A stretch of 64,000 bases of DNA, from assembly GCF_000968175.1 (NCBI RefSeq), contig NZ_FO704551.1:744001-808000 (forward strand), read 5' to 3'. A program made the position numbers and the translations under genes. Below, one piece after another: positions 1-64,000 of this stretch. The notes below the pieces were generated by a model, which did no database searches, was not told the DNA's origin, and saw nothing but the letters and a program-made list of their open reading frames with translations. The DNA is from Xenorhabdus poinarii G6. Its GTDB lineage: Bacteria; Pseudomonadota; Gammaproteobacteria; Enterobacterales; Enterobacteriaceae. Every line of letters starts with the position of its first letter. Positions within the stretch are counted from its first letter, which is position 1.

Positions 1-841
1 GATTACGCGTTAATATTTCACCGCCGCAAAAGACATGAGTTAACGCTTGGCAGTCCTGTAATAGTGGTTGATCGACCAATGCCTGCAACAGGGTTGGTAC
101 ACATTGAAGACAGGTGATCTGCTCATGCAGCAACGTTTCCGCCATCAGGTCTGGATCGCTATAGCACCCTTTCGGTGCGATTACTAACGTAACGCCCATC
201 GCCGGCGCCAGGATTTCCCACTGTGCGGCGTCAAAACTCATCGGCGTTTTCTGCAAAATACGGCTGTGTGTGCCAAAAGCAAAGCGTCTGCTGAGGTAGC
301 ACATTTGGTAGGATATATTCTGGTAGTTGACCATCACGCCTTTGGGTTTACCCGAACTGCCGGATGTGTAAATTACATAAGCCAGCCTCTCTCTATCCTT
401 GGCTTCCATGAAGTTAAACGACTCAGGCAAGTGGAATAGATAAGGAATATCATTTTCGGTTATAATAGTAACGTCATGTTCGACTAGCGCTTGCAGTTTT
501 TCTTTAAGGTGATGTTGACAAAAAATAACGTCGACCCTCGAATCCGCAATCATGTAGCGCAGCCGCTCTTCCGGATATTCAGGCGCCAGCGGCAAATAGG
601 CATAGCCGGTGGCCAAAATTCCCCAAGCGGCGGTAACTAAGCTTACGGAAGGCTCACAGAATAAACCGATGCAAACTGTGTTCTCATTAACACTCTGCTG
701 TAAACGGGAATAAATACTGAATATATGCTGGAAAAAATCTTGATAATTTAGTTCGCTGTCAGCATCCCTCACCGCAATGGATTCAGGATGAAGGCTACGT
801 TTTTGAGATAATTGTTCAAATAGTCCCACAAAATTATTCAT
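1..841 (-). CDS. NRPS-type adenylation domain protein, 3' part beyond window edge
   Basis: An open frame runs leftward from an ATG at 839-841 to position 1 without a stop, giving about 280 residues of an AMP-forming adenylation domain. Visible signatures are the phosphate-binding core motif YTSGSSGKPKGV near residue 160, LPLAPEYPEERLRYM near residue 85 and FCGGE near residue 270. The protein starts directly with the adenylation domain, with no condensation domain before it, so it is either a stand-alone A protein, a loading module or the first module of a larger NRPS; the cut edge prevents a choice. It would activate an amino or aryl acid as an acyl-adenylate; substrate not readable. It is the most downstream visible gene of the leftward cluster, separated from the HAD gene by 345 bp. 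Confidence 0.85.
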   Translation of the reverse strand, partial: MNNFVGLFEQLSQKRSLHPESIAVRDADSELNYQDFFQHIFSIYSRLQQSVNENTVCIGLFCEPSVSLVTAAWGILATGYAYLPLAPEYPEERLRYMIADSRVDVIFCQHHLKEKLQALVEHDVTIITENDIPYLFHLPESFNFMEAKDRERLAYVIYTSGSSGKPKGVMVNYQNISYQMCYLSRRFAFGTHSRILQKTPMSFDAAQWEILAPAMGVTLVIAPKGCYSDPDLMAETLLHEQITCLQCVPTLLQALVDQPLLQDCQALTHVFCGGEILTRN

Positions 842-1186
842 AATAATGCTATAAATGCCCTAGATTTATAAGGATACTGTTAGTGTTATTTTAACTATCA
901 GTAATTTAATTAAGTAATAAGATTAGTGAGTTATATTATTATTTATCACTGTCATTACTTTATTCATCCTTGTAAACTTTCGGAATTCATCCTATTTAAG
1001 AGTTAATAATTGTCAGTCAATATATGAGTGCTGAAGTTTTTTCATGCAAAATCTTTGGCTAAAAAGCCATAAATAACCATACCTTTTGGCGCTGTTTATC
1101 TATCATATTAAATGCTAATATGACGACTTTATTCCCCACTAACTTGTAGGCTGAATAAACAATGTTTCCAGAAATAAAAAGATCTT
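842..1186. other. AT-rich intergenic region upstream of the adenylation gene
   Basis: There is no convincing coding frame here. The stretch is strongly AT-rich and lies between the end of the HAD gene and the start of the adenylation gene, both leftward, so it probably carries a separate promoter for the adenylation gene. No specific promoter box or riboswitch could be recognised. Confidence 0.4.
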
Positions 1187-1879
1187 TTAACTGGTGCTAC
1201 GGAGACCTCTTAATAGACACCAATTAACTACATCGGAAAATGAACTAACGATAATGTCGGGCTTGGCCGCCGCTAATATCGTGCGATGTTGAATACCGTA
1301 ATCTACAGCTATTACCTGACAGCCAACTTGGTGTGCCATCAATATATCGTGCGTAGTGTCTCCGACCATGACCGACTCTTCAGCCACAGCCTGGTAGTGG
1401 GCTAGTATGTTATTCCCCGATTCCGGCGCTGGTTTTTTATCCTTCACCTGATCGGCGCATACAACTACATCAAACAGCCCAGCAATGCCCGATGCGATTA
1501 ATAAAGCATTAGCGCTGCGTGCGAACTTATTGGTTGTAACCGCCAGCTGAAAGCCAGACTGTTTCAGTTGAAACAATCCTGCGGCAACCCCGGGAAATAA
1601 CAGTTCGGCCGCCATAGGTAAAATTAGCGTCTGAAATTGCCGTTGATACTCCTCCACGCAGTCTGTTACCCTTTGCCCGTCCTCAGCTTGCGACAAAAGT
1701 TGCGCAAACGCCCGTTCTAATGGCAACCCAATCGTTTCTCGAATTTGTTCATCGTGCGCTGGTTCCGGCAATTTTAACTGCTGAAAAGTGGCGCGAAAGG
1801 CTGAAATAATCGCTTTCGCCGTATCAAACAAAGTACCGTCAAGGTCAAACATAATGACTCGGAGATGGGGTTTCATCAA
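1187..1879 (-). CDS. HAD-superfamily hydrolase, phosphoglycolate phosphatase-like
   Basis: 230 residues with the complete HAD catalytic set: motif I FDLDGTLFD near residue 11 (nucleophile Asp), motif II Thr in AVTTNKFARS, motif III Lys in KDKKPAPESG, and motif IV MVGDTTHDI. The helical cap between motifs I and II is the type found in Gph and pyrimidine 5'-nucleotidase relatives, so a small phosphorylated metabolite is the expected substrate. Two Met codons open the frame and either could be the start. It follows the tautomerase gene by 17 bp in the same direction, suggesting cotranscription. With a UPRTase two genes upstream, a nucleotide or sugar phosphate is a reasonable but unproven substrate. 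Confidence 0.8.
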   Translation of the reverse strand: MMKPHLRVIMFDLDGTLFDTAKAIISAFRATFQQLKLPEPAHDEQIRETIGLPLERAFAQLLSQAEDGQRVTDCVEEYQRQFQTLILPMAAELLFPGVAAGLFQLKQSGFQLAVTTNKFARSANALLIASGIAGLFDVVVCADQVKDKKPAPESGNNILAHYQAVAEESVMVGDTTHDILMAHQVGCQVIAVDYGIQHRTILAAAKPDIIVSSFSDVVNWCLLRGLRSTS

Positions 1880-1896
1880 TCCTATTTCTCTGAAGG

Positions 1897-2121
1897 TTAA
1901 TAATTTGGGATTTTAATTAAGCAGTCTTTTTTATTCTCTATTTCTGGACGATAAACCTGCTCCTGCCAATCACCAGCAGGAACCGGTTCCATCGAGATGG
2001 AAACCACGCTGGATTCGCACGACAATGCGTGCGTGACGGCTAGTGTAATTTCTTCTGCTAGACGGTTCTTAACTGTTTTCGACAATGCTGCGGGAAAATG
2101 CTGAATTTTTACATGCGGCAT
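1897..2121 (-). CDS. 4-oxalocrotonate tautomerase family protein (PptA-like)
   Basis: 74 residues beginning Met-Pro-His-Val; after Met removal Pro-1 would be the catalytic base typical of the 4-OT/PptA tautomerases. Length and the ISMEPVPAGDW segment resemble PptA (YdcE). Such enzymes are small oligomers that interconvert keto and enol tautomers. An RBS-like AGGAGA lies just before the start. Its place between a phosphoribosyltransferase gene and a phosphatase gene suggests a role in the same pathway, but the substrate cannot be inferred. Confidence 0.75.
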   Translation of the reverse strand: MPHVKIQHFPAALSKTVKNRLAEEITLAVTHALSCESSVVSISMEPVPAGDWQEQVYRPEIENKKDCLIKIPNY

Positions 2122-2145
2122 AAATATCTCCTGTCGCTGGTTAAT

Positions 2146-2796
2146 TTATCTGTGAAGGGTGCCAAAATAACGATCGCCAAAATCGCCTATTCCTGGTTTC
2201 ATAAACGCCTGTTCCGTCATTCCTTGCTCAATGGAAGAGGTCACCAGTTTAATTGTCGGGAAATGGGACAATAGACGTTCAATGCCAGCCGGCGATGTCA
2301 GTACATTGATAACATATATATTTTCCAACGCTACGTCTTGCTTCAGCAATGTTTCGATTGCCATAAGCAAAGAACCACCGGTGGCAAGCATAGGCTCAAA
2401 TAATAAGACCGCGCGTTCGGCAATATCATCGGGAAAATGGGAGTAGAAATATTTAGGCTGTTTACTGTACGGATCGCGCTGAATAAGTATTTTACCTATC
2501 GGCTGGCCAGCAAACATTCTACGGTACTCGCCCTCAAAACTTTCCCCGGCACGGATAACTGATACACCGCAAACACCGCGGACTAATCTAAGTCCAGCAT
2601 AGGTTTCGCCAATCGGCGTAAGTACATCCTGAGTTTCATACGGTAATAAATTGGCAGTATACACCAATAACTGACGAACTAACTGATCAGCATAATAGGT
2701 AAAACAAGCATTATCCGCTTGGTTGTTACGTATTTTAGTATGTAAAGACGTCAGATATTTACTCGGTGGTAATAAGTTTATGTTGGCAATATTCAT
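2146..2796 (-). CDS. Uracil phosphoribosyltransferase, eukaryote-like type
   Basis: 216 residues. The PRPP-binding loop EPMLATGGS lies near residue 130, and the uracil-site segment near the C-terminus reads PGIGDFGDRYFGT. The FGDRYFGT form is characteristic of fungal and protozoan UPRTases, whereas ordinary bacterial Upp has GDAGDRLFGT-like sequence, so this is not the housekeeping upp. RAGESFEGEYRRMFAGQPIG and DDIAERAVLL also fit the eukaryote-like family. The loop carries Glu-Pro where family members usually have Asp-Pro. Known family chemistry is uracil plus PRPP to UMP; here it may act on a related base in a specialised pathway. It lies 24 bp upstream of the tautomerase gene. Confidence 0.8.
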   Translation of the reverse strand: MNIANINLLPPSKYLTSLHTKIRNNQADNACFTYYADQLVRQLLVYTANLLPYETQDVLTPIGETYAGLRLVRGVCGVSVIRAGESFEGEYRRMFAGQPIGKILIQRDPYSKQPKYFYSHFPDDIAERAVLLFEPMLATGGSLLMAIETLLKQDVALENIYVINVLTSPAGIERLLSHFPTIKLVTSSIEQGMTEQAFMKPGIGDFGDRYFGTLHR

Positions 2797-2917
2797 TTTT
2801 TGGAATTTAATAAATTTATGGGGAATAAATCACAGCCTACTATACCTTATAGGGCTAGTAGCTAACTTATAATTATTTAAATAAAATATTGAAACTTTAA
2901 TATATCTAAGTGAAATA

Positions 2918-3331
2918 TTATTCAATAAGATTGAATTCCTTTAACATGTCTAAAACTCTTATCGATACCGTAGAGCAACGGTGACGATCCGCGTATGCGA
3001 ACTAGGAAATTTCTTCAATTTCGGCGCGTGCTTTTAGATCGCTAGTAAAATTAGCGGTAAAAAAGTGTATTTTTACAACGATACCTTTAGGTTTTTCATC
3101 GGCCTGTCCTTAAAATTCCCCCATGGAAATAACACTGTCATTAATTAAATCGACAGAAAGTTCTTCTTTTATTTCTCTTTTCAACGCAGCTTCGCCACTT
3201 TCTCTGTTTTCCCTCTTCCCTCCTGGAATATAATATATAGGCTTTTCATATGATCGTACCACAAGAGTTTATTTATTTTTTATATAAATCCAGCCTAATT
3301 TATCAATATATTTATTATTTACTTGATCAAC
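2918..3331 (-). pseudogene. Nudix hydrolase pseudogene with in-frame stops
   Basis: One leftward frame encodes a recognisable small Nudix hydrolase: LGWIYIKNK, then TLVVRSYEKPIYYIPGG, the Nudix box core REIKEEL preceded by GGKRENRESGEAALK, then KPKGIVVKIHFFTA, IEEIS and FAYADRH. It is interrupted by three stops in the same frame: TAA before TLVV, TAA after ISMGEF, and TAG where relatives have Trp (EIxWF). No normal start codon is visible after the stop of the questin-oxidase-like gene at 3335. Everything else about the fold is present, so inactivation looks recent. It sits inside the leftward cluster, between the oxidase-like and UPRTase genes. Confidence 0.8.
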
Positions 3332-3334
3332 CTT

Positions 3335-4516
3335 TTAATCTAGATTAGGAGCATCTTCAAACGATGGTGGTAACTCAGGCGTAGAGGTGAACTGATGCGC
3401 GGCAGCGCGATATAAGGTACACCGCGTGCGCAACCACAGCGTCTTCATCATATAAACCAATTTGGGATTATGCTCTTCCTCTTCCTCCACAGCGCGTGTG
3501 GTAATTAGCTGCCATTCGCGTTCCCATACAGGGTTGCGGAGGTCGTCATAATGTTCAGCATAGGCACGCTGAAGAGACTGCAATTTCTCAGGATGCGCTA
3601 AATTACCGGTAGCAAACAGCATACACTGCATCCCAACCCAATAGCAGCATAGTATGTTATGCGACTCCTGCTCCGGTAGATGCTTGGCGATTTGTTCCAT
3701 CGCCAGTAGTGAAGTTAGCAGGTGAAGCACTTGGAAATTCCCTGGTGCAGCCAGATAGATAAGAGTCACCGTCTGATAAAGCTGCAGCCATGTCTGTTCT
3801 GTGTTTTGTTGCGTCAGCCACGACGGCTTGCGATAAATTTCTTTATGTCCTTGATGCAATACACAAGCAATGCGATATTGAAGCCCAGAACGCTGAAGTT
3901 CAGGATGAATATGGGCCATAACTTCCTCGGTCGGCGTATCAATTACCGCACTCTGCCAGGCGAGCATCTCTTTCACGTTCTGATGCCAACTCTGCGCCAA
4001 ACGTAAAATAGAATCAAAAGTGGTGATCTCATTAAGAGACGGATCATCTTGGGAGCGTTGTGAATAGCAGGGAACATATGAATAGGCCATATACGCCAGC
4101 CCTTCGACGCTCATCTCTTTATGATCGGCCAATAACGCCCACCCGAGGTGAATAGTGCCATGTGTCAATGAACCGACCCAACCGTCAATCAGGTCCGGTA
4201 AGTAACGGGCTAACACTTGTTCACGGCCATATTGATCTATTTGTTGTCGGAAAAAGTCGCAATAGGCGCTGAAGCTGCTGCGCTTACCCAGCAGACTACG
4301 CCAGTTGCTAGCATTCACTTGATGTAAAGCCTTTCTGGGCGGCTCTAATCCCATGCCGTAAGGAGTCATCGCTGCGTAGCGCTGGTAGTAGAAAGCAATT
4401 TGTTTATCTGGCACGCCCAGCCCAGCTAAGGCAATAACTGCATGTTTTACATGGTTAGTCAAATGCCCATTGAACTCGATATCGTACTGCTTATCCGCTA
4501 ACAATTCATTTATCAT
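3335..4516 (-). CDS. Questin oxidase-like family protein (DUF4243)
   Basis: 393 residues. The N-terminal segment LTNHVKHAVIALAGLG, with KQIAFYYQRYAAMTPYG shortly after, and the downstream GWVGSLTHGTIHLGWALL are typical of the questin-oxidase-like/DUF4243 family. Fungal members act in aromatic polyketide pathways (Baeyer-Villiger-like ring opening of questin). Bacterial members are mostly uncharacterised. No signal peptide or membrane segment is seen. The start overlaps the end of the preceding DMT gene by 11 bp, implying translational coupling. It is the only obvious redox-type tailoring enzyme of the cluster. Confidence 0.7.
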   Translation of the reverse strand: MINELLADKQYDIEFNGHLTNHVKHAVIALAGLGVPDKQIAFYYQRYAAMTPYGMGLEPPRKALHQVNASNWRSLLGKRSSFSAYCDFFRQQIDQYGREQVLARYLPDLIDGWVGSLTHGTIHLGWALLADHKEMSVEGLAYMAYSYVPCYSQRSQDDPSLNEITTFDSILRLAQSWHQNVKEMLAWQSAVIDTPTEEVMAHIHPELQRSGLQYRIACVLHQGHKEIYRKPSWLTQQNTEQTWLQLYQTVTLIYLAAPGNFQVLHLLTSLLAMEQIAKHLPEQESHNILCCYWVGMQCMLFATGNLAHPEKLQSLQRAYAEHYDDLRNPVWEREWQLITTRAVEEEEEHNPKLVYMMKTLWLRTRCTLYRAAAHQFTSTPELPPSFEDAPNLD

Positions 4517-4949
4517 TATAATGTTTCTCGAATGTAGATATGATGATTCCTATAGTTATCAGTGCTACGCCCAGTAATTGGATCAGATGGCTGCGGCCAC
4601 CTTGACTCAGTAAGTCAAACATAACAGCGGAAAACATCTGACCGCCAATAATTAACACCGACGTATTAAGCGCTCCCATTCTGGGAAATACATAGCTACT
4701 GGTTGCCACAAAAAACGCACCGCACGCTCCGCCGAACCATGCATAAGTAGGGATATGTAACCAATCAAATTGGCTCAACTGTTGCCAGTAAAATACAGCC
4801 ACTATTAGAGTCAAAAAGAAAAAGCCTACAGTATGGTTCCATAGTGATGTTCGGAAAGCGCCGATGGCGGTACTCAATTGGCCATTTATCACCCTAGCGG
4901 AGCTAATAACCATGCCGTTTAATAATGCAATAAAGATAAGAATGTCCAA
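4506..4949 (-). CDS. DMT-family small membrane protein (DUF606/YdcZ-like), second of a pair
   Basis: 147 residues with four or five hydrophobic helices (about 3-22, 35-55, 67-87, 92-112, 122-140). The segments GGACGAFFVATSSYVFPRMG and LLGVALITIGIIIS fit the DUF606/YdcZ family, half-size relatives of EamA-type drug/metabolite transporters. These often occur as adjacent pairs that probably form a heterodimer; the partner gene is 11 bp upstream. Likely exports a product or intermediate of the cluster; the substrate is unknown. Overlaps the questin-oxidase-like gene by 11 bp. Confidence 0.75.
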   Translation of the reverse strand: MDILIFIALLNGMVISSARVINGQLSTAIGAFRTSLWNHTVGFFFLTLIVAVFYWQQLSQFDWLHIPTYAWFGGACGAFFVATSSYVFPRMGALNTSVLIIGGQMFSAVMFDLLSQGGRSHLIQLLGVALITIGIIISTFEKHYNDK

Positions 4950-4960
4950 GCTATATAACC

Positions 4961-5419
4961 CTAGAGACTATAGATGATAAGAGAGCAGCCAGAAATAATC
5001 AGAATAAAAATATAAATATCACTGCGTGACAATTTGCGCTTTGGAGAACCGAATAAACCGAAGTGATCTGAAATAAAACTAAATAATAATTGTCCGACTA
5101 AGCCAAGAGAAATTGTGCTGGATATAGGTATTCCACCGTTAATTACCATGTTAGCTAAAATAACTACCAAGGCTCCGGGTATGCCACCAAAATACATCCA
5201 TATGGGAGGCTTTTTAAATTTATTCGCGAGTTTTTTCGGTGCTTTCTTGACGAATAATTGAATAAGCAATAAAGAACATAATACACCAGTACCGTGTGCT
5301 ACCCATGAAGCGACGACAGGGGAAGTTTTTTCAGACAGTGCGCTATTAGCTTGAAACATTAAGGTAAGAAAGAAACCGCTGAGGATAGCGATTAATATAT
5401 TCTTTATATTACTAATCAA
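4961..5419 (-). CDS. DMT-family small membrane protein (DUF606/YdcZ-like), first of a pair
   Basis: 152 residues with several hydrophobic helices, including an N-terminal one (about 5-28) and a C-terminal one (about 130-151). PPIWMYFGGIPGALVVILAN matches the DUF606/YdcZ pattern. It is the first gene of the leftward operon and pairs with the following gene of the same family, as in two-subunit members of the DMT superfamily. The upstream stretch 5420-5728 is AT-rich and should contain the operon promoter, though no clear box could be assigned. Confidence 0.72.
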   Translation of the reverse strand: MISNIKNILIAILSGFFLTLMFQANSALSEKTSPVVASWVAHGTGVLCSLLLIQLFVKKAPKKLANKFKKPPIWMYFGGIPGALVVILANMVINGGIPISSTISLGLVGQLLFSFISDHFGLFGSPKRKLSRSDIYIFILIISGCSLIIYSL

Positions 5420-5728
5420 AATTATGGACCTATAAATTAAATAATAAAAGCTAACTAATTTACTTTACTATCACTGTAAGGAACAACATAAATTTGTTTA
5501 AAACTACGTCTTTTGATCTTCACAGAAACTTACTCTTTTGATTCAAGGATGTCAACAAGATATTAAAGTGATTTTTGACTGATAACAGGATGTAACGGTT
5601 AGTAGTACGATAATCCTCTTAAAGAAAATATTGTTATCCTTTGGCGCTTTTATCGATATTTGATTCCTGTGGTAAATTGGGAAGAGATTATATAGCTTTT
5701 GTAATATTAATTTATATTCGTTATCAAT
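5420..5728. other. Intergenic region between the biosynthetic-like cluster and CRISPR array 1
   Basis: AT-rich DNA without a credible gene. It must hold the promoter of the leftward DMT-led operon and is also the leader-distal flank of CRISPR array 1. No cas gene or insertion sequence is seen. Confidence 0.4.
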
Positions 5729-6183
5729 CGGTTTATCCCTATGTATATGAGGAACACTTTATTTTTAATATTATTAAACATTTTATTCCGGTTTATCCCC
5801 ATATGTATGGGGAACAGTCTTCCTGTTATCAAAATGTCTGAGTAACCTTCGGTTTATCCCCATACATATGGGGAACAGCATAGCACGATAATACTCAATC
5901 AGTGTTTGTTCGGTTTATCCCCATACATATGGGGAACAGAGCCGCCGCGCGTTTGCGTTCAGCCCGCCGCCCGGTTTATCCCCATACATATGGGGAACAG
6001 GAAACCGTCCTGAAAAAAATAGCGATAACGGACGGTTTATCCCCATACATATGGGGAACAGTGTCCGGAACAGGTAGTGCCTTACAAGGAGCACGGTTTA
6101 TCCCCATACATATGGGGAACAGGAAGTAAAAAACCACTCATAGCTGTCTTCACTCGGTTTATCCCCATACATATGGGGAACAG
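5729..6183 (-). CRISPR. CRISPR array 1, type I-E repeats, 8 repeats and 7 spacers
   Basis: 29-bp repeats start at 5729, 5789, 5850, 5911, 5972, 6033, 6094 and 6155, with 61-bp spacing (60 for the first) and 32-nt spacers (first 31). Read on the minus strand the consensus starts CTGTTCCCC, has the core CCCCATATGTATGGGG and ends GATAAACCG, the type I-E pattern. The leader lies to the right, so transcription runs leftward and the leftmost repeats are oldest. The repeat at 5729 is degenerate (CCCTATGTATATGAGG core) and the one at 5789 has an inverted core (ATATGTAT versus ATACATAT on the plus strand). No cas genes are adjacent or anywhere in the window. Confidence 0.97.
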
Positions 6184-6342
6184 ACTAATTATATCTTTAT
6201 GTTTTTTAATAACTTTTTTGATGGAAAAAATTCTACCACGTTTTTTACTTAAAAATACCATTTTTTCAAAAATAAAAAGATATGTTTTTCAATAGGTTAA
6301 AAAATACAAAACGGACGCCTTTCCAATCTACCGAAATTCCCG
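6184..6342 (-). promoter_or_regulatory. Leader of CRISPR array 1
   Basis: An AT-rich segment directly next to the newest repeat. Its reverse complement is nearly identical to the sequence before array 2 (43484-43641), including shared blocks such as GAAAAACATATCTTTTTAT and AAGTAAAAAACGTGGTAG. Conservation confined to the array-proximal side marks it as the leader, which in type I-E systems contains the pre-crRNA promoter and the integration signals for new spacers. Confidence 0.9.
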
Positions 6343-6617
6343 GCACGAAACATTTTTAATCCTTTTAATACACTCTTTATGTGCCTTTACCTAGCATTTT
6401 ATCAACGTTCAATGTTGATTTTATGTGAATGAATTAACATGCCATTCAAATTTTGGTATGCTATGTGCCCGAAGCTAGGCATAATTTTCATATTATGCGA
6501 GCAAAATCCTCTGACCTGGCACCCCTGATGATTGTTTTTGGATGACTGTTTTCAATGATCGTTACCGGGTGCAGACAGCCGGGTATATAAAATGACAATG
6601 AGAGCGAGGAGAAAGTC

Positions 6618-9215
6618 GTGCTAGAAGAATACCGTAAGCACGTAGCCGAGCGTGCAGCTCAAGGCATCGTCCCTAAGCCGTTAGACGCCACTCAAGCAGC
6701 GGCGCTGGTCGAATTACTGAAGAACCCACCTAAAGGTGAAGAAGATTTCCTGGTCGATCTACTGACTAATCGTGTTCCCCCTGGTGTCGATGAAGCCGCT
6801 TATGTTAAAGCCGGTTTTCTTGCTGCCCTTGCCAAGGGCGAAACCGTCTCCCCTTTAGTGACACAGGAAAAAGCCATTGAATTATTGGGAACCATGCAAG
6901 GTGGATATAACATCCACGCTTTAATTGATGCCCTTGATGATGAAAAACTCGCTCCGATTGCGGCAAAAGCACTTTCTCACACATTGCTGATGTTCGACAG
7001 CTTCTATGATGTAGAAGAAAAAGCGAAAGCGGGTAATGCCTATGCCAAACAGATTCTGCAATCATGGGCAGATGCAGACTGGTTCCTTGAACGTCCTGAA
7101 TTAGCAGAAAAAATTACCGTTACAGTCTTTAAGGTCACCGGTGAAACAAATACCGATGATCTTTCTCCCGCGCCTGATGCGTGGTCACGTCCAGATATTC
7201 CTCTCCATGCTTTAGCCATGCTCAAAAATGCCCGTGAAGGTATTGAACCCGATCAGGCTGGTGTCGTCGGCCCAATTCAACAAATCGAAGCCTTGAGCAA
7301 GAAAGGTTATCCATTAGCTTACGTTGGTGATGTCGTCGGTACTGGCTCATCCCGTAAATCAGCAACTAATTCTGTATTGTGGTTCATGGGAGAAGATATT
7401 CCGTTTGTGCCGAACAAACGTGGTGCCGGCGTCGTACTGGGCGGTAAAATTGCCCCCATTTTCTTTAATACAATGGAAGATGCTGGTGCTCTACCAATTG
7501 AAGTGGATGTTGCCAAATTGGAGATGGGGGATGTGATTGATATCTACCCCTATAAAGGTGAAATTCGTCATCACGAAACGAACGAATTGCTGGCAACATT
7601 TGCACTGAAAACAGGTGTACTCATTGATGAAGTACGTGCCGGCGGCCGTATTCCATTGATTATCGGTCGTGGCCTGACGGGCAAAGCGCGTGAATCATTG
7701 GGTCTGCCACACAGTGAGGTATTCCGTCAGGCAAAAGCGGTTGCGGAAAGTGATCGGGGTTTCTCGTTGGCACAGAAAATGGTTGGCCGTGCCTGTGGCA
7801 AAGCGGGTATACGACCGGGAGAATATTGTGAACCTAAGATGACTTCGGTTGGTTCTCAGGATACGACCGGGCCAATGACGCGGGATGAATTGAAAGATCT
7901 GGCGTGTCTGGGCTTCTCTGCGGATCTGGTGATGCAGTCATTTTGTCATACCGCCGCTTATCCAAAACCTGTCGATGTGACGACCCATCACACATTGCCT
8001 GATTTCATTATGAACCGGGGCGGGGTATCTCTGCGGCCGGGTGATGGCATTATCCATTCCTGGTTGAACCGGATGTTGTTGCCGGATACGGTGGGAACAG
8101 GCGGAGATTCCCATACTCGTTTCCCGATTGGTATCTCTTTCCCGGCGGGATCGGGGCTGGTGGCCTTTGCTGCTGCAACAGGCGTCATGCCACTGGATAT
8201 GCCAGAGTCCATACTAGTTCGTTTTAAAGGAAATATGCAGCCGGGTATCACTCTGCGTGATTTGGTTCATGCCATCCCTTATTATGCGATCCAGCAAGGC
8301 TTATTGACGGTTGAGAAAAAGGGTAAGAAAAATATCTTCTCGGGCCGGATCCTTGAGATTGAAGGTTTGCCAGAACTCAAAGTTGAGCAGGCATTTGAAC
8401 TGGCGGATGCATCTGCGGAACGTTCTGCGGCAGGTTGTACAATTAAGCTGGATAAAGCACCCATCATTGAATATTTGCAATCAAACATCGTCTTGCTGAA
8501 GTGGATGATTGCGGAAGGTTATGGTGATCGCCGGACATTGGAGCGCCGTATTATTGGCATGGAAAACTGGCTGAAAGATCCTCAGTTACTGGAAGCGGAT
8601 GTAGATGCCGAATATGCGGCTGTGATTGAAATTGATTTGGCTGATATTAAAGAGCCTATTTTGTGCGCGCCTAACGACCCCGATGATGCACGCTTGTTAT
8701 CTGAAGTTGCCAACAGCAAAATTGATGAAGTTTTCATCGGATCCTGCATGACGAATATTGGTCATTTCCGTGCGGCAGGTAAGTTGTTGGATCAGCATAA
8801 AGGCCAGCTGCCGACTCGCTTGTGGGTTGCTCCTCCAACTAAGATGGATGCGGCGCAATTAACGGAAGAAGGCTATTACAGTGTCTTTGGTAAAAGTGGT
8901 GCTCGCATTGAGATCCCTGGTTGCTCATTGTGCATGGGGAATCAGGCGCGTGTAGCGGATGGAGCAACCGTGGTATCCACGTCGACCCGTAACTTCCCTA
9001 ACCGTCTTGGCGCAGGCGCAAATGTTTACCTGGCATCTGCGGAATTGGCCGCAGTAGCTTCCGTGTTGGGACGGTTACCAACGCCAGAAGAGTATTTGCA
9101 GTTCATGGATAAGGTCGATGAAACCGCAACAGATACTTATCGCTACCTCAATTTTGATCAATTGAGCCAATACACGGAAAAAGCAGATGATGTGATCTTC
9201 CAAACTACCGTATAA
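6618..9215 (+). CDS. acnB: Aconitate hydratase B
   Basis: 865 residues, the usual AcnB length. It isomerises citrate to isocitrate in the TCA cycle and can act as an iron-responsive RNA-binding protein when apo. The [4Fe-4S] ligands are visible as Cys in GSCMTN near residue 709 and the CSLCMGNQ pair near residues 769-772. The N-terminal HEAT-like domain ([15 protein letters not shown]) and the swivel segment [15 protein letters not shown] follow the AcnB domain order. The GTG start is preceded by GAGCGAGGAGAAA. The 275 bp upstream, after the CRISPR leader, should contain its promoter. A hairpin terminator follows. Confidence 0.97.
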
Positions 9216-9235
9216 GAAAGTATATTGCCATGCAT

Positions 9236-9259
9236 AGGGAGGCAAATGCCTCCCTTTTT
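9236..9259 (+). terminator. Rho-independent terminator of acnB
   Basis: GGGAGGCA and TGCCTCCC arms with an AA loop are followed by a run of five T residues, 20 bp after the acnB stop. Confidence 0.85.
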
Positions 9260-9429
9260 CGTGTCCCGCGTTTTGTCTCTCTTGCTTCATGGTATTTGTT
9301 TTATAGCATTTGTCTTATCACAATTTTTCAATGGCTTTTGTATTAGTTTGTGGGGTATTTCAGCGGTGAAAGCAGCAATGTTTAAAACCCAAAGGGATCA
9401 TTTGGGATATGTAAAAATGGGGGTATGTG

Positions 9430-9801
9430 ATGGAATATGAATTTATGCAAGATATTACCGGTCAGGTAACAACATCCTTTTCCATGGATCATGAGGCTAT
9501 TGGTCATTGGTTAAACGAAGAAGTGAAAGAGGATTTGAGTATATTGGATAAAATCACGCTGGCTTTACAAGAGATTAAAGGGAGTGAACGTCAGTGGCAG
9601 CTATCGGGTCATGAATATACGCTATTGATGGACGAAAATGAGATCATGATCAGGGCGAATCAACTCCAGTTTGATACCGAGGTGATGGAAGAAGGCATGA
9701 GCTACTATGATAACGAAAGTTTAGCTTTTTGTGGTACAGACGATTTTATTGATATGTTGGCTAATTATAAAGAGTTTATTTCGCAAAAACATAAAACGTA
9801 A
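9430..9801 (+). CDS. yacL: YacL family protein (UPF0231)
   Basis: 123 residues, collinear with the small YacL protein that follows acnB in Escherichia coli. Segments such as [34 protein letters not shown] and [12 protein letters not shown] match the family. I chose the ATG at 9430 rather than the GTG one codon upstream because YacL proteins begin with a M-(D/E)-YEF pattern. Cytoplasmic, function unknown. The acnB terminator lies between, so it probably has its own promoter. Confidence 0.9.
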
Positions 9802-9904
9802 GCATTAATGTTCAATCAATGAGGGCTTTCTGCCATAATCTACATTCCATCACGTTTTTGTGTTGTCGCAGTGGTTTTCTATTCAACAATAAGGTGGGCT
9901 TTGT

Positions 9905-10777
9905 ATGAAAGAGATCAATCTGTCAAACGAGATTGATAAAGCGGCGAACTGGTTTACCAACAATCAGGATCTACTGATTCAGTATGCAGTTAATATTGTC
10001 TCTGCCATTTTGATTCTTATCGTTGGCTTAGTTGTTGCTAAGTTGGTGAATAAAGCCGTTAAGCGTGTTATGTCATTGCGTGGCATTGATGCGACCATTT
10101 CTGATTTTTTATCTGCCATTATTCGCTATGCCATCATCGCGTTTACGATTATTGCCGTTCTTGGTAAGTTGGGCGTTCAGACGGCCTCTGTTATTGCCGT
10201 CATTGGTGCTGCAGGCTTGGCGGTTGGTCTGGCATTACAAGGATCACTGTCTAATTTTGCCGCCGGGGTTCTATTGGTGGTTTTCCGCCCGTTGCGCACG
10301 GGGGAATATGTCAATATTGGTGCGGTGGAAGGCACGGTGGTACAAGTGCAGATTTTCTCGACAACGTTGCGTACCGCGGATGATCGCATCATCGTTATCC
10401 CCAACGGTAAGATTATTGCGGACAATATTATCAATACCAGTCGTGAACCTAACCGCCGTACCCAAATTATGGTTGGGGTTGCCTATAACGCGGATATTGA
10501 TGAAGTGAAAAAAGTGTTGGGAGACGTGATTAAAGAAGATAAACGCATTCAACATGAAAAAGGCGTCACTATTCGGTTGCACGAAATGGCCCCTTCATCA
10601 TTGAACTTTATTGTTCGTGTGTGGACAACTAACGGTGATGCCTGGAATGTCTATTGGGACTTGATGGAAAATTTTAAACGTGCTTTGGATAAGCACAATA
10701 TCAACATTCCATTCCCGCAAATGGATGTTTATCTGCATCAGCAAAATATGGCTTTACAGGCAAAAATAGACGAATAA
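9905..10777 (+). CDS. mscS: Small-conductance mechanosensitive channel MscS
   Basis: 290 residues, close to the 286 of E. coli MscS. Three transmembrane helices lie in the first 130 residues. The pore-lining TM3 shows the Gly/Ala-rich [20 protein letters not shown], followed by the beta-domain entry [18 protein letters not shown]. The rest forms the cytoplasmic cage. It opens under hypo-osmotic membrane tension to release solutes. RBS AAGGTGGGC precedes ATG. A strong hairpin follows at 10789-10817. Confidence 0.95.
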
Positions 10778-10788
10778 TGAAAATATCG

Positions 10789-10817
10789 TGGTGTGAGAAT
10801 GTCTCTTTCTCACACCA
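10789..10817 (+). terminator. Hairpin downstream of mscS
   Basis: Arms TGGTGTGAGA and TCTCACACCA enclose a short loop 11 bp after the mscS stop. No good T-run follows, so it may be a transcript-end stabilising hairpin rather than a classical terminator. Confidence 0.6.
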
Positions 10818-10981
10818 AATCATGACGATTTTTGTTGGTGGTGCGTTGTGGGATGGCGTTGAGGGATAAATGCAATAAGAGCAGGGTTTTTTATCTGATG
10901 GCAATACATCCCTATAGATAGTGTGCTAATGTTTCTGAAAGCACCTGACTGATGTACATTAAGTGGTATTGAGGAGGTTTT

Positions 10982-11716
10982 GTGAAACTTAAGTCACTGG
11001 TATTGGCCGCGATGATGGCGCTGGGAAGCCTGCCTTATATGTCTGTATCTGCTGCGGGTTCGTTATCTGTGCCACATATTGCTACTTCGGGTAACGCGGT
11101 CGTTAAAGCCGCACCGGATATGGCAACTTTAATGATCCACGTGAGTGAAACCGAGAAGAGCGCGGCAGAAGCAAAGAAAACCATCGATGCTCGTGTCGCG
11201 AAATATTTTGATTTTCTGAAAAATAACGGTATCGAAAAGAAAGATATTGATGCGGCGAATTTGCGCACTCAGCCAACATATCGTTATGAACAAAAAACCG
11301 GAAAATCAATGATTACGGGTTATATGGCATCACGTTCAGTTGAAGTGAAAGTGCATAAGTTAGATCAATTAGATACCTTATTGGATGGTGCTCTGAAAGC
11401 AGGGTTGAACGAAATTAACGCTGTTCAGTTTAGTGTCGATAATCCGCAACGTTACCGTGATGAAGCCAGACAAAAAGCGATAGAAAATGCGATTCAACAA
11501 GCAACGGCCTTGGCAAAAGGGTTCAACGGTAAATTAGGCCCTGTATATAGCATTAATTATCGGGCGCCTGAAGCTGTGGCTATGCCAATGAGCCGTCTGA
11601 AATACCAGTCAGCTCTGATGGCAGCGCCAAATTCTGAATCAGCACGTGAAACCTATGCACCACAGAACATTGAGTTTTCTGATCACGTTGATGCTATTTT
11701 TGAATTACAGCGCTAG
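10982..11716 (+). CDS. yggE: Periplasmic SIMPL-domain protein YggE
   Basis: 244 residues with an N-terminal signal peptide (cleavage near VSA-AG at residue 25) and the SIMPL/DUF541 domain: [22 protein letters not shown] opening, [20 protein letters not shown] and [16 protein letters not shown]. coli YggE is linked to oxidative-stress tolerance. GTG start after GAGGAGG. In E. coli it is followed by argO and argP; here its stop overlaps the end of the convergent argP gene by 4 bp and argO is absent. Confidence 0.9.
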
Positions 11717-12618
11717 TCAGTTTTATCTTCTTGACGTAACATCTGGCGTCCAAGTTTTAACAGGGCGTCAGTGACTTTTCTCATCGTTCCACTTTCTGGC
11801 GCAAAACGATGCCAGTAAAGCATACGGCGTTGGTAAAGACCCGGCGTCAGATCGATTAATTCACCGTCTTTCAATTCCTTGTCAACTTGCAAATGTGGGA
11901 TCATACAACAGGTTGAGCCCTGTTTTGCCAATTGTACAAATGCTTCGGAAGAATTCACAATGTGGCAGGGCACGCTGCCCGGCGATAAATCAAAATTCTG
12001 CTGTAAAAATGCTTGATGCATATCATCCAAATGGTCGAATGCAACAGCCGGGGCTTTCAGTAGCGCTGAACGCGTAACGCCATTCGGGAAAAAACGGTTT
12101 GCGAACCCTGGAGAGGCAACAAACAGATAATCCAGAGCGCCTAACTTATCGACCAGGCAGCTTGGCAGAGGTTGAGATTGGATACTAATCGCCCCGACAA
12201 CTTCGCCACGCCGCAAACGTTCCTGAGTCCGGGTTTCATCTTCCACCTGAATATTGAGCCGAATAGGTAAATCGGACAAGACAGGATGGAGAGCGGGTAA
12301 AAGCCATGTAGCCAGACTGTCCGCATTAACCGCAAGGGAAAGCAATAACGGGGTTTCATGACTGTTCTCATCGCCGAGCCATTGTGCCTCCAGCATTTCT
12401 ACCTGATGTAATAGCGCAAGCAGCCTTTGCCCTTGTTCTGTCGGGTGGGGAGGAACAGTGCGTACCAAAAGCGGTTGACCAAACATATTTTCTAATTGTT
12501 TGATTCTTTGGGATACGGCTGATTGGGTGATACAAAGTTTTTGCGCTGCTCGTTCGAAACCACGTTCTCTGATCACTGCATCTAATGCTTGCAATGATCG
12601 ATAGTCAGGACGTTTCAT
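11713..12618 (-). CDS. argP: LysR-family regulator ArgP
   Basis: 301 residues. The N-terminal winged HTH of the LysR family ([20 protein letters not shown], then [12 protein letters not shown]) is followed by an effector domain ([29 protein letters not shown]) typical of ArgP/IciA. In E. coli it senses arginine and lysine, activates the exporter gene argO, and regulates dnaA and nrd genes. Overlaps the convergent yggE end. Its usual partner argO is not present next to it. Confidence 0.93.
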
Positions 12619-12856
12619 TGAAAATAAGATCCTCCATGTTTGCTCTTTTTATCTGACATCGCTCAATACATAGGAAAGCCAAACGGTTTGACATCAATCA
12701 CAAAACCTCTGTGATGCAAGAACCTCAAAGCCATGATGTGGACTCAAGAGCACTATGCCATATAGCACTATGCCATATTTTTTCATGAGACGAGCCAATA
12801 TTGTTTATACTGGTCGTCAAATTTTTTCTTGTAACTGATGATAGGCTGTGATCGAT

Positions 12857-13516
12857 ATGACTCAGGATGAACTGAAAAAAGCAGTAGGTTGGTCGGCGTT
12901 GGAATATGTTAAACCCGACACCATTGTCGGTGTTGGAACTGGTTCTACGGCCGCGCATTTTATCGATGCGTTAGGAACGATTAAAAATACCATTAAGGGG
13001 GCTGTATCTAGTTCAGAGGCATCGACTGAGAAACTTAAAAGTCTTGGCATTCCGGTGTTTGACTGTAATGAGGTTGACATTTTGGATATTTATGTCGATG
13101 GCGCTGATGAAATTAATGGTCAAATGCAGATGATCAAAGGCGGTGGCGCCGCATTAACCAGAGAAAAAATCATTGCGGCGGTTGCGAAGACATTTATTTG
13201 TATTGTTGATTCGTCTAAGCAAGTCGATGTACTAGGCAAATTCCCGCTGCCCGTTGAAGTTATCCCGATGGCTCGCGCTTATGTTGCCCGTGAGTTGGTG
13301 AAATTGGGGGGGACGCCGGTTTATCGTGAAAACGTCGTGACAGACAATGGTAACGATATTCTGGATGTTCATAACCTCTCTATTGTTGATCCGATTGAGT
13401 TAGAGAATCAAATCAATGGCATCGCTGGCGTGGTAACGGTGGGGCTTTTTGCTAATCGGGGCGCTAACGTGGTGTTGGTCGGTACCGCAAATGGCGTTAA
13501 GACGCTCACTGAATAA
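12857..13516 (+). CDS. rpiA: Ribose-5-phosphate isomerase A
   Basis: 219 residues, the standard length. Interconverts ribose-5-phosphate and ribulose-5-phosphate in the pentose phosphate pathway. Conserved motifs: [15 protein letters not shown] near residue 25, [10 protein letters not shown] near residue 80, the catalytic [11 protein letters not shown] and [13 protein letters not shown] near the end. I chose the ATG at 12857 (start [12 protein letters not shown]) over the GTG three codons upstream because it matches E. coli RpiA. It is divergent from argP. Confidence 0.96.
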
Positions 13517-13525
13517 TCACAGATT

Positions 13526-13559
13526 GGGGGCAGAATATCCTGCCCTCAAAATATTTTTA
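13526..13559 (+). terminator. Terminator of rpiA
   Basis: GGGGGCAG and CTGCCCTC arms around AATATC are followed by an A/T tract rich in T, 10 bp after the rpiA stop. Confidence 0.75.
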
Positions 13560-13785
13560 TATTTTTTCAAAAAATAAATTTAGTGATATATATTGATTTT
13601 TTGTCTAAATTTTATTCAAAATCCTGTCTTTTTTCTGTAACCAATCATTTTATTTTGCATAACAACTTATTTACTGTTACTTATTCTGTAATATACGCAA
13701 TCGATTGTATTGCCGTTGCTGTTTTTTTTGTTATTTTGGTGGAATCGATAGGCGTTACAAAAGTTAATACAACTAGGGCGGGCAA

Positions 13786-15027
13786 ATGGTTAAGGTATCT
13801 TTAGAGAAGGATAAGATTAAATTTCTGCTACTGGAGGGCGTTCATCAAAACACAGTAGACAGTTTAAAAGCAGCAGGGTACAGCAATATTGAGTATCACA
13901 AAGGGGCATTAGATCCTGAAGCGTTGAAAGAAGCGATTCGTGATGCCCGATTTGTGGGAATTCGTTCCCGTACTCAGTTGACGGAAGACATTTTTGCAGC
14001 CGCAGAAAAACTGGTTGCAGTCGGATGTTTTTGTATTGGTACTAATCAGGTTGACCTGAAAGCCGCAACAAAACGTGGTATTCCTGTATTTAATGCGCCT
14101 TTTTCCAATACACGTTCAGTCGCTGAAATGGTCTTGGGGGAGTTGTTACTGCTATTACGTCGCATTCCTGAGGCGAATGCAAAAGCACATAATGGAATAT
14201 GGGATAAGCAGGCACACGGCTGCTATGAGGCACGTGGAAAAAAATTAGGCATTATCGGTTATGGTCATATCGGCACACAGCTTGGTATTTTAGCTGAAAA
14301 TATTGGCTTGAATGTCTATTTCTATGATATTGAAAATAAATTGCCACTGGGTAATGCACAGCAAGTTCGTCATTTATCTGAATTATTGAATATGAGTGAT
14401 GTGATAAGCCTGCATGTTCCTGAAACGGCTTCCACCAAGAATATGATTGGGTCGGCAGAATTAGAGTTAATGAAGCCAGGTTCAATTTTGATCAACGCAT
14501 CACGCGGTACGGTCGTCGATATTCCGGCACTCAGCGAAGCGCTGGAAGCAGGGCATCTCTCTGGGGCAGCGATTGATGTTTTTCCTCACGAACCCGCGAC
14601 AAACAGTGACCCCTTCATCTCACCATTAAGCGCGTTTGATAACGTCCTGTTGACACCACATATTGGCGGTTCAACACAAGAAGCACAGCAAAATATTGGT
14701 TATGAAGTGTCAGGTAAACTGGTTAAATACTCTGACAATGGCTCTACGTTGTCAGCCGTCAATTTCCCGGAAGTCTCACTGCCTATTCATGCCAAGGATA
14801 CGAATCGGTTGCTGCATATCCATGAAAACCGTCCAGGCATATTAACCAGTATTAACCAAGTGTTCACTGAGCAAGAAATCAATATTGATGCTCAGTACTT
14901 ACGGACTGACAGTAATATTGGTTATGTGGTGATTGATATTACGACACAAAATTCCGCTCAGGCCGAACTGGTCTTGCAAAAACTGAAAGCATTGCCAGGG
15001 ACTATTCGCGCCCGTTTGCTTTACTGA
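13786..15027 (+). CDS. serA: D-3-phosphoglycerate dehydrogenase
   Basis: 413 residues, like E. coli SerA. Catalyses the first step of serine synthesis (3-phosphoglycerate to 3-phosphohydroxypyruvate). Visible: the Rossmann motif GKKLGIIGYGHIGTQ near residue 150, catalytic Arg in NASRGTVVD, Glu/His region with LLTPHIGGSTQEAQ, and a C-terminal ACT domain (HENRPGILTSINQVF) for serine feedback. The neighbouring glycine cleavage genes belong to the same C1 network. RBS GGGCGGG precedes ATG. Confidence 0.96.
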   Translation: MVKVSLEKDKIKFLLLEGVHQNTVDSLKAAGYSNIEYHKGALDPEALKEAIRDARFVGIRSRTQLTEDIFAAAEKLVAVGCFCIGTNQVDLKAATKRGIPVFNAPFSNTRSVAEMVLGELLLLLRRIPEANAKAHNGIWDKQAHGCYEARGKKLGIIGYGHIGTQLGILAENIGLNVYFYDIENKLPLGNAQQVRHLSELLNMSDVISLHVPETASTKNMIGSAELELMKPGSILINASRGTVVDIPALSEALEAGHLSGAAIDVFPHEPATNSDPFISPLSAFDNVLLTPHIGGSTQEAQQNIGYEVSGKLVKYSDNGSTLSAVNFPEVSLPIHAKDTNRLLHIHENRPGILTSINQVFTEQEINIDAQYLRTDSNIGYVVIDITTQNSAQAELVLQKLKALPGTIRARLLY

Positions 15028-15103
15028 GATCTGATGATTGGCTGAGATAGGATGGTGTGTTAACCAGCGCAATCATTGATGACAGCAAGAGTGATTAAAC
15101 ATA

Positions 15104-15131
15104 AGGGGCTACTCAAAACGTGAGAGCCCCT
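15104..15131. terminator. Bidirectional terminator between serA and fau
   Basis: Arms AGGGGCT and AGCCCCT enclose a 14-nt loop in the convergent gap between the serA and fau 3' ends. The position fits termination of both genes, although T-runs are weak. Confidence 0.6.
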
Positions 15132-15136
15132 GTTAA

Positions 15137-15745
15137 TCAAGAAGAAGCCCCATCCCATCGCCATACTTTTTCTGGCGTCATGATTTCTGGCAGAGGGATA
15201 TCCCAACTTGCACTGGGGAGTTTCTCAACTAATTGAACATCATGGGCCAGTCCGATAGGATAAAAATTTTGTTGTTGCCATTTGGCGAGCGTTCTATCGT
15301 AGAAACCGCCACCCATTCCCAAACGTTGCCCGGTACAATCAAACGCGACCAGCGGAATAAACATCACATCCAGTTCAGACACCGGTAAAACCTGCCGGAC
15401 ATCTAATTGGGGTTCGTCTATATTTAGGCGATTCCGAATAAGAGGGGTATCGGGACCATAATGGAGAAATAGCAGGTGATACCGGCTAAAAGGATGCAAG
15501 ATCGGCAAGTAAACCTGTTTGTTTTGTTGCCAAAGTTGTTGGATCAGCGGCCGTGTATCTAATTCTCCATCAAATGAGAGATAGAGCGCAATGTTGGTCG
15601 CCGGTTTGATCTTGGGGTGAGCCAGAACCTGTTTAACGGCTTGTTGGGCAAACTGTGATTGTTGTTCAGGAGACAGGCTTTGACGTCGTTGTCGGATTTT
15701 TTTTCTAATGGATGTGCGTAAAGAATAAAAAGGATCTGATTGCAT
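15137..15745 (-). CDS. fau: 5-formyltetrahydrofolate cyclo-ligase
   Basis: 202 residues. Uses ATP to convert 5-formyl-THF to 5,10-methenyl-THF. Motifs: N-terminal RKKIRQRRQSLSPEQQ, YLSFDGELDTRPLI, and the C-terminal phosphate-binding RLGMGGGFYDRTLA. It is the ygfA/fau gene found downstream of 6S RNA in enterobacteria; here the 6S gene lies 55 bp upstream in the same direction. The ATG at 15743-15745 gives the standard start MQSDPF. Confidence 0.93.
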   Translation of the reverse strand: MQSDPFYSLRTSIRKKIRQRRQSLSPEQQSQFAQQAVKQVLAHPKIKPATNIALYLSFDGELDTRPLIQQLWQQNKQVYLPILHPFSRYHLLFLHYGPDTPLIRNRLNIDEPQLDVRQVLPVSELDVMFIPLVAFDCTGQRLGMGGGFYDRTLAKWQQQNFYPIGLAHDVQLVEKLPSASWDIPLPEIMTPEKVWRWDGASS

Positions 15746-15800
15746 GATACCTGCCTGTTGATCAATGCAGAAAAGGCTACAAAACAGATAAAATTGGGGG

Positions 15801-15982
15801 GTTCTCCAAGATGCCGTTGCAGGCGGTAACCCTTGAACCCTTGGTTCAAGGTGAACGCGGGGTCGTTTCTATTAGGCTTCTTGGTCTAGCCAAGCATGCT
15901 CACAAGAAACAGAGCACCACATTCTATAAAAATGAAATATCGGCTCAGGGGACAAACCTGCTCACGAACACCTCAGAGAAAT
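15801..15982 (-). ncRNA. ssrS: 6S RNA
   Basis: The reverse complement begins ATTTCTCTGAGGTGTTCG, continues with CCCTGAGCCGATATTTC, contains GTGAGCATGCTTGG, and ends with CCTTGAACCAAGGGTTCAAG plus GGCATCTTGGAGA. These blocks match the enterobacterial 6S RNA, and its two ends pair to close the long hairpin. It sits between zapA and fau as in E. coli. 6S RNA mimics an open promoter and sequesters sigma-70 RNA polymerase in stationary phase. Ends are set from the E. coli homologue and may be off by a few bases. Confidence 0.95.
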
Positions 15983-16128
15983 TTTTTGTTGCTTAGCTAC
16001 TTGAATAGGATCTAAGCAACGTTATAGGGCCTATTGTATTGAACTCAACGTAGAAAGCAACTGCTTATATTAATCTATCATCATTACTGCTTGATTTATC
16101 AACAAAAATGGGTTGATAAGTCGTATTA

Positions 16129-16434
16129 TCAGGTAATTTTACCCTGTTCTAACAGTGCTTTTTCAATGGTCTGCTGGAGCATTTTTATTTTTTGCTCCAT
16201 ATTGTAGGCATAATCACGAGTTTTCATCTTTTCCTGTGCCAACTCGTGACAGATATTCAGTGCTACAATAAAAACCAGTTGTTCAGTGTTAGTGACTCTG
16301 GTGCGTTCTTTGAGGTTATGCAAACGCTGATCAAGTTCCTCAGCAGCAGCTTGTAATGCTTCAATCTGCTCTGGTGGACAATTGACACGTAATGACCGCC
16401 CAAAAATCTGAATATCTACTGGTTGTGCAGACAT
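16129..16434 (-). CDS. zapA: Cell division protein ZapA
   Basis: 101 residues. N-terminal [20 protein letters not shown] and [16 protein letters not shown] match ZapA; the C-terminal half (about 60-97) is a coiled coil. ZapA tetramers cross-link FtsZ filaments at the division ring. It lies upstream of 6S RNA on the same strand and is divergent from ygfB, the standard enterobacterial arrangement. Confidence 0.93.
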
Positions 16435-16825
16435 GACACCTTCCTGATTTATTACTGTGCCGAATACCTTGATTTTGACATATCAGCCTTATCTTTCAAA
16501 TTGCACGGCGCGACAATTTGAAATTTATTGGGCACAAAGTCTATATTGATGTAAAAACAAGGCCGACACGAATCATTACCGTACAATACCAAAAAGCCCC
16601 CTTTTTCCCTTTATCTTTCACAGCGCTGCTTTTGGACAATATTCACTCACCCCTGCCAGTGAACGATAGATATAAAGCCATCTATGTCTCCGGAATGGAT
16701 GTTTTTGCCATCATGCTGCAACTTGAAATCTATTGGGGATATATCGGTATGTGCTGTTCTGGTATAGCGACTCCCCTTGATGGTAGCATAGCACGAACTT
16801 ATATCGCCAACGATGATCAATATAT
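16435..16825. other. Divergent intergenic region between zapA and ygfB
   Basis: 391 bp without a credible gene. It carries one copy of the 48-60 bp palindromic element (16486-16533) and should contain both divergent promoters. A 134-codon plus-strand frame across it looks like a chance frame overlapping the start of ygfB. Confidence 0.5.
16486..16533. repeat. Imperfect palindromic intergenic repeat, copy 1
   Basis: Arms around CTTTCAAATTG and CAATTTGAAAT, with outer CCTTAT/ATTGGG remnants. Same design as the elements at 23251-23310 and 33195-33254, though shorter in the middle. It lies between divergent zapA and ygfB. Confidence 0.6.
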
Positions 16826-17401
16826 ATGTCTATACAAAACTCATTACCTAATTATCAGTCATTTGATGAAATTTTGCATCAACAGTCCATTGCACTTACC
16901 GCGGCAGAAATGCACGGATTAATCTGTGGATTACTTTGTGGTGGGGATCATCATGGTAGCTGGCAAACATTGGTGCATGATCTGACCAATGACGGTCTGG
17001 CATTTTCTCAGGTTTTAGCGATGCCACTGAGGGCGTTGTATGAAACAACGTTTGAATCTCTGGATGACAGTAGTTTCTCTTTTCATCTATTAATGCCGGA
17101 TGAAGACGCAAGCGTTTTTGAATGTGCAGATGCGTTGGCGGGATGGGTGAACCACTTTCTGCTAGGGTTAGGCGTAGCGACCCCGAAATTGACAGAAAAA
17201 TCAGAAGTACAGGAAATTATCACTGATTTTCGGAACATCGGTATGTTGGGCTATGACGAAAGTGAAGATCAGGAAGCGTTATCTCAAGCTCTTGAAGAAG
17301 TATTAGAATATGTTCGGGTTGCGGTGCAGCTCTGTTATATCGCATTAGCAAAACCGAAAACCGCAGATAATGTAGAAAATAAAAAGCCAACGTTGCATTG
17401 A
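16826..17401 (+). CDS. ygfB: YgfB family protein (UPF0149)
   Basis: 191 residues, all-helical UPF0149 protein: [17 protein letters not shown] near residue 25, [15 protein letters not shown] near residue 110 and [20 protein letters not shown] match the family. It heads the ygfB-pepP-ubiH-ubiI run, the usual enterobacterial operon; pepP follows after 60 bp. Function is not established in most species; a YgfB homologue modulates gene expression in Pseudomonas. Confidence 0.92.
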
Positions 17402-17461
17402 TTGGCGGCATTCATCCAAACAGCGGCTTGAACAACTCATCATGGATTTGCAGGAGAGGGT

Positions 17462-18787
17462 ATGACTAAACAAGAATATTTATCTCGTCGTCAGGCATTA
17501 TTAGCAAAAATGGCACCGGCAAGTGCGGCCATTATTTTTTCTGCTCCGCCTGCGACACGGAATTCAGATAGTGAATATTCCTACCGTCAGCAGAGTGATT
17601 TTCTTTATCTGACCGGGTTTAATGAGCCGGAATCCGTTCTGATACTGATTAAAAGCAATGAAACGCACAATCATAGCGTGTTATTTAATCGGGTTCGTGA
17701 TTTAACCGCAGAAATCTGGTTTGGTCGTCGTCTTGGTCAAGAAGCGGCACTGGAACAATTGGGGGTGGATCGCGCTCTGCCATTTGATGACATCAATGAA
17801 CAACTGTATCTGTTGTTAAATGGTTTAGAAGTGCTGTATCACGCTCAAGGCGAATTTGAGTACGCGGATAACATCGTATTTCATGCCCTGGATAAATTAC
17901 GCAAAAACAACCGCCGTAATTTCAGCGCGCCGGCGGTCATGGCCGATTGGCGTCCGTGGCTGCATGAAATGCGTCTGTTTAAATCAAAAACAGAATTGGA
18001 AATCATGCACAAGGCCGGTGAGATCAGCGCTAAGGCACATCTCAGAGCGATGCAGGCTTGCCGTCCTGATATGTTTGAATATCAGCTTGAGGCCGAGATT
18101 CACTACGAATTTTGTCGTCATGGTGCTCGTTATCCGGCCTATAACACGATCATCGGTGCAGGAGAAAACGCCTGTATTTTGCATTACACCGAAAATGATC
18201 GTCGCATGAAAGACGGTGACTTGGTGTTGATCGATGCAGGATGTGAGTATCTGGGATATGCCGGCGACATTACGCGGACATTTCCCGTCAATGGAAAATT
18301 TACACGCCCTCAACGTGAACTCTATGACATTGTGCTGGAAGCCATCGAGCTTGCCCTTGAGTTGTACAAACCGGGTGCCCGCATCAGCGAAGTTACGGGG
18401 CATGTTGTGCGTGTCATGGTAAAGGGGCTCGTCAAATTGGGCATTATGCATGGTGAAGTCGAACAGTTGATCGAAACCAATGCTTATCGTCAGTTTTTCA
18501 TGCATGGTTTGAGTCACTGGCTGGGATTAGATGTGCATGATGTGGGTCATTACGGCGTTGATCGTGATCGCATTCTGGAACCCGGTATGGTGCTGACTGT
18601 CGAGCCGGGGCTTTATATTGCCCCGGATGCTGATGTCCCGTTGGAATACCGGGGGATCGGTATCCGCATTGAAGATGACATTGTGATCACGGAAACAGGG
18701 AATGACAACCTGACCGAGCTTGTCGTGAAAGATCCGGATGAGATAGAAGCGCTGATGGCTCAGGCAAAGTCCAATGAAGGTTATTAG
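17462..18787 (+). CDS. pepP: Xaa-Pro aminopeptidase
   Basis: 441 residues, E. coli PepP length. Removes N-terminal residues preceding proline. The dinuclear metal site of the pita-bread fold is visible: Asp in LIDAGCEYLGYAGDITRTF near residue 260, His in HGLSHWLGLDVHDVG near residue 354, Glu in TVEPGLYI and Glu in GIRIEDDI. The N-terminal domain has YRQQSDFLYLTGFNEPE. RBS GGAGAGGGT precedes ATG. Ends 33 bp before ubiH. Confidence 0.96.
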   Translation: MTKQEYLSRRQALLAKMAPASAAIIFSAPPATRNSDSEYSYRQQSDFLYLTGFNEPESVLILIKSNETHNHSVLFNRVRDLTAEIWFGRRLGQEAALEQLGVDRALPFDDINEQLYLLLNGLEVLYHAQGEFEYADNIVFHALDKLRKNNRRNFSAPAVMADWRPWLHEMRLFKSKTELEIMHKAGEISAKAHLRAMQACRPDMFEYQLEAEIHYEFCRHGARYPAYNTIIGAGENACILHYTENDRRMKDGDLVLIDAGCEYLGYAGDITRTFPVNGKFTRPQRELYDIVLEAIELALELYKPGARISEVTGHVVRVMVKGLVKLGIMHGEVEQLIETNAYRQFFMHGLSHWLGLDVHDVGHYGVDRDRILEPGMVLTVEPGLYIAPDADVPLEYRGIGIRIEDDIVITETGNDNLTELVVKDPDEIEALMAQAKSNEGY

Positions 18788-18820
18788 CTCTGTTAAAGTT
18801 AAAGTAATCAGGAAGTGATA

Positions 18821-20011
18821 ATGAACGTGATTATTGTGGGCGGAGGAATGACGGGAGCAACATTGGCTCTGGCCATTGCTTCGTTGAGTCGGGGGCAATT
18901 GCAGGTCTCCTTAATTGAAGCAGCAGAACCGAGCCAGGCACACCCCGGTTTTGATGCAAGGGCGATTGCTTTGGCTTATGGAACGTGTCAACGCTTGGAT
19001 CAGATCGGTATCTGGCCCGCTCTGCAACATTGCGTTACGCCAATAACTCACGTTCATGTCAGCGACCGTGGTCATAGCGGTTTCGTTAATCTTCGCGCTG
19101 AAAATTATGCGATACCGGCATTAGGCAATGTGATTGAACTGCATGATGCTGGAAACCATCTTTTTGATTTATTAAAACAATCGCCCAATATTAAACTCTA
19201 CTGTCCGGTTAAAGTGAGTTCCGTTGAGCGTTTGGAAAGTGCAGTAGTGGTGACGCTGGATAATGGCGAAAAACTGACAGGAGAACTGCTGGTGGCTGCG
19301 GATGGGAGCCATTCGGCAATCGCTCAGGCGTGCAATATACCCTACCAGCGATACGCCTATGGTCAGACAGCCATTATTGCCAATGTGCTGACGTCTGAAC
19401 ATCCTCAAGGAAGGGCCTTCGAGCGTTTTACTCAACATGGCCCATTGGCGCTGTTACCTATGTCGGAAGGGCGCAGCTCACTGGTATGGTGTCACCCCCA
19501 GGAAAAACAATCAGAAATCAAAAACTGGAGCCAAAACGAATTTCTTCAACATCTGCAAACAGCGTTTGGCTGGCGTTTGGGGAAAATGTTGGAAACCGGC
19601 TGCTGGCACAGCTACCCATTGGCTCTATCAATAGCCAGCAGGCAGGTGAGCCATCGTCTGGCTCTGGTCGGCAATGCTTCCCAAACCTTGCATCCAATCG
19701 CCGGGCAGGGCTTCAACTTAGGAATGCGTGATGTGATGGCTTTGGCGCAGATCCTTTCAGCCGCTGCAGATGCAGGGCAAGATATTGGCGCTTATCAGGT
19801 TCTGGCACAATATCAACAACAACGCCAGGCAGATCGTGAAACCACCATTGGTATCACCGATGGATTAGTTCGGTTATTCGCCAATGATGACTTGCCGTTA
19901 AAAATGGGGCGTCATCTTGGCTTGATAACGATGGAAATATTCCCCCCAATGCGGGATTGCTTTGCCCGTCAGACATTGGGCTGGGTTGCTCAGTCATCGT
20001 TGGCAGATTAA
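18821..20011 (+). CDS. ubiH: 2-octaprenyl-6-methoxyphenyl hydroxylase
   Basis: 396 residues. FAD-dependent monooxygenase of ubiquinone biosynthesis. Motifs: N-terminal dinucleotide fold VIIVGGGMTGATLALA, FDARAIALAYGT (UbiH-type), the DG motif VAADGSHSAIAQ and the FAD motif GNASQTLHPIAGQGFNLGMR. The usual Asp of the GD motif is replaced by Asn (GNA), as is normal for UbiH. I chose ATG 18821, preceded by AGGAAG, rather than the GTG two codons earlier. Cotranscribed with ubiI, 29 bp downstream. Confidence 0.94.
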   Translation: MNVIIVGGGMTGATLALAIASLSRGQLQVSLIEAAEPSQAHPGFDARAIALAYGTCQRLDQIGIWPALQHCVTPITHVHVSDRGHSGFVNLRAENYAIPALGNVIELHDAGNHLFDLLKQSPNIKLYCPVKVSSVERLESAVVVTLDNGEKLTGELLVAADGSHSAIAQACNIPYQRYAYGQTAIIANVLTSEHPQGRAFERFTQHGPLALLPMSEGRSSLVWCHPQEKQSEIKNWSQNEFLQHLQTAFGWRLGKMLETGCWHSYPLALSIASRQVSHRLALVGNASQTLHPIAGQGFNLGMRDVMALAQILSAAADAGQDIGAYQVLAQYQQQRQADRETTIGITDGLVRLFANDDLPLKMGRHLGLITMEIFPPMRDCFARQTLGWVAQSSLAD

Positions 20012-20040
20012 TGCTATTGGCAGATTAAGAGGAAAAAAGA

Positions 20041-21273
20041 ATGCAATCATTTGATGTGGTCATCGCAGGAGGCGGAATGGTTGGCCTTGCGTTGGCCTGT
20101 GGTTTGCAAGGTAGTGGTTTGCGCATCGCGATTGTAGAAGCACACCCACCGACACAGCGATTGGATACCAATGATGAATATGCGTTGCGTGTTTCAGCCA
20201 TTAATGCAGCCAGCGAACGATTGTTGACCCGTATCGGTGTCTGGCAGGACATCCTGATGATACGAGCCAGATCTTATCAGGGAATGGAAGTTTGGGATCA
20301 GGATAATGTTGGGCGCATTCAGTTTAATGCAGCGGACAATGGCCTGACACACTTGGGGCATATCATCGAAAACGCTGTGATTCGGAAAGCGCTTTGGCAA
20401 CGCGCAGAAAGCTTACCTGATGTCATGATTTTTACGCCAGCCTCTCTTCAGCATGTTGCCTGGGGAGAAAACGAGGCCTTCATCACTTTATCTGACGGAA
20501 ATATGCTGACTTCACGTTTGGTTGTTGGTGCTGATGGCGCTCATTCCTGGTTGCGTCAACATGCTGATATTCCGCTGACTTTTTGGGATTATGAACACCA
20601 TGCGCTGGTCGCGACAATTCGTACTGAGATACCGCATGGCAACATTGCGCGTCAGGTTTTTCATGGTGATGGCATACTGGCTTTCCTGCCCCTGTCCGAT
20701 CCTCACCTTTGTTCGATTGTTTGGTCATTGCCGGCTGATGCTGCACAGCAGCGCAAGTCGATGGAAGCAAAAGGGTTTAATCGACAACTGGGTGCGACAT
20801 TTGATATGCGTCTTGGTCAATGTGAATTGATCAGTGACAGACAAACTATTCCCTTGATGGGGCGTTACGCCCGTCATTTTGCTGCACATCGATTAGCATT
20901 ATTGGGGGATGCGGCTCACACTATCCATCCCTTAGCTGGTCAGGGGGTTAATCTTGGCTTCATGGATGTGGCTGAGCTGATAAGTGAATTGATTCGTTTG
21001 CATCAGGAAGGAAAAGACATCGGTCAATATCTCTATTTGGGGCGTTATGAACGTCGTCGCAAACACAGTGCTGCGATCATGCTCGCAGGTATGCAAAGTT
21101 TCCGCCAGCTATTTGAGGGCACTCACCCGGCTAAAAAGTTGTTGCGGGGTATTGGATTAACACTGGCTGATCACTTACCGGGAATGAAGCCACTGTTGCT
21201 TCGCCACGCGATGGGACTCAATGACCTTCCTGACTGGCTGATTTCTCAGCGCTCTTCGGTTGAAAAAATCTAA
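20041..21273 (+). CDS. ubiI: 2-octaprenylphenol hydroxylase UbiI
   Basis: 410 residues. FAD monooxygenase that hydroxylates C5 of the ubiquinone precursor ring. Motifs: VVIAGGGMVGLALACGL, VVGADGAHSWLRQ and LGDAAHTIHPLAGQGVNLGF. RBS AAGAGGAA precedes ATG. Last gene of the ygfB-pepP-ubiH-ubiI run; gcvT follows after 354 bp. Confidence 0.94.
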   Translation: MQSFDVVIAGGGMVGLALACGLQGSGLRIAIVEAHPPTQRLDTNDEYALRVSAINAASERLLTRIGVWQDILMIRARSYQGMEVWDQDNVGRIQFNAADNGLTHLGHIIENAVIRKALWQRAESLPDVMIFTPASLQHVAWGENEAFITLSDGNMLTSRLVVGADGAHSWLRQHADIPLTFWDYEHHALVATIRTEIPHGNIARQVFHGDGILAFLPLSDPHLCSIVWSLPADAAQQRKSMEAKGFNRQLGATFDMRLGQCELISDRQTIPLMGRYARHFAAHRLALLGDAAHTIHPLAGQGVNLGFMDVAELISELIRLHQEGKDIGQYLYLGRYERRRKHSAAIMLAGMQSFRQLFEGTHPAKKLLRGIGLTLADHLPGMKPLLLRHAMGLNDLPDWLISQRSSVEKI

Positions 21274-21627
21274 TTTAGCCCATTATTTAGAATTAGTTTT
21301 TCTCATATTAGGTTAAAGTATGTTGGATAGTTTTACTTCATGCTTTCGCCTTTTTTTAATCAAAAAATATTTTCTTTTGACATTTTTTAAACTTTTCTAT
21401 TGCATTGTTGTAATAAATTAGACAAAAATTCCGTGTGGTGATAGGCGCTTTTTCGGTTTCTGGCTATTATGCCGCTAATTTATTTTATGGTTCATTTCTT
21501 GTTTCAGTGATAACGTCTGCTCCCAAGGTATCGTTTGCGTGATTAACCGCTTCTTTGCTTCCTGATCCAACCTCTGCCGGTTAATGCGCCGTATATTTTT
21601 CATGTCAAGAATGGAAAGAGGGAAATA
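21274..21627. other. Regulatory region upstream of gcvT
   Basis: 354 bp with no gene; AT-rich at its left end. In E. coli this interval carries the GcvA/Lrp/PurR control region of gcvTHP; I cannot identify individual sites here, and no glycine riboswitch-like fold was noticed. Confidence 0.4.
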
Positions 21628-22725
21628 ATGTCAAAACACACCCCACTATACGATCAACATCTGGCATGCGGGGCTCGCATGGTCGATTTTCACGGCTGGA
21701 TGATGCCTCTGCATTATGGTTCACAAATTGACGAGCATCATACAGTGCGTACTGATGCTGGTATGTTCGACGTTTCCCACATGACAATTGTGGATCTACA
21801 GGGGACAGGTTGTCGTGATTTTCTCCGCTATCTTCTGGCCAATGACATTGCCAAACTGACCGAGCCGGGCAAGGCACTTTATACCGGCATGTTAAATGCT
21901 TCTGGTGGCGTCATTGATGACCTGATTGTCTACTTCTTCACCGAACACGCTTATCGCATGGTTGTTAACTCGGCGACTCGTGAGAAAGACTTAGCATGGA
22001 TTAACCAACACGCTGAAAAATATGACGTTCAGATTACAGTGCGTGATGATTTGGCGCTGATTGCCGTTCAGGGACCCAATGCACACGCTAAAGTCCAATC
22101 GCTGCTCAGTGATGAACAGAAGCAAACAATCATTGGCATGAAACCTTTCTTTGGTGTGCAGGCCGGCAATTTATTTATTGCAACGACAGGTTATACCGGT
22201 GAAGCCGGTTATGAAATTGCATTACCTAAAGAACACGCGGCCGATTTTTGGCAACAGTTGTTGGCCGCAGGCGTGAAACCGGCTGGCTTGGGTGCGCGTG
22301 ATACATTGCGTCTTGAAGCCGGTATGAATCTTTATGGTCAGGAAATGGATGAAACTATTTCACCACTGGCCGCGAATATGGCATGGACCATTGCCTGGAA
22401 ACCGGAAGATCGCCAGTTCATTGGCCGTGAGATTTTGGAGCAGCAACGTGAGAGCGGCACTGAACAATTGGTTGGATTGGTGATGCGTGAGAAAGGCGTG
22501 TTACGTGGTGGATTAGCGGTCAGTTTCACGGATGGTTCCGGTGAACTGCGTGCCGGTGTGATTACCAGTGGAACATTTTCCCCAACCTTAGGGTTTAGCA
22601 TAGCGCTTGCACGTGTACCGCAAGGTATTGGTGAACACGCAGTTGTCCAGATCCGCAATCGTGAAGTTCCCGTTCAGGTTGTCAAACCGGGTTTTGTGCG
22701 GATGGGTAAACCACTGGTAGCGTAA
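21628..22725 (+). CDS. gcvT: Glycine cleavage system T protein (aminomethyltransferase)
   Basis: 365 residues. Transfers the methylene group from the aminomethyl-lipoyl H protein to tetrahydrofolate, releasing ammonia. Motifs: [33 protein letters not shown], and [15 protein letters not shown], with [19 protein letters not shown] in the folate-binding region. First gene of gcvTHP. RBS GAGGGAAATA precedes ATG. Confidence 0.96.
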
Positions 22726-22794
22726 TTTTTGTTTTTAATGATCTGATTATTATTATGTTTTGTTCAATAAACAAAAAATAAGGAGATGGCAACG

Positions 22795-23190
22795 ATGAGT
22801 CATGTACCAACAGAATTAAAATATACAGAATCACATGAATGGGTTCGCTCGGAAGGAAATGGAGAGTACTCTGTCGGTATTACCGAACATGCCCAGAAAT
22901 TATTGGGGGATATGGTTTTTGTTGATTTACCTGAAATAGATACAGAGGTCAATCAGGGTGATGATTGTGCCGTGGTAGAGTCAGTGAAAGCGGCCTCTGA
23001 TATTTATGCGCCATTGAGCGGTAAGATTATCGCGGTTAACCCTGAACTGGAAGGATCTCCCGAATTAGTGAATAGCGAACCTTACAACGAAGGTTGGTTA
23101 TTCCGCCTCAAAATCACTGATGAGAGTGAGTTAGTGAGTTTACTTGATGCTAAAAGTTATCAATCACTTTTAGCAGAAGAAGATGAGTGA
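22795..23190 (+). CDS. gcvH: Glycine cleavage system H protein
   Basis: 131 residues. Lipoyl carrier of the glycine cleavage system. The lipoylated Lys is in [13 protein letters not shown] near residue 65, and [20 protein letters not shown] is the conserved N-terminal part. I chose ATG 22795 because AAGGAG lies 9 bp before it; the upstream ATG at 22786 overlaps that RBS. A terminator hairpin separates gcvH from gcvP. Confidence 0.95.
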
Positions 23191-23199
23191 TTTTATTTG

Positions 23200-23237
23200 A
23201 ACGCCCCATATTACCTTGTCAATGGGGCGTTTTTTTG
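23200..23237 (+). terminator. Terminator/attenuator between gcvH and gcvP
   Basis: AACGCCCCAT and ATGGGGCGTT arms are followed by seven T residues, 10 bp after gcvH. As gcvP is normally cotranscribed, this could lower gcvP expression relative to gcvTH. Confidence 0.8.
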
Positions 23238-23250
23238 TGCCGTTTTTTAT

Positions 23251-23310
23251 AGCTGATAGATTTCAAGTGACAGAGCACAATAGGGTGACTTGAAAGATAA
23301 AGGCATAGCT
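23251..23310. repeat. Imperfect palindromic intergenic repeat, copy 2
   Basis: 60 bp with arms AGATTTCAAGTGAC and GTGACTTGAAAGAT and AGCT at both ends. It lies between the gcvH terminator and the gcvP start, resembling elements at 16486 and 33195. Confidence 0.6.
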
Positions 23311-23331
23311 CGTTTCAGGAAATTATCATCA

Positions 23332-26208
23332 ATGACTCAGACATTAATCCAACTTGAAAATCAAGGTGAATTCATTCGTCGCCACATTGGTTCTTCTGCT
23401 GAACAGCAAACCGAAATGTTGGCGATAGTAAATGCAAACTCTCTTGATGATCTGACCCATAAAATCGTTCCCCGTGATATCGCATTATCCGCGCCGCCGG
23501 CAGTTGGTGAGGGTGCGACAGAACAACAGGCATTGGCTGAATTGAAAGCGATAGCGGGTCAGAACCAGTGCTATCAATCATATATCGGTATGGGATACGC
23601 GCCCGCAATACTGCCTCCTGTCATTTTACGTAATTTGCTGGAAAATCCTGGCTGGTATACCGCATACACACCTTACCAACCGGAGGTTTCTCAAGGCCGG
23701 TTAGAAGCGTTATTGAATTTCCAGCAAGTCACTATTGATTTGACGGGATTAGATATTGCCTCTGCTTCACTATTGGATGAAGCGACAGCCGCTGCGGAAG
23801 CAATGGCGATGGCAAAACGGATCAGCAAGCTGAAAGGGGCAGAACGCTTCTTTGTGGCCGATGACATTCATCCACAGACATTGGATGTTATCCGTACCCG
23901 CGCTGAAACATTCGGATTTGAAGTCATTGTTGATAAAGCAGAAAAAGTACTGGAACTGGAAGGGATCTTTGGTGTTCTGTTGCAACAAGTCGGCACAACG
24001 GGCGCCGTTCACGATTACAGTGACCTGATAACGCAACTGAAAGCGCGTAAAATCATCGTCAGTGTTGCCGCGGACTTTATGGCTCTGGTGATGTTGACTG
24101 CACCAGGTAAACAAGGTGCCGATATTGTTTTGGGTTCTGCTCAACGTTTTGGTGTACCGATGGGATATGGCGGCCCGCACGCTGCTTTCTTTGCGTGTCG
24201 TGATGAATTTAAGCGCTCCATGCCAGGTCGCATTATCGGTGTTTCTCGTGACGCCGCGGGTAACAATGCATTGCGTATGGCGATGCAAACACGCGAGCAG
24301 CATATCCGCCGGGAAAAAGCGAACTCCAATATCTGTACCTCTCAAGCCTTATTGGCGAACATTGCCGGAATGTACGCGGTTTACCACGGCTCAGAAGGTT
24401 TGAAACGCATTGCTCACCGTATTCATCGGCTGACGGATATTCTGGCTGCCGGTTTACAAAAAGCGGGTGTCAAGCTACGGCATAAAACATGGTTTGATAC
24501 ATTAACGATTGATGTGTCAGATAAGGCTCAAGTACTGGCAAGAGCGGAAAAAGCACGGATTAACCTGCGTACCGATATTCTTGGTGCCGTTGGCGTCTCA
24601 TTGAGTGAGAAAACCCGCCGTGATGATTTGATCACCCTGTTTCAAGTCATCACAGGTTCTGATTCAGGGCTGGATATTGATGCACTTGATCGAGAAATTG
24701 TGGCAGGCAGTCCATCTATTCCTGTTTCCATGCGACGTCATGACGAAATCTTGACGCACGATAACTTCCGTCGTTATCACAGCGAAACTGACATGATGCG
24801 GTACATGCACAGTCTGGAACGCAAAGATCTGGCACTGAATCAAGCCATGATCCCGCTCGGTTCCTGTACCATGAAACTGAATGCTGTCGCGGAACTGATG
24901 CCAATTACCTGGCCTGAATTTACTGATATGCATCCTTTCTGTCCGCCAGAACAGGCACAGGGGTTCCACCAGTTGATCAGCCAGCTTTCCCATTGGCTGG
25001 TATTGCTGACCGGCTATGACACATTCTGTATGCAACCCAACTCTGGCGCACAGGGAGAATATGCTGGCCTGCTGGCTATTCGTCGCTATTACGCTAGCCG
25101 TGGCGAGCAACATCGCCATATTTGCCTGATCCCAAGTTCAGCTCACGGCACTAACCCCGCCTCTGCGCATATGGCCGGCATGACGGTTGTGGTCGTGAAC
25201 TGTGATAAAGAAGGCAACATTGATTTGGCTGATTTGCGTGAAAAAGCGCAAAAACACAGTCACAATCTTGCTTGTATTATGGTGACCTATCCATCAACTC
25301 ACGGTGTATATGAAGAAACTATCCGTGAAATTTGCGATATCATCCACCAACATGGGGGGCAGGTTTATCTTGATGGTGCGAACATGAATGCACAAGTGGG
25401 AATTACGACCCCAGGCTTTATTGGTGCAGATATCTCACACTTGAACCTGCATAAAACCTTCTGCATCCCACACGGCGGCGGTGGCCCAGGTATGGGGCCG
25501 ATTGGCATGAAAAAACACCTAGCCCCATTTGTACCGGGTCATTCGGTTGTCGAAATGGACGGTGTGACAACATTAGGCGCAGTATCCGCCGCGCCATTCG
25601 GTAGTGCCTCTATCCTGCCGATTAGCTGGATGTATATCCGCATGATGGGCGCTAACGGGTTGAAGCAGGCCAGTCAGGTTGCGATCCTGAATGCGAACTA
25701 CATTGCAGCTCGCCTGAAAGGGGCTTATGACATCCTCTATACCGGACGTGATGGCTACGTTGCTCATGAATGCATTCTGGACATTCGTCCTTTGAAAGAA
25801 GCGTTCGGTATTAGTGAGATGGATATTGCCAAGCGACTGATTGACTATGGTTTCCATGCGCCAACGATGTCATTCCCTGTTGCGGGCACGTTGATGGTGG
25901 AGCCGACAGAATCAGAAAGCAAAGTGGAGATCGACCGTTTCATCGATGCAATGCTGGCAATTCGGGAGGAGATCAGCAAGGTAGCTCGTGGAGAATGGCC
26001 TTTGGAAGATAACCCATTAGTCAATGCACCGCACGTCCAAACTGAACTAATTTCTGATTGGGATCATGCATACAGCCGTGAAATTGCCGTATTTCCAACC
26101 GTAGAAACCAAAGTCAATAAATACTGGCCGGCGGTTAAACGTCTTGATGATGTTTACGGTGATCGCAATTTACATTGCTCGTGTGCACCCATTGATGATT
26201 ATCGTTAA
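23332..26208 (+). CDS. gcvP: Glycine dehydrogenase (decarboxylating), P protein
   Basis: 958 residues, matching E. coli GcvP. PLP-dependent decarboxylase of the glycine cleavage system. The PLP Lys is in [18 protein letters not shown] near residue 710; the N-terminal half shows [13 protein letters not shown] and [21 protein letters not shown] chose ATG 23332 ([10 protein letters not shown]) rather than an upstream frame extension, preceded by AGGA. A strong terminator follows. Confidence 0.96.
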
Positions 26209-26236
26209 TAATTAATAAGTTAACGAGATTCAAATT

Positions 26237-26271
26237 AAGCCGTGTCGGGAAATACTCCGACACGGCTTTTT
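26237..26271 (+). terminator. Terminator of gcvP
   Basis: AAGCCGTGTCGG and CCGACACGGCTT arms with an 8-nt loop are followed by a T-rich run. Confidence 0.88.
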
Positions 26272-26387
26272 ATATTGCTTATACGGGCGCGGATAAGTCG
26301 TTCGGTAGCATATGTCGATACGCTTAAAGCTGTCAGTCACTATGCAGGCTGAATCTGACAGCTTGATTTTGAGGATTAAAGTGAACG

Positions 26388-26993
26388 TTATTTTAACCAG
26401 CCTTTCTCTTTCGCTGCTTCCAATTGTGGCAGGAGATATTCCCATAATTCAGGATAGCTTTCGGAAACAAAATGGAGTAGTTGATAAACTTGCTCAAAGC
26501 GAATGTTATTTTCAACCCAACTCTGCCCTTGGTTATACAGGTTCATAAATACTGGCATAACTCTATCGAGTGTTTTGGCAAACTTCGCTTCAGGGGTGAT
26601 GGCATTTTCATATTCGTGCCAAAGTGCCAGAAAATAATCTCGTTGAGCTTCCGGTAATAAACCAAAAATACGGTTGGCGGCGTTCACTTCCTCTTTGTAA
26701 ATTGCTTCACGTGCAGCCAGATCGAACGCGATAACATCACCTGCATCGATTTCAACGATGTCATGGATCAGCGCCATTTGCACAACGCGGCTGATATCCA
26801 CTTCTCCGGCATAAGGCGCAAAACCAAGCACAGCAAGCGCAAAATGCCAACTATGCTCAGCCGAATTTTCATGGCGCGCATTATTCAATAATTTCGTTTT
26901 GCGATGAACATATTTTAGCTTATCCAGCTCCATGATAAACGCAATAACATCAGTAAAAGGGCCAAAATTAACGGGATGTAAAGATAATGACAT
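26388..26993 (-). CDS. HD-domain phosphohydrolase (YfbR/COG1896-like)
   Basis: 201 residues. The metal-binding HD signature is seen as His in NSAEHSWHFAL near residue 45 and HD in ALIHDIVEIDAGD near residue 77, with the distal Asp in AKTLDRVMP. Relatives are 5'-deoxynucleotidases such as YfbR. It lies 16 bp downstream of ygfZ on the same strand, so may be cotranscribed. The exact substrate is not readable. Confidence 0.8.
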   Translation of the reverse strand: MSLSLHPVNFGPFTDVIAFIMELDKLKYVHRKTKLLNNARHENSAEHSWHFALAVLGFAPYAGEVDISRVVQMALIHDIVEIDAGDVIAFDLAAREAIYKEEVNAANRIFGLLPEAQRDYFLALWHEYENAITPEAKFAKTLDRVMPVFMNLYNQGQSWVENNIRFEQVYQLLHFVSESYPELWEYLLPQLEAAKEKGWLK

Positions 26994-27009
26994 TTCAAAA
27001 CCTCAGTAA

Positions 27010-28011
27010 TTATTTTTCTTCGTCTAGTGAATAAGGCAATGCCTGAATAGTCAGCATACTATTTTCATCCTCACGGATACGGAATACACTCTCTAATTCC
27101 ATATCATTATTCATAACTACTTGAACCCATATTGAGCCATCGACTAATTTGACTGCTGCCAGCACTGAGCCTGTTCGCCGCCATTTGTCACCTAATTGCC
27201 ATTCCAAATCATCGCCAGCGACGGGCAGAGAGGATGCACTGCCCGCCAGCCAATACATGGCTCGTTTGTTTGCACCACGATATTTAGCACGCGCCACCAT
27301 TTCCTGACCGGTATAACAGCCCTTCTTAAAGCTGATACTGTTTTCGATTGCCTGGAGATTCGTGGCCTGTGGAATAAATTGTGCGCTGCTGGCTGCATCA
27401 ATCACAGGAATGCCTGCTTCAATTTCCAGCGCCAGCCATTGCTGACTGTTATTCAATTGTGACTGGTACTCTTCAACGAATGTTTGGGTTAATGTCGCTG
27501 CCGTTGTTTTATCCGTCATTAACAGGAAACGTTCGGCGGGAAGAGCGAAATGGAGAAGCGTTGTGGTGCCGTGCTGAATAACAGAGGATTCGGTATCAGG
27601 CAGCGTTGGAAAATGTGTTGCCAGCGCCGCCCGGCTTCCTTTACCCGCGACACCGAGCAAAACGCTTTCTTCATCGTTTACGAACGTCACTTTGGAGAAT
27701 ACGGCATATTTTTTTAATTCAGTTAATTGCGTTTCCAGTAATGATCGCCGTTCAATATAGGCAAAGCCTTCGCCTCGCTGGAACAACCGCAGATTGCTCC
27801 ACATTTTGCCTTTCGCATCACAATGTGCCGTTAACACATGCTGATTATCATTCAGGGCGGTAAGATCTGCCGTCACCTGACCTTGTAAATACTTTTCGGT
27901 GTCAGATCCAATCACTGTCACAATCCCCCAATCATCAAGGGAAATTAACGTCAGTGGGAGTGTTGCAGAAGGGGATGGATATTGTGCAGAAAATGGAATT
28001 TGATAAGCCAT
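27010..28011 (-). CDS. ygfZ: Folate-binding tRNA-modifying protein YgfZ
   Basis: 333 residues. GcvT-like folate-binding fold; the signature [17 protein letters not shown] (K-G-C-Y-x-G-Q-E) is intact with its functional Cys near residue 230. In E. coli YgfZ supports Fe-S enzymes such as the methylthiotransferase MiaB. Divergent from sdhE, as in E. coli. Confidence 0.94.
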
Positions 28012-28379
28012 AGTAGCTCCTGCCAGTAAACTGTCTGAGAAGTAACAGTTATGGTAAAAGAGAAGTTGTTTAATGCAAAGGGATTCTTCTGGTTATTTAC
28101 GGGGGATGAAATTATCGTCAATCCATTGCGATAGGCTTCGCAACTTATCACGATATCGAATGATTTCATCCGGTCAGGTGATGAAAAACAGGCTATTATC
28201 GTTGATAATCTTGTGTGGCGATGAAATTTTGCAGCCGTGATCATATTTGAAACGGTAGGTAACTTGTTAATCTCTTACGATCTGACTGTCACAATTTCAT
28301 TCTGCTCTGATCTCATCAATCTTAACAAGGATTGCTGGTGCAATGGCAAGAATGACAATGATAAAGAGGCTTTTTAAAC
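28012..28379. other. Divergent intergenic region between ygfZ and sdhE
   Basis: 368 bp without a gene. It holds a long imperfect palindrome (about 28103-28174, outer arms GGATGAAAT and ATTTCATCC) and must contain the divergent promoters. Confidence 0.5.
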
Positions 28380-28646
28380 ATGGATATTGATAATAGAGCA
28401 CGTATTCGCTGGGCATGTCGTCGTGGAATGCGTGAACTGGATATTTCTATTATGCCATTTTTTGAATATGAATATGACTCATTGAGTGATGACGACAAAC
28501 GGATTTTTGTGCGTTTGCTAGCGTGTCCAGATCCTGATCTTTTCAATTGGCTCATGAATCATGGACGGCCTGAAAACGATGAGCTTTATCATATGGTGAA
28601 ATTGATCCAAAGCAGAAACCAAGCCCGTGGTCCTGTGGAACAATAA
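28380..28646 (+). CDS. sdhE: FAD assembly factor SdhE
   Basis: 88 residues. The conserved RGMRELDI motif near residue 19 is the site used to promote covalent flavinylation of succinate dehydrogenase/fumarate reductase. [13 protein letters not shown] near residue 47 is also typical. Its stop overlaps the start of cptA by 20 bp, so the two are coupled. Confidence 0.95.
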
Positions 28647-29058
28647 ACTGGGAGAATCTCGCCATACTCGCTGGTTTTCCAGCGGATTACATGGCGCAGT
28701 TGCCATCGCTGCTTTATTGGCGCCCTGGCCGATTAACGGTGTTTATTTCTGGCTTCCATTGTTTGCCATCATCAGCAGCAGTTGGATGCGAAGTCAGAAA
28801 AATATCCGGCAATGTCAGGGCAGGCTGGTACTCTTCAAAGGCAACAAAGTGCATTGGCAAAAAGCCGCGTGGCGCATCACTGAACCACCGTGGTTTCATC
28901 GCTATGGAATGGTCATTATGCTCCATACTTTGAGCCGGGCAGAAGAGCGCCAGGCTTCGACCCGATTATGGGTGGCATCCGATAGCATGTCGCCTTCGGC
29001 ATGGCGTCATTTGAATCAACTGATGCGCCAATATACTGATAACGAAAACGGCAGTTAA
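28627..29058 (+). CDS. cptA: Inner-membrane protein CptA (YgfX)
   Basis: 143 residues with two transmembrane helices near residues 21-55, then a cytoplasmic domain ending [19 protein letters not shown]. The start is GTG at 28627 (MVLWNNKL), which aligns with YgfX MVLWQSDL. In E. coli YgfX/CptA was reported as a toxin inhibiting FtsZ/MreB polymerisation with SdhE as partner, though a general role with SdhE is also discussed. Overlaps sdhE; converges on fldB with a 4-bp overlap. Confidence 0.88.
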
Positions 29059-29576
29059 AACAGGGCGTCCATTTCAGCCAATATCTGTATGCACCATTCG
29101 TTTAAGCGCTCGTCTGTTTGTTCGAATTGGTTTACATCGTCCAGCGCTAACCCGACAAACTGTTTGCCATCTTCGGATAACGGTTTTGGGCTGGTAAATT
29201 CATAACCTTCTGTTGGCCAGAAACCAATAAACTGTGCACCTGTCGGTAACAGATGGTGATACAGCATGCCTAATGCATCCAGAAACCACTCACTGTAATC
29301 GATTTGATCGCCCATTCCATACATGGCAACGATTTTTCCGGCCAGATCCAATGAAGGGAGCTGATCCCAAATAGCCAGCCAGTCTTCCTGTAGCTCCCCG
29401 AAATCCCAGGTTGGGATACCCAGGATCAGGACAGTGTAGTCTTCCATCAATTGGGGATTACAATCCTTGACATTATGTAAGTCGATCAGATCTTCACCGA
29501 GTATATCGCGTATTTTTTCTGCTACCATTTCTGTATAGCATGTACTGGAACCGTAAAAGAGACCAATTTTCATCAT
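29055..29576 (-). CDS. fldB: Flavodoxin 2
   Basis: 173 residues. The FMN phosphate loop [11 protein letters not shown] is at residues 5-15, with [13 protein letters not shown] and [19 protein letters not shown] as the isoalloxazine loops. Long-chain flavodoxin, electron carrier. fldB next to xerD is the normal enterobacterial order; the two are divergent. Confidence 0.93.
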
Positions 29577-29687
29577 TATTTATCAGGGAATTTCGAATAT
29601 CAGGGGGGTATTGTAACAGAATAATTGCTTTTTCAGGCATAATAGCCGATCGGAAGGCACAGATAGGCAGATTAAGAAGGAGGGCTT

Positions 29688-30629
29688 GTGCCAAGAGAAC
29701 ACAACTTGCCAGACAACCATTCAGCGGATACTCATGCCGCGTCTAACCCCCTGATAGAGCAATTTCTCGATACCATCTGGTTGGAAAAAAATCTGGCCGA
29801 AAATACATTGGCGTCTTATCGTCTTGATTTACAGGCTTTAAATAATTGGCTGGTGCATTATGGTCATGATTTATACTCAGTACAGTCAATAGAGCTACAA
29901 TCATTTTTGGCTGAACGCGTTGATGGCGGTTATAAGGCGAGTAGCTCGGCCAGGTTGTTGAGTGCCATGCGCAGGTTGTTTCAATATCTTTATCGTGAAA
30001 GAATGCGTGGAGATGATCCAACGGCTTTACTATCTGCCCCTAAATTACCGAAACGTTTGCCCAAAGATTTAAGCGAAAAACAGGTTGAAGATTTGCTTAA
30101 CACCCCTTCGGTTGAGCAACCGATTGAACTGAGGGATAAAGCGATGCTGGAAGTACTTTATGCTTGTGGATTGCGGGTTTCAGAACTGGTTGGCCTGACT
30201 TTATCTGATGTGAGTTTACGTCAAGGAATGGTCAGGATTATCGGTAAGGGAAATAAGGAAAGATTAGTTCCTCTGGGAGAAGAGGCTGTTTATTGGCTGG
30301 AAAAATATCTAGAACATGGTCGCCTGTGGTTATTGAATGGCGCTGTGTCTGATGTATTTTTTCCCAGTAGGCGAGGGACACAGATGACGCGCCAGACATT
30401 CTGGCATCGGATTAAACACTATGCTGTATTGGCCGGGATTGATACTGAACGTTTGTCTCCCCACGTTTTACGGCATGCGTTTGCAACACATCTACTTAAT
30501 CATGGCGCTGACTTACGTGTTGTGCAAATGTTACTGGGCCATAGTGATCTTTCCACTACTCAGATTTACACACATGTAGCGACTGAACGTCTTAAAGCGC
30601 TGCATCAACAACACCATCCTCGTGGGTAG
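29688..30629 (+). CDS. xerD: Site-specific tyrosine recombinase XerD
   Basis: 313 residues with a slightly longer N-terminus than E. coli XerD (298). Resolves chromosome dimers at dif with XerC. Catalytic set: Arg in YACGLRVSELVGL, HVLRHAFATHLL (HxxR), LLGHSDLSTTQIYTH (His and Tyr). GTG start at 29688 with AAGGAGGGC before it; an internal Met is not available near the E. coli start. Begins the xerD-dsbC-recJ run. Confidence 0.95.
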   Translation: MPREHNLPDNHSADTHAASNPLIEQFLDTIWLEKNLAENTLASYRLDLQALNNWLVHYGHDLYSVQSIELQSFLAERVDGGYKASSSARLLSAMRRLFQYLYRERMRGDDPTALLSAPKLPKRLPKDLSEKQVEDLLNTPSVEQPIELRDKAMLEVLYACGLRVSELVGLTLSDVSLRQGMVRIIGKGNKERLVPLGEEAVYWLEKYLEHGRLWLLNGAVSDVFFPSRRGTQMTRQTFWHRIKHYAVLAGIDTERLSPHVLRHAFATHLLNHGADLRVVQMLLGHSDLSTTQIYTHVATERLKALHQQHHPRG

Positions 30630-30663
30630 CTGCGAAATAAGATGAGAATAAAAGGAAAAAATA

Positions 30664-31365
30664 ATGAAGAAAATTGTGTTTTGCCTTTCATTGCTGTTGA
30701 CCGCTGTTGCTAGCAATGCCTTTGCTGGTGAGAGCGAGATCAATCACTCATTATCTAAAATGGGGATTAAAGCAGAAAGTATCACGCCATCACCGATTCG
30801 AGATATGAGTGCCGTTTTAACCGAGAATGGTATGTTTTACCTATCTAATGATGGTAAGTATCTGTTAAAAGGCTCACTTTATGATCTCAGCGGTGAGATA
30901 CCGCACAACGTTAGCAATCAAATTTTGATTAAAAAACTGGCCGCGTTCAAAGATCAGATGATCACTTATCAGGCGCCAAAAGAAAAATATGTTGTGACTG
31001 TTTTTACCGATATCTCCTGTGGCTATTGCCACAAATTGCATGAAAACATGCAGGAATATAACAAACTGGGTATTACTGTTCGTTACTTAGCATTTCCTCG
31101 TCATGGTGTGCACAGTCAATCGGGCAAGGATATGCAATCCGTTTGGTGTAGTGCGACACCGAATAAATCATTGAATGCTGCTTTTAAAGGTGACACTATC
31201 TCGCCAATCAAGAGCTGCAAAATTGATATTGAAAACCACGTTCGGTTAGGTTTGCAGTTTGGGGTACAAGGTACGCCTGCGATAATCATGAATGATGGCA
31301 GTATGCTCCCTGGTTACTTGTCACCGGAAGATTTACTGGCAATGTTGCAGAAACATGCAGAATAA
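30664..31365 (+). CDS. dsbC: Periplasmic disulfide isomerase DsbC
   Basis: 233 residues with a signal peptide (about 1-20, ending SNAFA). N-terminal dimerisation domain, then a thioredoxin-like domain with the active site CGYC in DISCGYCHK near residue 119 and cis-Pro in VQGTPAII. Rearranges wrong disulfides in the periplasm. RBS AAAAGGAAAAAATA before ATG; cotranscribed with xerD and recJ. Confidence 0.95.
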   Translation: MKKIVFCLSLLLTAVASNAFAGESEINHSLSKMGIKAESITPSPIRDMSAVLTENGMFYLSNDGKYLLKGSLYDLSGEIPHNVSNQILIKKLAAFKDQMITYQAPKEKYVVTVFTDISCGYCHKLHENMQEYNKLGITVRYLAFPRHGVHSQSGKDMQSVWCSATPNKSLNAAFKGDTISPIKSCKIDIENHVRLGLQFGVQGTPAIIMNDGSMLPGYLSPEDLLAMLQKHAE

Positions 31366-31407
31366 TTCAGATCGATAATGTTGCCTATTAAGTGAAAAGA
31401 AAAACCA

Positions 31408-33141
31408 GTGAATAGACAAATACAACTCCGCCGTCGGCCGACGGCGGATTTTAGCCATCTTCCCGACACCATCCATCCGTTATTGCGCCGTTTATATGCT
31501 ATGCGAGGCATACGTCAAGCTGATGAACTGGAACGTAGTGTAAAAGGGCTACTTAATTATCAAACGCTTAATGGTATCGATCGGGCGGTAGCGCTGCTGG
31601 TCACTGCATTACATGAACACTGGCACATTGTGATTGTCGGGGATTTTGATGCAGATGGGGCAACCAGTACTGCACTGAGCATTCGCGCTTTACAGGCAAT
31701 GGGCTACTGCCACCTTGATTATCTTGTTCCAAACCGTTTTGAAGATGGTTATGGATTAAGCGTTCAGGTGGTTGATGATGTTATCAAAAAAAACGCCGAT
31801 TTGATTATCACCGTGGATAATGGGATCTCGTCCCATGATGGTGTTGCAATGGCACATCAGCATGGGATCAAGGTGATCGTGACTGATCACCATTTACCGG
31901 GGGCAACACTGCCCGCCGCGGACGCCATTATCAATCCTAATTTAGTCGACTGCGCTTTTCCTTCTAAGGCGCTGGCAGGCGTTGGCGTCGCATTCTATCT
32001 GATGTCAGCGCTCAGAGCAGAATTGCGTAACTTAGCTTGGTTTGAACAACAAGGCATTCCATTACCCAATTTGGCGGAACTCTTGGATTTAGTGGCATTA
32101 GGGACGGTGGCAGATGTCGTTCCCCTCGATACCAATAACCGCATTCTGGTTCATCAAGGGTTAAACCGTATTCGGGCAGGACGTTGCTGTGCGGGAATAC
32201 GGGCGTTGCTCGAAGTTTCCAAACGAGAATCGACGAAATTAGTCGCCAGTGATTTGGGGTTTGCACTGGGGCCACGATTAAACGCGGCCGGACGCCTGGA
32301 TGATATGTCAGTTGGCGTGGCGTTATTGTTGACCGATGATATCGTACAAGCTCGTCAGATTGCTTGTGAGCTGGATAGTCTGAACCAGACTCGTCGGGAA
32401 ATCGAGCAGGGTATGCAGCAGGAAGCCTTGCAAATTTGCGATAAAATCGAACGAATTCATACTCAGCTACCTTACGGACTGGCGATTTACCACCCTGAAT
32501 GGCATCAGGGCGTTGTCGGCATTCTGGCATCACGTATTAAAGAGCGTTTTCATCGGCCGGTCATTGCTTTTGCACCGGCCGGGGACGGAACTTTAAAAGG
32601 TTCGGGGCGTTCCGTAAATGGATTGCATATGCGTGATGCACTTGAGCGGCTGGATACCTTGTATCCGGGGCTAATGCTGAAATTTGGTGGCCATGCGATG
32701 GCCGCAGGGCTGTCGATCGAACAAGACAAATTTGACGTATTTCAGCAGCATTTTTCTACGTTGGTGGCAGATTGGCTGGATATCGCCCAATTAGAAGGTG
32801 TTGTCTGGAGTGACGGTGAATTAGCGTTAGGGGAACTATCGCTGGACGTAGCCGACATTCTGCGTGATGGCGGTCCGTGGGGGCAGGCATTTGCCGAGCC
32901 GGTTTTTGACGGCAAATTCAAGCTATTGCAACAGCGCATCGTTGGTGAAAATCACCTGAAAGTCATCCTTGAACCCGTAAACGGTGGACCGATGTTAGAT
33001 GGTATTGCCTTTAACATTGATGTCAGCCGCTGGCCAGATAACAGTGTCAAAACGGTAGAACTGGCCTATAAACTGGATATTAATGAATTTCGTGGTAACC
33101 GTGATGTCCAGCTTTTGATCCAGCATATTTGGTCTTATTGA
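31408..33141 (+). CDS. recJ: Single-stranded-DNA-specific exonuclease RecJ
   Basis: 577 residues. 5'-3' exonuclease for recombination and mismatch repair. DHH-family motifs: VGDFDADGATSTAL near residue 77, ITVDNGISSHDG, VTDHHLPGA (DHH), and the DHHA1 signature FGGHAMAAGL near residue 425. GTG start. In E. coli dsbC and recJ adjoin in the same way. Confidence 0.95.
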   Translation: MNRQIQLRRRPTADFSHLPDTIHPLLRRLYAMRGIRQADELERSVKGLLNYQTLNGIDRAVALLVTALHEHWHIVIVGDFDADGATSTALSIRALQAMGYCHLDYLVPNRFEDGYGLSVQVVDDVIKKNADLIITVDNGISSHDGVAMAHQHGIKVIVTDHHLPGATLPAADAIINPNLVDCAFPSKALAGVGVAFYLMSALRAELRNLAWFEQQGIPLPNLAELLDLVALGTVADVVPLDTNNRILVHQGLNRIRAGRCCAGIRALLEVSKRESTKLVASDLGFALGPRLNAAGRLDDMSVGVALLLTDDIVQARQIACELDSLNQTRREIEQGMQQEALQICDKIERIHTQLPYGLAIYHPEWHQGVVGILASRIKERFHRPVIAFAPAGDGTLKGSGRSVNGLHMRDALERLDTLYPGLMLKFGGHAMAAGLSIEQDKFDVFQQHFSTLVADWLDIAQLEGVVWSDGELALGELSLDVADILRDGGPWGQAFAEPVFDGKFKLLQQRIVGENHLKVILEPVNGGPMLDGIAFNIDVSRWPDNSVKTVELAYKLDINEFRGNRDVQLLIQHIWSY

Positions 33142-33194
33142 ATCAGGCCACATACGCGATAAATTTTACTAAATCAGTTTTTCCTCATCACTTT

Positions 33195-33254
33195 TACCCT
33201 TTATTTTTCAAGTTGCAGGCAATAACAGGGCGGCAATTTGAAAGATGAAGGGTA
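33195..33254. repeat. Imperfect palindromic intergenic repeat, copy 3
   Basis: 60-bp element: outer arms TACCCTT and AAGGGTA, inner arms TTTTCAAGTTGC and GGCAATTTGAAA. This is the best-formed of three similar elements. It lies between recJ and prfB. Confidence 0.7.
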
Positions 33255-33347
33255 TAAACCCTGTGATAGATCCGCTACAATACGCGGTTCGAAAATATTC
33301 ATGCGACCATCGTTTATCCATAATACACAACGTATAAGACACAAAAT

Positions 33348-34446
33348 ATGTTTGAAATTAATCCGGTAAAAAATCACATTCAGGACCTGTCTGAGCGGAC
33401 AGCAGTTCTGAGGGGGTATCTTTGACTATGATGCCAAGAAAGAACGTTTAGAAGAAGTTAATGCTGAACTCGAACAGCCTGGTGTCTGGAATGAACCGGA
33501 ACGGGCTCAGGCGTTGGGTAAAGAACGTTCATCCCTTGAAATCATCGTAGAAACCATCGATCAGCTCGCTCAGGGATTGGAAGATGTTAACGGCCTGCTG
33601 GAATTGGCTGTTGAAGCGGATGATGAAGAAACTTTCAATGAAGCCGTTGCTGAATTGGCGCAGCTAGAAGAAAAACTGGGACAACTTGAATTTCGTCGCA
33701 TGTTTTCCGGCGAATATGATAGCGCAAACTGCTACCTGGATCTTCAGGCGGGATCTGGCGGTACAGAAGCACAGGATTGGGCCAGCATGTTGATGCGCAT
33801 GTATTTGCGTTGGGCGGAATCGAAGGGCTTCAAGACAGAAATCATTGAAGAGTCTGATGGTGAAGTGGCGGGTTTGAAATCTGCAACCATCAAAATCATT
33901 GGTGAATATGCTTACGGTTGGCTGCGGACAGAAACCGGTGTTCATCGCTTGGTTCGTAAAAGCCCCTTTGATTCAGGTGGTCGTCGTCATACCTCATTCA
34001 GCTCAGCTTTTATTTACCCAGAAGTGGATGATGATATTGATATCGAAATCAATCCGGCGGATCTCCGTATTGACGTATATCGTGCCTCTGGTGCTGGTGG
34101 TCAGCACGTTAACAAAACCGAATCGGCGGTACGTATTACCCACGTACCGACAGGGGTTGTAACCCAATGTCAGACAGACCGTTCTCAGCATAAAAACAAA
34201 GACCAGGCGATGAAACAGTTGAAAGCGAAACTGTACGAACTGGAAATGCAGAAGAAGAATGCAGATAAACAAGCTATGGAAGAGAACAAATCGGACATCG
34301 GTTGGGGTAGTCAGATCCGCTCTTACGTTTTGGATGATTCCCGTATTAAAGATTTGCGTACAGGGGTAGAAACCCGTAATACGCAATCGGTGCTGGATGG
34401 GGATTTGGACAAATTCATTGAAGCAAGCTTAAAAGCTGGCCTATGA
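33348..34446 (+). CDS. prfB: Peptide chain release factor 2, programmed +1 frameshift
   Basis: The zero-frame starts at ATG 33348 and reaches an in-frame UGA at 33423-33425 (codon 26). A +1 shift then continues to 34446, giving about 365 residues. Release-factor motifs: SPF in [11 protein letters not shown] and GGQ in [14 protein letters not shown]2 terminates at UGA and UAA and controls its own synthesis by this frameshift. lysS follows after 9 bp. Confidence 0.96.
33411..33426 (+). promoter_or_regulatory. prfB recoding signal (AGGGGG-TAT-CTT-TGA-C)
   Basis: An internal Shine-Dalgarno-like AGGGGG lies three bases before the slippery CTT codon, followed by TGA and a C. The arrangement is the classical RF2 autoregulatory frameshift site: low RF2 stalls the ribosome at UGAC and allows a +1 slip. 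Confidence 0.97.
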
Positions 34447-34455
34447 GGAACTAAA

Positions 34456-35970
34456 ATGTCGCAACAACAGCAGGGAGCTGAACAGGCTCCTGATTTAAAT
34501 AATGAACTGAAAACCCGCCGTGAAAAATTGGCTACCTTGCGTAGTAATGGCATTGCTTTCCCAAACGATTTTCGTCGCGAAAACATTTCCGAAGATTTGC
34601 ATGCTCAATATGATGACAAGACGAAGGAAGAGCTGGAAGCGCTGAACATCGAAGTGACGGTTGCTGGTCGCATGATGACTCGCCGTATCATGGGTAAAGC
34701 CTCTTTTGCAACTCTGCAAGACATGGGTGGCCGCATTCAGATCTACGTATCCCGTGATGATCTGCCGGAAGGTATTTATAACACTCAGTTCAAGAAATGG
34801 GATTTGGGTGACATTTTAGGTGCACGCGGTAAGTTGTTCAAAACACAAACGGGTGAACTTTCCATTCACTGTACTGAGCTGCGTTTGCTGACGAAAGCAC
34901 TGCGTCCACTGCCAGATAAATTCCACGGTCTGGCCGATCAAGAAACCCGTTATCGCCAGCGTTATTTGGATCTGATCGCAAATGAAGACTCCCGTAAGAC
35001 ATTCCAGATCCGTTCCAAGGTGATGTCTGCGCTGCGTAATTTCATGATCAAAAAAGATTTCATGGAAGTTGAAACGCCAATGATGCAGGCCATTCCCGGT
35101 GGTGCGAGTGCGCGTCCATTCATCACGCACCACAATGCGCTGGATATCGATATGTACCTGCGTATCGCCCCGGAACTGTACTTGAAACGTTTGGTTGTTG
35201 GGGGCTTCGAACGTGTTTTTGAAATCAACCGCAACTTCCGTAACGAAGGTGTTTCTCCGCGCCACAACCCAGAGTTCACTATGATGGAACTCTACATGGC
35301 TTACGCGGACTACCAAGATCTGATCGTACTGACCGAAGAACTATTCCGTACGTTGACACAAGACGTCCTTGGGACAACACAAGTTCAGTACGGTGAACAA
35401 ACGTTTGATTTTGGTAAACCTTTTGCCAAAATGACCATGAAAGAAGCGATCTGTAAATATCGTCCAGAAACCAACATGGCCGATCTGGATGATATGGATA
35501 AGGCGGTTGTTATCGCGGAATCTTTGGGTATTGACGTTGAAAAAGGTTGGGGCTTAGGCCGTGTTCAGTGTGAAATCTTTGAAGAAACGGCTGAAAGCCA
35601 CCTGATTCAGCCCACCTTCATTACAGAATATCCGGCAGAAGTTTCTCCGCTGGCACGTCGTAACAATGACAACCCATTCATTACTGATCGTTTTGAATTC
35701 TTCATTGGTGGTCGTGAAATTGGTAATGGTTTCTCGGAGCTGAACGACGCGGAAGATCAGGCAGAACGTTTTGCGGAGCAAGTTCGCCAGAAAGACGAAG
35801 GCGATGACGAAGCGATGTTTTACGATGAAGACTATGTTACTGCGTTGGAACATGGTTTGCCACCAACAGCAGGATTGGGGATCGGTATTGACCGGATGGT
35901 GATGTTGTTCACTAATAGCCATACGATTCGTGACGTTATTCTATTCCCGGCAATGCGCCCGAATAAATAA
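34456..35970 (+). CDS. lysS: Lysine--tRNA ligase
   Basis: 504 residues. Class II synthetase: N-terminal OB-fold anticodon domain ([24 protein letters not shown]), motif 2 [15 protein letters not shown], motif 3 [13 protein letters not shown] near the C-terminus. Cotranscribed with prfB, as in E. coli. A terminator follows. Confidence 0.96.
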
Positions 35971-35984
35971 TCATTTTGCTAAAT

Positions 35985-36018
35985 GCCCAACCCGGTTAAC
36001 CGGATTGGGCGTTTTTTT
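35985..36018 (+). terminator. Terminator of prfB-lysS
   Basis: GCCCAA and TTGGGC arms, extended by CCGGTT/AACCGG, are followed by a run of T residues. Confidence 0.88.
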
Positions 36019-36129
36019 ACCCTTATCAAAAAACCAAAACAACAGGTTGAAATATAACCAGATATTAATCACTTATCCCTTGCTGAGATGCAATAAGAAG
36101 TATATATTTAACGTCGTCATTTCGTTGAT

Positions 36130-36203
36130 GCGAGTGTAGTTCAATGGTAGAACGAGAGCTTCCCAAGCTCTATACGAGGGTTCGATTCCCTTCACTCGCT
36201 CCA
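36130..36203 (+). tRNA. tRNA-Gly (anticodon CCC)
   Basis: 74-nt cloverleaf. Acceptor stem GCGAGTG/CACTCGC, D-arm AGTTCAATGGTAGAAC, anticodon loop TTCCCAA (CCC), T-arm AGGGTTCGATTCCCT, encoded CCA end. Matches enterobacterial glyU except for acceptor changes. Its 3' end is the attachment site of the island that follows. Confidence 0.96.
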
Positions 36204-36220
36204 ATCAAACATCTTCCGCA

Positions 36221-36257
36221 GTCAATAAAAGTCTACTAATCTCAATAAAATCAAAGA
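36221..36257. repeat. Left direct repeat of the tRNA-Gly island (attL side)
   Basis: 37 bp beginning GTCAATAAAAGTC and ending AAAATCAAAGA; it recurs at 42162-42198 with one difference (T/C). It lies 17 bp after the tRNA CCA. Confidence 0.8.
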
Positions 36258-36377
36258 TATTATTAATATTTCATTCACTCTAGGTCTAGTGTCGTCTTTC
36301 TAAATCCATGCAATTTGTTGTATAGTTTTTTGTATAGAATTTCCTATGTATTTCCTTCTATACAATATTGGTGGGTT

Positions 36378-37109
36378 ATGAAGCTGACAGATTTAGTGAT
36401 CAAGCGAGCTAAAGCAAAGGAAAAAGCCTATACGTTGGCGGATGGCAATGGATTATCTTTGTTAATTGATTCTAATGGTTCGAAAGGCTGGCGATATCGC
36501 TATCAATTTGCGGGTAAAACGAAAATGATTTCGTTCGGTGTTTATCCAGTAGTAACACTTACCGAGGCCAGAACCAAACGTGATGAAGCAAGGAAGCTAG
36601 TTGCTAACGGAATCAATCCTAGTGACGCAAGAAAAGCAGAAAAGATATCCGCAGCAAACCTGATAGAAAATACATTCGAAAATATAGCCCGTGAGTGGTA
36701 TCAGAAGCGTGTTGATAGGTGGTCTTCTTCTTATGCAGAAGAAATGATGGAATCCTTTGAAAAAGATGTTTTCCCCTATATCGGCAGTAGGCCAATTGCC
36801 GAGATTAAACCTATGGAATTAATGTCGGTCTTATCTCGGATAAATGATCGGGGGGCAACAGAGAAATTAAGAAAAATACGTCAGCGCTGCGGAGAAGTAT
36901 GGAAATATGCAATTATTACTGGCAGAGCTGAATTTAATCCCGCACCTGATTTAGCGTCTGCATTCGTCACGCCTAAAAAAACACACTATGCGTTTTTAAT
37001 GGCTAATGAGCTGACAGAATTCTTTAAGGCTTTAAACGCTTATACTGGTAGCTTTATGGTGAAAATGGGAAACAAAGCCCTCTCTTTCAGTTGGTTCTCA
37101 AGGCGTTGA
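36378..37109 (+). pseudogene. P4-type tyrosine integrase, C-terminally truncated
   Basis: Begins MKLTDLVIKRAKAKEKAYTL with the Arm-type DNA-binding domain (DGNGLSLLIDSNGSKGW, ISFGVYPVVTLTEAR) and core-binding domain (FENIAREWYQKRVDRW). It breaks off after MANELTEFFKALNAYTGSF at about residue 230; the catalytic RHRY domain is missing, replaced by unrelated RepA-like coding sequence in another frame. The frame can be extended to 36315, but ATG 36378 gives the family start. It lies 175 bp after tRNA-Gly, the expected place for an integrase. Non-functional as a recombinase. Confidence 0.9.
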
Positions 37110-37262
37110 TGCTCAGTTGGACTACGTCGTTAAAGGCATCATTCCAGCGCATCCCTGTGCAGCATTTACGGGGCGAGCGGGTCATACAAGAGCTTTCTGG
37201 CGGGAGCGTGGGGCTGCCATATTGCCACGGGTAAGGCATGGGCTGGGAAATCGTTAATGGTC
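37063..37262 (+). pseudogene. RepA-like AAA_25 ATPase, N-terminal fragment
   Basis: Frame pieces LDYVVKGIIPAHP then, after a +1 shift near 37150, ASGSYKSFLAGAWGCHIATG and KAWAGK. This is the Walker A region (G-A-S-G-S-Y-K-S) of RepA/AAA_25 helicase-like proteins found on P4-like and plasmid-type elements. A deletion fused it to the integrase and an IS630 element interrupts it. Confidence 0.65.
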
Positions 37263-37289
37263 AACCCGTTGAACATATGTATAGCTAAA

Positions 37290-38160
37290 TCAATATAATT
37301 AGGCATGCTCCACATGTTCCATAAACAACTCATCAATTGAACATCTTTCACGTCTTCTTATCGCTTTTACTTCGGCCCATTTGTGTTCGATGGGATTCAA
37401 ATCCGGACTGTAAGCAGGTAACCACTCCAATTGGCATCCGTGGTCTGCTATCGCTTTTATCGTGTCATTTCGTTTATGGAATGAGGCATTATCCATGACA
37501 ATTACTGTCCGGCTTGGGAGCTTTGGCAATAAATCTTGGGTCATCCAGGCATGAAAAACATCCGCATTAATGCTCTCTGCAAACAAGCTTAAGGTGATGA
37601 AGGTCTTTTTGATGATGGCGCCAATGGCATTAATGCGACTTTTAGCGTGCCAGTCGTGTGTGCCGAAACACCGCAGCCCTTTCGCCGAATAACCGTGTGT
37701 GCGTGGCATAGACTGCGCAAAACCGCTTTCATCCAGATAAACAATCGATTTGCCCGCGTGTTCATAGTGGCGGATACGCTCGACAAACGCCTGACGAGCC
37801 TGTGCGTCAGCTTTGGGGTGTTTTAGCCTTTTTTTTGACGGTGATATTCAGCCGTTTCAAGGCGTAATGGATAGCTGATTGTGAGACGCCCAGCCGTTTT
37901 GCCCTTTCCCATTGATAGTCATCGGGGTCATTTCGGACATCGGCGATAAGTGCCTCGTCACTAATTTTAGTGGGCGGTTTATCACGCGTCATACAGGGCG
38001 CTATTTTGTGACTCCACCGAAACAAGGTGCGGATAGAAACCTCAAAGTGGTTGCTTGTTTGCTCGAATGTCAATGAATGTTTGTCTTTGTATGCCCGTAC
38101 TCTTTTTCGGAAATCCAGACTGTAACCCATCTCAATTCTGCCTTGTTATTGGAAGTCACA
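37290..38160 (-). mobile_element. IS630-family insertion element (approximate ends)
   Basis: A leftward IS630-family transposase in two overlapping frames lies inside the RepA-like ATPase gene, whose fragments flank it (37063-37262 and 38190-38720). Terminal repeats could not be identified confidently, so the ends are estimates. Confidence 0.7.
37299..38130 (-). CDS. IS630-family transposase in two frames (possible -1 frameshifting)
   Basis: The N-terminal part (38130 down to 37807) is a HTH region: MGYSLDFRKRVRAYKDKHSL and WERAKRLGVSQSAIHYALKR. The DDE domain lies in another frame: IVYLDESGFAQS, VIVMDNASFHKR, LNPIEHKWAEV. A run of eight A then G (transcribed strand; T-run at 37829-37836) permits a -1 slip that joins ITVKKK to RLKHPKADAQARQAF, the sequence expected for the family. 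Either programmed frameshifting or a disabling mutation; several IS630 elements use the former. About 277 residues combined. Confidence 0.8.
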
Positions 38161-38189
38161 GACATTATGACATAGTATTATGATTCTGC

Positions 38190-38720
38190 TATATCTGATC
38201 AATACCCCCGTATTTCCGGCTTCGCCTGCCGAAGTGCATGAGCTGGTGATTGCAGCCCAACAGGTTGAAGCCGAAACGAGCCAACCGGTACGCCTGATTA
38301 TTTTGGATACTCTCGCCCGTTGTTTTGGGGGTGTTGATTATCGCCTGCACCAAGATGAAAGATGCCGAAGAGCCGGAAACACAAGCCTATGACCTGCGTG
38401 TGGTTGAACTCTTTACCGATAAAGACGGTGAAAATATTACATCACTGGCTTTGATTGACAGGCCACGCGATCCGGTTAAAGAGGAAGAAATCAGTCTTGT
38501 CGCCAATAAAACCGATAACCATACGGCGTTGTGGCAGTTCGTACGGTCGCGCACTGCCCTGAAAGAACATTGCTCCATTGCTCTTGTACGTGATGACTTA
38601 AAGGCGATGGGAATGAATGTGAAGAATTTTAGCCGCTGGTTAGCCAAGTTAGAGCATGACGGACTCATTACCCGGAACGGGCAGGAACTCACCATTGTTA
38701 ACCAGAGCAACGGAGGTTAA
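38190..38720 (+). pseudogene. RepA-like AAA_25 ATPase, C-terminal fragment with internal deletion
   Basis: Continues the gene broken by the IS630 element. TPVFPASPAEVHELVIAA then PVRLIILDTLARCFGG (Walker B region) in one frame; then, after a deletion near 38325, VLIIACTKMKDAEEPE, YDLRVVELFTDKDGE and a C-terminal winged-helix-like part (KNFSRWLAKLEHDGLITRNG) in a second frame to the stop. The missing part corresponds to about 80-100 residues between Walker B and the sensor region in relatives. Not functional. Confidence 0.7.
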
Positions 38721-38786
38721 AAAGTAAGGAGAAAAATGAGGAAGTGTAAGGCGTTAACTTCTTTTCTGGCAGGTGTTTTTTTAGCT

Positions 38787-38828
38787 CTCCGTGTTACCGC
38801 GTTAATTTATTAGCCCGGTAACACGGAG
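38787..38828. terminator. Perfect 13-bp inverted repeat, terminator-like
   Basis: CTCCGTGTTACCG and its exact complement CGGTAACACGGAG enclose a 16-nt AT-rich loop. It lies between the RepA-like remnant and the GNAT gene end, so could end transcription from either side. No long T-run. Confidence 0.55.
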
Positions 38829-38909
38829 AAGGCAAGCGTAGCGCGTCAGTAGTTTGAATATATCTCATTAAGTAAATTACTCAATTACCATAGAGTTATG
38901 ATTGTTATC

Positions 38910-39377
38910 TTACGCTTTGTGCGTATAAATATCTTGACGCACAATATTCCAAACAAAGTTCTCGCGATTTATTGGTGTGTAACCCATCTTTTCATATAGC
39001 CAAGGGGCTGTTGAAGTTACAAGCATAATACGTCGTAATTTATTTAGAGCGGGATGGGAATGGCAGCATTCCATTAACCAACGCCCCAGTTTTTGTTTTT
39101 GATACTTTTCTAACACATAGACATCACAAAGATAACCAAAAGTAGAAAAGTCAGTAACTATACGAGCAAATCCAATTTGCTCGTTCTGATCAAAAAGCCC
39201 AAAATTGAGGCTATTGGCAATAGCTTGGCGAACTGTGTCAATATCAATCCCTTCAGACCAAGAAGAGCGAGTTAGATATTGATGAATTGCTATGACATTC
39301 AACTCAGTGTTATCTGTTGTTATTCTATATTGTTGATTTTGCCATCTTAAAATTTGAACCATAATATGCCTCTGCAT
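38910..39377 (-). CDS. GNAT-family N-acetyltransferase
   Basis: 155 residues. GNAT fold features: TRSSWSEGIDIDTVRQAI near the N-terminus, QIGFARIVTDFSTFGYLCDV (beta4-like), and the acetyl-CoA motif VLEKYQKQKLGRWLMECCHS followed by LVTSTAPWLYEKMGYTP. Substrate unknown. Either Met-1 or Met-6 may be the start. The gene is island cargo, 42 bp downstream of an MFS transporter remnant on the same strand, a pairing common in small resistance modules; here only the acetyltransferase is intact. Confidence 0.82.
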   Translation of the reverse strand: MQRHIMVQILRWQNQQYRITTDNTELNVIAIHQYLTRSSWSEGIDIDTVRQAIANSLNFGLFDQNEQIGFARIVTDFSTFGYLCDVYVLEKYQKQKLGRWLMECCHSHPALNKLRRIMLVTSTAPWLYEKMGYTPINRENFVWNIVRQDIYTHKA

Positions 39378-39418
39378 GAAGATTTAGTTGATTTTTAGAT
39401 AATTATCACTTTTCCTTT

Positions 39419-39918
39419 TCAAAAAAGAAAACAGCACAAAAAAATACCAATTAAAGACATTATTATACAGATCATCCAAATATTTTGAGGGTTATTAACA
39501 TCAATCCTCAAAAAATAACCTGCTATAGAATTCCCTGTAACACTACCGATCAAACCAGTAATACCAAGAACACCAAATGCAGAACCAAGCCATTTAGTTG
39601 AAATATTACTACTCGTTACAGCATCAATGGTCGGTTCGATAGCCATTTCACTCAGAGTAAAAAAGGCAATTAAGATAATAAAAATTTCTAATTCTGTCGT
39701 TATTCCTATAAATAAAAAAGTTACAGAGAAAGCGAAAGAACCAAAACACATAGATAACCAAGGAGAAAACCATTTATTTAGCCAAGCATAGACTAACACT
39801 TGTAATAAAATTACTATCACTGCATTGATAATAAACAAAGCCGAAACAGACAATGCCCTCCCAATAATATGAAGCAAATAGAGGGAATGTACTTTGTAAT
39901 TGAGTATAGATAAAATTA
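39419..39918 (-). pseudogene. MFS transporter, C-terminal half only
   Basis: About 165 residues with five or six hydrophobic helices and the segments LLHIIGRALSVSALFIINAV, LSEMAIEPTIDAVTSSN and GITGLIGSVTGNSIAGYFL typical of the second half of a 12-TM major facilitator. The coding frame enters the IS1595-type element at 39919, and no N-terminal half is seen on its other side. Insertion plus deletion removed the 5' half. Not expected to be functional. Confidence 0.75.
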
Positions 39919-40223
39919 GGGGCTGTCCTAGATAACTAATATAATCTAGGATAGTTCTATGAGAAAAAGTCGACTCAGTCAGTATAAACAAGGACGGTTG
40001 TTAGAACTGTTTATTGCAGGCTCTACAGCACGCACAGCGGCTGAACTTGTGGGTGTCCATCGGATATATGGTCGCATACTACTTTCATCGCCTTAGGGTT
40101 CTTATCGCGGAGTATGTAGAGCAGCATTCTATGTTTGATGGCAAAGTTGAATTGGATGAAAGTTATTTTGGTGGACGGCATAAAGGACAGTGGGGTCGCA
40201 AGGTTTACACGAAGGCGATACCC

Positions 40224-41469
40224 TAGGGCAACCGCATGAATGTTCAAATATCATCCAAACCGGAAAACCCTGCTTGTAATACCTGCTCCAAAAAGCCGAT
40301 TTTCATCCAGGCTCGTTTACGTTTCATTCTGATACTTAATTTAGTCGTTTCTTTTTTTAACATATTTAACGCGACCCGTCTCAATATCGCGATGTTTTCC
40401 GCTGCATTTTTACGGTAAATTTTGCAGTCATCTTCCCGAAAGGAGACATCCAGTATCCAGTGAAGATTATTTTCGATCTGCCAGTGGCTACGTATGGCCT
40501 GAGCAAACTGTTCTTCTGTTAACTCTGCAGAACTGATGGCGTAACGGTATTCCAGGCTGGCGGATTTTCCTTTTTCTTGCCGGTATCCGACTGTCACGCC
40601 AACTGTTTTTAATTCAGGCCATTCCGGGAAATGGGCGACTAATGAACTCGCATCCATGACATGACTTTGCCTAATTTCAATACGTCCATGCCCCTGTTCT
40701 ATGTGTACTTTTTCTCTTGTCAATGACCCGGAGAGTTGTCCCGCCAGTGCCTCCCTGACTACACGGTGGAGATTTTTCTGATTGTCTTTCACACTCAGCA
40801 AATAATCAGCGCCCGCCTCAATAATGTCCCGGGCTATCTGGGTTTGACATCCCATTGCATCAATGGAAATGAGGGCGCCTTTCAGTTCCAATAACTTAAT
40901 CAGTTCAGGGATGGCAGTGATCTCATTTGACTTACTTTGTGTTCTGACCTGACCAATGACGAGTTGGTTTGCAGCGGCGTAAGCACTCACCATGTGGAGA
41001 GTTGAATAACGATCTTCACGATGATAAGAGCCACGCAATACTTTACCGTCGATCGCCACTAATTCCCCTTTGGTGAGTTGGTGAACAGAACGCATCCAGT
41101 TGATAAAACAGAGATTAAATTGTTCTGGTTTGATGCGAGAAAGGACCCGGGCAATGGTGTCATCAACAGGAACGCCTTCTTTGAACATACCTTGTTTAAG
41201 AAACCAGTCATGATGGCCTTCAGTATATTCCTGAATATCACTCCAGCCCTCCGCCCCCGCAATAATCGCGCAAAGGGTGGCAAACAAAATGTCAAATAAA
41301 GGATAGGCCACTTTGGCCGTCTGGCGTGGGTCTTTGATATCGGAGAAATGGTCAGTGAAACTGTCAAGGTACATGGTATTGACTCTCAAAAGAGAGTATA
41401 AGATCACAGCTATTTACTCGAATCAACTTAATTTACCGTTGGCTAAAAAACATTCGCGATCTTGCCCTG
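40224..41469 (-). mobile_element. ISAs1-family insertion sequence with 10-bp target duplication
   Basis: 1246 bp, ends TAGGGCAACCG and (reverse strand) CAGGGCAAGAT. It is flanked on both sides by GGCGATACCC (40214-40223 and 41470-41479). Removing the element plus one copy restores the host IS1595 transposase reading K-A-I-P-D-A-K across the junction, which proves the insertion order. Confidence 0.92.
40244..41407 (-). CDS. ISAs1-family transposase (H-repeat-associated protein type)
   Basis: 387 residues as an open frame; the family start is probably MYLDSFTDHFSDIKDPRQTA about 11 codons in. Signatures: FDILFATLCAIIAGAEGWSD, AIDGKVLRGSYHRED, ISIDAMGCQTQIARDIIEAG, YLLSVKDNQKNLH and SHWQIENNLHWILDVSFRED with the DDE Glu. 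Looks intact, so the element may be active. Confidence 0.9.
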   Translation of the reverse strand: MILYSLLRVNTMYLDSFTDHFSDIKDPRQTAKVAYPLFDILFATLCAIIAGAEGWSDIQEYTEGHHDWFLKQGMFKEGVPVDDTIARVLSRIKPEQFNLCFINWMRSVHQLTKGELVAIDGKVLRGSYHREDRYSTLHMVSAYAAANQLVIGQVRTQSKSNEITAIPELIKLLELKGALISIDAMGCQTQIARDIIEAGADYLLSVKDNQKNLHRVVREALAGQLSGSLTREKVHIEQGHGRIEIRQSHVMDASSLVAHFPEWPELKTVGVTVGYRQEKGKSASLEYRYAISSAELTEEQFAQAIRSHWQIENNLHWILDVSFREDDCKIYRKNAAENIAILRRVALNMLKKETTKLSIRMKRKRAWMKIGFLEQVLQAGFSGLDDI

Positions 41470-41844
41470 GGCGATACCCGATGCAAAATCGAAAACTTTA
41501 TTGCCCATCATCGAGTCAAAAGTTTACCCTGATAGCATTGTCTATACCGACAATTTTGCTAGTTATGATGTCCTTGATGTGAGTGATTTTAAGCATTATC
41601 GGATCAATCACAATACCGAGTTTGTTGACCAGAAAAATCACCAAAATCATATTAATGGTCTTGAGAACTTCTGGAATCAGGCTAAGCGCCATCTACGCAA
41701 ATTTAACGGTATTCCTAAGGCTCATTTTGACCTCTATCTGAAGGAATGTGAGTGGCGATTTAACACACTTGGAGCAAAGAAACAGTTAGCTATTTTAAAA
41801 CAAATAGTTAAAGAAAGTATTTAGCTATTATCTAGGACAGCTCC

Positions 41845-42348
41845 AATTTTAATATGAAGCCCTGAGTGTGAAATGGCAGCTAAATTTGACCATTTTTAAA
41901 CCTCAAGGCTTTTTTGCTTTGTAGAGCAAAGACGAGGTTGCGGCAGATCACTCACTGGTGAAAGTGGTTAGCTGCTGACCTTGTTTTGATTATGATTGAG
42001 CAGGATCACAAATTGAAAATATAACAAAAGAAAAATGAGATTTGTGAGGCTGCTTAGCACAAAGTAAGTTGTATAAAAATTTGTATATAATCAGAAATAG
42101 AATAAATATTTTTGTTTTATATCAGTGTGTTGAATAAAATTTTCTAAGCCCTTCACGCGCGGTCAATAAAAGTCCACTAATCTCAATAAAATCAAAGAAA
42201 AACTGCTTTCTATTGGCACTTTTCCACTTATTTCTTTGGCACAGTTAGGTTAAAGGGGGAGGATTGTCCCATTTAACCTTTTCATCCACTCAAGATATAA
42301 AAAGTGAGATTTCTCACCTTGTGGCATAAAACTCAAAAGTTACCGGAT
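41845..42348. other. Gene-free right part of the tRNA-Gly island and its flank
   Basis: No credible gene. Contains the right direct repeat (42162-42198). The rest is AT-rich without recognisable function. Confidence 0.4.
42162..42198. repeat. Right direct repeat of the tRNA-Gly island (attR side)
   Basis: Matches 36221-36257 at 36 of 37 positions. Just before it, CCCTTCAC echoes the tRNA-Gly 3' segment CCCTTCACTCGC, which suggests a partly deleted copy of the tRNA end. Confidence 0.8.
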
Positions 42349-42855
42349 TCACCAAACGAGGAATTCCACACTTATATCCATATAAGATGAGCTTCCGTAG
42401 ACTTTATTCTGATTGCAGTCGGCATTTCCACAAGTAGCGCTCTTGACTATATTTGGACACCCTGTAATCACTGTATACCAATCCAAGCCACTTACATCGT
42501 ATCCACGCTCAAATCTCAAAGCGCAATTCATGGAACCACCAGAAACCGACCATTCCACCCACTTAGGCCTAAGTGTGCAAGCGCTAAATAAATTATCGTT
42601 GTCTTGTAAGTGAGTACTTTGCTGATTGCCAGGTTTAATTCTAATCTGATCTGTGCCACTATCATACATACAGTCGGTGCTTCGTTTGACTATCACAAGA
42701 TCATTTACAGAAGAAGGGTGATTTGTAAATTCCATATTATAGTCAGCAGAAAGAACCTGTTGTTTTTCTATATTAGTGTTTTTTTCAACTGCGAAAGCAA
42801 GGGATGCTAAAAAATAAGGTAATATGACTAAAATGGCGTTAGGTAATATTTTCAT
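42349..42855 (-). CDS. Secreted cysteine-rich protein, function unknown
   Basis: 168 residues with a clear signal peptide (MKILPNAILVILPYFLASLA, cleavage after FA near residue 22). The mature part contains six cysteines (in TDCMYD, FSACTL, MNCALR, TGCPN, ATCGN, ADCNQN), suited to three disulfides, and a mostly beta-rich composition. I do not recognise the family. RBS AAAAGGAGAATG-like sequence precedes the ATG. It stands alone between the island end and CRISPR array 2; an extracellular or periplasmic role, possibly host interaction, is a guess. Confidence 0.7.
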   Translation of the reverse strand: MKILPNAILVILPYFLASLAFAVEKNTNIEKQQVLSADYNMEFTNHPSSVNDLVIVKRSTDCMYDSGTDQIRIKPGNQQSTHLQDNDNLFSACTLRPKWVEWSVSGGSMNCALRFERGYDVSGLDWYTVITGCPNIVKSATCGNADCNQNKVYGSSSYMDISVEFLVW

Positions 42856-43483
42856 ATCATTCTCCTTTTAATGATATTATTCAAAATAACAATTCGTATT
42901 ACTTTACCGTAAATGGAGCACTGAAATGATAATTTCCAATATTATATAGGTTATTTACCGACCAGCTGTAGTATAAGCAAATTTCCTTAATGACCATCAC
43001 TTAAAATTCATCAGACAATTGAGTCTGTTTAATAATTTGACTCGTAACTTTTGGTAGGTTCATCAGACTAAAACTTGACTGATTAGGAATGAGCGAAAAA
43101 TTTCGCTGATATTTAACGTCTTAGGCACCTATATCTTTCACTGCCTCATTTTGAAACGGAAGCATACCTGAATCATGTAGGAAGCAATTAAAATCAATAT
43201 GTTACAAGTATTTGGATTTCTCTTTTACTATGTTGAGTTTTATCAATTATCTGATAAATTTATTAATTCCTTGTCTGTTATTTTATGCCATCCTGCTATC
43301 AAAATATGCCATTCAGATTAAATTCAAAATGCATTCTCCTGTATTGATTAAATAAGGGAATAAACATGCAAGATAAAAAATTGAGGCACCGGTATTAGAC
43401 GATAACAACCTTGTGATCGCCACAACACTAAGAATATGTCAAAGATTCAATCAAAGAAGTCAAAGATTAAAAATGTATCATGT
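42856..43483. other. AT-rich non-coding stretch before the array 2 leader
   Basis: 628 bp with no convincing frame on either strand. It contains the promoter side of the secreted-protein gene. No cas gene remnant was found. Confidence 0.45.
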
Positions 43484-43641
43484 CGGGAATTCGGTAGATT
43501 GGAAGGGCGTACGTTTTGTATTTTCTAACCAATTGAAAAACATATCTTTTTATTTTTGAAAAAATAGTATTTTTAAGTAAAAAACGTGGTAGAATTTTTT
43601 ACATAAAAAAAGTTTTTAGAAAACATAAAGATATAATTAGT
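43484..43641 (+). promoter_or_regulatory. Leader of CRISPR array 2
   Basis: Nearly identical to the reverse complement of 6184-6342, from CGGTAGATTGGAA to ATAAAGATATAATTAGT, where the first repeat begins. Differences are a handful of substitutions and short indels. AT-rich; expected to contain the pre-crRNA promoter and integration signals. Confidence 0.92.
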
Positions 43642-44829
43642 GTGTTCCCCATATGCATGGGGATAAACCGAATGGCAGCTTCTTGTCTGGGAACCCATTC
43701 AGGTGTTCCCCATATGCATGGGGATAAACCGTTTGGGAAAAAGCCCCTATATCTATAGCTGGAGTGTTCCCCATATGCATGGGGATAAACCGAATTGAAA
43801 TTCCATGTTGTCCAGAATGCGGTCGTGTTCCCCATATGCATGGGGATAAACCAGGTGCGCGATATTCGTGACCAGTTATCTATTCGTGTTCCCCATATGC
43901 ATGGGGATAAACCGAACTCCCGGCAGGCACTGAAATCGCTGATCGCGTGTTCCCCATATGCATGGGGATAAACCGAGGAAGAAGAGGAAAGCAAAAAAGG
44001 GAAAAAAGTGTTCCCCATATGCATGGGGATAAACCGGCTGACGCCATCTTGCCATGATCGTGACTACCGTGTTCCCCATATGCATGGGGATAAACCGTCG
44101 TTTTATGTGCATTCCATCCCCATATGTAAGTGTTCCCCATATGCATGGGGATAAACCGGCTCCATGCTTTTAATTTGGAGGCCGTTTATTGTGTTCCCCA
44201 TATGCATGGGGATAAACCGCGCTTTTTGCAATCGCTAATGAGTCCACCGCAGTGTTCCCCATATGCATGGGGATAAACCGCTTGGAATAGGAGAGCAACT
44301 CAGCGCAAATAAGTGTTCCCCATATGCATGGGGATAAACCGCATTTTTCGTTTACCCATATCGAACTGGGTTCGTGTTCCCCATATGCATGGGGATAAAC
44401 CGTGTTCCGATGTCTGAGGTGCCTGGTGTTCGTCGTGTTCCCCATATGCATGGGGATAAACCGACATTCTTTACCTCTTTTATCGTTGATATTCCGTGTT
44501 CCCCATATGCATGGGGATAAACCGCTGATATGTCCGTTTTTGTCAAAATGCACTAAGTGTTCCCCATATGCATGGGGATAAACCGTGTGAGAGGCTTTAC
44601 AAATACGCAAAACCCCTGTGTTCCCCATATGCATGGGGATAAACCGTTCGTGTGCGTGCAATAAATGCGTCTGAAATTGTGTTCCCCATATGCATGGGGA
44701 TAAACCGAGGGCTCAAATGGTATGAGTCGCACCGTGAGTGTGTTCCCCATATGCATGGGGATAAACCGTTCGTGTGCGTGCAATAAATGCGTCTGAAATT
44801 GTGTTCCCCATATGCATGGGGATAAACTG
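43642..44829 (+). CRISPR. CRISPR array 2, type I-E repeats, 20 repeats and 19 spacers
   Basis: 29-bp repeats at exact 61-bp spacing from 43642 to 44801, with 32-nt spacers. Consensus starts GTGTTCCCC, has the palindromic core CCCCATATGCATGGGG and ends GATAAACCG. Repeat 4 (43825) ends CCA and the last (44801) ends CTG, a typical decayed terminal repeat. The leader is on the left, so transcription is rightward. Spacers 17 (44647-44678) and 19 (44769-44800) are identical. Differs from array 1 at the first repeat base and in the core (GCAT versus GTAT). No cas gene nearby. Confidence 0.98.
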
Positions 44830-44854
44830 CGGTACACCGCATGGCGATATCTAA

Positions 44855-45655
44855 ATACATGCGTGTTCCGAACCCTCTGCCTACAAAGCTAACCACAGCC
44901 GCGCTTACAATATCGCTGAGGCGGGTGGTTTAGTCACAGGCATCCAAGACGCTTTTGTTCCGCGTGACAAATTGGAGCGCCTGACCAATACCAAAACGTT
45001 TGGCGCAGCTTACGTGCTGTCAGGTTACACATCCCCTCAGCTTGGGATGACCAATTGGCAAGGCGGTTTGGTCAACCTTGCGAACTGGGTTATCGGCCAC
45101 AAGAAGCACGGTGCTCGCAATAGTCTTATTGCGTGGATGCCTGCAAAAGAAGCTGTTTCACCGACTGATGCTCAGGCCAAACTTCTTTCACATGTGAAAG
45201 TTTCCGTAGAGTCAGCACTGTCAGGTTTAGGTGCGGATTTCACACTGCTCTATGACAAAGATGGTGAGCTAACTTACCAATTTTACAAAAGCGATTGGGG
45301 TTGCCCTATGTGGGTGAATGGACAAAGCAAGCTCTCTGACATGTGCTCTGTCGAAGTCAAGATCATTAAGCCTCGTTCCGGCACCGCGCCTGAATTTTTA
45401 TCTGAAGCTCAAGGCGCTGTGTATGCGTTCACCTCCGGTCATGAGACTCAATACAACTTCGTCAATGTCAGTAATGGAAAGGCAAGCCGCGCACCTCAAC
45501 AGGCTATCTATGCAGCACTTAGTAAGCATCTTCCGGATTGGGCCTACCTTTACCTCTCCCCTAAGTCTGTCGAGCTGGAGAACGGCGACAAGGTTGCATT
45601 CCCTTACCTTCTGGAACAGGATAAAGCCGAGCTTTTTGTCTACCCAGAAGCCTAA
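44855..45655 (+). CDS. Lipoprotein-like protein, 5'-truncated at the CRISPR array edge
   Basis: An open frame continues upstream of the TTG at 44972 to just after a TAA at 44852, reading ACSEPSAYKANHSRAYNIAE then DAFVPRDKLERLTN. The A-C-S looks like a lipobox Cys whose signal peptide is gone. The remaining body (YVLSGYTSPQLGMTNWQGG, FYKSDWGCPMWVNGQ, HLPDWAYLYLSP) is unfamiliar to me. A hairpin terminator follows directly. Next to a traN remnant, it may come from a conjugative element, but this is inference. Probably not expressed as a lipoprotein. Confidence 0.55.
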   Translation: MHACSEPSAYKANHSRAYNIAEAGGLVTGIQDAFVPRDKLERLTNTKTFGAAYVLSGYTSPQLGMTNWQGGLVNLANWVIGHKKHGARNSLIAWMPAKEAVSPTDAQAKLLSHVKVSVESALSGLGADFTLLYDKDGELTYQFYKSDWGCPMWVNGQSKLSDMCSVEVKIIKPRSGTAPEFLSEAQGAVYAFTSGHETQYNFVNVSNGKASRAPQQAIYAALSKHLPDWAYLYLSPKSVELENGDKVAFPYLLEQDKAELFVYPEA

Positions 45656-45673
45656 TGTTCAAGCAAAAAAGCG

Positions 45674-45692
45674 GCCAAAAGGCCCTTTTTTA
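45674..45692 (+). terminator. Short hairpin terminator after the truncated lipoprotein-like gene
   Basis: GGCC-AAAA-GGCC followed by CTTTTTT, 19 bp after the stop codon. Confidence 0.65.
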
Positions 45693-46160
45693 TCCCTCGC
45701 CTCCACCGCTCGTCGGCGATCCTGTTTGAGGGACTATGCTGCTGATAGCCTCTTTTCGTTTCGCATCAATATCTATTCCTTCTAAACGCTCTAACTCTCT
45801 TTCCTGTGCGTTCTTTCGCATCCCATTAATATTAAAATTATTTCCAGAGTCTGTCAGTGAATTGAGATTTATTGAATTAGGATCTGGAAACTTGCCATGC
45901 TGTTGCAAAATCCCAAGCCACTCATCCAAATTAATTTTGCTCCAATCAATCTCAGCAATTTTATCCAGTGGAATATCTTCACATTGAGGTTTTTTCGGAT
46001 CGCCAAAGTTTTGACCCAGTTAAGGACGAACTTGCTCCTGAATAATGCGAGAAAGCGGAGAGTTGAAACAGCAATAGGCCTTTCTCTTTTCAATGCAAGC
46101 ACTCAGAACCTATACGAACTTACATAGGTGCAATTTTTGAGCGCTCTTTTAGCGTTCATG
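45690..46160 (-). pseudogene. Conjugative mating-pair protein TraN, C-terminal remnant
   Basis: Read leftward: NCTYVSSYR, frameshift near 46107, then VLSACIEKRKAYCCFNSPLS, RIIQEQVRP, a TAA at 46019-46021, then LGQNFGDPKKPQCEDIPLD, KIAEIDWSKINLDEWLGIL and a tail to 45690. The Cys-rich CTYVGSYC...YCCF pattern followed by (I/L)DWSxIxLxEW is the end of TraN, the outer-membrane mating-pair stabilisation protein of F-type conjugation systems and related ICEs. One frameshift plus one stop makes it non-functional. No other tra gene is visible. Confidence 0.75.
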
Positions 46161-46446
46161 GTGACTCTTCTTCTTCGCATTTATAAATCATCTGAATCAT
46201 CATCATTGAGATCACATAGATGGTATAAATTGTCATAGCGGTACTCCGCCACGTCATTGCCATCTTGTCCAGTACAACTCATATCCTGCGCCATGAACTG
46301 TGCTGTAAGTTGTGATGAAATCATCATTCAAATAATAAACCATGACCTTTTATATTGCCGGACATAAGTCAAATTAATGGAAAATAATGTCGTTGCTAAC
46401 CCTTTATCCATGCTTGGCGCTACGGGCTGGAGATGATGAGATGATA
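46161..46446. other. Gene-free stretch at the end of the mobile region
   Basis: 286 bp with no supported frame. It marks the boundary between the decayed mobile DNA and the conserved mltD block. Confidence 0.4.
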
Positions 46447-46484
46447 AATATAACGCTCGGCTCACAAAAGCCGAGCGTTATATT
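46447..46484 (-). terminator. Terminator of mltD
   Basis: AATATAACGCTCGGC and GCCGAGCGTTATATT are perfect 15-bp arms around TCACAAAA, 31 bp beyond the mltD stop. Confidence 0.88.
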
Positions 46485-46514
46485 AAGGGGGTTAATGAAG
46501 AGAGAATAGCGGGC

Positions 46515-47846
46515 TTAATTAAGATAAAGCGTCAACGCCATACCGGGTTTCATGTCTTTAACTTTGACGTTCTCATTCCAATTTCTGAGATCATTAAGGT
46601 TGACATCATGGTATTTAGCGATGCTGGAAAAGGAATCACCTTTTTGGACATGATAGGTGATTGGGCCATCGTTATTGATTTTCAGTACTTGACCAATTTT
46701 GAGCCGATCAGCCGTTTTTAACCCATTCAATCTCTGCAAGTTTCGGTGAGTGGTATTGAAGTGCTTCGCAATCGTGGACAAAGTATCTCCGGCACGAACG
46801 ATATAGTGGTTTCTTTGCTGCAACTGGCGGGTAGTTTGGGCGACCTCTCGTTGGATGTCTTTCAGGACATTCTTGTTTGCCAACGACATTTTAAATTGGT
46901 TGATGTTCTTTCTTGGCAGCATGATGTAATGCGGTCCGTGAGGAGAGGTCATCCCCCGTTTATACCCTGGGTTATATGCCTTGATCGATGTCAACGATAG
47001 TCCGGATAGCTCAGCCGCTTGTGACAACATGATTTGCTGCCCGACTTCCACCTTAGCCAGTGCTTGTTGGCTGTTAGGTTCAGGAAGTGCAAAGCCAAAT
47101 TTGTCGTTATGGCGAATAATATCACTCAATGCCAGTATCTTGGGGACATAATGCATGGTTTCCCGTGGCAGTGACAATGACCAGAAATCTGTCGGTTTTC
47201 CTTGAGCTTGATTTTCTCTGATTGCACGCCTGACCCGACCTTCACCACTGTTGTAGGCGGCTATGGTCAAAAGCCAATCACCATTAAATTGTGTATTGAG
47301 AGATTGCAGCATATCAAGCGCTCCCGTTGTTGATGCAGCAACATCACGACGGGCATCGAACCATTTATCTTGCGTCAAGCCATAATGACGACCTGTACTT
47401 GGGATAATCTGCCATAGTCCCGCCGCCTTGGCGTAAGAGGTGGCATGCGGGTTAAAAGCGCTCTCTACGACAGGCAACAATACCAGCTCCATTGGCATAT
47501 GCCGAGCATCAATCTGCTCGACGATCCAATAGATGTACGGCCCTGCGCGCAATATCACATTTTGGAGATATTTCTTATGTTTCAAATAATAACTTTGCTG
47601 TTCGCTTATCCTGTTATTGTCAGGAACTTCCATCTTCAACTCATCGCGAATATGTCCCCACAAATCTTGTCGGGCCGTTGGGCTTGCCTTCCAGTTTGCA
47701 GGATCTTCTGATCCCGCAATACTCTCTGTTCTCTGATTCGTTGAAGACATCTTCTGTGCTTGTTGCTGGGAAGGAACCTTTGGTTGCAGGCTCGATTGAC
47801 ACCCAGCAAGAAGCACAGAGGCGAATAAGATTGCTTTTGTCTTCAT
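46515..47846 (-). CDS. mltD: Membrane-bound lytic murein transglycosylase D
   Basis: 443 residues. Lipoprotein signal with lipobox LLAGC at residue 15. SLT domain with catalytic Glu in VVESAFNPHATSYAKAAGLW and QIIPSTGRHYGL; then two LysM repeats (YIVRAGDTLSTIAKHFNTT and YHVQKGDSFSSIAKYHDVN). Cleaves peptidoglycan with 1,6-anhydro ends, held at the outer membrane. Divergently arranged with yafS across gloB, as in E. coli. Confidence 0.95.
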   Translation of the reverse strand: MKTKAILFASVLLAGCQSSLQPKVPSQQQAQKMSSTNQRTESIAGSEDPANWKASPTARQDLWGHIRDELKMEVPDNNRISEQQSYYLKHKKYLQNVILRAGPYIYWIVEQIDARHMPMELVLLPVVESAFNPHATSYAKAAGLWQIIPSTGRHYGLTQDKWFDARRDVAASTTGALDMLQSLNTQFNGDWLLTIAAYNSGEGRVRRAIRENQAQGKPTDFWSLSLPRETMHYVPKILALSDIIRHNDKFGFALPEPNSQQALAKVEVGQQIMLSQAAELSGLSLTSIKAYNPGYKRGMTSPHGPHYIMLPRKNINQFKMSLANKNVLKDIQREVAQTTRQLQQRNHYIVRAGDTLSTIAKHFNTTHRNLQRLNGLKTADRLKIGQVLKINNDGPITYHVQKGDSFSSIAKYHDVNLNDLRNWNENVKVKDMKPGMALTLYLN

Positions 47847-47919
47847 ATTTACGTTTTGATGCTTGTCTAAAAGGTGAGCAATAATACTGACCTATGACTG
47901 AGAAGACAACCCAATAAAA

Positions 47920-48675
47920 TTAAAATCTGTCTTTATAAGTCCTTAGCTGCTGAAAAACAGAAGAAAGTGCTCTTGAATTAGGTTTGATACCAATATTTTT
48001 TTGTAAATCAATATTGTGACAATTTAAAAAGATATTGATTTTTTTCTCTGTTTGTAAAATTGTGGGGACTGTTGACTGATTGTTTTTACGCAGGTTAAGT
48101 GTTTCTTGATAATAATCGTCAATAATCGGGTTATTAGGTAATACTGTTTTGGCAAATTTCATATTTGCGACAGTATATTCGTGGGCGCAGCAGATCACGG
48201 TCTCATCGGGTAATGATAAGATTTTACCAAGCGAGGAAAACATCTGTTCGGCTGTACCTTCAAACAGACGTCCACAACCGCCAGAAAATAGCGTATCGCC
48301 ACAAAAGAGATAGGGTGCCTGATAGAAGGCAATATGACCAAGTGTATGCCCTGGTAGCCCGATGACACGGAAAGAAAAACATCCTATCTCAACAGTGTTA
48401 TGCTCGTAGACAATGTGGGTTGCCCCTTTGTGTTGTGTTTCTTCAGGACCATATACGGGTAATTCCGGGTATTGTTTGCGTAGTCCGGGAACGCCGCCAA
48501 CGTGATCATTATGGTGGTGTGTCAGCAGAATTGCTGCCGGAATAAGCTGATTGGCTGCTAGAATATCAATGACAGGCTGTGATTCAGCGGGATCGACAAT
48601 GACACACTGTTTTTTTTCATCGCAGAGTAACCAGATGTAATTATCTGAAAGGGCAGGGAGCCTGATAAGCTTCAT
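47920..48675 (-). CDS. gloB: Hydroxyacylglutathione hydrolase (glyoxalase II)
   Basis: 251 residues from the ATG giving MKLIRLPALSDNYIWLL, the normal start; the frame extends six codons further to 48693. Metallo-beta-lactamase fold with THHHNDHVGG near residue 53, GHTLGHIAFY and FCGDTLFSGGCGRLFEG. Hydrolyses S-lactoylglutathione in methylglyoxal detoxification. The substrate-site KxxR-like end is at RALSSVFQQLRTYKD. Confidence 0.94.
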   Translation of the reverse strand: MKLIRLPALSDNYIWLLCDEKKQCVIVDPAESQPVIDILAANQLIPAAILLTHHHNDHVGGVPGLRKQYPELPVYGPEETQHKGATHIVYEHNTVEIGCFSFRVIGLPGHTLGHIAFYQAPYLFCGDTLFSGGCGRLFEGTAEQMFSSLGKILSLPDETVICCAHEYTVANMKFAKTVLPNNPIIDDYYQETLNLRKNNQSTVPTILQTEKKINIFLNCHNIDLQKNIGIKPNSRALSSVFQQLRTYKDRF

Positions 48676-48726
48676 GATACGCCTCATTTGCATAGTGGAT
48701 TTATCGTCGGTTGAAAGAGAGATGAC

Positions 48727-49446
48727 ATGCGATCAGCACGTTCAGTCAAGCAAATAACGCCTCCTGACTCTTGGGCTGAGTTGCCTTGGGGAGAATATTA
48801 CCGCGCCGCTTTGGAACATCAATTAGCACCCTGGTGGCCAAAAATATTTGGTTTTCATTTAGTCAAAGTCGGCAACTTGAGTACCGAAATTGATACCCGC
48901 CCTTGTTTAGTCAGCCATCAAGTCAATATTGGCTTGCAAGGAAAAAATCTGGATGTCATTACTGATCCTCATTATCTCCCGTTTGCCAGTAAATCGGTTG
49001 ATGCTTGTTTGCTGGCGCATATACTGACTTATAGTATGACCCCCCATTGGCTATTAAGGGAAGTCGATAGGATTATGATCGATGATGGTTGGTTAGTCAT
49101 CAGTGGTTTTAACCCGATAAGTCTATTAGGTGTCAAGAAAATAACCGCCCAAATTGGTTGTCGGCAGCCTTGTCAGGCTCAGATGTTTTCAATACGGCGC
49201 CAGTTAGATTGGCTGCGTCTTCTGAATTATGAAGTGATGCATCACGCGAATTTTCATGTTTTGCCGTGGCAGAAAAGCGAAAAGCGTTTTCTGCCGTCTG
49301 ATCGGTCAATGTTTGGTTGTCTAAATGTGATTATTGCCCGCAAGCGGACAATACCGTTGACATTGAATCCCAGGCGAGCAACATTGTTGAAACCGAAATT
49401 CAGTAATGCGTTAGGCGCAGCGAAAAAGATCCATCGGCGCTTTTAA
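48727..49446 (+). CDS. yafS: SAM-dependent methyltransferase YafS
   Basis: 239 residues. DUF/Methyltransf_11-like: LPWGEYYRAALEHQLAPWWP near residue 18, DPHYLPFASKSVDACLLAHI near residue 80, HWLLREVDRIMIDDGWLVIS near residue 110. The usual glycine-rich SAM loop is weak. Order gloB-yafS-rnhA-dnaQ as in E. coli. Physiological substrate unknown. Confidence 0.9.
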   Translation: MRSARSVKQITPPDSWAELPWGEYYRAALEHQLAPWWPKIFGFHLVKVGNLSTEIDTRPCLVSHQVNIGLQGKNLDVITDPHYLPFASKSVDACLLAHILTYSMTPHWLLREVDRIMIDDGWLVISGFNPISLLGVKKITAQIGCRQPCQAQMFSIRRQLDWLRLLNYEVMHHANFHVLPWQKSEKRFLPSDRSMFGCLNVIIARKRTIPLTLNPRRATLLKPKFSNALGAAKKIHRRF

Positions 49447-49454
49447 TGAATGGA

Positions 49455-49937
49455 TTAATTTTTGTTTTCAGCTTTGTTTGCAATATAGCCAGTATCCACC
49501 TGAGTAGGGGTATTGGCGGCTGTACGAGCCAGCTCATCACATAACTCATTTTCTCGATGCCCGGCATGACCTTTGACCCAACGCCAATCAATCTCGTGAC
49601 GTGAGATGGCGTTATCGAGCCGCTGCCAAAGATCAACATTGATAACTGGGGATTTGTCCGCCTTTTTCCAGCCGCGTTTCTTCCAGTTATGTATCCATTG
49701 AGTGATCCCCTGGCGTACATACTGGCTGTCTGTCGTCAAAATCACACGACAAGGACGTTTAAGTGTTTCAAGACCTATGATGGCGGCCATTAATTCCATA
49801 CGGTTATTGGTGGTATGAAAATACCCCTCACTCAGCGTCTTTTCTGTTTGTTGATAGCGCAGTAAAACGCCATATCCGCCGGGGCCGGGATTGCCGAGAC
49901 AAGAACCATCGGTGAAAATTTCTATCTGTTTGTTCAT
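49455..49937 (-). CDS. rnhA: Ribonuclease HI
   Basis: 160 residues. Catalytic acidic residues: Asp in [17 protein letters not shown], Glu in [10 protein letters not shown], Asp in [11 protein letters not shown] and Asp in NELCDELAR; handle region [14 protein letters not shown] present. Removes RNA from RNA:DNA hybrids. Divergent from dnaQ with 63 bp between starts. Confidence 0.96.
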
Positions 49938-50000
49938 CTTTGATAGACTCTTCCTATATCATCTTTCATCAAAACACTAAGTCTGACACAAAAAAACACT

Positions 50001-50753
50001 ATGAACACTGCAATTACCCGACAAATCGTCCTCGATACCGAAACCACCGGTATGAACAAGTTAGGTGTTCACTACGAGGGTCATAACATCATTGAGATTG
50101 GGGCTGTGGAGGTGATTAATCGCCGTCTGACAGGGCGCCATTTTCATCTTTATATTAAGCCGGAACGCATGGTTGATCCGGAAGCGTTTGAAGTTCACGG
50201 TATCAGTGATGAATTTTTGCAGGATAAACCGATATTTGCTGACATCGCTGATGAATTCATTGCGTTTATTCGTGGTGCTGAGTTGATTATTCACAACGCA
50301 GCGTTTGATATCGGCTTTATGGATTATGAGTTCAGCAAACTGAACCGGGATATTCCACCAACGGCTGATTTTTGTACGATTACCGATAGTTTGATGCTGG
50401 CGAGGGCGCTGTTCCCCGGCAAACGTAACAATCTTGATGCGTTGTGTGACCGTTATCATATTGATAACTCAAAACGTACTCTCCACGGCGCATTACTCGA
50501 TGCCGAGATCCTGGCTGAAGTTTATCTGGCAATGACCGGTGGCCAGACATCCTTGGCTTTTTCAATGGAAGGGGAAACATCAGGCAGTGACCAGGTTGCA
50601 GAAATCAAGAAAATTACTCGTCCCCAGACCGGACTGAAAATTGTTTATGCGTCTGATGAAGAGTTAACGCAGCATGAATCTCGTTTAGATCTGGTGGAAA
50701 AGAAAGGAGGGAGCTGTCTTTGGCGTTCAAAAGCTGGACAGTCACATGAATAA
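50001..50753 (+). CDS. dnaQ: DNA polymerase III epsilon subunit (proofreading exonuclease)
   Basis: 250 residues. Exo I motif VLDTETTGMNK at the N-terminus, Exo II HNAAFDIGFMDYE near residue 98, Exo III HGALLDAEILAEVYLAM near residue 162. The C-terminal tail binds the alpha subunit. Followed by tRNA-Asp, as in E. coli (aspV). Confidence 0.96.
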   Translation: MNTAITRQIVLDTETTGMNKLGVHYEGHNIIEIGAVEVINRRLTGRHFHLYIKPERMVDPEAFEVHGISDEFLQDKPIFADIADEFIAFIRGAELIIHNAAFDIGFMDYEFSKLNRDIPPTADFCTITDSLMLARALFPGKRNNLDALCDRYHIDNSKRTLHGALLDAEILAEVYLAMTGGQTSLAFSMEGETSGSDQVAEIKKITRPQTGLKIVYASDEELTQHESRLDLVEKKGGSCLWRSKAGQSHE

Positions 50754-50887
50754 AATCAGCACAAAATGGGCAAAATGCGTAGTTAAGGTGAAAAAACAGG
50801 CAGATGAACCATTTTGTGATAAAAAGCGATTGACGGATTTTACGGTAGCCCGTATTATCCACCCCGTTCTCAACCAGAACGCCATGC

Positions 50888-50964
50888 GGTGCGGTAGTTC
50901 AGTTGGTTAGAATACCGGCCTGTCACGCCGGGGGTCGCGGGTTCGAGTCCCGTCCGCACCGCCA
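50888..50964 (+). tRNA. tRNA-Asp (anticodon GTC)
   Basis: 77 nt: acceptor GGTGCGG/CCGCACC, D-arm AGTTCAGTTGGTTAGAAT, anticodon arm CCGGCCTGTCACGCCGG with GTC, T-arm GCGGGTTCGAGTCCCGT and encoded CCA. Equivalent of E. coli aspV after dnaQ. Confidence 0.97.
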
Positions 50965-50972
50965 GAATTTAG

Positions 50973-51009
50973 AAGCCCTGAGTTTTAACTCAGGGCTTTT
51001 TCTTTTTTG
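50973..51009 (+). terminator. Terminator of tRNA-Asp
   Basis: AAGCCCTGAG and CTCAGGGCTT arms around TTTTAA with a T-rich tail, 8 bp after the tRNA. Confidence 0.88.
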
Positions 51010-51118
51010 CTATATCTTCCAACAAAAAGCCGACAACACGCCACTGAGAGACTGAAAAGTGGCGTGGTGACGTTTAGCCAGTTATTTCCGATGAGTGGTT
51101 GTCACGTTAATCATAGCC

Positions 51119-52429
51119 TTAGGCACTGCATTCCTTTTTCCGTTCTTTCCCTAAATAGCGTTGGTTAATTAGCCAATAGACGAAGCTTGCCAATAATAAT
51201 GAGTTAACGGCCGGTACTCCCCAATGGACACCTAAGCCAACCACACTGCCGATAATGCTGGCAATTATAGCGGCCCAGCCGATGGTGGGTGTGGTATGTG
51301 GAAGTTCGCCTTGTGCCTTGCTCTCATCCAACGCCTGGCGATGGGAACGCAGGATATAATAATCAACCAGCATTACCCCGAGAATGGGTGGGAAAACAAC
51401 ACCCAGGACTGTCAAAAAATCCACAAACCGTTCCAGAATACCCAAAATAGAAAGCAGCGTGCCGAGTATTCCAATGACAATGGCTGTTGGGGGATAGCGA
51501 AGTTTTTTACCTGTGATGCCCTCTACGGCGTTGATAATACCTAAAGAGGAAGAATACAGGTTCAAATCGTTAACCCGCAATGTGGAGAAAACGACGACCA
51601 GCAGACCTGCGCCTCCTGCGACTTGTGACATAATAGTGACCACATCCGATGTATGCAGGGTTTTTGCAATCAGGATCGCCAGGCCATTAATGACAAACTC
51701 TCCGGCGATCATCGTCAGCAGGGTAATGCCAAACACATGCGTGCCGGATTTCGTGTAGCGGGTCAGATCTGGTGTCATCAAGCTGGCCACAATCGCCCCC
51801 CCCACAACAATCGTGATACCTGCGCTGATAGACAAGGTTTCACCAAAATGAGGTAACTTAATGATTTCACTGAGTGGTTGATCTGCATGGACAGATAAGA
51901 CGCTCGTGGAGATATAGGCGACCAGCAGGATAAACAAGGGAACTGCGATTCTGGCGGTAAATTGCAACGCTTTAAAGCCAAAGGCGACCAATGTTGTCAA
52001 TACTATGCCAGACAGTGCCGCCGCCCAACCAAATCCAAGTTTATTGCCGGTGGCAAAATTAAGGGAATGGGCGAAAATGGCGTTTTGAATACCAAACCAA
52101 CCTAATAAGCTGACAGCAATAACGAGGCCAATACATATTGATCCTATGCGGCCAAAACCACACCAGCGAGCCAATAAACTGCCGGATAAGCCTTCCCGCA
52201 TTCCCGCCAGACCAAGGCCGAATGTGACAATGCCAAAGATCAGGCTACCGATAAAAATAGCGATAAAGGCGTCGAACAGATCCATCGCGCCCCCGAGCAC
52301 TGCGCCAAGCATAAATTGATCTAATGCCGTTAACATCCCCATATGAACAATAGCGACGCTGAATAATGATACACGCTGTGTTTGTGGCACGCGTGTCAGT
52401 GGGCAGTGTTTAATTTTTAGTACGACCAT
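51119..52429 (-). CDS. NCS1-family nucleobase permease (CodB-like)
   Basis: 436 residues with about 12 transmembrane helices. Opening segment HMGMLTALDQFMLGAVLGGA, then GIQNAIFAHSLNFATGNK and LMTPDLTRYTKSG (NCS1-type DxxRY site) and ILGVMLVDYYILRSHRQ near the end place it in the cytosine/purine permease family. Probably imports a nucleobase or related heterocycle with a cation. It lies 16 bp downstream of the PAS4/LuxR-like regulator gene on the same strand, so the pair is likely one unit. Located just after tRNA-Asp, a spot used by accessory DNA. Confidence 0.85.
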   Translation of the reverse strand: MVVLKIKHCPLTRVPQTQRVSLFSVAIVHMGMLTALDQFMLGAVLGGAMDLFDAFIAIFIGSLIFGIVTFGLGLAGMREGLSGSLLARWCGFGRIGSICIGLVIAVSLLGWFGIQNAIFAHSLNFATGNKLGFGWAAALSGIVLTTLVAFGFKALQFTARIAVPLFILLVAYISTSVLSVHADQPLSEIIKLPHFGETLSISAGITIVVGGAIVASLMTPDLTRYTKSGTHVFGITLLTMIAGEFVINGLAILIAKTLHTSDVVTIMSQVAGGAGLLVVVFSTLRVNDLNLYSSSLGIINAVEGITGKKLRYPPTAIVIGILGTLLSILGILERFVDFLTVLGVVFPPILGVMLVDYYILRSHRQALDESKAQGELPHTTPTIGWAAIIASIIGSVVGLGVHWGVPAVNSLLLASFVYWLINQRYLGKERKKECSA

Positions 52430-52445
52430 CTTCTTTTTAACTTCT

Positions 52446-53141
52446 TTAGATAAATAATACGCCTTTTTTAATTAGGCGTTCCGGTATATAGCTGTCTAAT
52501 TGTAATTGTCGGCAAAACTCTTCAAATTGCTGGATTGAATGGACATCCGCTTTTTGATAGATGTTGTAAACTCTATTTTCTATCGTCTTGCGGCTAACAT
52601 TGTATATCTGAGCAATTTCTTTATTTGAGCGTCGTTGCAGCATCAAGAAGATGATATCTAACTCACTTTGCGTAAATAACCCCGTCGTTGCTTCTGTCGT
52701 GATGACACTGGGCTTGTGGTGGTTAATGTATTTTAAAGGAGAAAAGCTATTCAGTGGCTTGGCATTCCAAACGATTCCGATGCACTTTTTTTCCGCGTTA
52801 TACACGGGGAATTTTTCACTAATGAATGGCGTCAGACAATCTTTTCCGTACCAATAATGAGTTTCTATAATGGAGACGCTATCTTTTGACTCCTCGGTTC
52901 TCCGATCATGCTCTTTAAGATCGTGTGAAAACTGATCGTCAGACCAGTCCGTTGGAAATTCACAGTCTAATTTACCTTCAACTTCAAAGTGCTTTGGTGT
53001 GTTGGTATAAAGGTAAGCTGCTTTATTCATATAGATATGTCTGGAACACAAATCCTTAATTCCCCAGGGTTCACGGAGGTGCTCCGTCATGGCGATTATC
53101 CCCTTAAAATAGGGTTCATTATTTTTATAGGATAAACTCAT
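52446..53141 (-). CDS. PAS4/LuxR-type solo transcriptional regulator
   Basis: 231 residues. N-terminal PAS_4-like sensor: MTEHLREPWGIKDLCSRHIY near residue 18 and GIVWNAKPLNSFSPLKYIN near residue 120. C-terminal LuxR HTH: LFTQSELDIIFLMLQRRSNK then EIAQIYNVSRKTIENRVYNI near residues 155-195. Such PAS4-LuxR solos are abundant in Photorhabdus and Xenorhabdus; their ligands are mostly unknown. Located immediately upstream of the NCS1 permease gene, which it probably controls. Confidence 0.8.
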   Translation of the reverse strand: MSLSYKNNEPYFKGIIAMTEHLREPWGIKDLCSRHIYMNKAAYLYTNTPKHFEVEGKLDCEFPTDWSDDQFSHDLKEHDRRTEESKDSVSIIETHYWYGKDCLTPFISEKFPVYNAEKKCIGIVWNAKPLNSFSPLKYINHHKPSVITTEATTGLFTQSELDIIFLMLQRRSNKEIAQIYNVSRKTIENRVYNIYQKADVHSIQQFEEFCRQLQLDSYIPERLIKKGVLFI

Positions 53142-53613
53142 CGCTGTCTCATAAAATAGATGCTTGTTAACTTATCTTCCTGCCTTTAGTGGTGCGATTG
53201 CGAATAAACGCTGACATGCATTGTGTAAACGATCGTATGCTTTACCCTCTCTTGCTTTGTGAGGGGGAATAAATGTACTTTGAGATGAGATGGATATATC
53301 TTCATCAATGATGGTCTCCTGGCTGCATGGGGAAATAAAAAATATGAACATAAGTAATATTTTCTATATTTAATTCTGTTATTTTGCGATTTATTATCTG
53401 TTTTGTGAGTTTTTATTGGAATATATATTATTAAGTGAATATTTTCCATAAAAAATAATTTTGTTAAGTAATTAAATGATTCAATCATAAATGTTTTTGC
53501 TATCACTTTTTCTGTTTTATGGCAAGAGTGTTTTTCACCCTTTATTGTATTTATAAAAAGTGTTTAATCTGGAAGGTCATGTAAATTAGTGAGTTATTTT
53601 TCTGGGCGTTAGT
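53142..53613. other. Divergent regulatory region between two regulator genes
   Basis: 472 bp, very AT-rich in its right half, with no credible gene. It should hold the promoters of both the LuxR-type and the XRE-type regulator genes. Confidence 0.45.
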
Positions 53614-54228
53614 ATGTATAAGAAACAAAAAATGGAACACCTGAGAAAAAATTTGCAGTACTTGCTGAATTCCAGGGGAGAAACAAGAGTATCACTTTGT
53701 GATCAAACCGGGCTTAACCGTACAACCCTCTATAATATCTTAGATGGCAGGGTGCAACGCGTTCACTTTTCCACTATACAGAAAGTCTCTCATTTCTTTG
53801 GTGTATCTTATGGCGAAATAGAAGCAACGGACATCGCAGAAAAAGAGCGCCTGGATAGGGTTGTCGCTTATGAAGGCAACATGAATCCAAGTGCTGTTCC
53901 GATATTTATGCAATCTGAATGCATTATTCCAGCCTTTTTTGACAGTAAGATAGGTGCTCTTATGATGGAGAGACAACTGACTTATTATTTTGGTACAGGC
54001 GCTAATATTGTCGCCGTTTTACTTGAGAATGATTTTTCAGAACAATATGATGCCGGTGATTTATTAATCATCAAAAGGGGGCATTACCAGAATAACAATC
54101 CAAAATTATATTTTGATCCAACACAGCAGCAGTTTCATATCAACGTATTGCATGATGAAAATGGGGATCACTTGAGGGTGATTGGCGATATTATCGAAGC
54201 GCGGTTTGGGTATGGGAAGAAAATATAA
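53614..54228 (+). CDS. XRE-family (phage-repressor-like) transcriptional regulator
   Basis: 204 residues. The N-terminal HTH covers LRKNLQYLLNSRGETRVSLC and DQTGLNRTTLYNILDGRV (about 9-46). The C-terminal half (YDAGDLLIIKRGHYQNNNP near residue 148, then HLRVIGDIIEARFGYG at the end) resembles the LexA/S24 repressor fold, but I see no confident Ser-Lys protease pair. Could be a prophage-derived or accessory regulator. Divergent from the PAS4/LuxR gene; target genes unknown. Start codon choice: GTATG-ATG at 53614 or Met at 53632. Confidence 0.78.
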   Translation: MYKKQKMEHLRKNLQYLLNSRGETRVSLCDQTGLNRTTLYNILDGRVQRVHFSTIQKVSHFFGVSYGEIEATDIAEKERLDRVVAYEGNMNPSAVPIFMQSECIIPAFFDSKIGALMMERQLTYYFGTGANIVAVLLENDFSEQYDAGDLLIIKRGHYQNNNPKLYFDPTQQQFHINVLHDENGDHLRVIGDIIEARFGYGKKI

Positions 54229-54757
54229 GCTATTTTCTATCGATTCAGTAGGCTAGCGTTAGCCAAGCCCGTTGATATGGTTTTGTCGATTTGATTGAGG
54301 TCACCTGACTTGGGCTTACTACTGGGATTAGCAAAATCCGCCGTAAACCCTCTTTACGGCGGGGAGCAGTCACAGAGCAGATATAGTATGATTAAGTGAA
54401 TATTTCATTTTATATCAGTTAATTATCTTAATTTCGCCGGTTTTTTGTTGCTATTTCGATCAATTTCAACAGATTAATTCACCATTAAAATCAACATTTG
54501 TGTTTTTATTTGTTGATTTTAATATTTGTCTGGTGTATTAATTGCCCTGTCAAAACATAAGGTAAAATTTATAATTTGCTTGAGTAGCCGATGAGGGAGG
54601 CAAGTCTCCCTTTATAAAGATAAAGGCAAATTATTTTCATTATTTTTAATAATAATTTCACTCGCCCACACCAGGGTAATCATAGTCTGTTTTTTAAGCT
54701 TGTGGTTGTGATAGCCAGTCTCTTAATCGGCAGTATTGGGTTAGGAGGCTGGTACTA
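54229..54757. other. Long AT-rich intergenic stretch
   Basis: No intact gene. A short hydrophobic frame near 54690-54780 (KLVVVIASLLIGSIGLGGWY) looks like a membrane anchor remnant but lacks a start and partner sequence. Confidence 0.35.
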
Positions 54758-54967
54758 TCATCTTACCGCCGTTCTCTTGTAAAGACGGCGCTCGCCTTTT
54801 TTCGCCATTTCAGTTGTCAGATGATGCGTTGTTAAGATTCCTAAGGCTTCAATCGCTTGTGGGACGGTATCGTGCTGTTTAATCATCCCATTGGCGGCTT
54901 CCTTTTAACATTATCGGTAAATTCTGGGGCGTTCTTCGTTTTCTAATACGATCTGAATTAACGTCAT
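54758..54967 (-). pseudogene. Small decayed gene with two frameshifts, family unknown
   Basis: Starting at ATG 54965-54967: MTLIQIVLENEERP, then a shift into EFTDNV, then a second shift into KEAANGMIKQHDTVPQAIEA, LGILTTHHLTTEMAKKGERR and LYKRTAVR with a stop at 54758-54760. The three pieces form one plausible protein of about 70 residues, so it looks like a pseudogene rather than noise. I do not recognise the family. Confidence 0.4.
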
Positions 54968-55261
54968 GTTATTCCTTTACCAACGTGCCGGGATTGATTA
55001 ACGCACAATTGTGTGCGAGACGTAAAAAAGGGATGCCGAATTTCTAGAAATTTATTTAAATAAACGAAAAGTGATTTGGTTAAGTGAATTTAAGCCAGAT
55101 TATTTTGCTTGTGATTTAATAATTTTATTTTAAATGTTATTAAATTCACATAATCACAACGATTGGTATTTACTCCGCTTGTTATTTTTAGCAAAATTCA
55201 CCGTCTTTTAATACGCTTAGAATAGTATAGTTGCATATATTGCAAAGGAAAAAACAACGTT

Positions 55262-56014
55262 ATGAGAATGAAAGCCCTTGTTGCAGTGGCCATTTCTGCT
55301 GTAATTTTGACAGGTTGTAAGAATATGGATCAGGGAATGCTGGTCAGCTCTGGAATGCAATTATTCAAAGCGGCGACGCTAAATGATGCTGATGTTAAAC
55401 AGTTATCTGAACAATCATGTAAGAATATGGATGCACAAAATAAAGTTGCACCAGCTTCCAGCCAATACGCGAAGCGTCTGAAAAAAATCGCCAAAGCATT
55501 AGGGAGCGAAGTTAACGGTACGCAAGTTAACTATAAAGTTTATCTGACTAATGATGTGAACGCATGGGCTATGGCTAACGGTTGTGTGCGTGTATACAGC
55601 GGCCTGATGGACATGATGAATGACAATGAAGTCGAAGGCGTCCTGGGTCATGAAATGGGTCACGTTGCGCTGGGTCACACCCGTAAAGCCATTCAGGTTG
55701 CTTATGCGACCGTTGCTGCACGTACCGCAGTGGCATCAGCCGGTGGTGTAGCCGCACAGCTAAGCGATTCTCAGCTGGCAGCGATGGGTGAAAAACTGAT
55801 CCATTCGCAGTTCTCTCAGCATCAGGAAAGTGAGGCTGATGATTTCTCTTATGATTTGTTGAAAAAACGCAATATCAATACTGGCGGTTTAGTGACCAGT
55901 TTCGAGAAGCTGGCAAAAGTGGGTAGTGGTGAAAGCAGTATGTTCGATTCACACCCACCTTCACAAGAGCGAGCTCAACATCTTCGTGAGCGTATCGCAG
56001 CAGACAAAAAATAA
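55262..56014 (+). CDS. loiP: M48-family metalloprotease LoiP (YggG)
   Basis: 250 residues. Lipoprotein signal with lipobox ILTGC near residue 18. Zinc-protease motif HEMGHVALGH near residue 130, third ligand Glu in ESEADDFSYDLL near residue 187, and DSHPPSQERAQHL near the end. In E. coli LoiP is an outer-membrane lipoprotein linked to low-osmolarity stress. ATG follows AAAGGAAAAAACAACGTT. Terminator follows. Confidence 0.93.
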   Translation: MRMKALVAVAISAVILTGCKNMDQGMLVSSGMQLFKAATLNDADVKQLSEQSCKNMDAQNKVAPASSQYAKRLKKIAKALGSEVNGTQVNYKVYLTNDVNAWAMANGCVRVYSGLMDMMNDNEVEGVLGHEMGHVALGHTRKAIQVAYATVAARTAVASAGGVAAQLSDSQLAAMGEKLIHSQFSQHQESEADDFSYDLLKKRNINTGGLVTSFEKLAKVGSGESSMFDSHPPSQERAQHLRERIAADKK

Positions 56015-56033
56015 TCTGTTCTGTACCGATTGG

Positions 56034-56059
56034 AGCGGTGTTACTGGCACCGCTTTTTT
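56034..56059 (+). terminator. Terminator of loiP
   Basis: AGCGGTG and CACCGCT arms around a 7-nt loop with a run of T residues, 20 bp past loiP. Confidence 0.8.
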
Positions 56060-56138
56060 GCATTTTCAGACACGATCCCCGATTGAACTTCTTTTCTCTG
56101 CCAATCCTCTTCCTTACCGACGTTCTCAGTAGGACGCG

Positions 56139-56237
56139 TCAGCGATAGGCAAAAATGTGTTGCATGGCGGCGATCAGGTGTTGGTTTTCCCACACACTGC
56201 GCACGGCCAGGCGATAATAACGTTCGTCTAAATGCTA
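56139..56237 (-). pseudogene. CobD (threonine-phosphate decarboxylase) C-terminal fragment
   Basis: Reads LDERYYRLAVRSVWENQHLI then AAMQHIFAYR and stop. This is the typical end of aminotransferase-fold CobD proteins (R-x-A-V-R-x-x-x-E-N). An in-frame TAG just upstream closes the frame, and no further CobD sequence is seen. Relic of a cobalamin locus, 1 kb from cobU. Confidence 0.6.
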
Positions 56238-56355
56238 TAATAACGGTTTTAGGTTTGTATAAAAAAAATGCAAACAAGCCCTTTTGGTGTTATTGTTGTG
56301 TTCAATAAATAGGTATCTGATAATCAGTAGTCTATCAACCCAAAAGGACGAAAAA

Positions 56356-56625
56356 ATGGCTGTCATCACAATGAACACACATAACGCGATTAAATCTCTG
56401 AAAGAATCGGGTATGGATGAAGCCCAAGCTGAGAAAATTGTAGAAATCATTGCAGATTTGCAGAATGTGAGTGTGGCTACAAAAGAGGATTTAAAACAAA
56501 CTGAAAATAATCTAAAAGCTGATCTGGTAGCCATTAAAAATGATTTGGATTGGCTGAAAAAATTGATCGTCACTATAGGGATTGCAGTCGTTATTGCAGC
56601 CATTAAATATATTTTTATCGGTTGA
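56356..56625 (+). CDS. Small coiled-coil membrane-anchored protein (DUF1640/CCDC90-like)
   Basis: 89 residues from ATG 56356, preceded by AAAAGGACG; an upstream in-frame extension to 56284 has no RBS. HNAIKSLKESGMDEAQAEKI near residue 9, then a coiled coil with VATKEDLKQTENNLKADLVA, ending in a hydrophobic helix (VTIGIAVVIAAIKYIFIG). This layout is typical of bacterial DUF1640 proteins, often carried by mobile DNA. Function unknown; lies between the cobD and cbiP fragments, so it may have been inserted when the locus decayed. Confidence 0.75.
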   Translation: MAVITMNTHNAIKSLKESGMDEAQAEKIVEIIADLQNVSVATKEDLKQTENNLKADLVAIKNDLDWLKKLIVTIGIAVVIAAIKYIFIG

Positions 56626-56929
56626 TTCATATATGGGGTATATTGCCTCATTTTTAGACGAAAGATATGATGCGTCTAATTAAAAATGCCATCCCCCGTC
56701 AACAAATGATTGACATATATCTGCAAGCAATTTCTATCGTGACAGCCATCATATAGCACGCCATTAAAAAAGCACAAAAATATCAAATTAACGCTTTAAC
56801 TTATTGATGTTAATCATATTCATATGGAAGTCATTATTCGATTTTTTATTAGGCTAGGGGAAACTCTAGCCACTGACAAGATAGTGTGAAAAACAAATGA
56901 TTCAGCCCATTCCCTTTGCCAACATGCAT
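56626..56929. other. Non-coding stretch in the decayed cobalamin region
   Basis: About 300 AT-rich bases with no frame that I can support. Probably eroded sequence of former cbi genes. Confidence 0.35.
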
Positions 56930-57116
56930 CTCCACAATGGTGAGGAAAAAACCTGGTTTGATGGTGCGATCATTTAGGATGGTTTGGTGATCGGAAGCTA
57001 CCTGCATGGTTTGTTTGATCAAGATGCGTTTGCCCGCCCGTCTGTGTGAACATCTGGATATCAGGCAGATTTATCACATCATCAATGAATATAAATCATG
57101 TCTTATCACAAATTGA
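56930..57116 (+). pseudogene. Cobyric acid synthase CbiP, C-terminal fragment
   Basis: Reads LHNGEEKTWFDGAII, TAG at 56975, DGLVIGSYLHGLFDQDAFAR, then a frameshift to EHLDIRQIYHIINEYK and a stop at 57114. DGxxxGxYxHGLFD is the triad-His region of CbiP-type glutamine amidotransferases, and the final EHLDI helix is their usual C-terminus. One stop and one frameshift. It directly precedes cobU, the order seen in cbi/cob operons. Confidence 0.75.
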
Positions 57117-57194
57117 TGAAGAAAAATTAAGCTAAAATAGCGCATGATGTCATGATGTCTGGCGAGATAACACGTTACACAATGAGGTCATACC

Positions 57195-57740
57195 ATGATT
57201 TTGGTCACCGGGGGAGCTCGTAGCGGCAAAAGTCGCTATGCCGAACGTTTGCTGGCTAAACAGTGTGAACAGGTGCTCTATATTGCGACGGCACAGGCCA
57301 CTGATGAGGAGATGGCCGCTCGAATTGAGCGCCACAAACAAACGCGTCCCGCGCATTGGCGGACTTGGGAAGGTCATCAGGATTTAGGCGCGGTGATCCG
57401 CCGGTATCGTCAAGAGCAAGAGGGGGTGATACTTGAATGTGTGACCACATTCATTGCCAACTTATTGTTTGACTTAGCGGAAGGGGTTTCCGCCGATGAA
57501 CTGGATTTTGCATCATTGGAGGTGTTCATCCAGCATCAGCTTGATGACGTCATTGAGGCCAGCTTGGTGTGTCCAAAACCCGTGTATTTGGTGAGCAATG
57601 AATTGGGAATGGGTGTCATCCCTGAAAATCGATTGGCGCGCCATTTTGTTGATATTGCCGGGCGTGCTAACCAAAAATTGGCACAGGCAGCGAAAGAAGT
57701 TTGGTTGATGGTTTCAGGCATTGGAGTAAAGATTAAGTGA
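57195..57740 (+). CDS. cobU: Adenosylcobinamide kinase / adenosylcobinamide-phosphate guanylyltransferase
   Basis: 181 residues. P-loop GGARSGKSRYAERLLA at residues 6-21, guanylylated His in RIERHKQTRPAHW near residue 46, ECVTTFIANLLFD and SNELGMGVIPENRLARHFVD near residue 135. Activates cobinamide as GDP-cobinamide. Overlaps cobS by 4 bp. Confidence 0.95.
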   Translation: MILVTGGARSGKSRYAERLLAKQCEQVLYIATAQATDEEMAARIERHKQTRPAHWRTWEGHQDLGAVIRRYRQEQEGVILECVTTFIANLLFDLAEGVSADELDFASLEVFIQHQLDDVIEASLVCPKPVYLVSNELGMGVIPENRLARHFVDIAGRANQKLAQAAKEVWLMVSGIGVKIK

Positions 57741-58495
57741 AACCACGTCTTTTTTGGGCCACATTACAATTTATGACACGGCTGCCGATCCCGGAAAAAT
57801 GGGCAGACGGTGTCGATTTTCGTCAATATTGGCGGGGCGTTCCTTATTTTCCACTGATTGGCATGATGATTGGCGCTTTGGCGGGGCTGGTGTCACTGTC
57901 TGTCAGTCTGTCGGGGGGAGGAATGTATACCGGCGCGATGGGTTATGTGCTGGTTTTGGCTTTTTTGACCGGTGGGCTACATCTGGACGGGCTGGCAGAT
58001 ACGTGTGATGGGATTTTTTCCTCCCGTCAGCGCGAAAAGAAGCTGGCGATCATGCGTGATAGCCGGCTCGGCACGTATGGTGGTATCGCGTTAATTTTCT
58101 GTATTGTCAGCAAACTCTTCGCTGTTGTTGAATTATCCTATCATTCTCCCCTTTACTTGCTTGCGTTGTTGACGTGTGCCCCGATTGTCGGGCGAACAGC
58201 CGTCGTCCTTTTAATGTATGAGCAACGTTATGCCCGTGACAGCGAAGGTATGGGAAGCAGCTATATCGGGCGCATGACGCCGTCGACAACCATGCTGACG
58301 TTATTGGTGGGCATTGTATTAGTGCTCACCCTGGGAAACTGGAATGCACTGTCGGCCATGATGATGTCATTGTTTGTCGTCTATGGGCTGGCGTTTTATT
58401 TCAGTTATCATCTTGGCGGGCAAACCGGCGATACTTTGGGGGCGGCTATCGAAGTGGGAGAAGTGGTGTTTTTGTTAACGATGATTTGGAAATAG
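57737..58495 (+). CDS. cobS: Adenosylcobinamide-GDP ribazoletransferase (cobalamin synthase)
   Basis: 252 residues with six or so membrane helices. Motifs: QFMTRLPIPEKW near the start, GGLHLDGLADTCDGIFSSR (metal-binding Asp residues) near residue 80, and GMGSSYIGRM and FSYHLGGQTGDTLGAA. Joins GDP-cobinamide and alpha-ribazole. GTG start overlapping the cobU end. Confidence 0.94.
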   Translation: MKPRLFWATLQFMTRLPIPEKWADGVDFRQYWRGVPYFPLIGMMIGALAGLVSLSVSLSGGGMYTGAMGYVLVLAFLTGGLHLDGLADTCDGIFSSRQREKKLAIMRDSRLGTYGGIALIFCIVSKLFAVVELSYHSPLYLLALLTCAPIVGRTAVVLLMYEQRYARDSEGMGSSYIGRMTPSTTMLTLLVGIVLVLTLGNWNALSAMMMSLFVVYGLAFYFSYHLGGQTGDTLGAAIEVGEVVFLLTMIWK

Positions 58496-58538
58496 AGAAC
58501 CCGGCAGCTGCTGGCCAGATGAACAGAGACAACGATTT

Positions 58539-59630
58539 ATGAAACGACAATTTATGCAACCGTCATCGATTACGTTACCCGCATTAATCGATGCGATTCG
58601 GCCCTTGGATCAGGGCAAGATGGAAAAAGCGGCGCAGCATATTGACAGCCTGCTCAAACCATTGGGGAGTCTGGGGCGTCTTGAAACCTTGGCAATACAA
58701 TTAGCTGGCATGTCAGGGCTTTCAAGTCTGCAAAATCTGCAAAAAGAGATCATTGTCATGTGTGCCGATCATGGCGTGTATGACGAAGGTGTTGCCATTT
58801 CACCTAAAAAAACGACACTCATACAGGCTCGCAATATGCTGAACGGGTTAACCGGGGTGTGTGCGCTGGCAAAAAACAGTGGGACGCATGTTTTGCCCGT
58901 GGATATTGGCATTGATTGTGATCCTATTGAACACATGTTGTCCCTTAAACTGGCTCGTGGGTGCGGCAACATTGCCCGCGGTGCTGCGATGGATGGCGAA
59001 CACGCTGAAATCTTGTTGCTGGCGAGTGCTCAATTGGTGCAACAGCGTATTGCGGCAGGCATATCCGTCGTTGGTATCGGGGAGGTAGGGGTAGCCAATA
59101 CTACAGCGGCGGCGGCGGTTATCACGCTTCTGACCGGGTGTGATCCCGATGATGTGGTCGGATTGGGCGCGAATCTGCCTATTGAACAATTGCAACATAA
59201 ACAGTCGATTGTACGGCAGGCCATTGCTATTAATCAGCCGGAGAACACCGATGCTATGGATGTGTTGGCAAAAGTGGGCGGATTCGAACTGGTCGGCATG
59301 ACTGGCGTGATCCTGGGGGCAGCCGCGGCGGGGGTGCCTGTTGTACTTGATGGTTTCTTGTCTTATGCCGCTGCATTGGCCGCGTGTCAGATATCCCCTG
59401 TTGCGCGGGATTATTGTATTCCGTCCCATATGTCGGCAGAAAAAGGGGCGGCGCTGGCATTACAGCATCTCAATTTGCAGCCCTATCTGCATTTAGATTT
59501 GCGTCTTGGGGAAGGCAGCGGCGCCGCCCTTGCGATGTCCCTGATTGACGCCGCCGGTGCCATGTTTTGTCATATGGGGAAGTTGGCCGATTACGGTATT
59601 TATTTCCCTGGTTCACCATCAAAGCGCTAA
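58539..59630 (+). CDS. cobT: Nicotinate-nucleotide--dimethylbenzimidazole phosphoribosyltransferase
   Basis: 363 residues. Makes alpha-ribazole phosphate for the lower ligand of cobalamin. Motifs: LLKPLGSLGRLETLAIQLAG near residue 35, CADHGVYDEGVAISP near residue 70, VGIGEVGVANTTAAAAV near residue 180, and a catalytic Glu in LRLGEGSGAALA near residue 330. Last gene of cobUST. Confidence 0.95.
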   Translation: MKRQFMQPSSITLPALIDAIRPLDQGKMEKAAQHIDSLLKPLGSLGRLETLAIQLAGMSGLSSLQNLQKEIIVMCADHGVYDEGVAISPKKTTLIQARNMLNGLTGVCALAKNSGTHVLPVDIGIDCDPIEHMLSLKLARGCGNIARGAAMDGEHAEILLLASAQLVQQRIAAGISVVGIGEVGVANTTAAAAVITLLTGCDPDDVVGLGANLPIEQLQHKQSIVRQAIAINQPENTDAMDVLAKVGGFELVGMTGVILGAAAAGVPVVLDGFLSYAAALAACQISPVARDYCIPSHMSAEKGAALALQHLNLQPYLHLDLRLGEGSGAALAMSLIDAAGAMFCHMGKLADYGIYFPGSPSKR

Positions 59631-59642
59631 TCTTATTTTTTG

Positions 59643-61262
59643 TTATCTGTTTTTAAATATTTTCCTCAGTTCATCTTTGATCACTTTGCCATTGGCATTC
59701 CGGGGTAAGGTTAAAAAGGTATACCCTTTTGGCCGTTTATATCGTGCGACTAGCGTACAAATGTAATCATTTAAGGCGTGTTCCGTGACTGAGGCACCTT
59801 CATCGAGTTCAATAAAGGCATAAGGAACTTCACCCCAATAGGGATCGGGCTTTGCAATGATGGCGACAGCCAACACACCGGGGTAACTGGAGAGGACATT
59901 CTCAAGCTCAAGGCTGGAAATATTCTCACCCCCAGAAATAATGATATCTTTTTTTCTGTCAATGATTCTGATATAGCCATCAGGATCGACGACGGCAAGA
60001 TCCCCGGTGTAAAACCATTCGTTGGTGATCGCCGGTATGAGGTGGCGTACAGGATCATAGGCCGCCACGATATTACCGCGAATCGCAATTTCACCAACGG
60101 TTTTGCCATCAAAAGGCACTTCTTGCTGGTTATTTTCATCCATCACGCTAACTTGTCCCTGTAAATTGGACACAATACCCTGACGCATCTTCTTCAAAAT
60201 TCTTTCGGATTTTGGCAGTGCTTGCCATTCAGGCTTATTTTCGCAAATCACGACCGGCCCATACGTTTCCGTCAGTCCATAAACTTGGGTGATATGAATA
60301 CCCACCTCATCCATCAGTGAAAACGCCATTTCAGTCGGCGGTGCGCCAGCTATAAGACCATAAACGCACCCGCCAAAATGTTTCCCCTGTTTCTGCGCGG
60401 CCTTACCTACCGCATGATGAACAATCGGTGCGCCACAATAGTGAGTGACGTTATATTCCTGCATCAGTTGGATGGCGTCTTCGGCATCAAATTTCTTGAT
60501 GCAGACATGTGTACCGGCTCGCGCGGCAATCGCCCACGGGAAACACCAGCCATTACAGTGAAACATAGGCAGCAGCCATAAGAAGGTAGGTTGTTTGGGC
60601 ATGTCCCAATCCAGAATATTGGAGATCGCATTTAAAAATGCGCCACGGTGAGAATAAACGATCAGTTTAGGTTGTCCGCTTGTCCCTGACGTCGAATTGA
60701 TCGTTATCGCTTCTTGTTCGTCAATGGGGATAAATGATAGCGTTTTTGTGGCATATTCGCTGATTAGAGATTCATAAGGTATTAATTCATCTTCGGCAGA
60801 GGGGTGGGGGTTCGTTGAATGATGCTCATCGACAATAATGATTTTGACGGGATGGGTAAAAGAAACATGATTTAATAGTGAAAGATAACTGCTATCAATA
60901 AATAATATTTTGGGGCTGAGCTTTTCAAAAATAAAATTTAATGTCGCAGCATCTGTTCGGGTACTCAAAGCATTGAGAATGCCCCCCGCCAACGGGACGG
61001 CAAAGTGTAATTCGAGTAATTCGTGAGTATTGGCTAAAAGCGCTGAAACTACACTTCCTTTAGTCACCCCCATTTGCTGGAGTGAGACCGCAACTCTTTC
61101 ACAGCGATCGGCATATTGGCGCCAGGTCCAACGCTGTTTTCCATCAATAATGGCGATATCATTGGCATTGCTTAATACCGCCCGTTTGAGAAACAAAATG
61201 GGTGATAAAGCCGTACCGGTATATTCATTCAAAAATGAATTATCGAGAATCATATTCTTCAC
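59643..61262 (-). CDS. AMP-dependent acyl-CoA synthetase (medium-chain/AlkK-like)
   Basis: 539 residues. ANL motifs in order: P-loop NSTSGTSGQPKLIVYSHRG near residue 190, QVYGLTETYGPVV near residue 315, TGDLAVVDPDGYIRIIDRK near residue 415, GGENISSLELENVL, and catalytic Lys in NANGKVIKDELRK at the end. LWLLPMFHCNGWCFPW is typical of AlkK/acyl-CoA ligase relatives. Activates a fatty or aromatic acid with ATP and CoA. Divergent from an SDR gene, possibly sharing a control region. Convergent with cobT with a 12-bp gap. Confidence 0.88.
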   Translation of the reverse strand: MKNMILDNSFLNEYTGTALSPILFLKRAVLSNANDIAIIDGKQRWTWRQYADRCERVAVSLQQMGVTKGSVVSALLANTHELLELHFAVPLAGGILNALSTRTDAATLNFIFEKLSPKILFIDSSYLSLLNHVSFTHPVKIIIVDEHHSTNPHPSAEDELIPYESLISEYATKTLSFIPIDEQEAITINSTSGTSGQPKLIVYSHRGAFLNAISNILDWDMPKQPTFLWLLPMFHCNGWCFPWAIAARAGTHVCIKKFDAEDAIQLMQEYNVTHYCGAPIVHHAVGKAAQKQGKHFGGCVYGLIAGAPPTEMAFSLMDEVGIHITQVYGLTETYGPVVICENKPEWQALPKSERILKKMRQGIVSNLQGQVSVMDENNQQEVPFDGKTVGEIAIRGNIVAAYDPVRHLIPAITNEWFYTGDLAVVDPDGYIRIIDRKKDIIISGGENISSLELENVLSSYPGVLAVAIIAKPDPYWGEVPYAFIELDEGASVTEHALNDYICTLVARYKRPKGYTFLTLPRNANGKVIKDELRKIFKNR

Positions 61263-61500
61263 CTCATGTTATTTTGTTGTTTAAGAACAGCGTTATTTCT
61301 CTAAGTAAAATAATCGCTGATAGGAAAATAAGCAATGTCAGGTCTATTTCAGCGAGGCTGTTTTGGTATAGCGATAATTTTATATTTTTTAACGCAAAGA
61401 TTTTATTAATGGCCCTTGAAAAGATAACAAATTGAAAATAAATTAAAACATTTTTTTAACGTCATAAAAAATGCCATCCACAAATACAAAAGGAAAAGCC

Positions 61501-62250
61501 ATGTTTAATTTAGCGGGAAAAATTGCTTTTATTTCAGGCGGAACGAAAGGTATTGGCAAAGGTATCGCCCACGTATTTAAGCAGGCAGGTGCGGTAACCA
61601 TTATTGCAGGTACTGATAAAACGAGCGGGGAACAGGTAGCCAAAGCGTTGGATGTTGATTTTATCTCTTTGGATGTGACGGATCAGCAGGCATGTCAAAA
61701 CGCGGTGGATAAGATTGCCGAAAAGTATGGCAGGCTCGATATTCTTTGTTCTAATGCCGGTATTTTTCCACAGCATTATCTCAAGGAAATGCGCGCAGAA
61801 GACTGGGATTTAGTGCATAGCGTGAATCTGAAAGGAACATTTTTTCTGGTGCAGGCTGCGCTGAATGTGATGGAAAAACAGCATTATGGCCGTGTCATTC
61901 TCACCTCATCCATCACTGGAGAGATAACCGGTATGCCCGGCTACAGCCACTATGGTGCCAGTAAAGCAGGGCAACTGGGATTTATGCGCAGTGCCGCTTT
62001 GGAATACGCCGGGCAGGGGATTACCATTAACGCCGTTATGCCGGGCATGATCATGACCGAAGGCTTAACGGCATTTGGTGATGAGTTCCTCAGTCATATC
62101 AAAAAGAGTACGCCAATGCGCACCTTAGGGACACCTGAAGATATTGGCTATGCCGCGTGTTTTTTGGCGTCCGATGAAGCGAAATATATTACCGGGCAAA
62201 CCCTCGTTGTCGATGGTGGACAGGTTCTGCCGGAAGTTCAGGACAGCTGA
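61501..62250 (+). CDS. Short-chain dehydrogenase/reductase (FabG-like)
   Basis: 249 residues from ATG 61501 (MFNLAGKIAFISGG); a frame extension to 61471 lacks similarity, and AAAAGGAAAAGCC precedes the ATG. Rossmann motif SGGTKGIGKGIA, NNAG-equivalent CSNAGIF, catalytic Ser in LTSSITGEI and Tyr-x-x-x-Lys in YSHYGASKAG. NAD(P)-dependent alcohol/ketone redox; substrate unknown. Divergent from the acyl-CoA ligase gene, which suggests linked fatty-acid or ketone metabolism. Confidence 0.88.
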   Translation: MFNLAGKIAFISGGTKGIGKGIAHVFKQAGAVTIIAGTDKTSGEQVAKALDVDFISLDVTDQQACQNAVDKIAEKYGRLDILCSNAGIFPQHYLKEMRAEDWDLVHSVNLKGTFFLVQAALNVMEKQHYGRVILTSSITGEITGMPGYSHYGASKAGQLGFMRSAALEYAGQGITINAVMPGMIMTEGLTAFGDEFLSHIKKSTPMRTLGTPEDIGYAACFLASDEAKYITGQTLVVDGGQVLPEVQDS

Positions 62251-62324
62251 TTGTTTTTAAAGGCTGCTTTTGCAAAGATTGTCTCTATGTTGTAGAAAAA
62301 GGTAAGATGCCTACCCAATAAACA

Positions 62325-62359
62325 CAGGAAGGAGCATTTGCCCCCTTCCTGATTTTTTT
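62325..62359 (+). terminator. Terminator of the SDR gene
   Basis: CAGGAAGG and CCTTCCTG arms around AGCATTTGCCC, followed by a run of T residues. Confidence 0.85.
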
Positions 62360-62383
62360 ATTGTCTGAATCAGGTAAAAAAAT

Positions 62384-63067
62384 ATGATGTCATTGAATGA
62401 TAAGCGTAACCCGCTTCCACTGCCGAATGGGCACCAGAAAGTGCTATTACATTCATGTTGTGCACCCTGTTCTGGGGAAGTGATGGAAGCTATGTTAGCT
62501 TCAGGCATTGATTTTACAATATTCTTCTATAACCCGAATATTCATCCACTGAAAGAATACGAATTGCGAAAAGATGAAAATATTCGTTTTGCAGAGCAGA
62601 TGGGAATTCCTTTTATTGATGCCGATTACGATCGTGATAATTGGTTTGAACGTGCGAAAGGGATGGAAAATGAACCTGAACGCGGCATTCGTTGCACCAT
62701 GTGTTTTGATATGCGTTTTGAACGAACCGCGTTATATGCGCATGAACACGGTTTTCCGGTCATAACCAGTTCACTGGGGATTTCTCGCTGGAAAAATATG
62801 CAGCAGATCAATGAATGTGGTGTTCGCGCCGCTTCTCGCTATCCTGATTTAATGTACTGGGAATATAACTGGCGTAAGGGCGGCGGATCTGCCCGCATGA
62901 TCGAAATCAGCAAACGTGAAGAGTTCTATCAGCAGGAATACTGTGGTTGTATTTATTCTCTCCGGGATACCAACCGCCATCGTCTGGCGACGGGGCGTGA
63001 ACGAATTCAATTAGGTAAAATCTTTTACAGTGCAGAGAGTAAAAAGAAAGCCAGTGAATCGCATTAA
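62384..63067 (+). CDS. queH: Epoxyqueuosine reductase QueH
   Basis: 227 residues. Reduces epoxyqueuosine to queuosine in tRNA, using an Fe-S cluster, as the cobalamin-independent counterpart of QueG. Cys motifs: [13 protein letters not shown] near residue 23, [17 protein letters not shown] near residue 102, [10 protein letters not shown] near residue 185. ATGATG start; second Met also possible. Follows the SDR terminator, so has its own promoter. Confidence 0.93.
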
Positions 63068-63111
63068 TGTGTATTGATGCGATTGCCAACTTTGCAGTCT
63101 GCGCGCATTCA

Positions 63112-63143
63112 CCCCGGTCACATCGATAACGATGTGACCGGGG
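63112..63143. terminator. Strong hairpin between queH and the AraC gene
   Basis: CCCCGGTCACATCG and CGATGTGACCGGGG are perfect 14-bp arms around ATAA. Lies in the convergent gap; probably terminates both genes. Confidence 0.8.
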
Positions 63144-63174
63144 GTCATTCATCAAGCCGTCTTTGTGAAATGAA

Positions 63175-63993
63175 TCATTCATCTTTGCCGTATCTGGCTC
63201 GGTTCGGCGTACAACCAAAGCGTCGGCGATAGCTTTGAGTGAAATAAGATTGACTGGAAAAACCCGATTCCAATGAAATATCGGCAATACTCATTTCACT
63301 ATTCAGTAATAATTGATGAGCGTAAAGGAGACGTTGTTCACTGATCCAGGCTTTGGGTGAAGTGCCATAGACGCTGTTAAACAGCTCTTTAAAGGACGTC
63401 AGCCCCATACCAAATTCACGGGCAAAATGGTTTAACCGCCATTCTTTGAGATAATGTGCCTCCATAAATATTTGCAGGCGTTCCACCTGACGGTTGCTTA
63501 ATTTCCGCAGAACAGACATTAACAATGATCCCTGTTTACCCAAGGAAAGCAGCAATAATAACTCTTCGACCCTTAATTGAATCAATGCCGGCGGATAATC
63601 GTGTGCCAGTAAGTTGGCTAACCCCCGAATGCTTTCTGCCAGCAAGGGAAATTGATTAAACGGGATCAGCCGGTGAGCAGGAAACTCCTGCCGTTCTATC
63701 TGGCTTAATAACGGCCCAAAACGCGTTAAAAAACGGCGTAAAAACTCCATATGCAAGGGCAACCATAATACCTGACAACCTGCAGTATTGGTTTTGGCGG
63801 CATAACTTCCCGGGTGGGTAAACAGGATCTCATTGGATGTCATGTGATAAGTGTTGATACCATCTTTCCATACCATTTCCCCGTCGAGTAAAATATATAG
63901 CCCTCTTTGTTTATGTTCCAGGATATTGAAATCCGGCATGATTAATTGGAACGTAAAAATATTTTTTTCATTTAAGCCCATCGTCCTTTTCAT
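63175..63993 (-). CDS. AraC-family transcriptional regulator
   Basis: 272 residues. Sensor-like N-terminal half (YILLDGEMVWKDGINTYHMT near residue 35, then SNEILFTHPGSYAAK), and C-terminal double HTH: LNHFAREFGMGLTSFKELFN near residue 187 and the signature IADISLESGFSSQSYFTQSY with RRRFGCTPNRAR. The N-terminal layout resembles ExsA/InvF-type regulators of secretion genes, but this is only similarity in layout. Start MKRTMGLNEK; Met-5 also possible. Target genes unknown and may lie beyond the window's right edge. Confidence 0.85.
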   Translation of the reverse strand: MKRTMGLNEKNIFTFQLIMPDFNILEHKQRGLYILLDGEMVWKDGINTYHMTSNEILFTHPGSYAAKTNTAGCQVLWLPLHMEFLRRFLTRFGPLLSQIERQEFPAHRLIPFNQFPLLAESIRGLANLLAHDYPPALIQLRVEELLLLLSLGKQGSLLMSVLRKLSNRQVERLQIFMEAHYLKEWRLNHFAREFGMGLTSFKELFNSVYGTSPKAWISEQRLLYAHQLLLNSEMSIADISLESGFSSQSYFTQSYRRRFGCTPNRARYGKDE

Positions 63994-64000
63994 TTTATAC

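Follow-up and report, generated by a model that had tools for sequence, protein, structure and literature searches.

Gene content and layout

As judged from its sequence, the leftward-reading gene group at the left end of the window (the whole stretch analyzed, 64,000 nucleotides of the Xenorhabdus poinarii G6 genome) is a complete-looking minimycin/indigoidine-type cluster, a known kind of cluster and not a new pathway. We estimate a probability of about 0.88 that the group, taken as a whole, is a horizontally acquired C-nucleoside cluster of this type. The identification is based on gene families, domain order, conserved active-site residues, and co-occurrence, and the reaction steps were taken from passages of a review (PMC8724604). 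In those passages the min cluster consists of an NRPS, a C-glycosynthase, a HAD protein, a DUF4243 protein, a UPRTase, a tautomerase, and a transporter. The list of parts found here equals this published list, which supports the minimycin-type reading. The first-pass annotation had called the genes uncharacterised and was aware of no published pathway that uses this combination; the label is corrected here to a nucleoside-antibiotic cluster. Clusters of the min type elsewhere convert glutamine and ribose phosphate into the uridine-like antibiotic minimycin, with the blue pigment indigoidine as another possible product. The features are as follows.

4961..5419, minus strand: YdcZ-type DMT half-exporter 1, probably replacing MinT (PF04657, E 6.2e-28)
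4506..4949, minus strand: YdcZ-type DMT half-exporter 2 (PF04657, E 1.5e-27)
3335..4516, minus strand: DUF4243/Questin_oxidase protein, corresponding to the COOH-terminal half of MinC (MinCC; PF14027, E 4.6e-37)
3110..3262, minus strand: relic of a Nudix hydrolase gene with an interrupted frame (PF00293, E 9.4e-6)
2146..2796, minus strand: eukaryote-type UPRTase, corresponding to MinD (PF14681, E 1.2e-60)
1897..2121, minus strand: free-standing tautomerase with Pro after Met, corresponding to the Tau domain (NCBIfam PptA model, E 8.3e-21, below cut-off)
1187..1879, minus strand: HAD phosphatase, corresponding to the NH2-terminal half of MinC (MinCN; PF13419, E 1.3e-41)
1..841, continuing left to L010:1014 (genome C1:741014), minus strand: MinA/IndC synthetase, first 280 of 1275 residues (PF00501)
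L009:16091-17014 (genome C1:740091-741014), wholly left of the window, minus strand: MinB/IndA (PF04227, E 1.3e-109)

All of the genes named by the first-pass annotation were thus recovered on the minus strand by profile matches, and several of them overlap or lie less than 30 bp apart, as it had described: the two YdcZ genes are separated by 11 bp, the second overlaps the DUF4243 gene by 11 bp, and the spacings are 24 bp between the UPRTase and tautomerase genes and 17 bp between the tautomerase and HAD genes. The exceptions are two wide gaps, one of 538 bp that includes the Nudix remnant and one of 345 bp from the HAD gene to the adenylation gene. The interval 1..5419 proposed earlier holds a real gene set but is too short on the left, given that MinA (L010:1014-4841) extends 2987 bp beyond the edge of the window and is followed by MinB (Indigoidine_A/pseudouridine-5'-phosphate glycosidase), whose gene overlaps that of the synthetase by one base.

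The cluster is located in an enlarged lpd-acnB interval and was probably acquired horizontally; G+C content showed no foreign mark on it. Prediction of promoters and terminators gave no signal (15 and 13 sites, compared with 21.7 (sd 4.0) and 10.1 (sd 3.7) in shuffles), and an Rfam search of L010 gave no match. On the left the cluster is adjoined by a BKACE-HemB cassette, which is unrelated to it and includes an additional HemB. This cassette was considered as a part of the cluster and rejected, given that five of its genes (BKACE, hydrolase, thiolase, HemB, and LuxR-type) are absent from every DUF4243 locus recovered (at least 70); the only match was a weak one to EamA (28%) in L070.

Synthetase

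The full adenylation gene encodes a 1275-aa protein with the A-Ox-T-TE architecture of indigoidine synthetases. Pfam detected the A, T, and TE domains and no condensation domain. A 425-residue insert in the A domain, over which no Pfam domain was found, matched SagB dehydrogenase weakly (TIGR03605, E 3.8e-10, below cut-off) and the NRPS oxidase BmdC (7ly5) marginally (E 0.0047). The insert is retained in all 58 aligned synthetases, as are the carrier serine (Ser959) and the TE serine (Ser1089). The ten residues that we take to be the A-domain code read DAWQFGLINK, a code presumably tied to glutamine; it is identical in 39 of the 58 sequences, and the DAWQ start is shared by 57. Passages of the literature define an indigoidine synthetase by an A domain interrupted by an oxidase domain, an active-site Tyr, and the T and TE serines. 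MinA has the inserted oxidase domain, both serines, and invariant Tyr residues, of which more than one is a candidate for the base.

These features bear on the proposal of the first-pass annotation that the genes serve an uncharacterised pathway for an acylated or aminoacylated pyrimidine. The adjacency of base-handling enzymes and an adenylation domain suggested such a product, whereas Pfam found no condensation domain, the oxidase insert and thioesterase are as in indigoidine synthetases, and the gene set is already described in passages of PMC8724604. On the model given there, the A domain loads glutamine for build-up of the ring and adds no acyl group to a base, and the UPRTase, earlier read as a biosynthetic step, serves self-protection. 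We consider this pathway very improbable and rejected it on the basis of the full-length synthetase and the published cluster. A base-like product made by way of a nucleoside phosphate, also suggested earlier, is probably correct. It had further been asked whether the adenylation gene might belong to an unrelated known NRPS cluster; the NRPS is of a known kind but not unrelated, since this kind uses these very partners.

Tailoring and base-handling proteins

K162 of MinB, a catalytic-type residue, aligns with a Lys that PDB chain 4gim shows as Ala, and at least 95% of 56 rows retain it. Relatives of MinB were found in nine other genomes of the genus, eight at 45-46% identity and one in fragments. 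The closest solved relatives of the UPRTase are 1upf and 1bd3; a second UPRTase match, 34% identical, lies elsewhere in the genome, and X. poinarii G6 is the only one of 30 genomes of the genus to have more than one such match. The tautomerase, which had no Pfam match at 0.001, matched PDB entry 1gyj. Conservation reaches at least 95% both for its Pro2 (58 rows) and for D12 and D14 of the HAD DxDGT motif (56 rows). Fusion proteins were also found: HAD with DUF4243 in P0055 and P0086, and DUF4243 with UPRTase in P0047.

Among the 30 genomes of the genus, the DUF4243 protein is present only in X. poinarii G6. It branches with Serratia, in a clade of ten rows that also includes Photobacterium and Photorhabdus (support 100/100), and it shares 43-50% identity with the proteins of Streptomyces loci. 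This distance would fit a related but different C-nucleoside, in which the split MinC, free tautomerase, or altered DUF4243 protein yields a ring other than 1,3-oxazine-2,4-dione, as would the lack of UPRTase in five other enterobacterial clusters (L068, L071, L072, L078, and L098), which shows that the family is not uniform. We regard such a product as unlikely, given that the list of parts is the same as that of the characterized cluster and that 22 diverse DUF4243 rows have 108 invariant columns in an alignment of 409. The minimycin-type reading is preferred, with minimycin itself as the presumed product.

Recurrence of the gene set

The synthetase is present in 56 of the at least 70 DUF4243 loci and absent from 14. 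Among these 56 clusters, MinB was found in 54, the tautomerase in 55, the HAD protein in 53, and the UPRTase in 49 (no match in 7). The HAD protein is fused to DUF4243 in 10 and the tautomerase to the synthetase in 16, being separate in 39. MinA, MinB, HAD, tautomerase, UPRTase, and DUF4243 occur together in 45 of the 56, and the same nine-gene order is found in Serratia; the genes do form one set, as had been supposed. The neighborhood recurs in Photorhabdus and other genomes, across several phyla; scattering of the genes in relatives would have spoken against one set, and the 56 synthetase loci gave no case of it. In a scan of 246 genomes of the family, the five that have DUF4243 all carry the oxidase domain as well, at a distance of 1.7-4.0 kb, and three of the eight with the oxidase domain lack DUF4243. 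Relatives of DUF4243 were found on 85 plasmid records, 4 from Streptomyces (41-48% identity) and 81 from Rhizobium, 11 of the latter being among the matches listed, at 22.9-23.8%.

An indigoidine-only cluster, with the nucleoside genes as unused passengers, would fit the synthetase architecture, the decayed Nudix gene, and the production of indigoidine by Photorhabdus indC after promoter exchange, as described in passages of the literature. The other genes, however, are open frames, with catalytic-type residues conserved where checked (MinB, HAD, UPRTase, and tautomerase), and the set recurs across several phyla. The synthetase alone, moreover, gives indigoidine in E. coli BAP1 (PMC12224551, in the passages concerned), which leaves selection for MinB, DUF4243, UPRTase, and the exporter unexplained. 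We therefore consider this explanation improbable and retain the C-nucleoside reading. The decayed Nudix gene and both wide gaps would be in keeping with a cluster that is partly unused, and Photorhabdus indC is silent in the laboratory according to literature passages, so that the genes can be present without product.

Nudix remnant and putative exporter

The Nudix remnant is 61% identical over 142 residues to the open gene of Serratia locus L032, which lies in the same place, and its own frame is broken by stop codons. A Nudix family specific to min clusters was not supported: 579 relatives were found at 1e-3, and their sources are diverse among the matches listed (the best 120 of 579). A UPRTase-Nudix fusion suspected from long frames in Streptomyces loci L050, L051, and L061 was rejected, given that Pfam found Nudix alone there and the genes are neighbors. 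The YdcZ pair, a putative exporter, is present in 29 of the 56 synthetase clusters, none of which has the MFS gene that 22 of the remaining 27 carry. The MFS gene of L056 had no match in L009 or in positions 1-20000 of the window. New details of these clusters are the mutual exclusion of the YdcZ pair and the MFS gene and a recurrent Nudix gene, broken here.

Proposed pathway

If the proteins of X. poinarii G6 perform the same reactions as the min proteins of the review, as is presumed, MinA/IndC would load L-glutamine, oxidize it on the carrier domain by means of the inserted oxidase domain, and release a cyclized ring. The free tautomerase would convert the ring to the form used by MinB, a relative of pseudouridine-5'-phosphate glycosidase working in synthesis, which would join ring and ribose 5-phosphate by a C-C bond. 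The DUF4243 protein would then remodel the ring, by oxidative deamination and recombination in the terms of the review's passages (PMC8724604), the HAD phosphatase would remove the 5'-phosphate, and the YdcZ pair would export the nucleoside, with the UPRTase providing self-protection through raised UMP. With the tautomerase/MinB branch idle, the rings would couple to form blue indigoidine. In relatives, the indigoidine obtained on activation of indC may be a shunt product.

An alternative exporter and a recurrent Nudix gene would extend the review's self-resistance model by two specific, testable points. A bolder reading, which we consider possible but less likely than not, is that the 'cryptic indigoidine' clusters of these insect-associated enterobacteria in truth specify antibiotic C-nucleosides, with layered self-protection beyond that model, in which a YdcZ/DMT pair replaces the MFS exporter and a Nudix enzyme destroys toxic minimycin triphosphate. 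The Nudix layer would have been lost in X. poinarii G6 and in some Photorhabdus, where self-protection would rest on the UPRTase and exporter.

Comparison with known systems

The indigoidine clusters of Streptomyces and Myxococcota have the same kind of synthetase, with both free and fused tautomerases described; the passages of PMC12224551 on them concern indigoidine and no nucleoside. MinB belongs to the family of the pseudouridine-5'-phosphate glycosidase and AlnA structures 4gij and 4ex8, and differs in being used for synthesis according to passages of PMC8724604. The minimycin (oxazinomycin) cluster min of S. hygroscopicus JCM 4712 (PMC8724604, passages) has counterparts here of its NRPS, C-glycosynthase, HAD, DUF4243, UPRTase, tautomerase, and, probably, transporter, whereas in X. 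poinarii G6 MinC is split into two genes, the tautomerase has a gene of its own, a YdcZ pair is the putative transporter, and a Nudix remnant is added. The related S. hygroscopicus ATCC 21589 locus (L056) consists of an MFS gene, an A-T-TE-Tau synthetase, MinB, HAD-DUF4243, and UPRTase, with the MFS gene in place of our YdcZ pair. According to literature passages, antiSMASH gives the name 'Minimycin/indigoidine' (high) to a Photorhabdus khanii region. Photorhabdus loci L034-L036, L038, and L045, probably the reported ind cluster, have the same genes, Nudix aside, at 47-63% identity, but with the UPRTase-Tau-HAD block upstream of the YdcZ pair and with Nudix open in two of the five; two further Photorhabdus loci, L039 (DUF4243 and a tautomerase match) and L101 (partial DUF4243), are partial. 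The loci of Serratia proteamaculans and S. quinivorans (L032 and L033) carry all nine genes in identical order at 72-87% identity, and in these the Nudix frame is open.

Genes and identity of the cluster

All of the genes named in the first-pass annotation were found, on the minus strand. The window forms part of a single-contig host genome of 3.66 Mb, in which the adenylation gene was read past the left edge, as that annotation had proposed; it continues for a further 2987 bp and encodes 1275 amino acids in total. Features of this synthetase (MinA) and of the adjacent MinB are as follows:

MinA 17–365, minus strand: A domain (Pfam)
MinA 931–995, minus strand: carrier domain (Pfam)
MinA from 1019, minus strand: thioesterase domain (Pfam)
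MinB, 307 amino acids, minus strand, 1-base overlap with the synthetase gene: Indigoidine_A (PF04227, E = 1.3e-109)

No Pfam domain was found in the long MinA insert between the A domain and the carrier and thioesterase domains; this insert matched SagB-type dehydrogenases weakly (TIGR03605, E = 3.8e-10 over 46 residues, below the cut-off) and the NRPS oxidase BmdC marginally (E = 0.0047). The solved relatives of MinB are pseudouridine-5'-phosphate glycosidases, AlnA and TM1464. PF14027, questin oxidase-like by name, is DUF4243 in the sources.

The earlier statement that no described pathway has this set of genes was mistaken, given that the part list is that of the published minimycin cluster. 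The available review text on that cluster describes minA as an NRPS with A, Ox, T, TE and Tau domains, minB as a YeiN-like C-glycosynthase, minC as a HAD phosphatase with DUF4243, minD as a UPRTase and minT as a transporter (PMC8724604). The X. poinarii cluster is thus a further example of a known cluster type, with a few informative variations.

Conservation of gene content and active sites

Of 390 DUF4243 relatives found, 120 supplied 22 query rows, headed by the protein of the window itself. Scanning one collection of named genomes with these rows gave at least 80 stretches, of which 72 were confirmed, and at least 70 distinct loci, whose gene content was scored by tblastn at 1e-4. The oxidase region of the synthetase was present in 56 of these 70 loci. 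Among the 56, MinB was detected in 54, the tautomerase in 55 (fused in 16, separate in 39), HAD in 53, UPRTase in 49, the pair of YdcZ half-exporters in 29 and Nudix in 9; synthetase, MinB, HAD, tautomerase, UPRTase and DUF4243 occurred together in 45. HAD and DUF4243 shared one frame in 10 of the 56 clusters, never together with the YdcZ pair.

Three of the 14 loci without the synthetase retained other genes: the rest of the set on a 7-kb contig (L063); HAD, the YdcZ pair and a partial DUF4243 (L100); and DUF4243 with a tautomerase match (L039). DUF4243 stood alone in the other 11, in seven cases on a contig of roughly 4–11 kb. The DUF4243-only loci on about 20 kb, L084 (the clearest), L097 (partial match), L099 (26% identical) and L101 (partial), indicate that DUF4243 also occurs outside such clusters, or in their remains. 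One DUF4243 clade comprises Chloroflexota, Nitrospinota and another bin (L067, L073, L076, L083–L085 and L094); no min genes were found nearby in these loci, of which only L084 is a long stretch, and DUF4243 possibly has a different role in this clade.

The carrier and thioesterase serines were invariant in 58 aligned synthetases (the 56 loci, the window and G016, a second Xenorhabdus genome with a synthetase). The A-domain code was DAWQFGLINK in 39 of the 58; another 18 carried close variants, and the remaining row had a gap. Also conserved were MinB Lys162, which aligned with the lysine replaced by alanine in PDB chain 4gim, HAD D12/D14 (56 rows), the UPRTase end motif (51 rows) and tautomerase Pro2 (58 rows).

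Nudix genes and proposed exporter

None of the 29 YdcZ-pair clusters matched the MFS gene of the Streptomyces hygroscopicus locus L056 (match of >150 amino acids at 1e-10), whereas 22 of the 27 clusters lacking the pair did, counting L056 itself; L053, L065, L074, L077 and L095 had neither. The exclusion is looser than it appears because MFS is a large family. The matched gene lies immediately upstream of the synthetase in eight Streptomyces, between tautomerase and DUF4243 in 12 Nocardia/Williamsia (31–36% identical) and elsewhere in L046 and L048. It was absent from window 1–20000 and from L009, a stretch of the same genome to its left. We infer that the YdcZ pair is the exporter of this cluster branch.

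A search of the 70 loci with the short Nudix remnant of the window detected the gene in 10, and Pfam confirmed all nine checked (the Serratia locus L033 lay outside this check). The ten are two Serratia, Photobacterium, two Photorhabdus, three Streptomyces, an uncultured gammaproteobacterium and an Oligoflexia bin, in which a contig end cuts the gene. In further Photorhabdus loci the match covered only 31–40 residues (L035, L036) or was absent (L034). In the min-type cluster of the uncultured gammaproteobacterium, Nudix and HAD domains share a single open frame (L065:6849–8042). Oxazinomycin is described, in the available text, as active as a triphosphate and as a 'Trojan horse' substrate of RNA polymerase (PMC6821320), so that a pyrophosphohydrolase would be sensible as a guard. 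The Nudix enzyme may accordingly guard against oxazinomycin triphosphate, but its relatives are common outside these clusters, which counts against a firm reading.

Genomic setting and origin

DUF4243 was present in one of 30 genomes of the genus. A 67-row tree placed the protein of the window with Serratia (100/100), separate from Photorhabdus. In 246 family genomes sampled from a larger group (threshold 1e-20), the oxidase domain occurred in eight and DUF4243 in five, all within the eight. The lpd–acnB gap is 20,011 bp in X. poinarii G6 and ranges from 396 to 11,408 bp among the other 27 genomes of the genus with both genes on one contig (in two others they are not). In X. poinarii this interval also contains a transposase pair and a cassette with an extra HemB:

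L009:8057–9405: transposase gene pair flanked by lpd and the HemB cassette; integrase-core and helix-turn-helix genes, resembling IS3 on visual inspection
L009:9966–15509 (genome C1:733966–739509), plus strand: six-gene HemB cassette, outside the window, on the left side of minB and divergently oriented
Window 5729–6183: CRISPR array of eight 29-base repeats, degenerate in the first two, lying between the cluster and acnB

The transposase pair is a possible agent of acquisition. G+C content (45.5% for the cluster vs 44.0% for the window) is no marker of foreign origin. Sequence similar to the CRISPR array lies at window 43643–44827 and at genome C1:1122822–1123215 and 544944–546672.

The cassette encodes, in order, BKACE, an alpha/beta hydrolase, a thiolase (its Vibrio counterpart is annotated as 3-oxoadipyl-CoA thiolase), HemB (porphobilinogen synthase), an EamA exporter and a SnoaL+LuxR-type protein. 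Two Vibrio plasmids, among the best six plasmid matches, carry all six genes in the same order at 60–82% identity. The second HemB of X. poinarii is 43% identical to that of the cassette, and 29 other genomes of the genus gave matches of only 41–44%; at 1e-140, no match was found in 369 genomes of the class except X. poinarii itself. We read the cassette as a putative route to a HemB-inhibiting 4-oxo acid, similar to succinylacetone or levulinate, which would include a resistant target copy and an exporter. A literature search, judged partly by the first titles listed, found no published account of this pathway, and the cassette is possibly more novel than the minimycin-type cluster.

Comparison with related systems

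The G016 genome contains the following locus:

L114:2493–8094: A-Ox-T-TE synthetase (1319 amino acids), separate tautomerase gene and MFS gene, with transposases nearby

Its synthetase is 40% identical to that of X. poinarii, and neither MinB nor DUF4243 had a match in G016; this locus is probably a second, indigoidine-only type in the genus. Among the titles listed in searches for minimycin or indigoidine with Xenorhabdus, or for oxazinomycin, none concerned a minimycin cluster from Xenorhabdus. The available text of a review of nematode symbionts mentions indigoidine six times and minimycin and oxazinomycin never (PMC11547657), and Photorhabdus indC is described, in the text available, as silent under laboratory conditions (PMC10983751). 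'Minimycin/indigoidine', high, is an entry in the antiSMASH table of Photorhabdus khanii, in the part of that report available (PMC12542766).

L056, from S. hygroscopicus ATCC 21589 (the published cluster is from JCM 4712), comprises an MFS gene, a 1395-amino-acid synthetase with a C-terminal tautomerase, MinB, HAD-DUF4243 and UPRTase. Every part of the published minimycin cluster, as given in the available text (PMC8724604), has a counterpart in the X. poinarii cluster, that of minT being probably the YdcZ pair.
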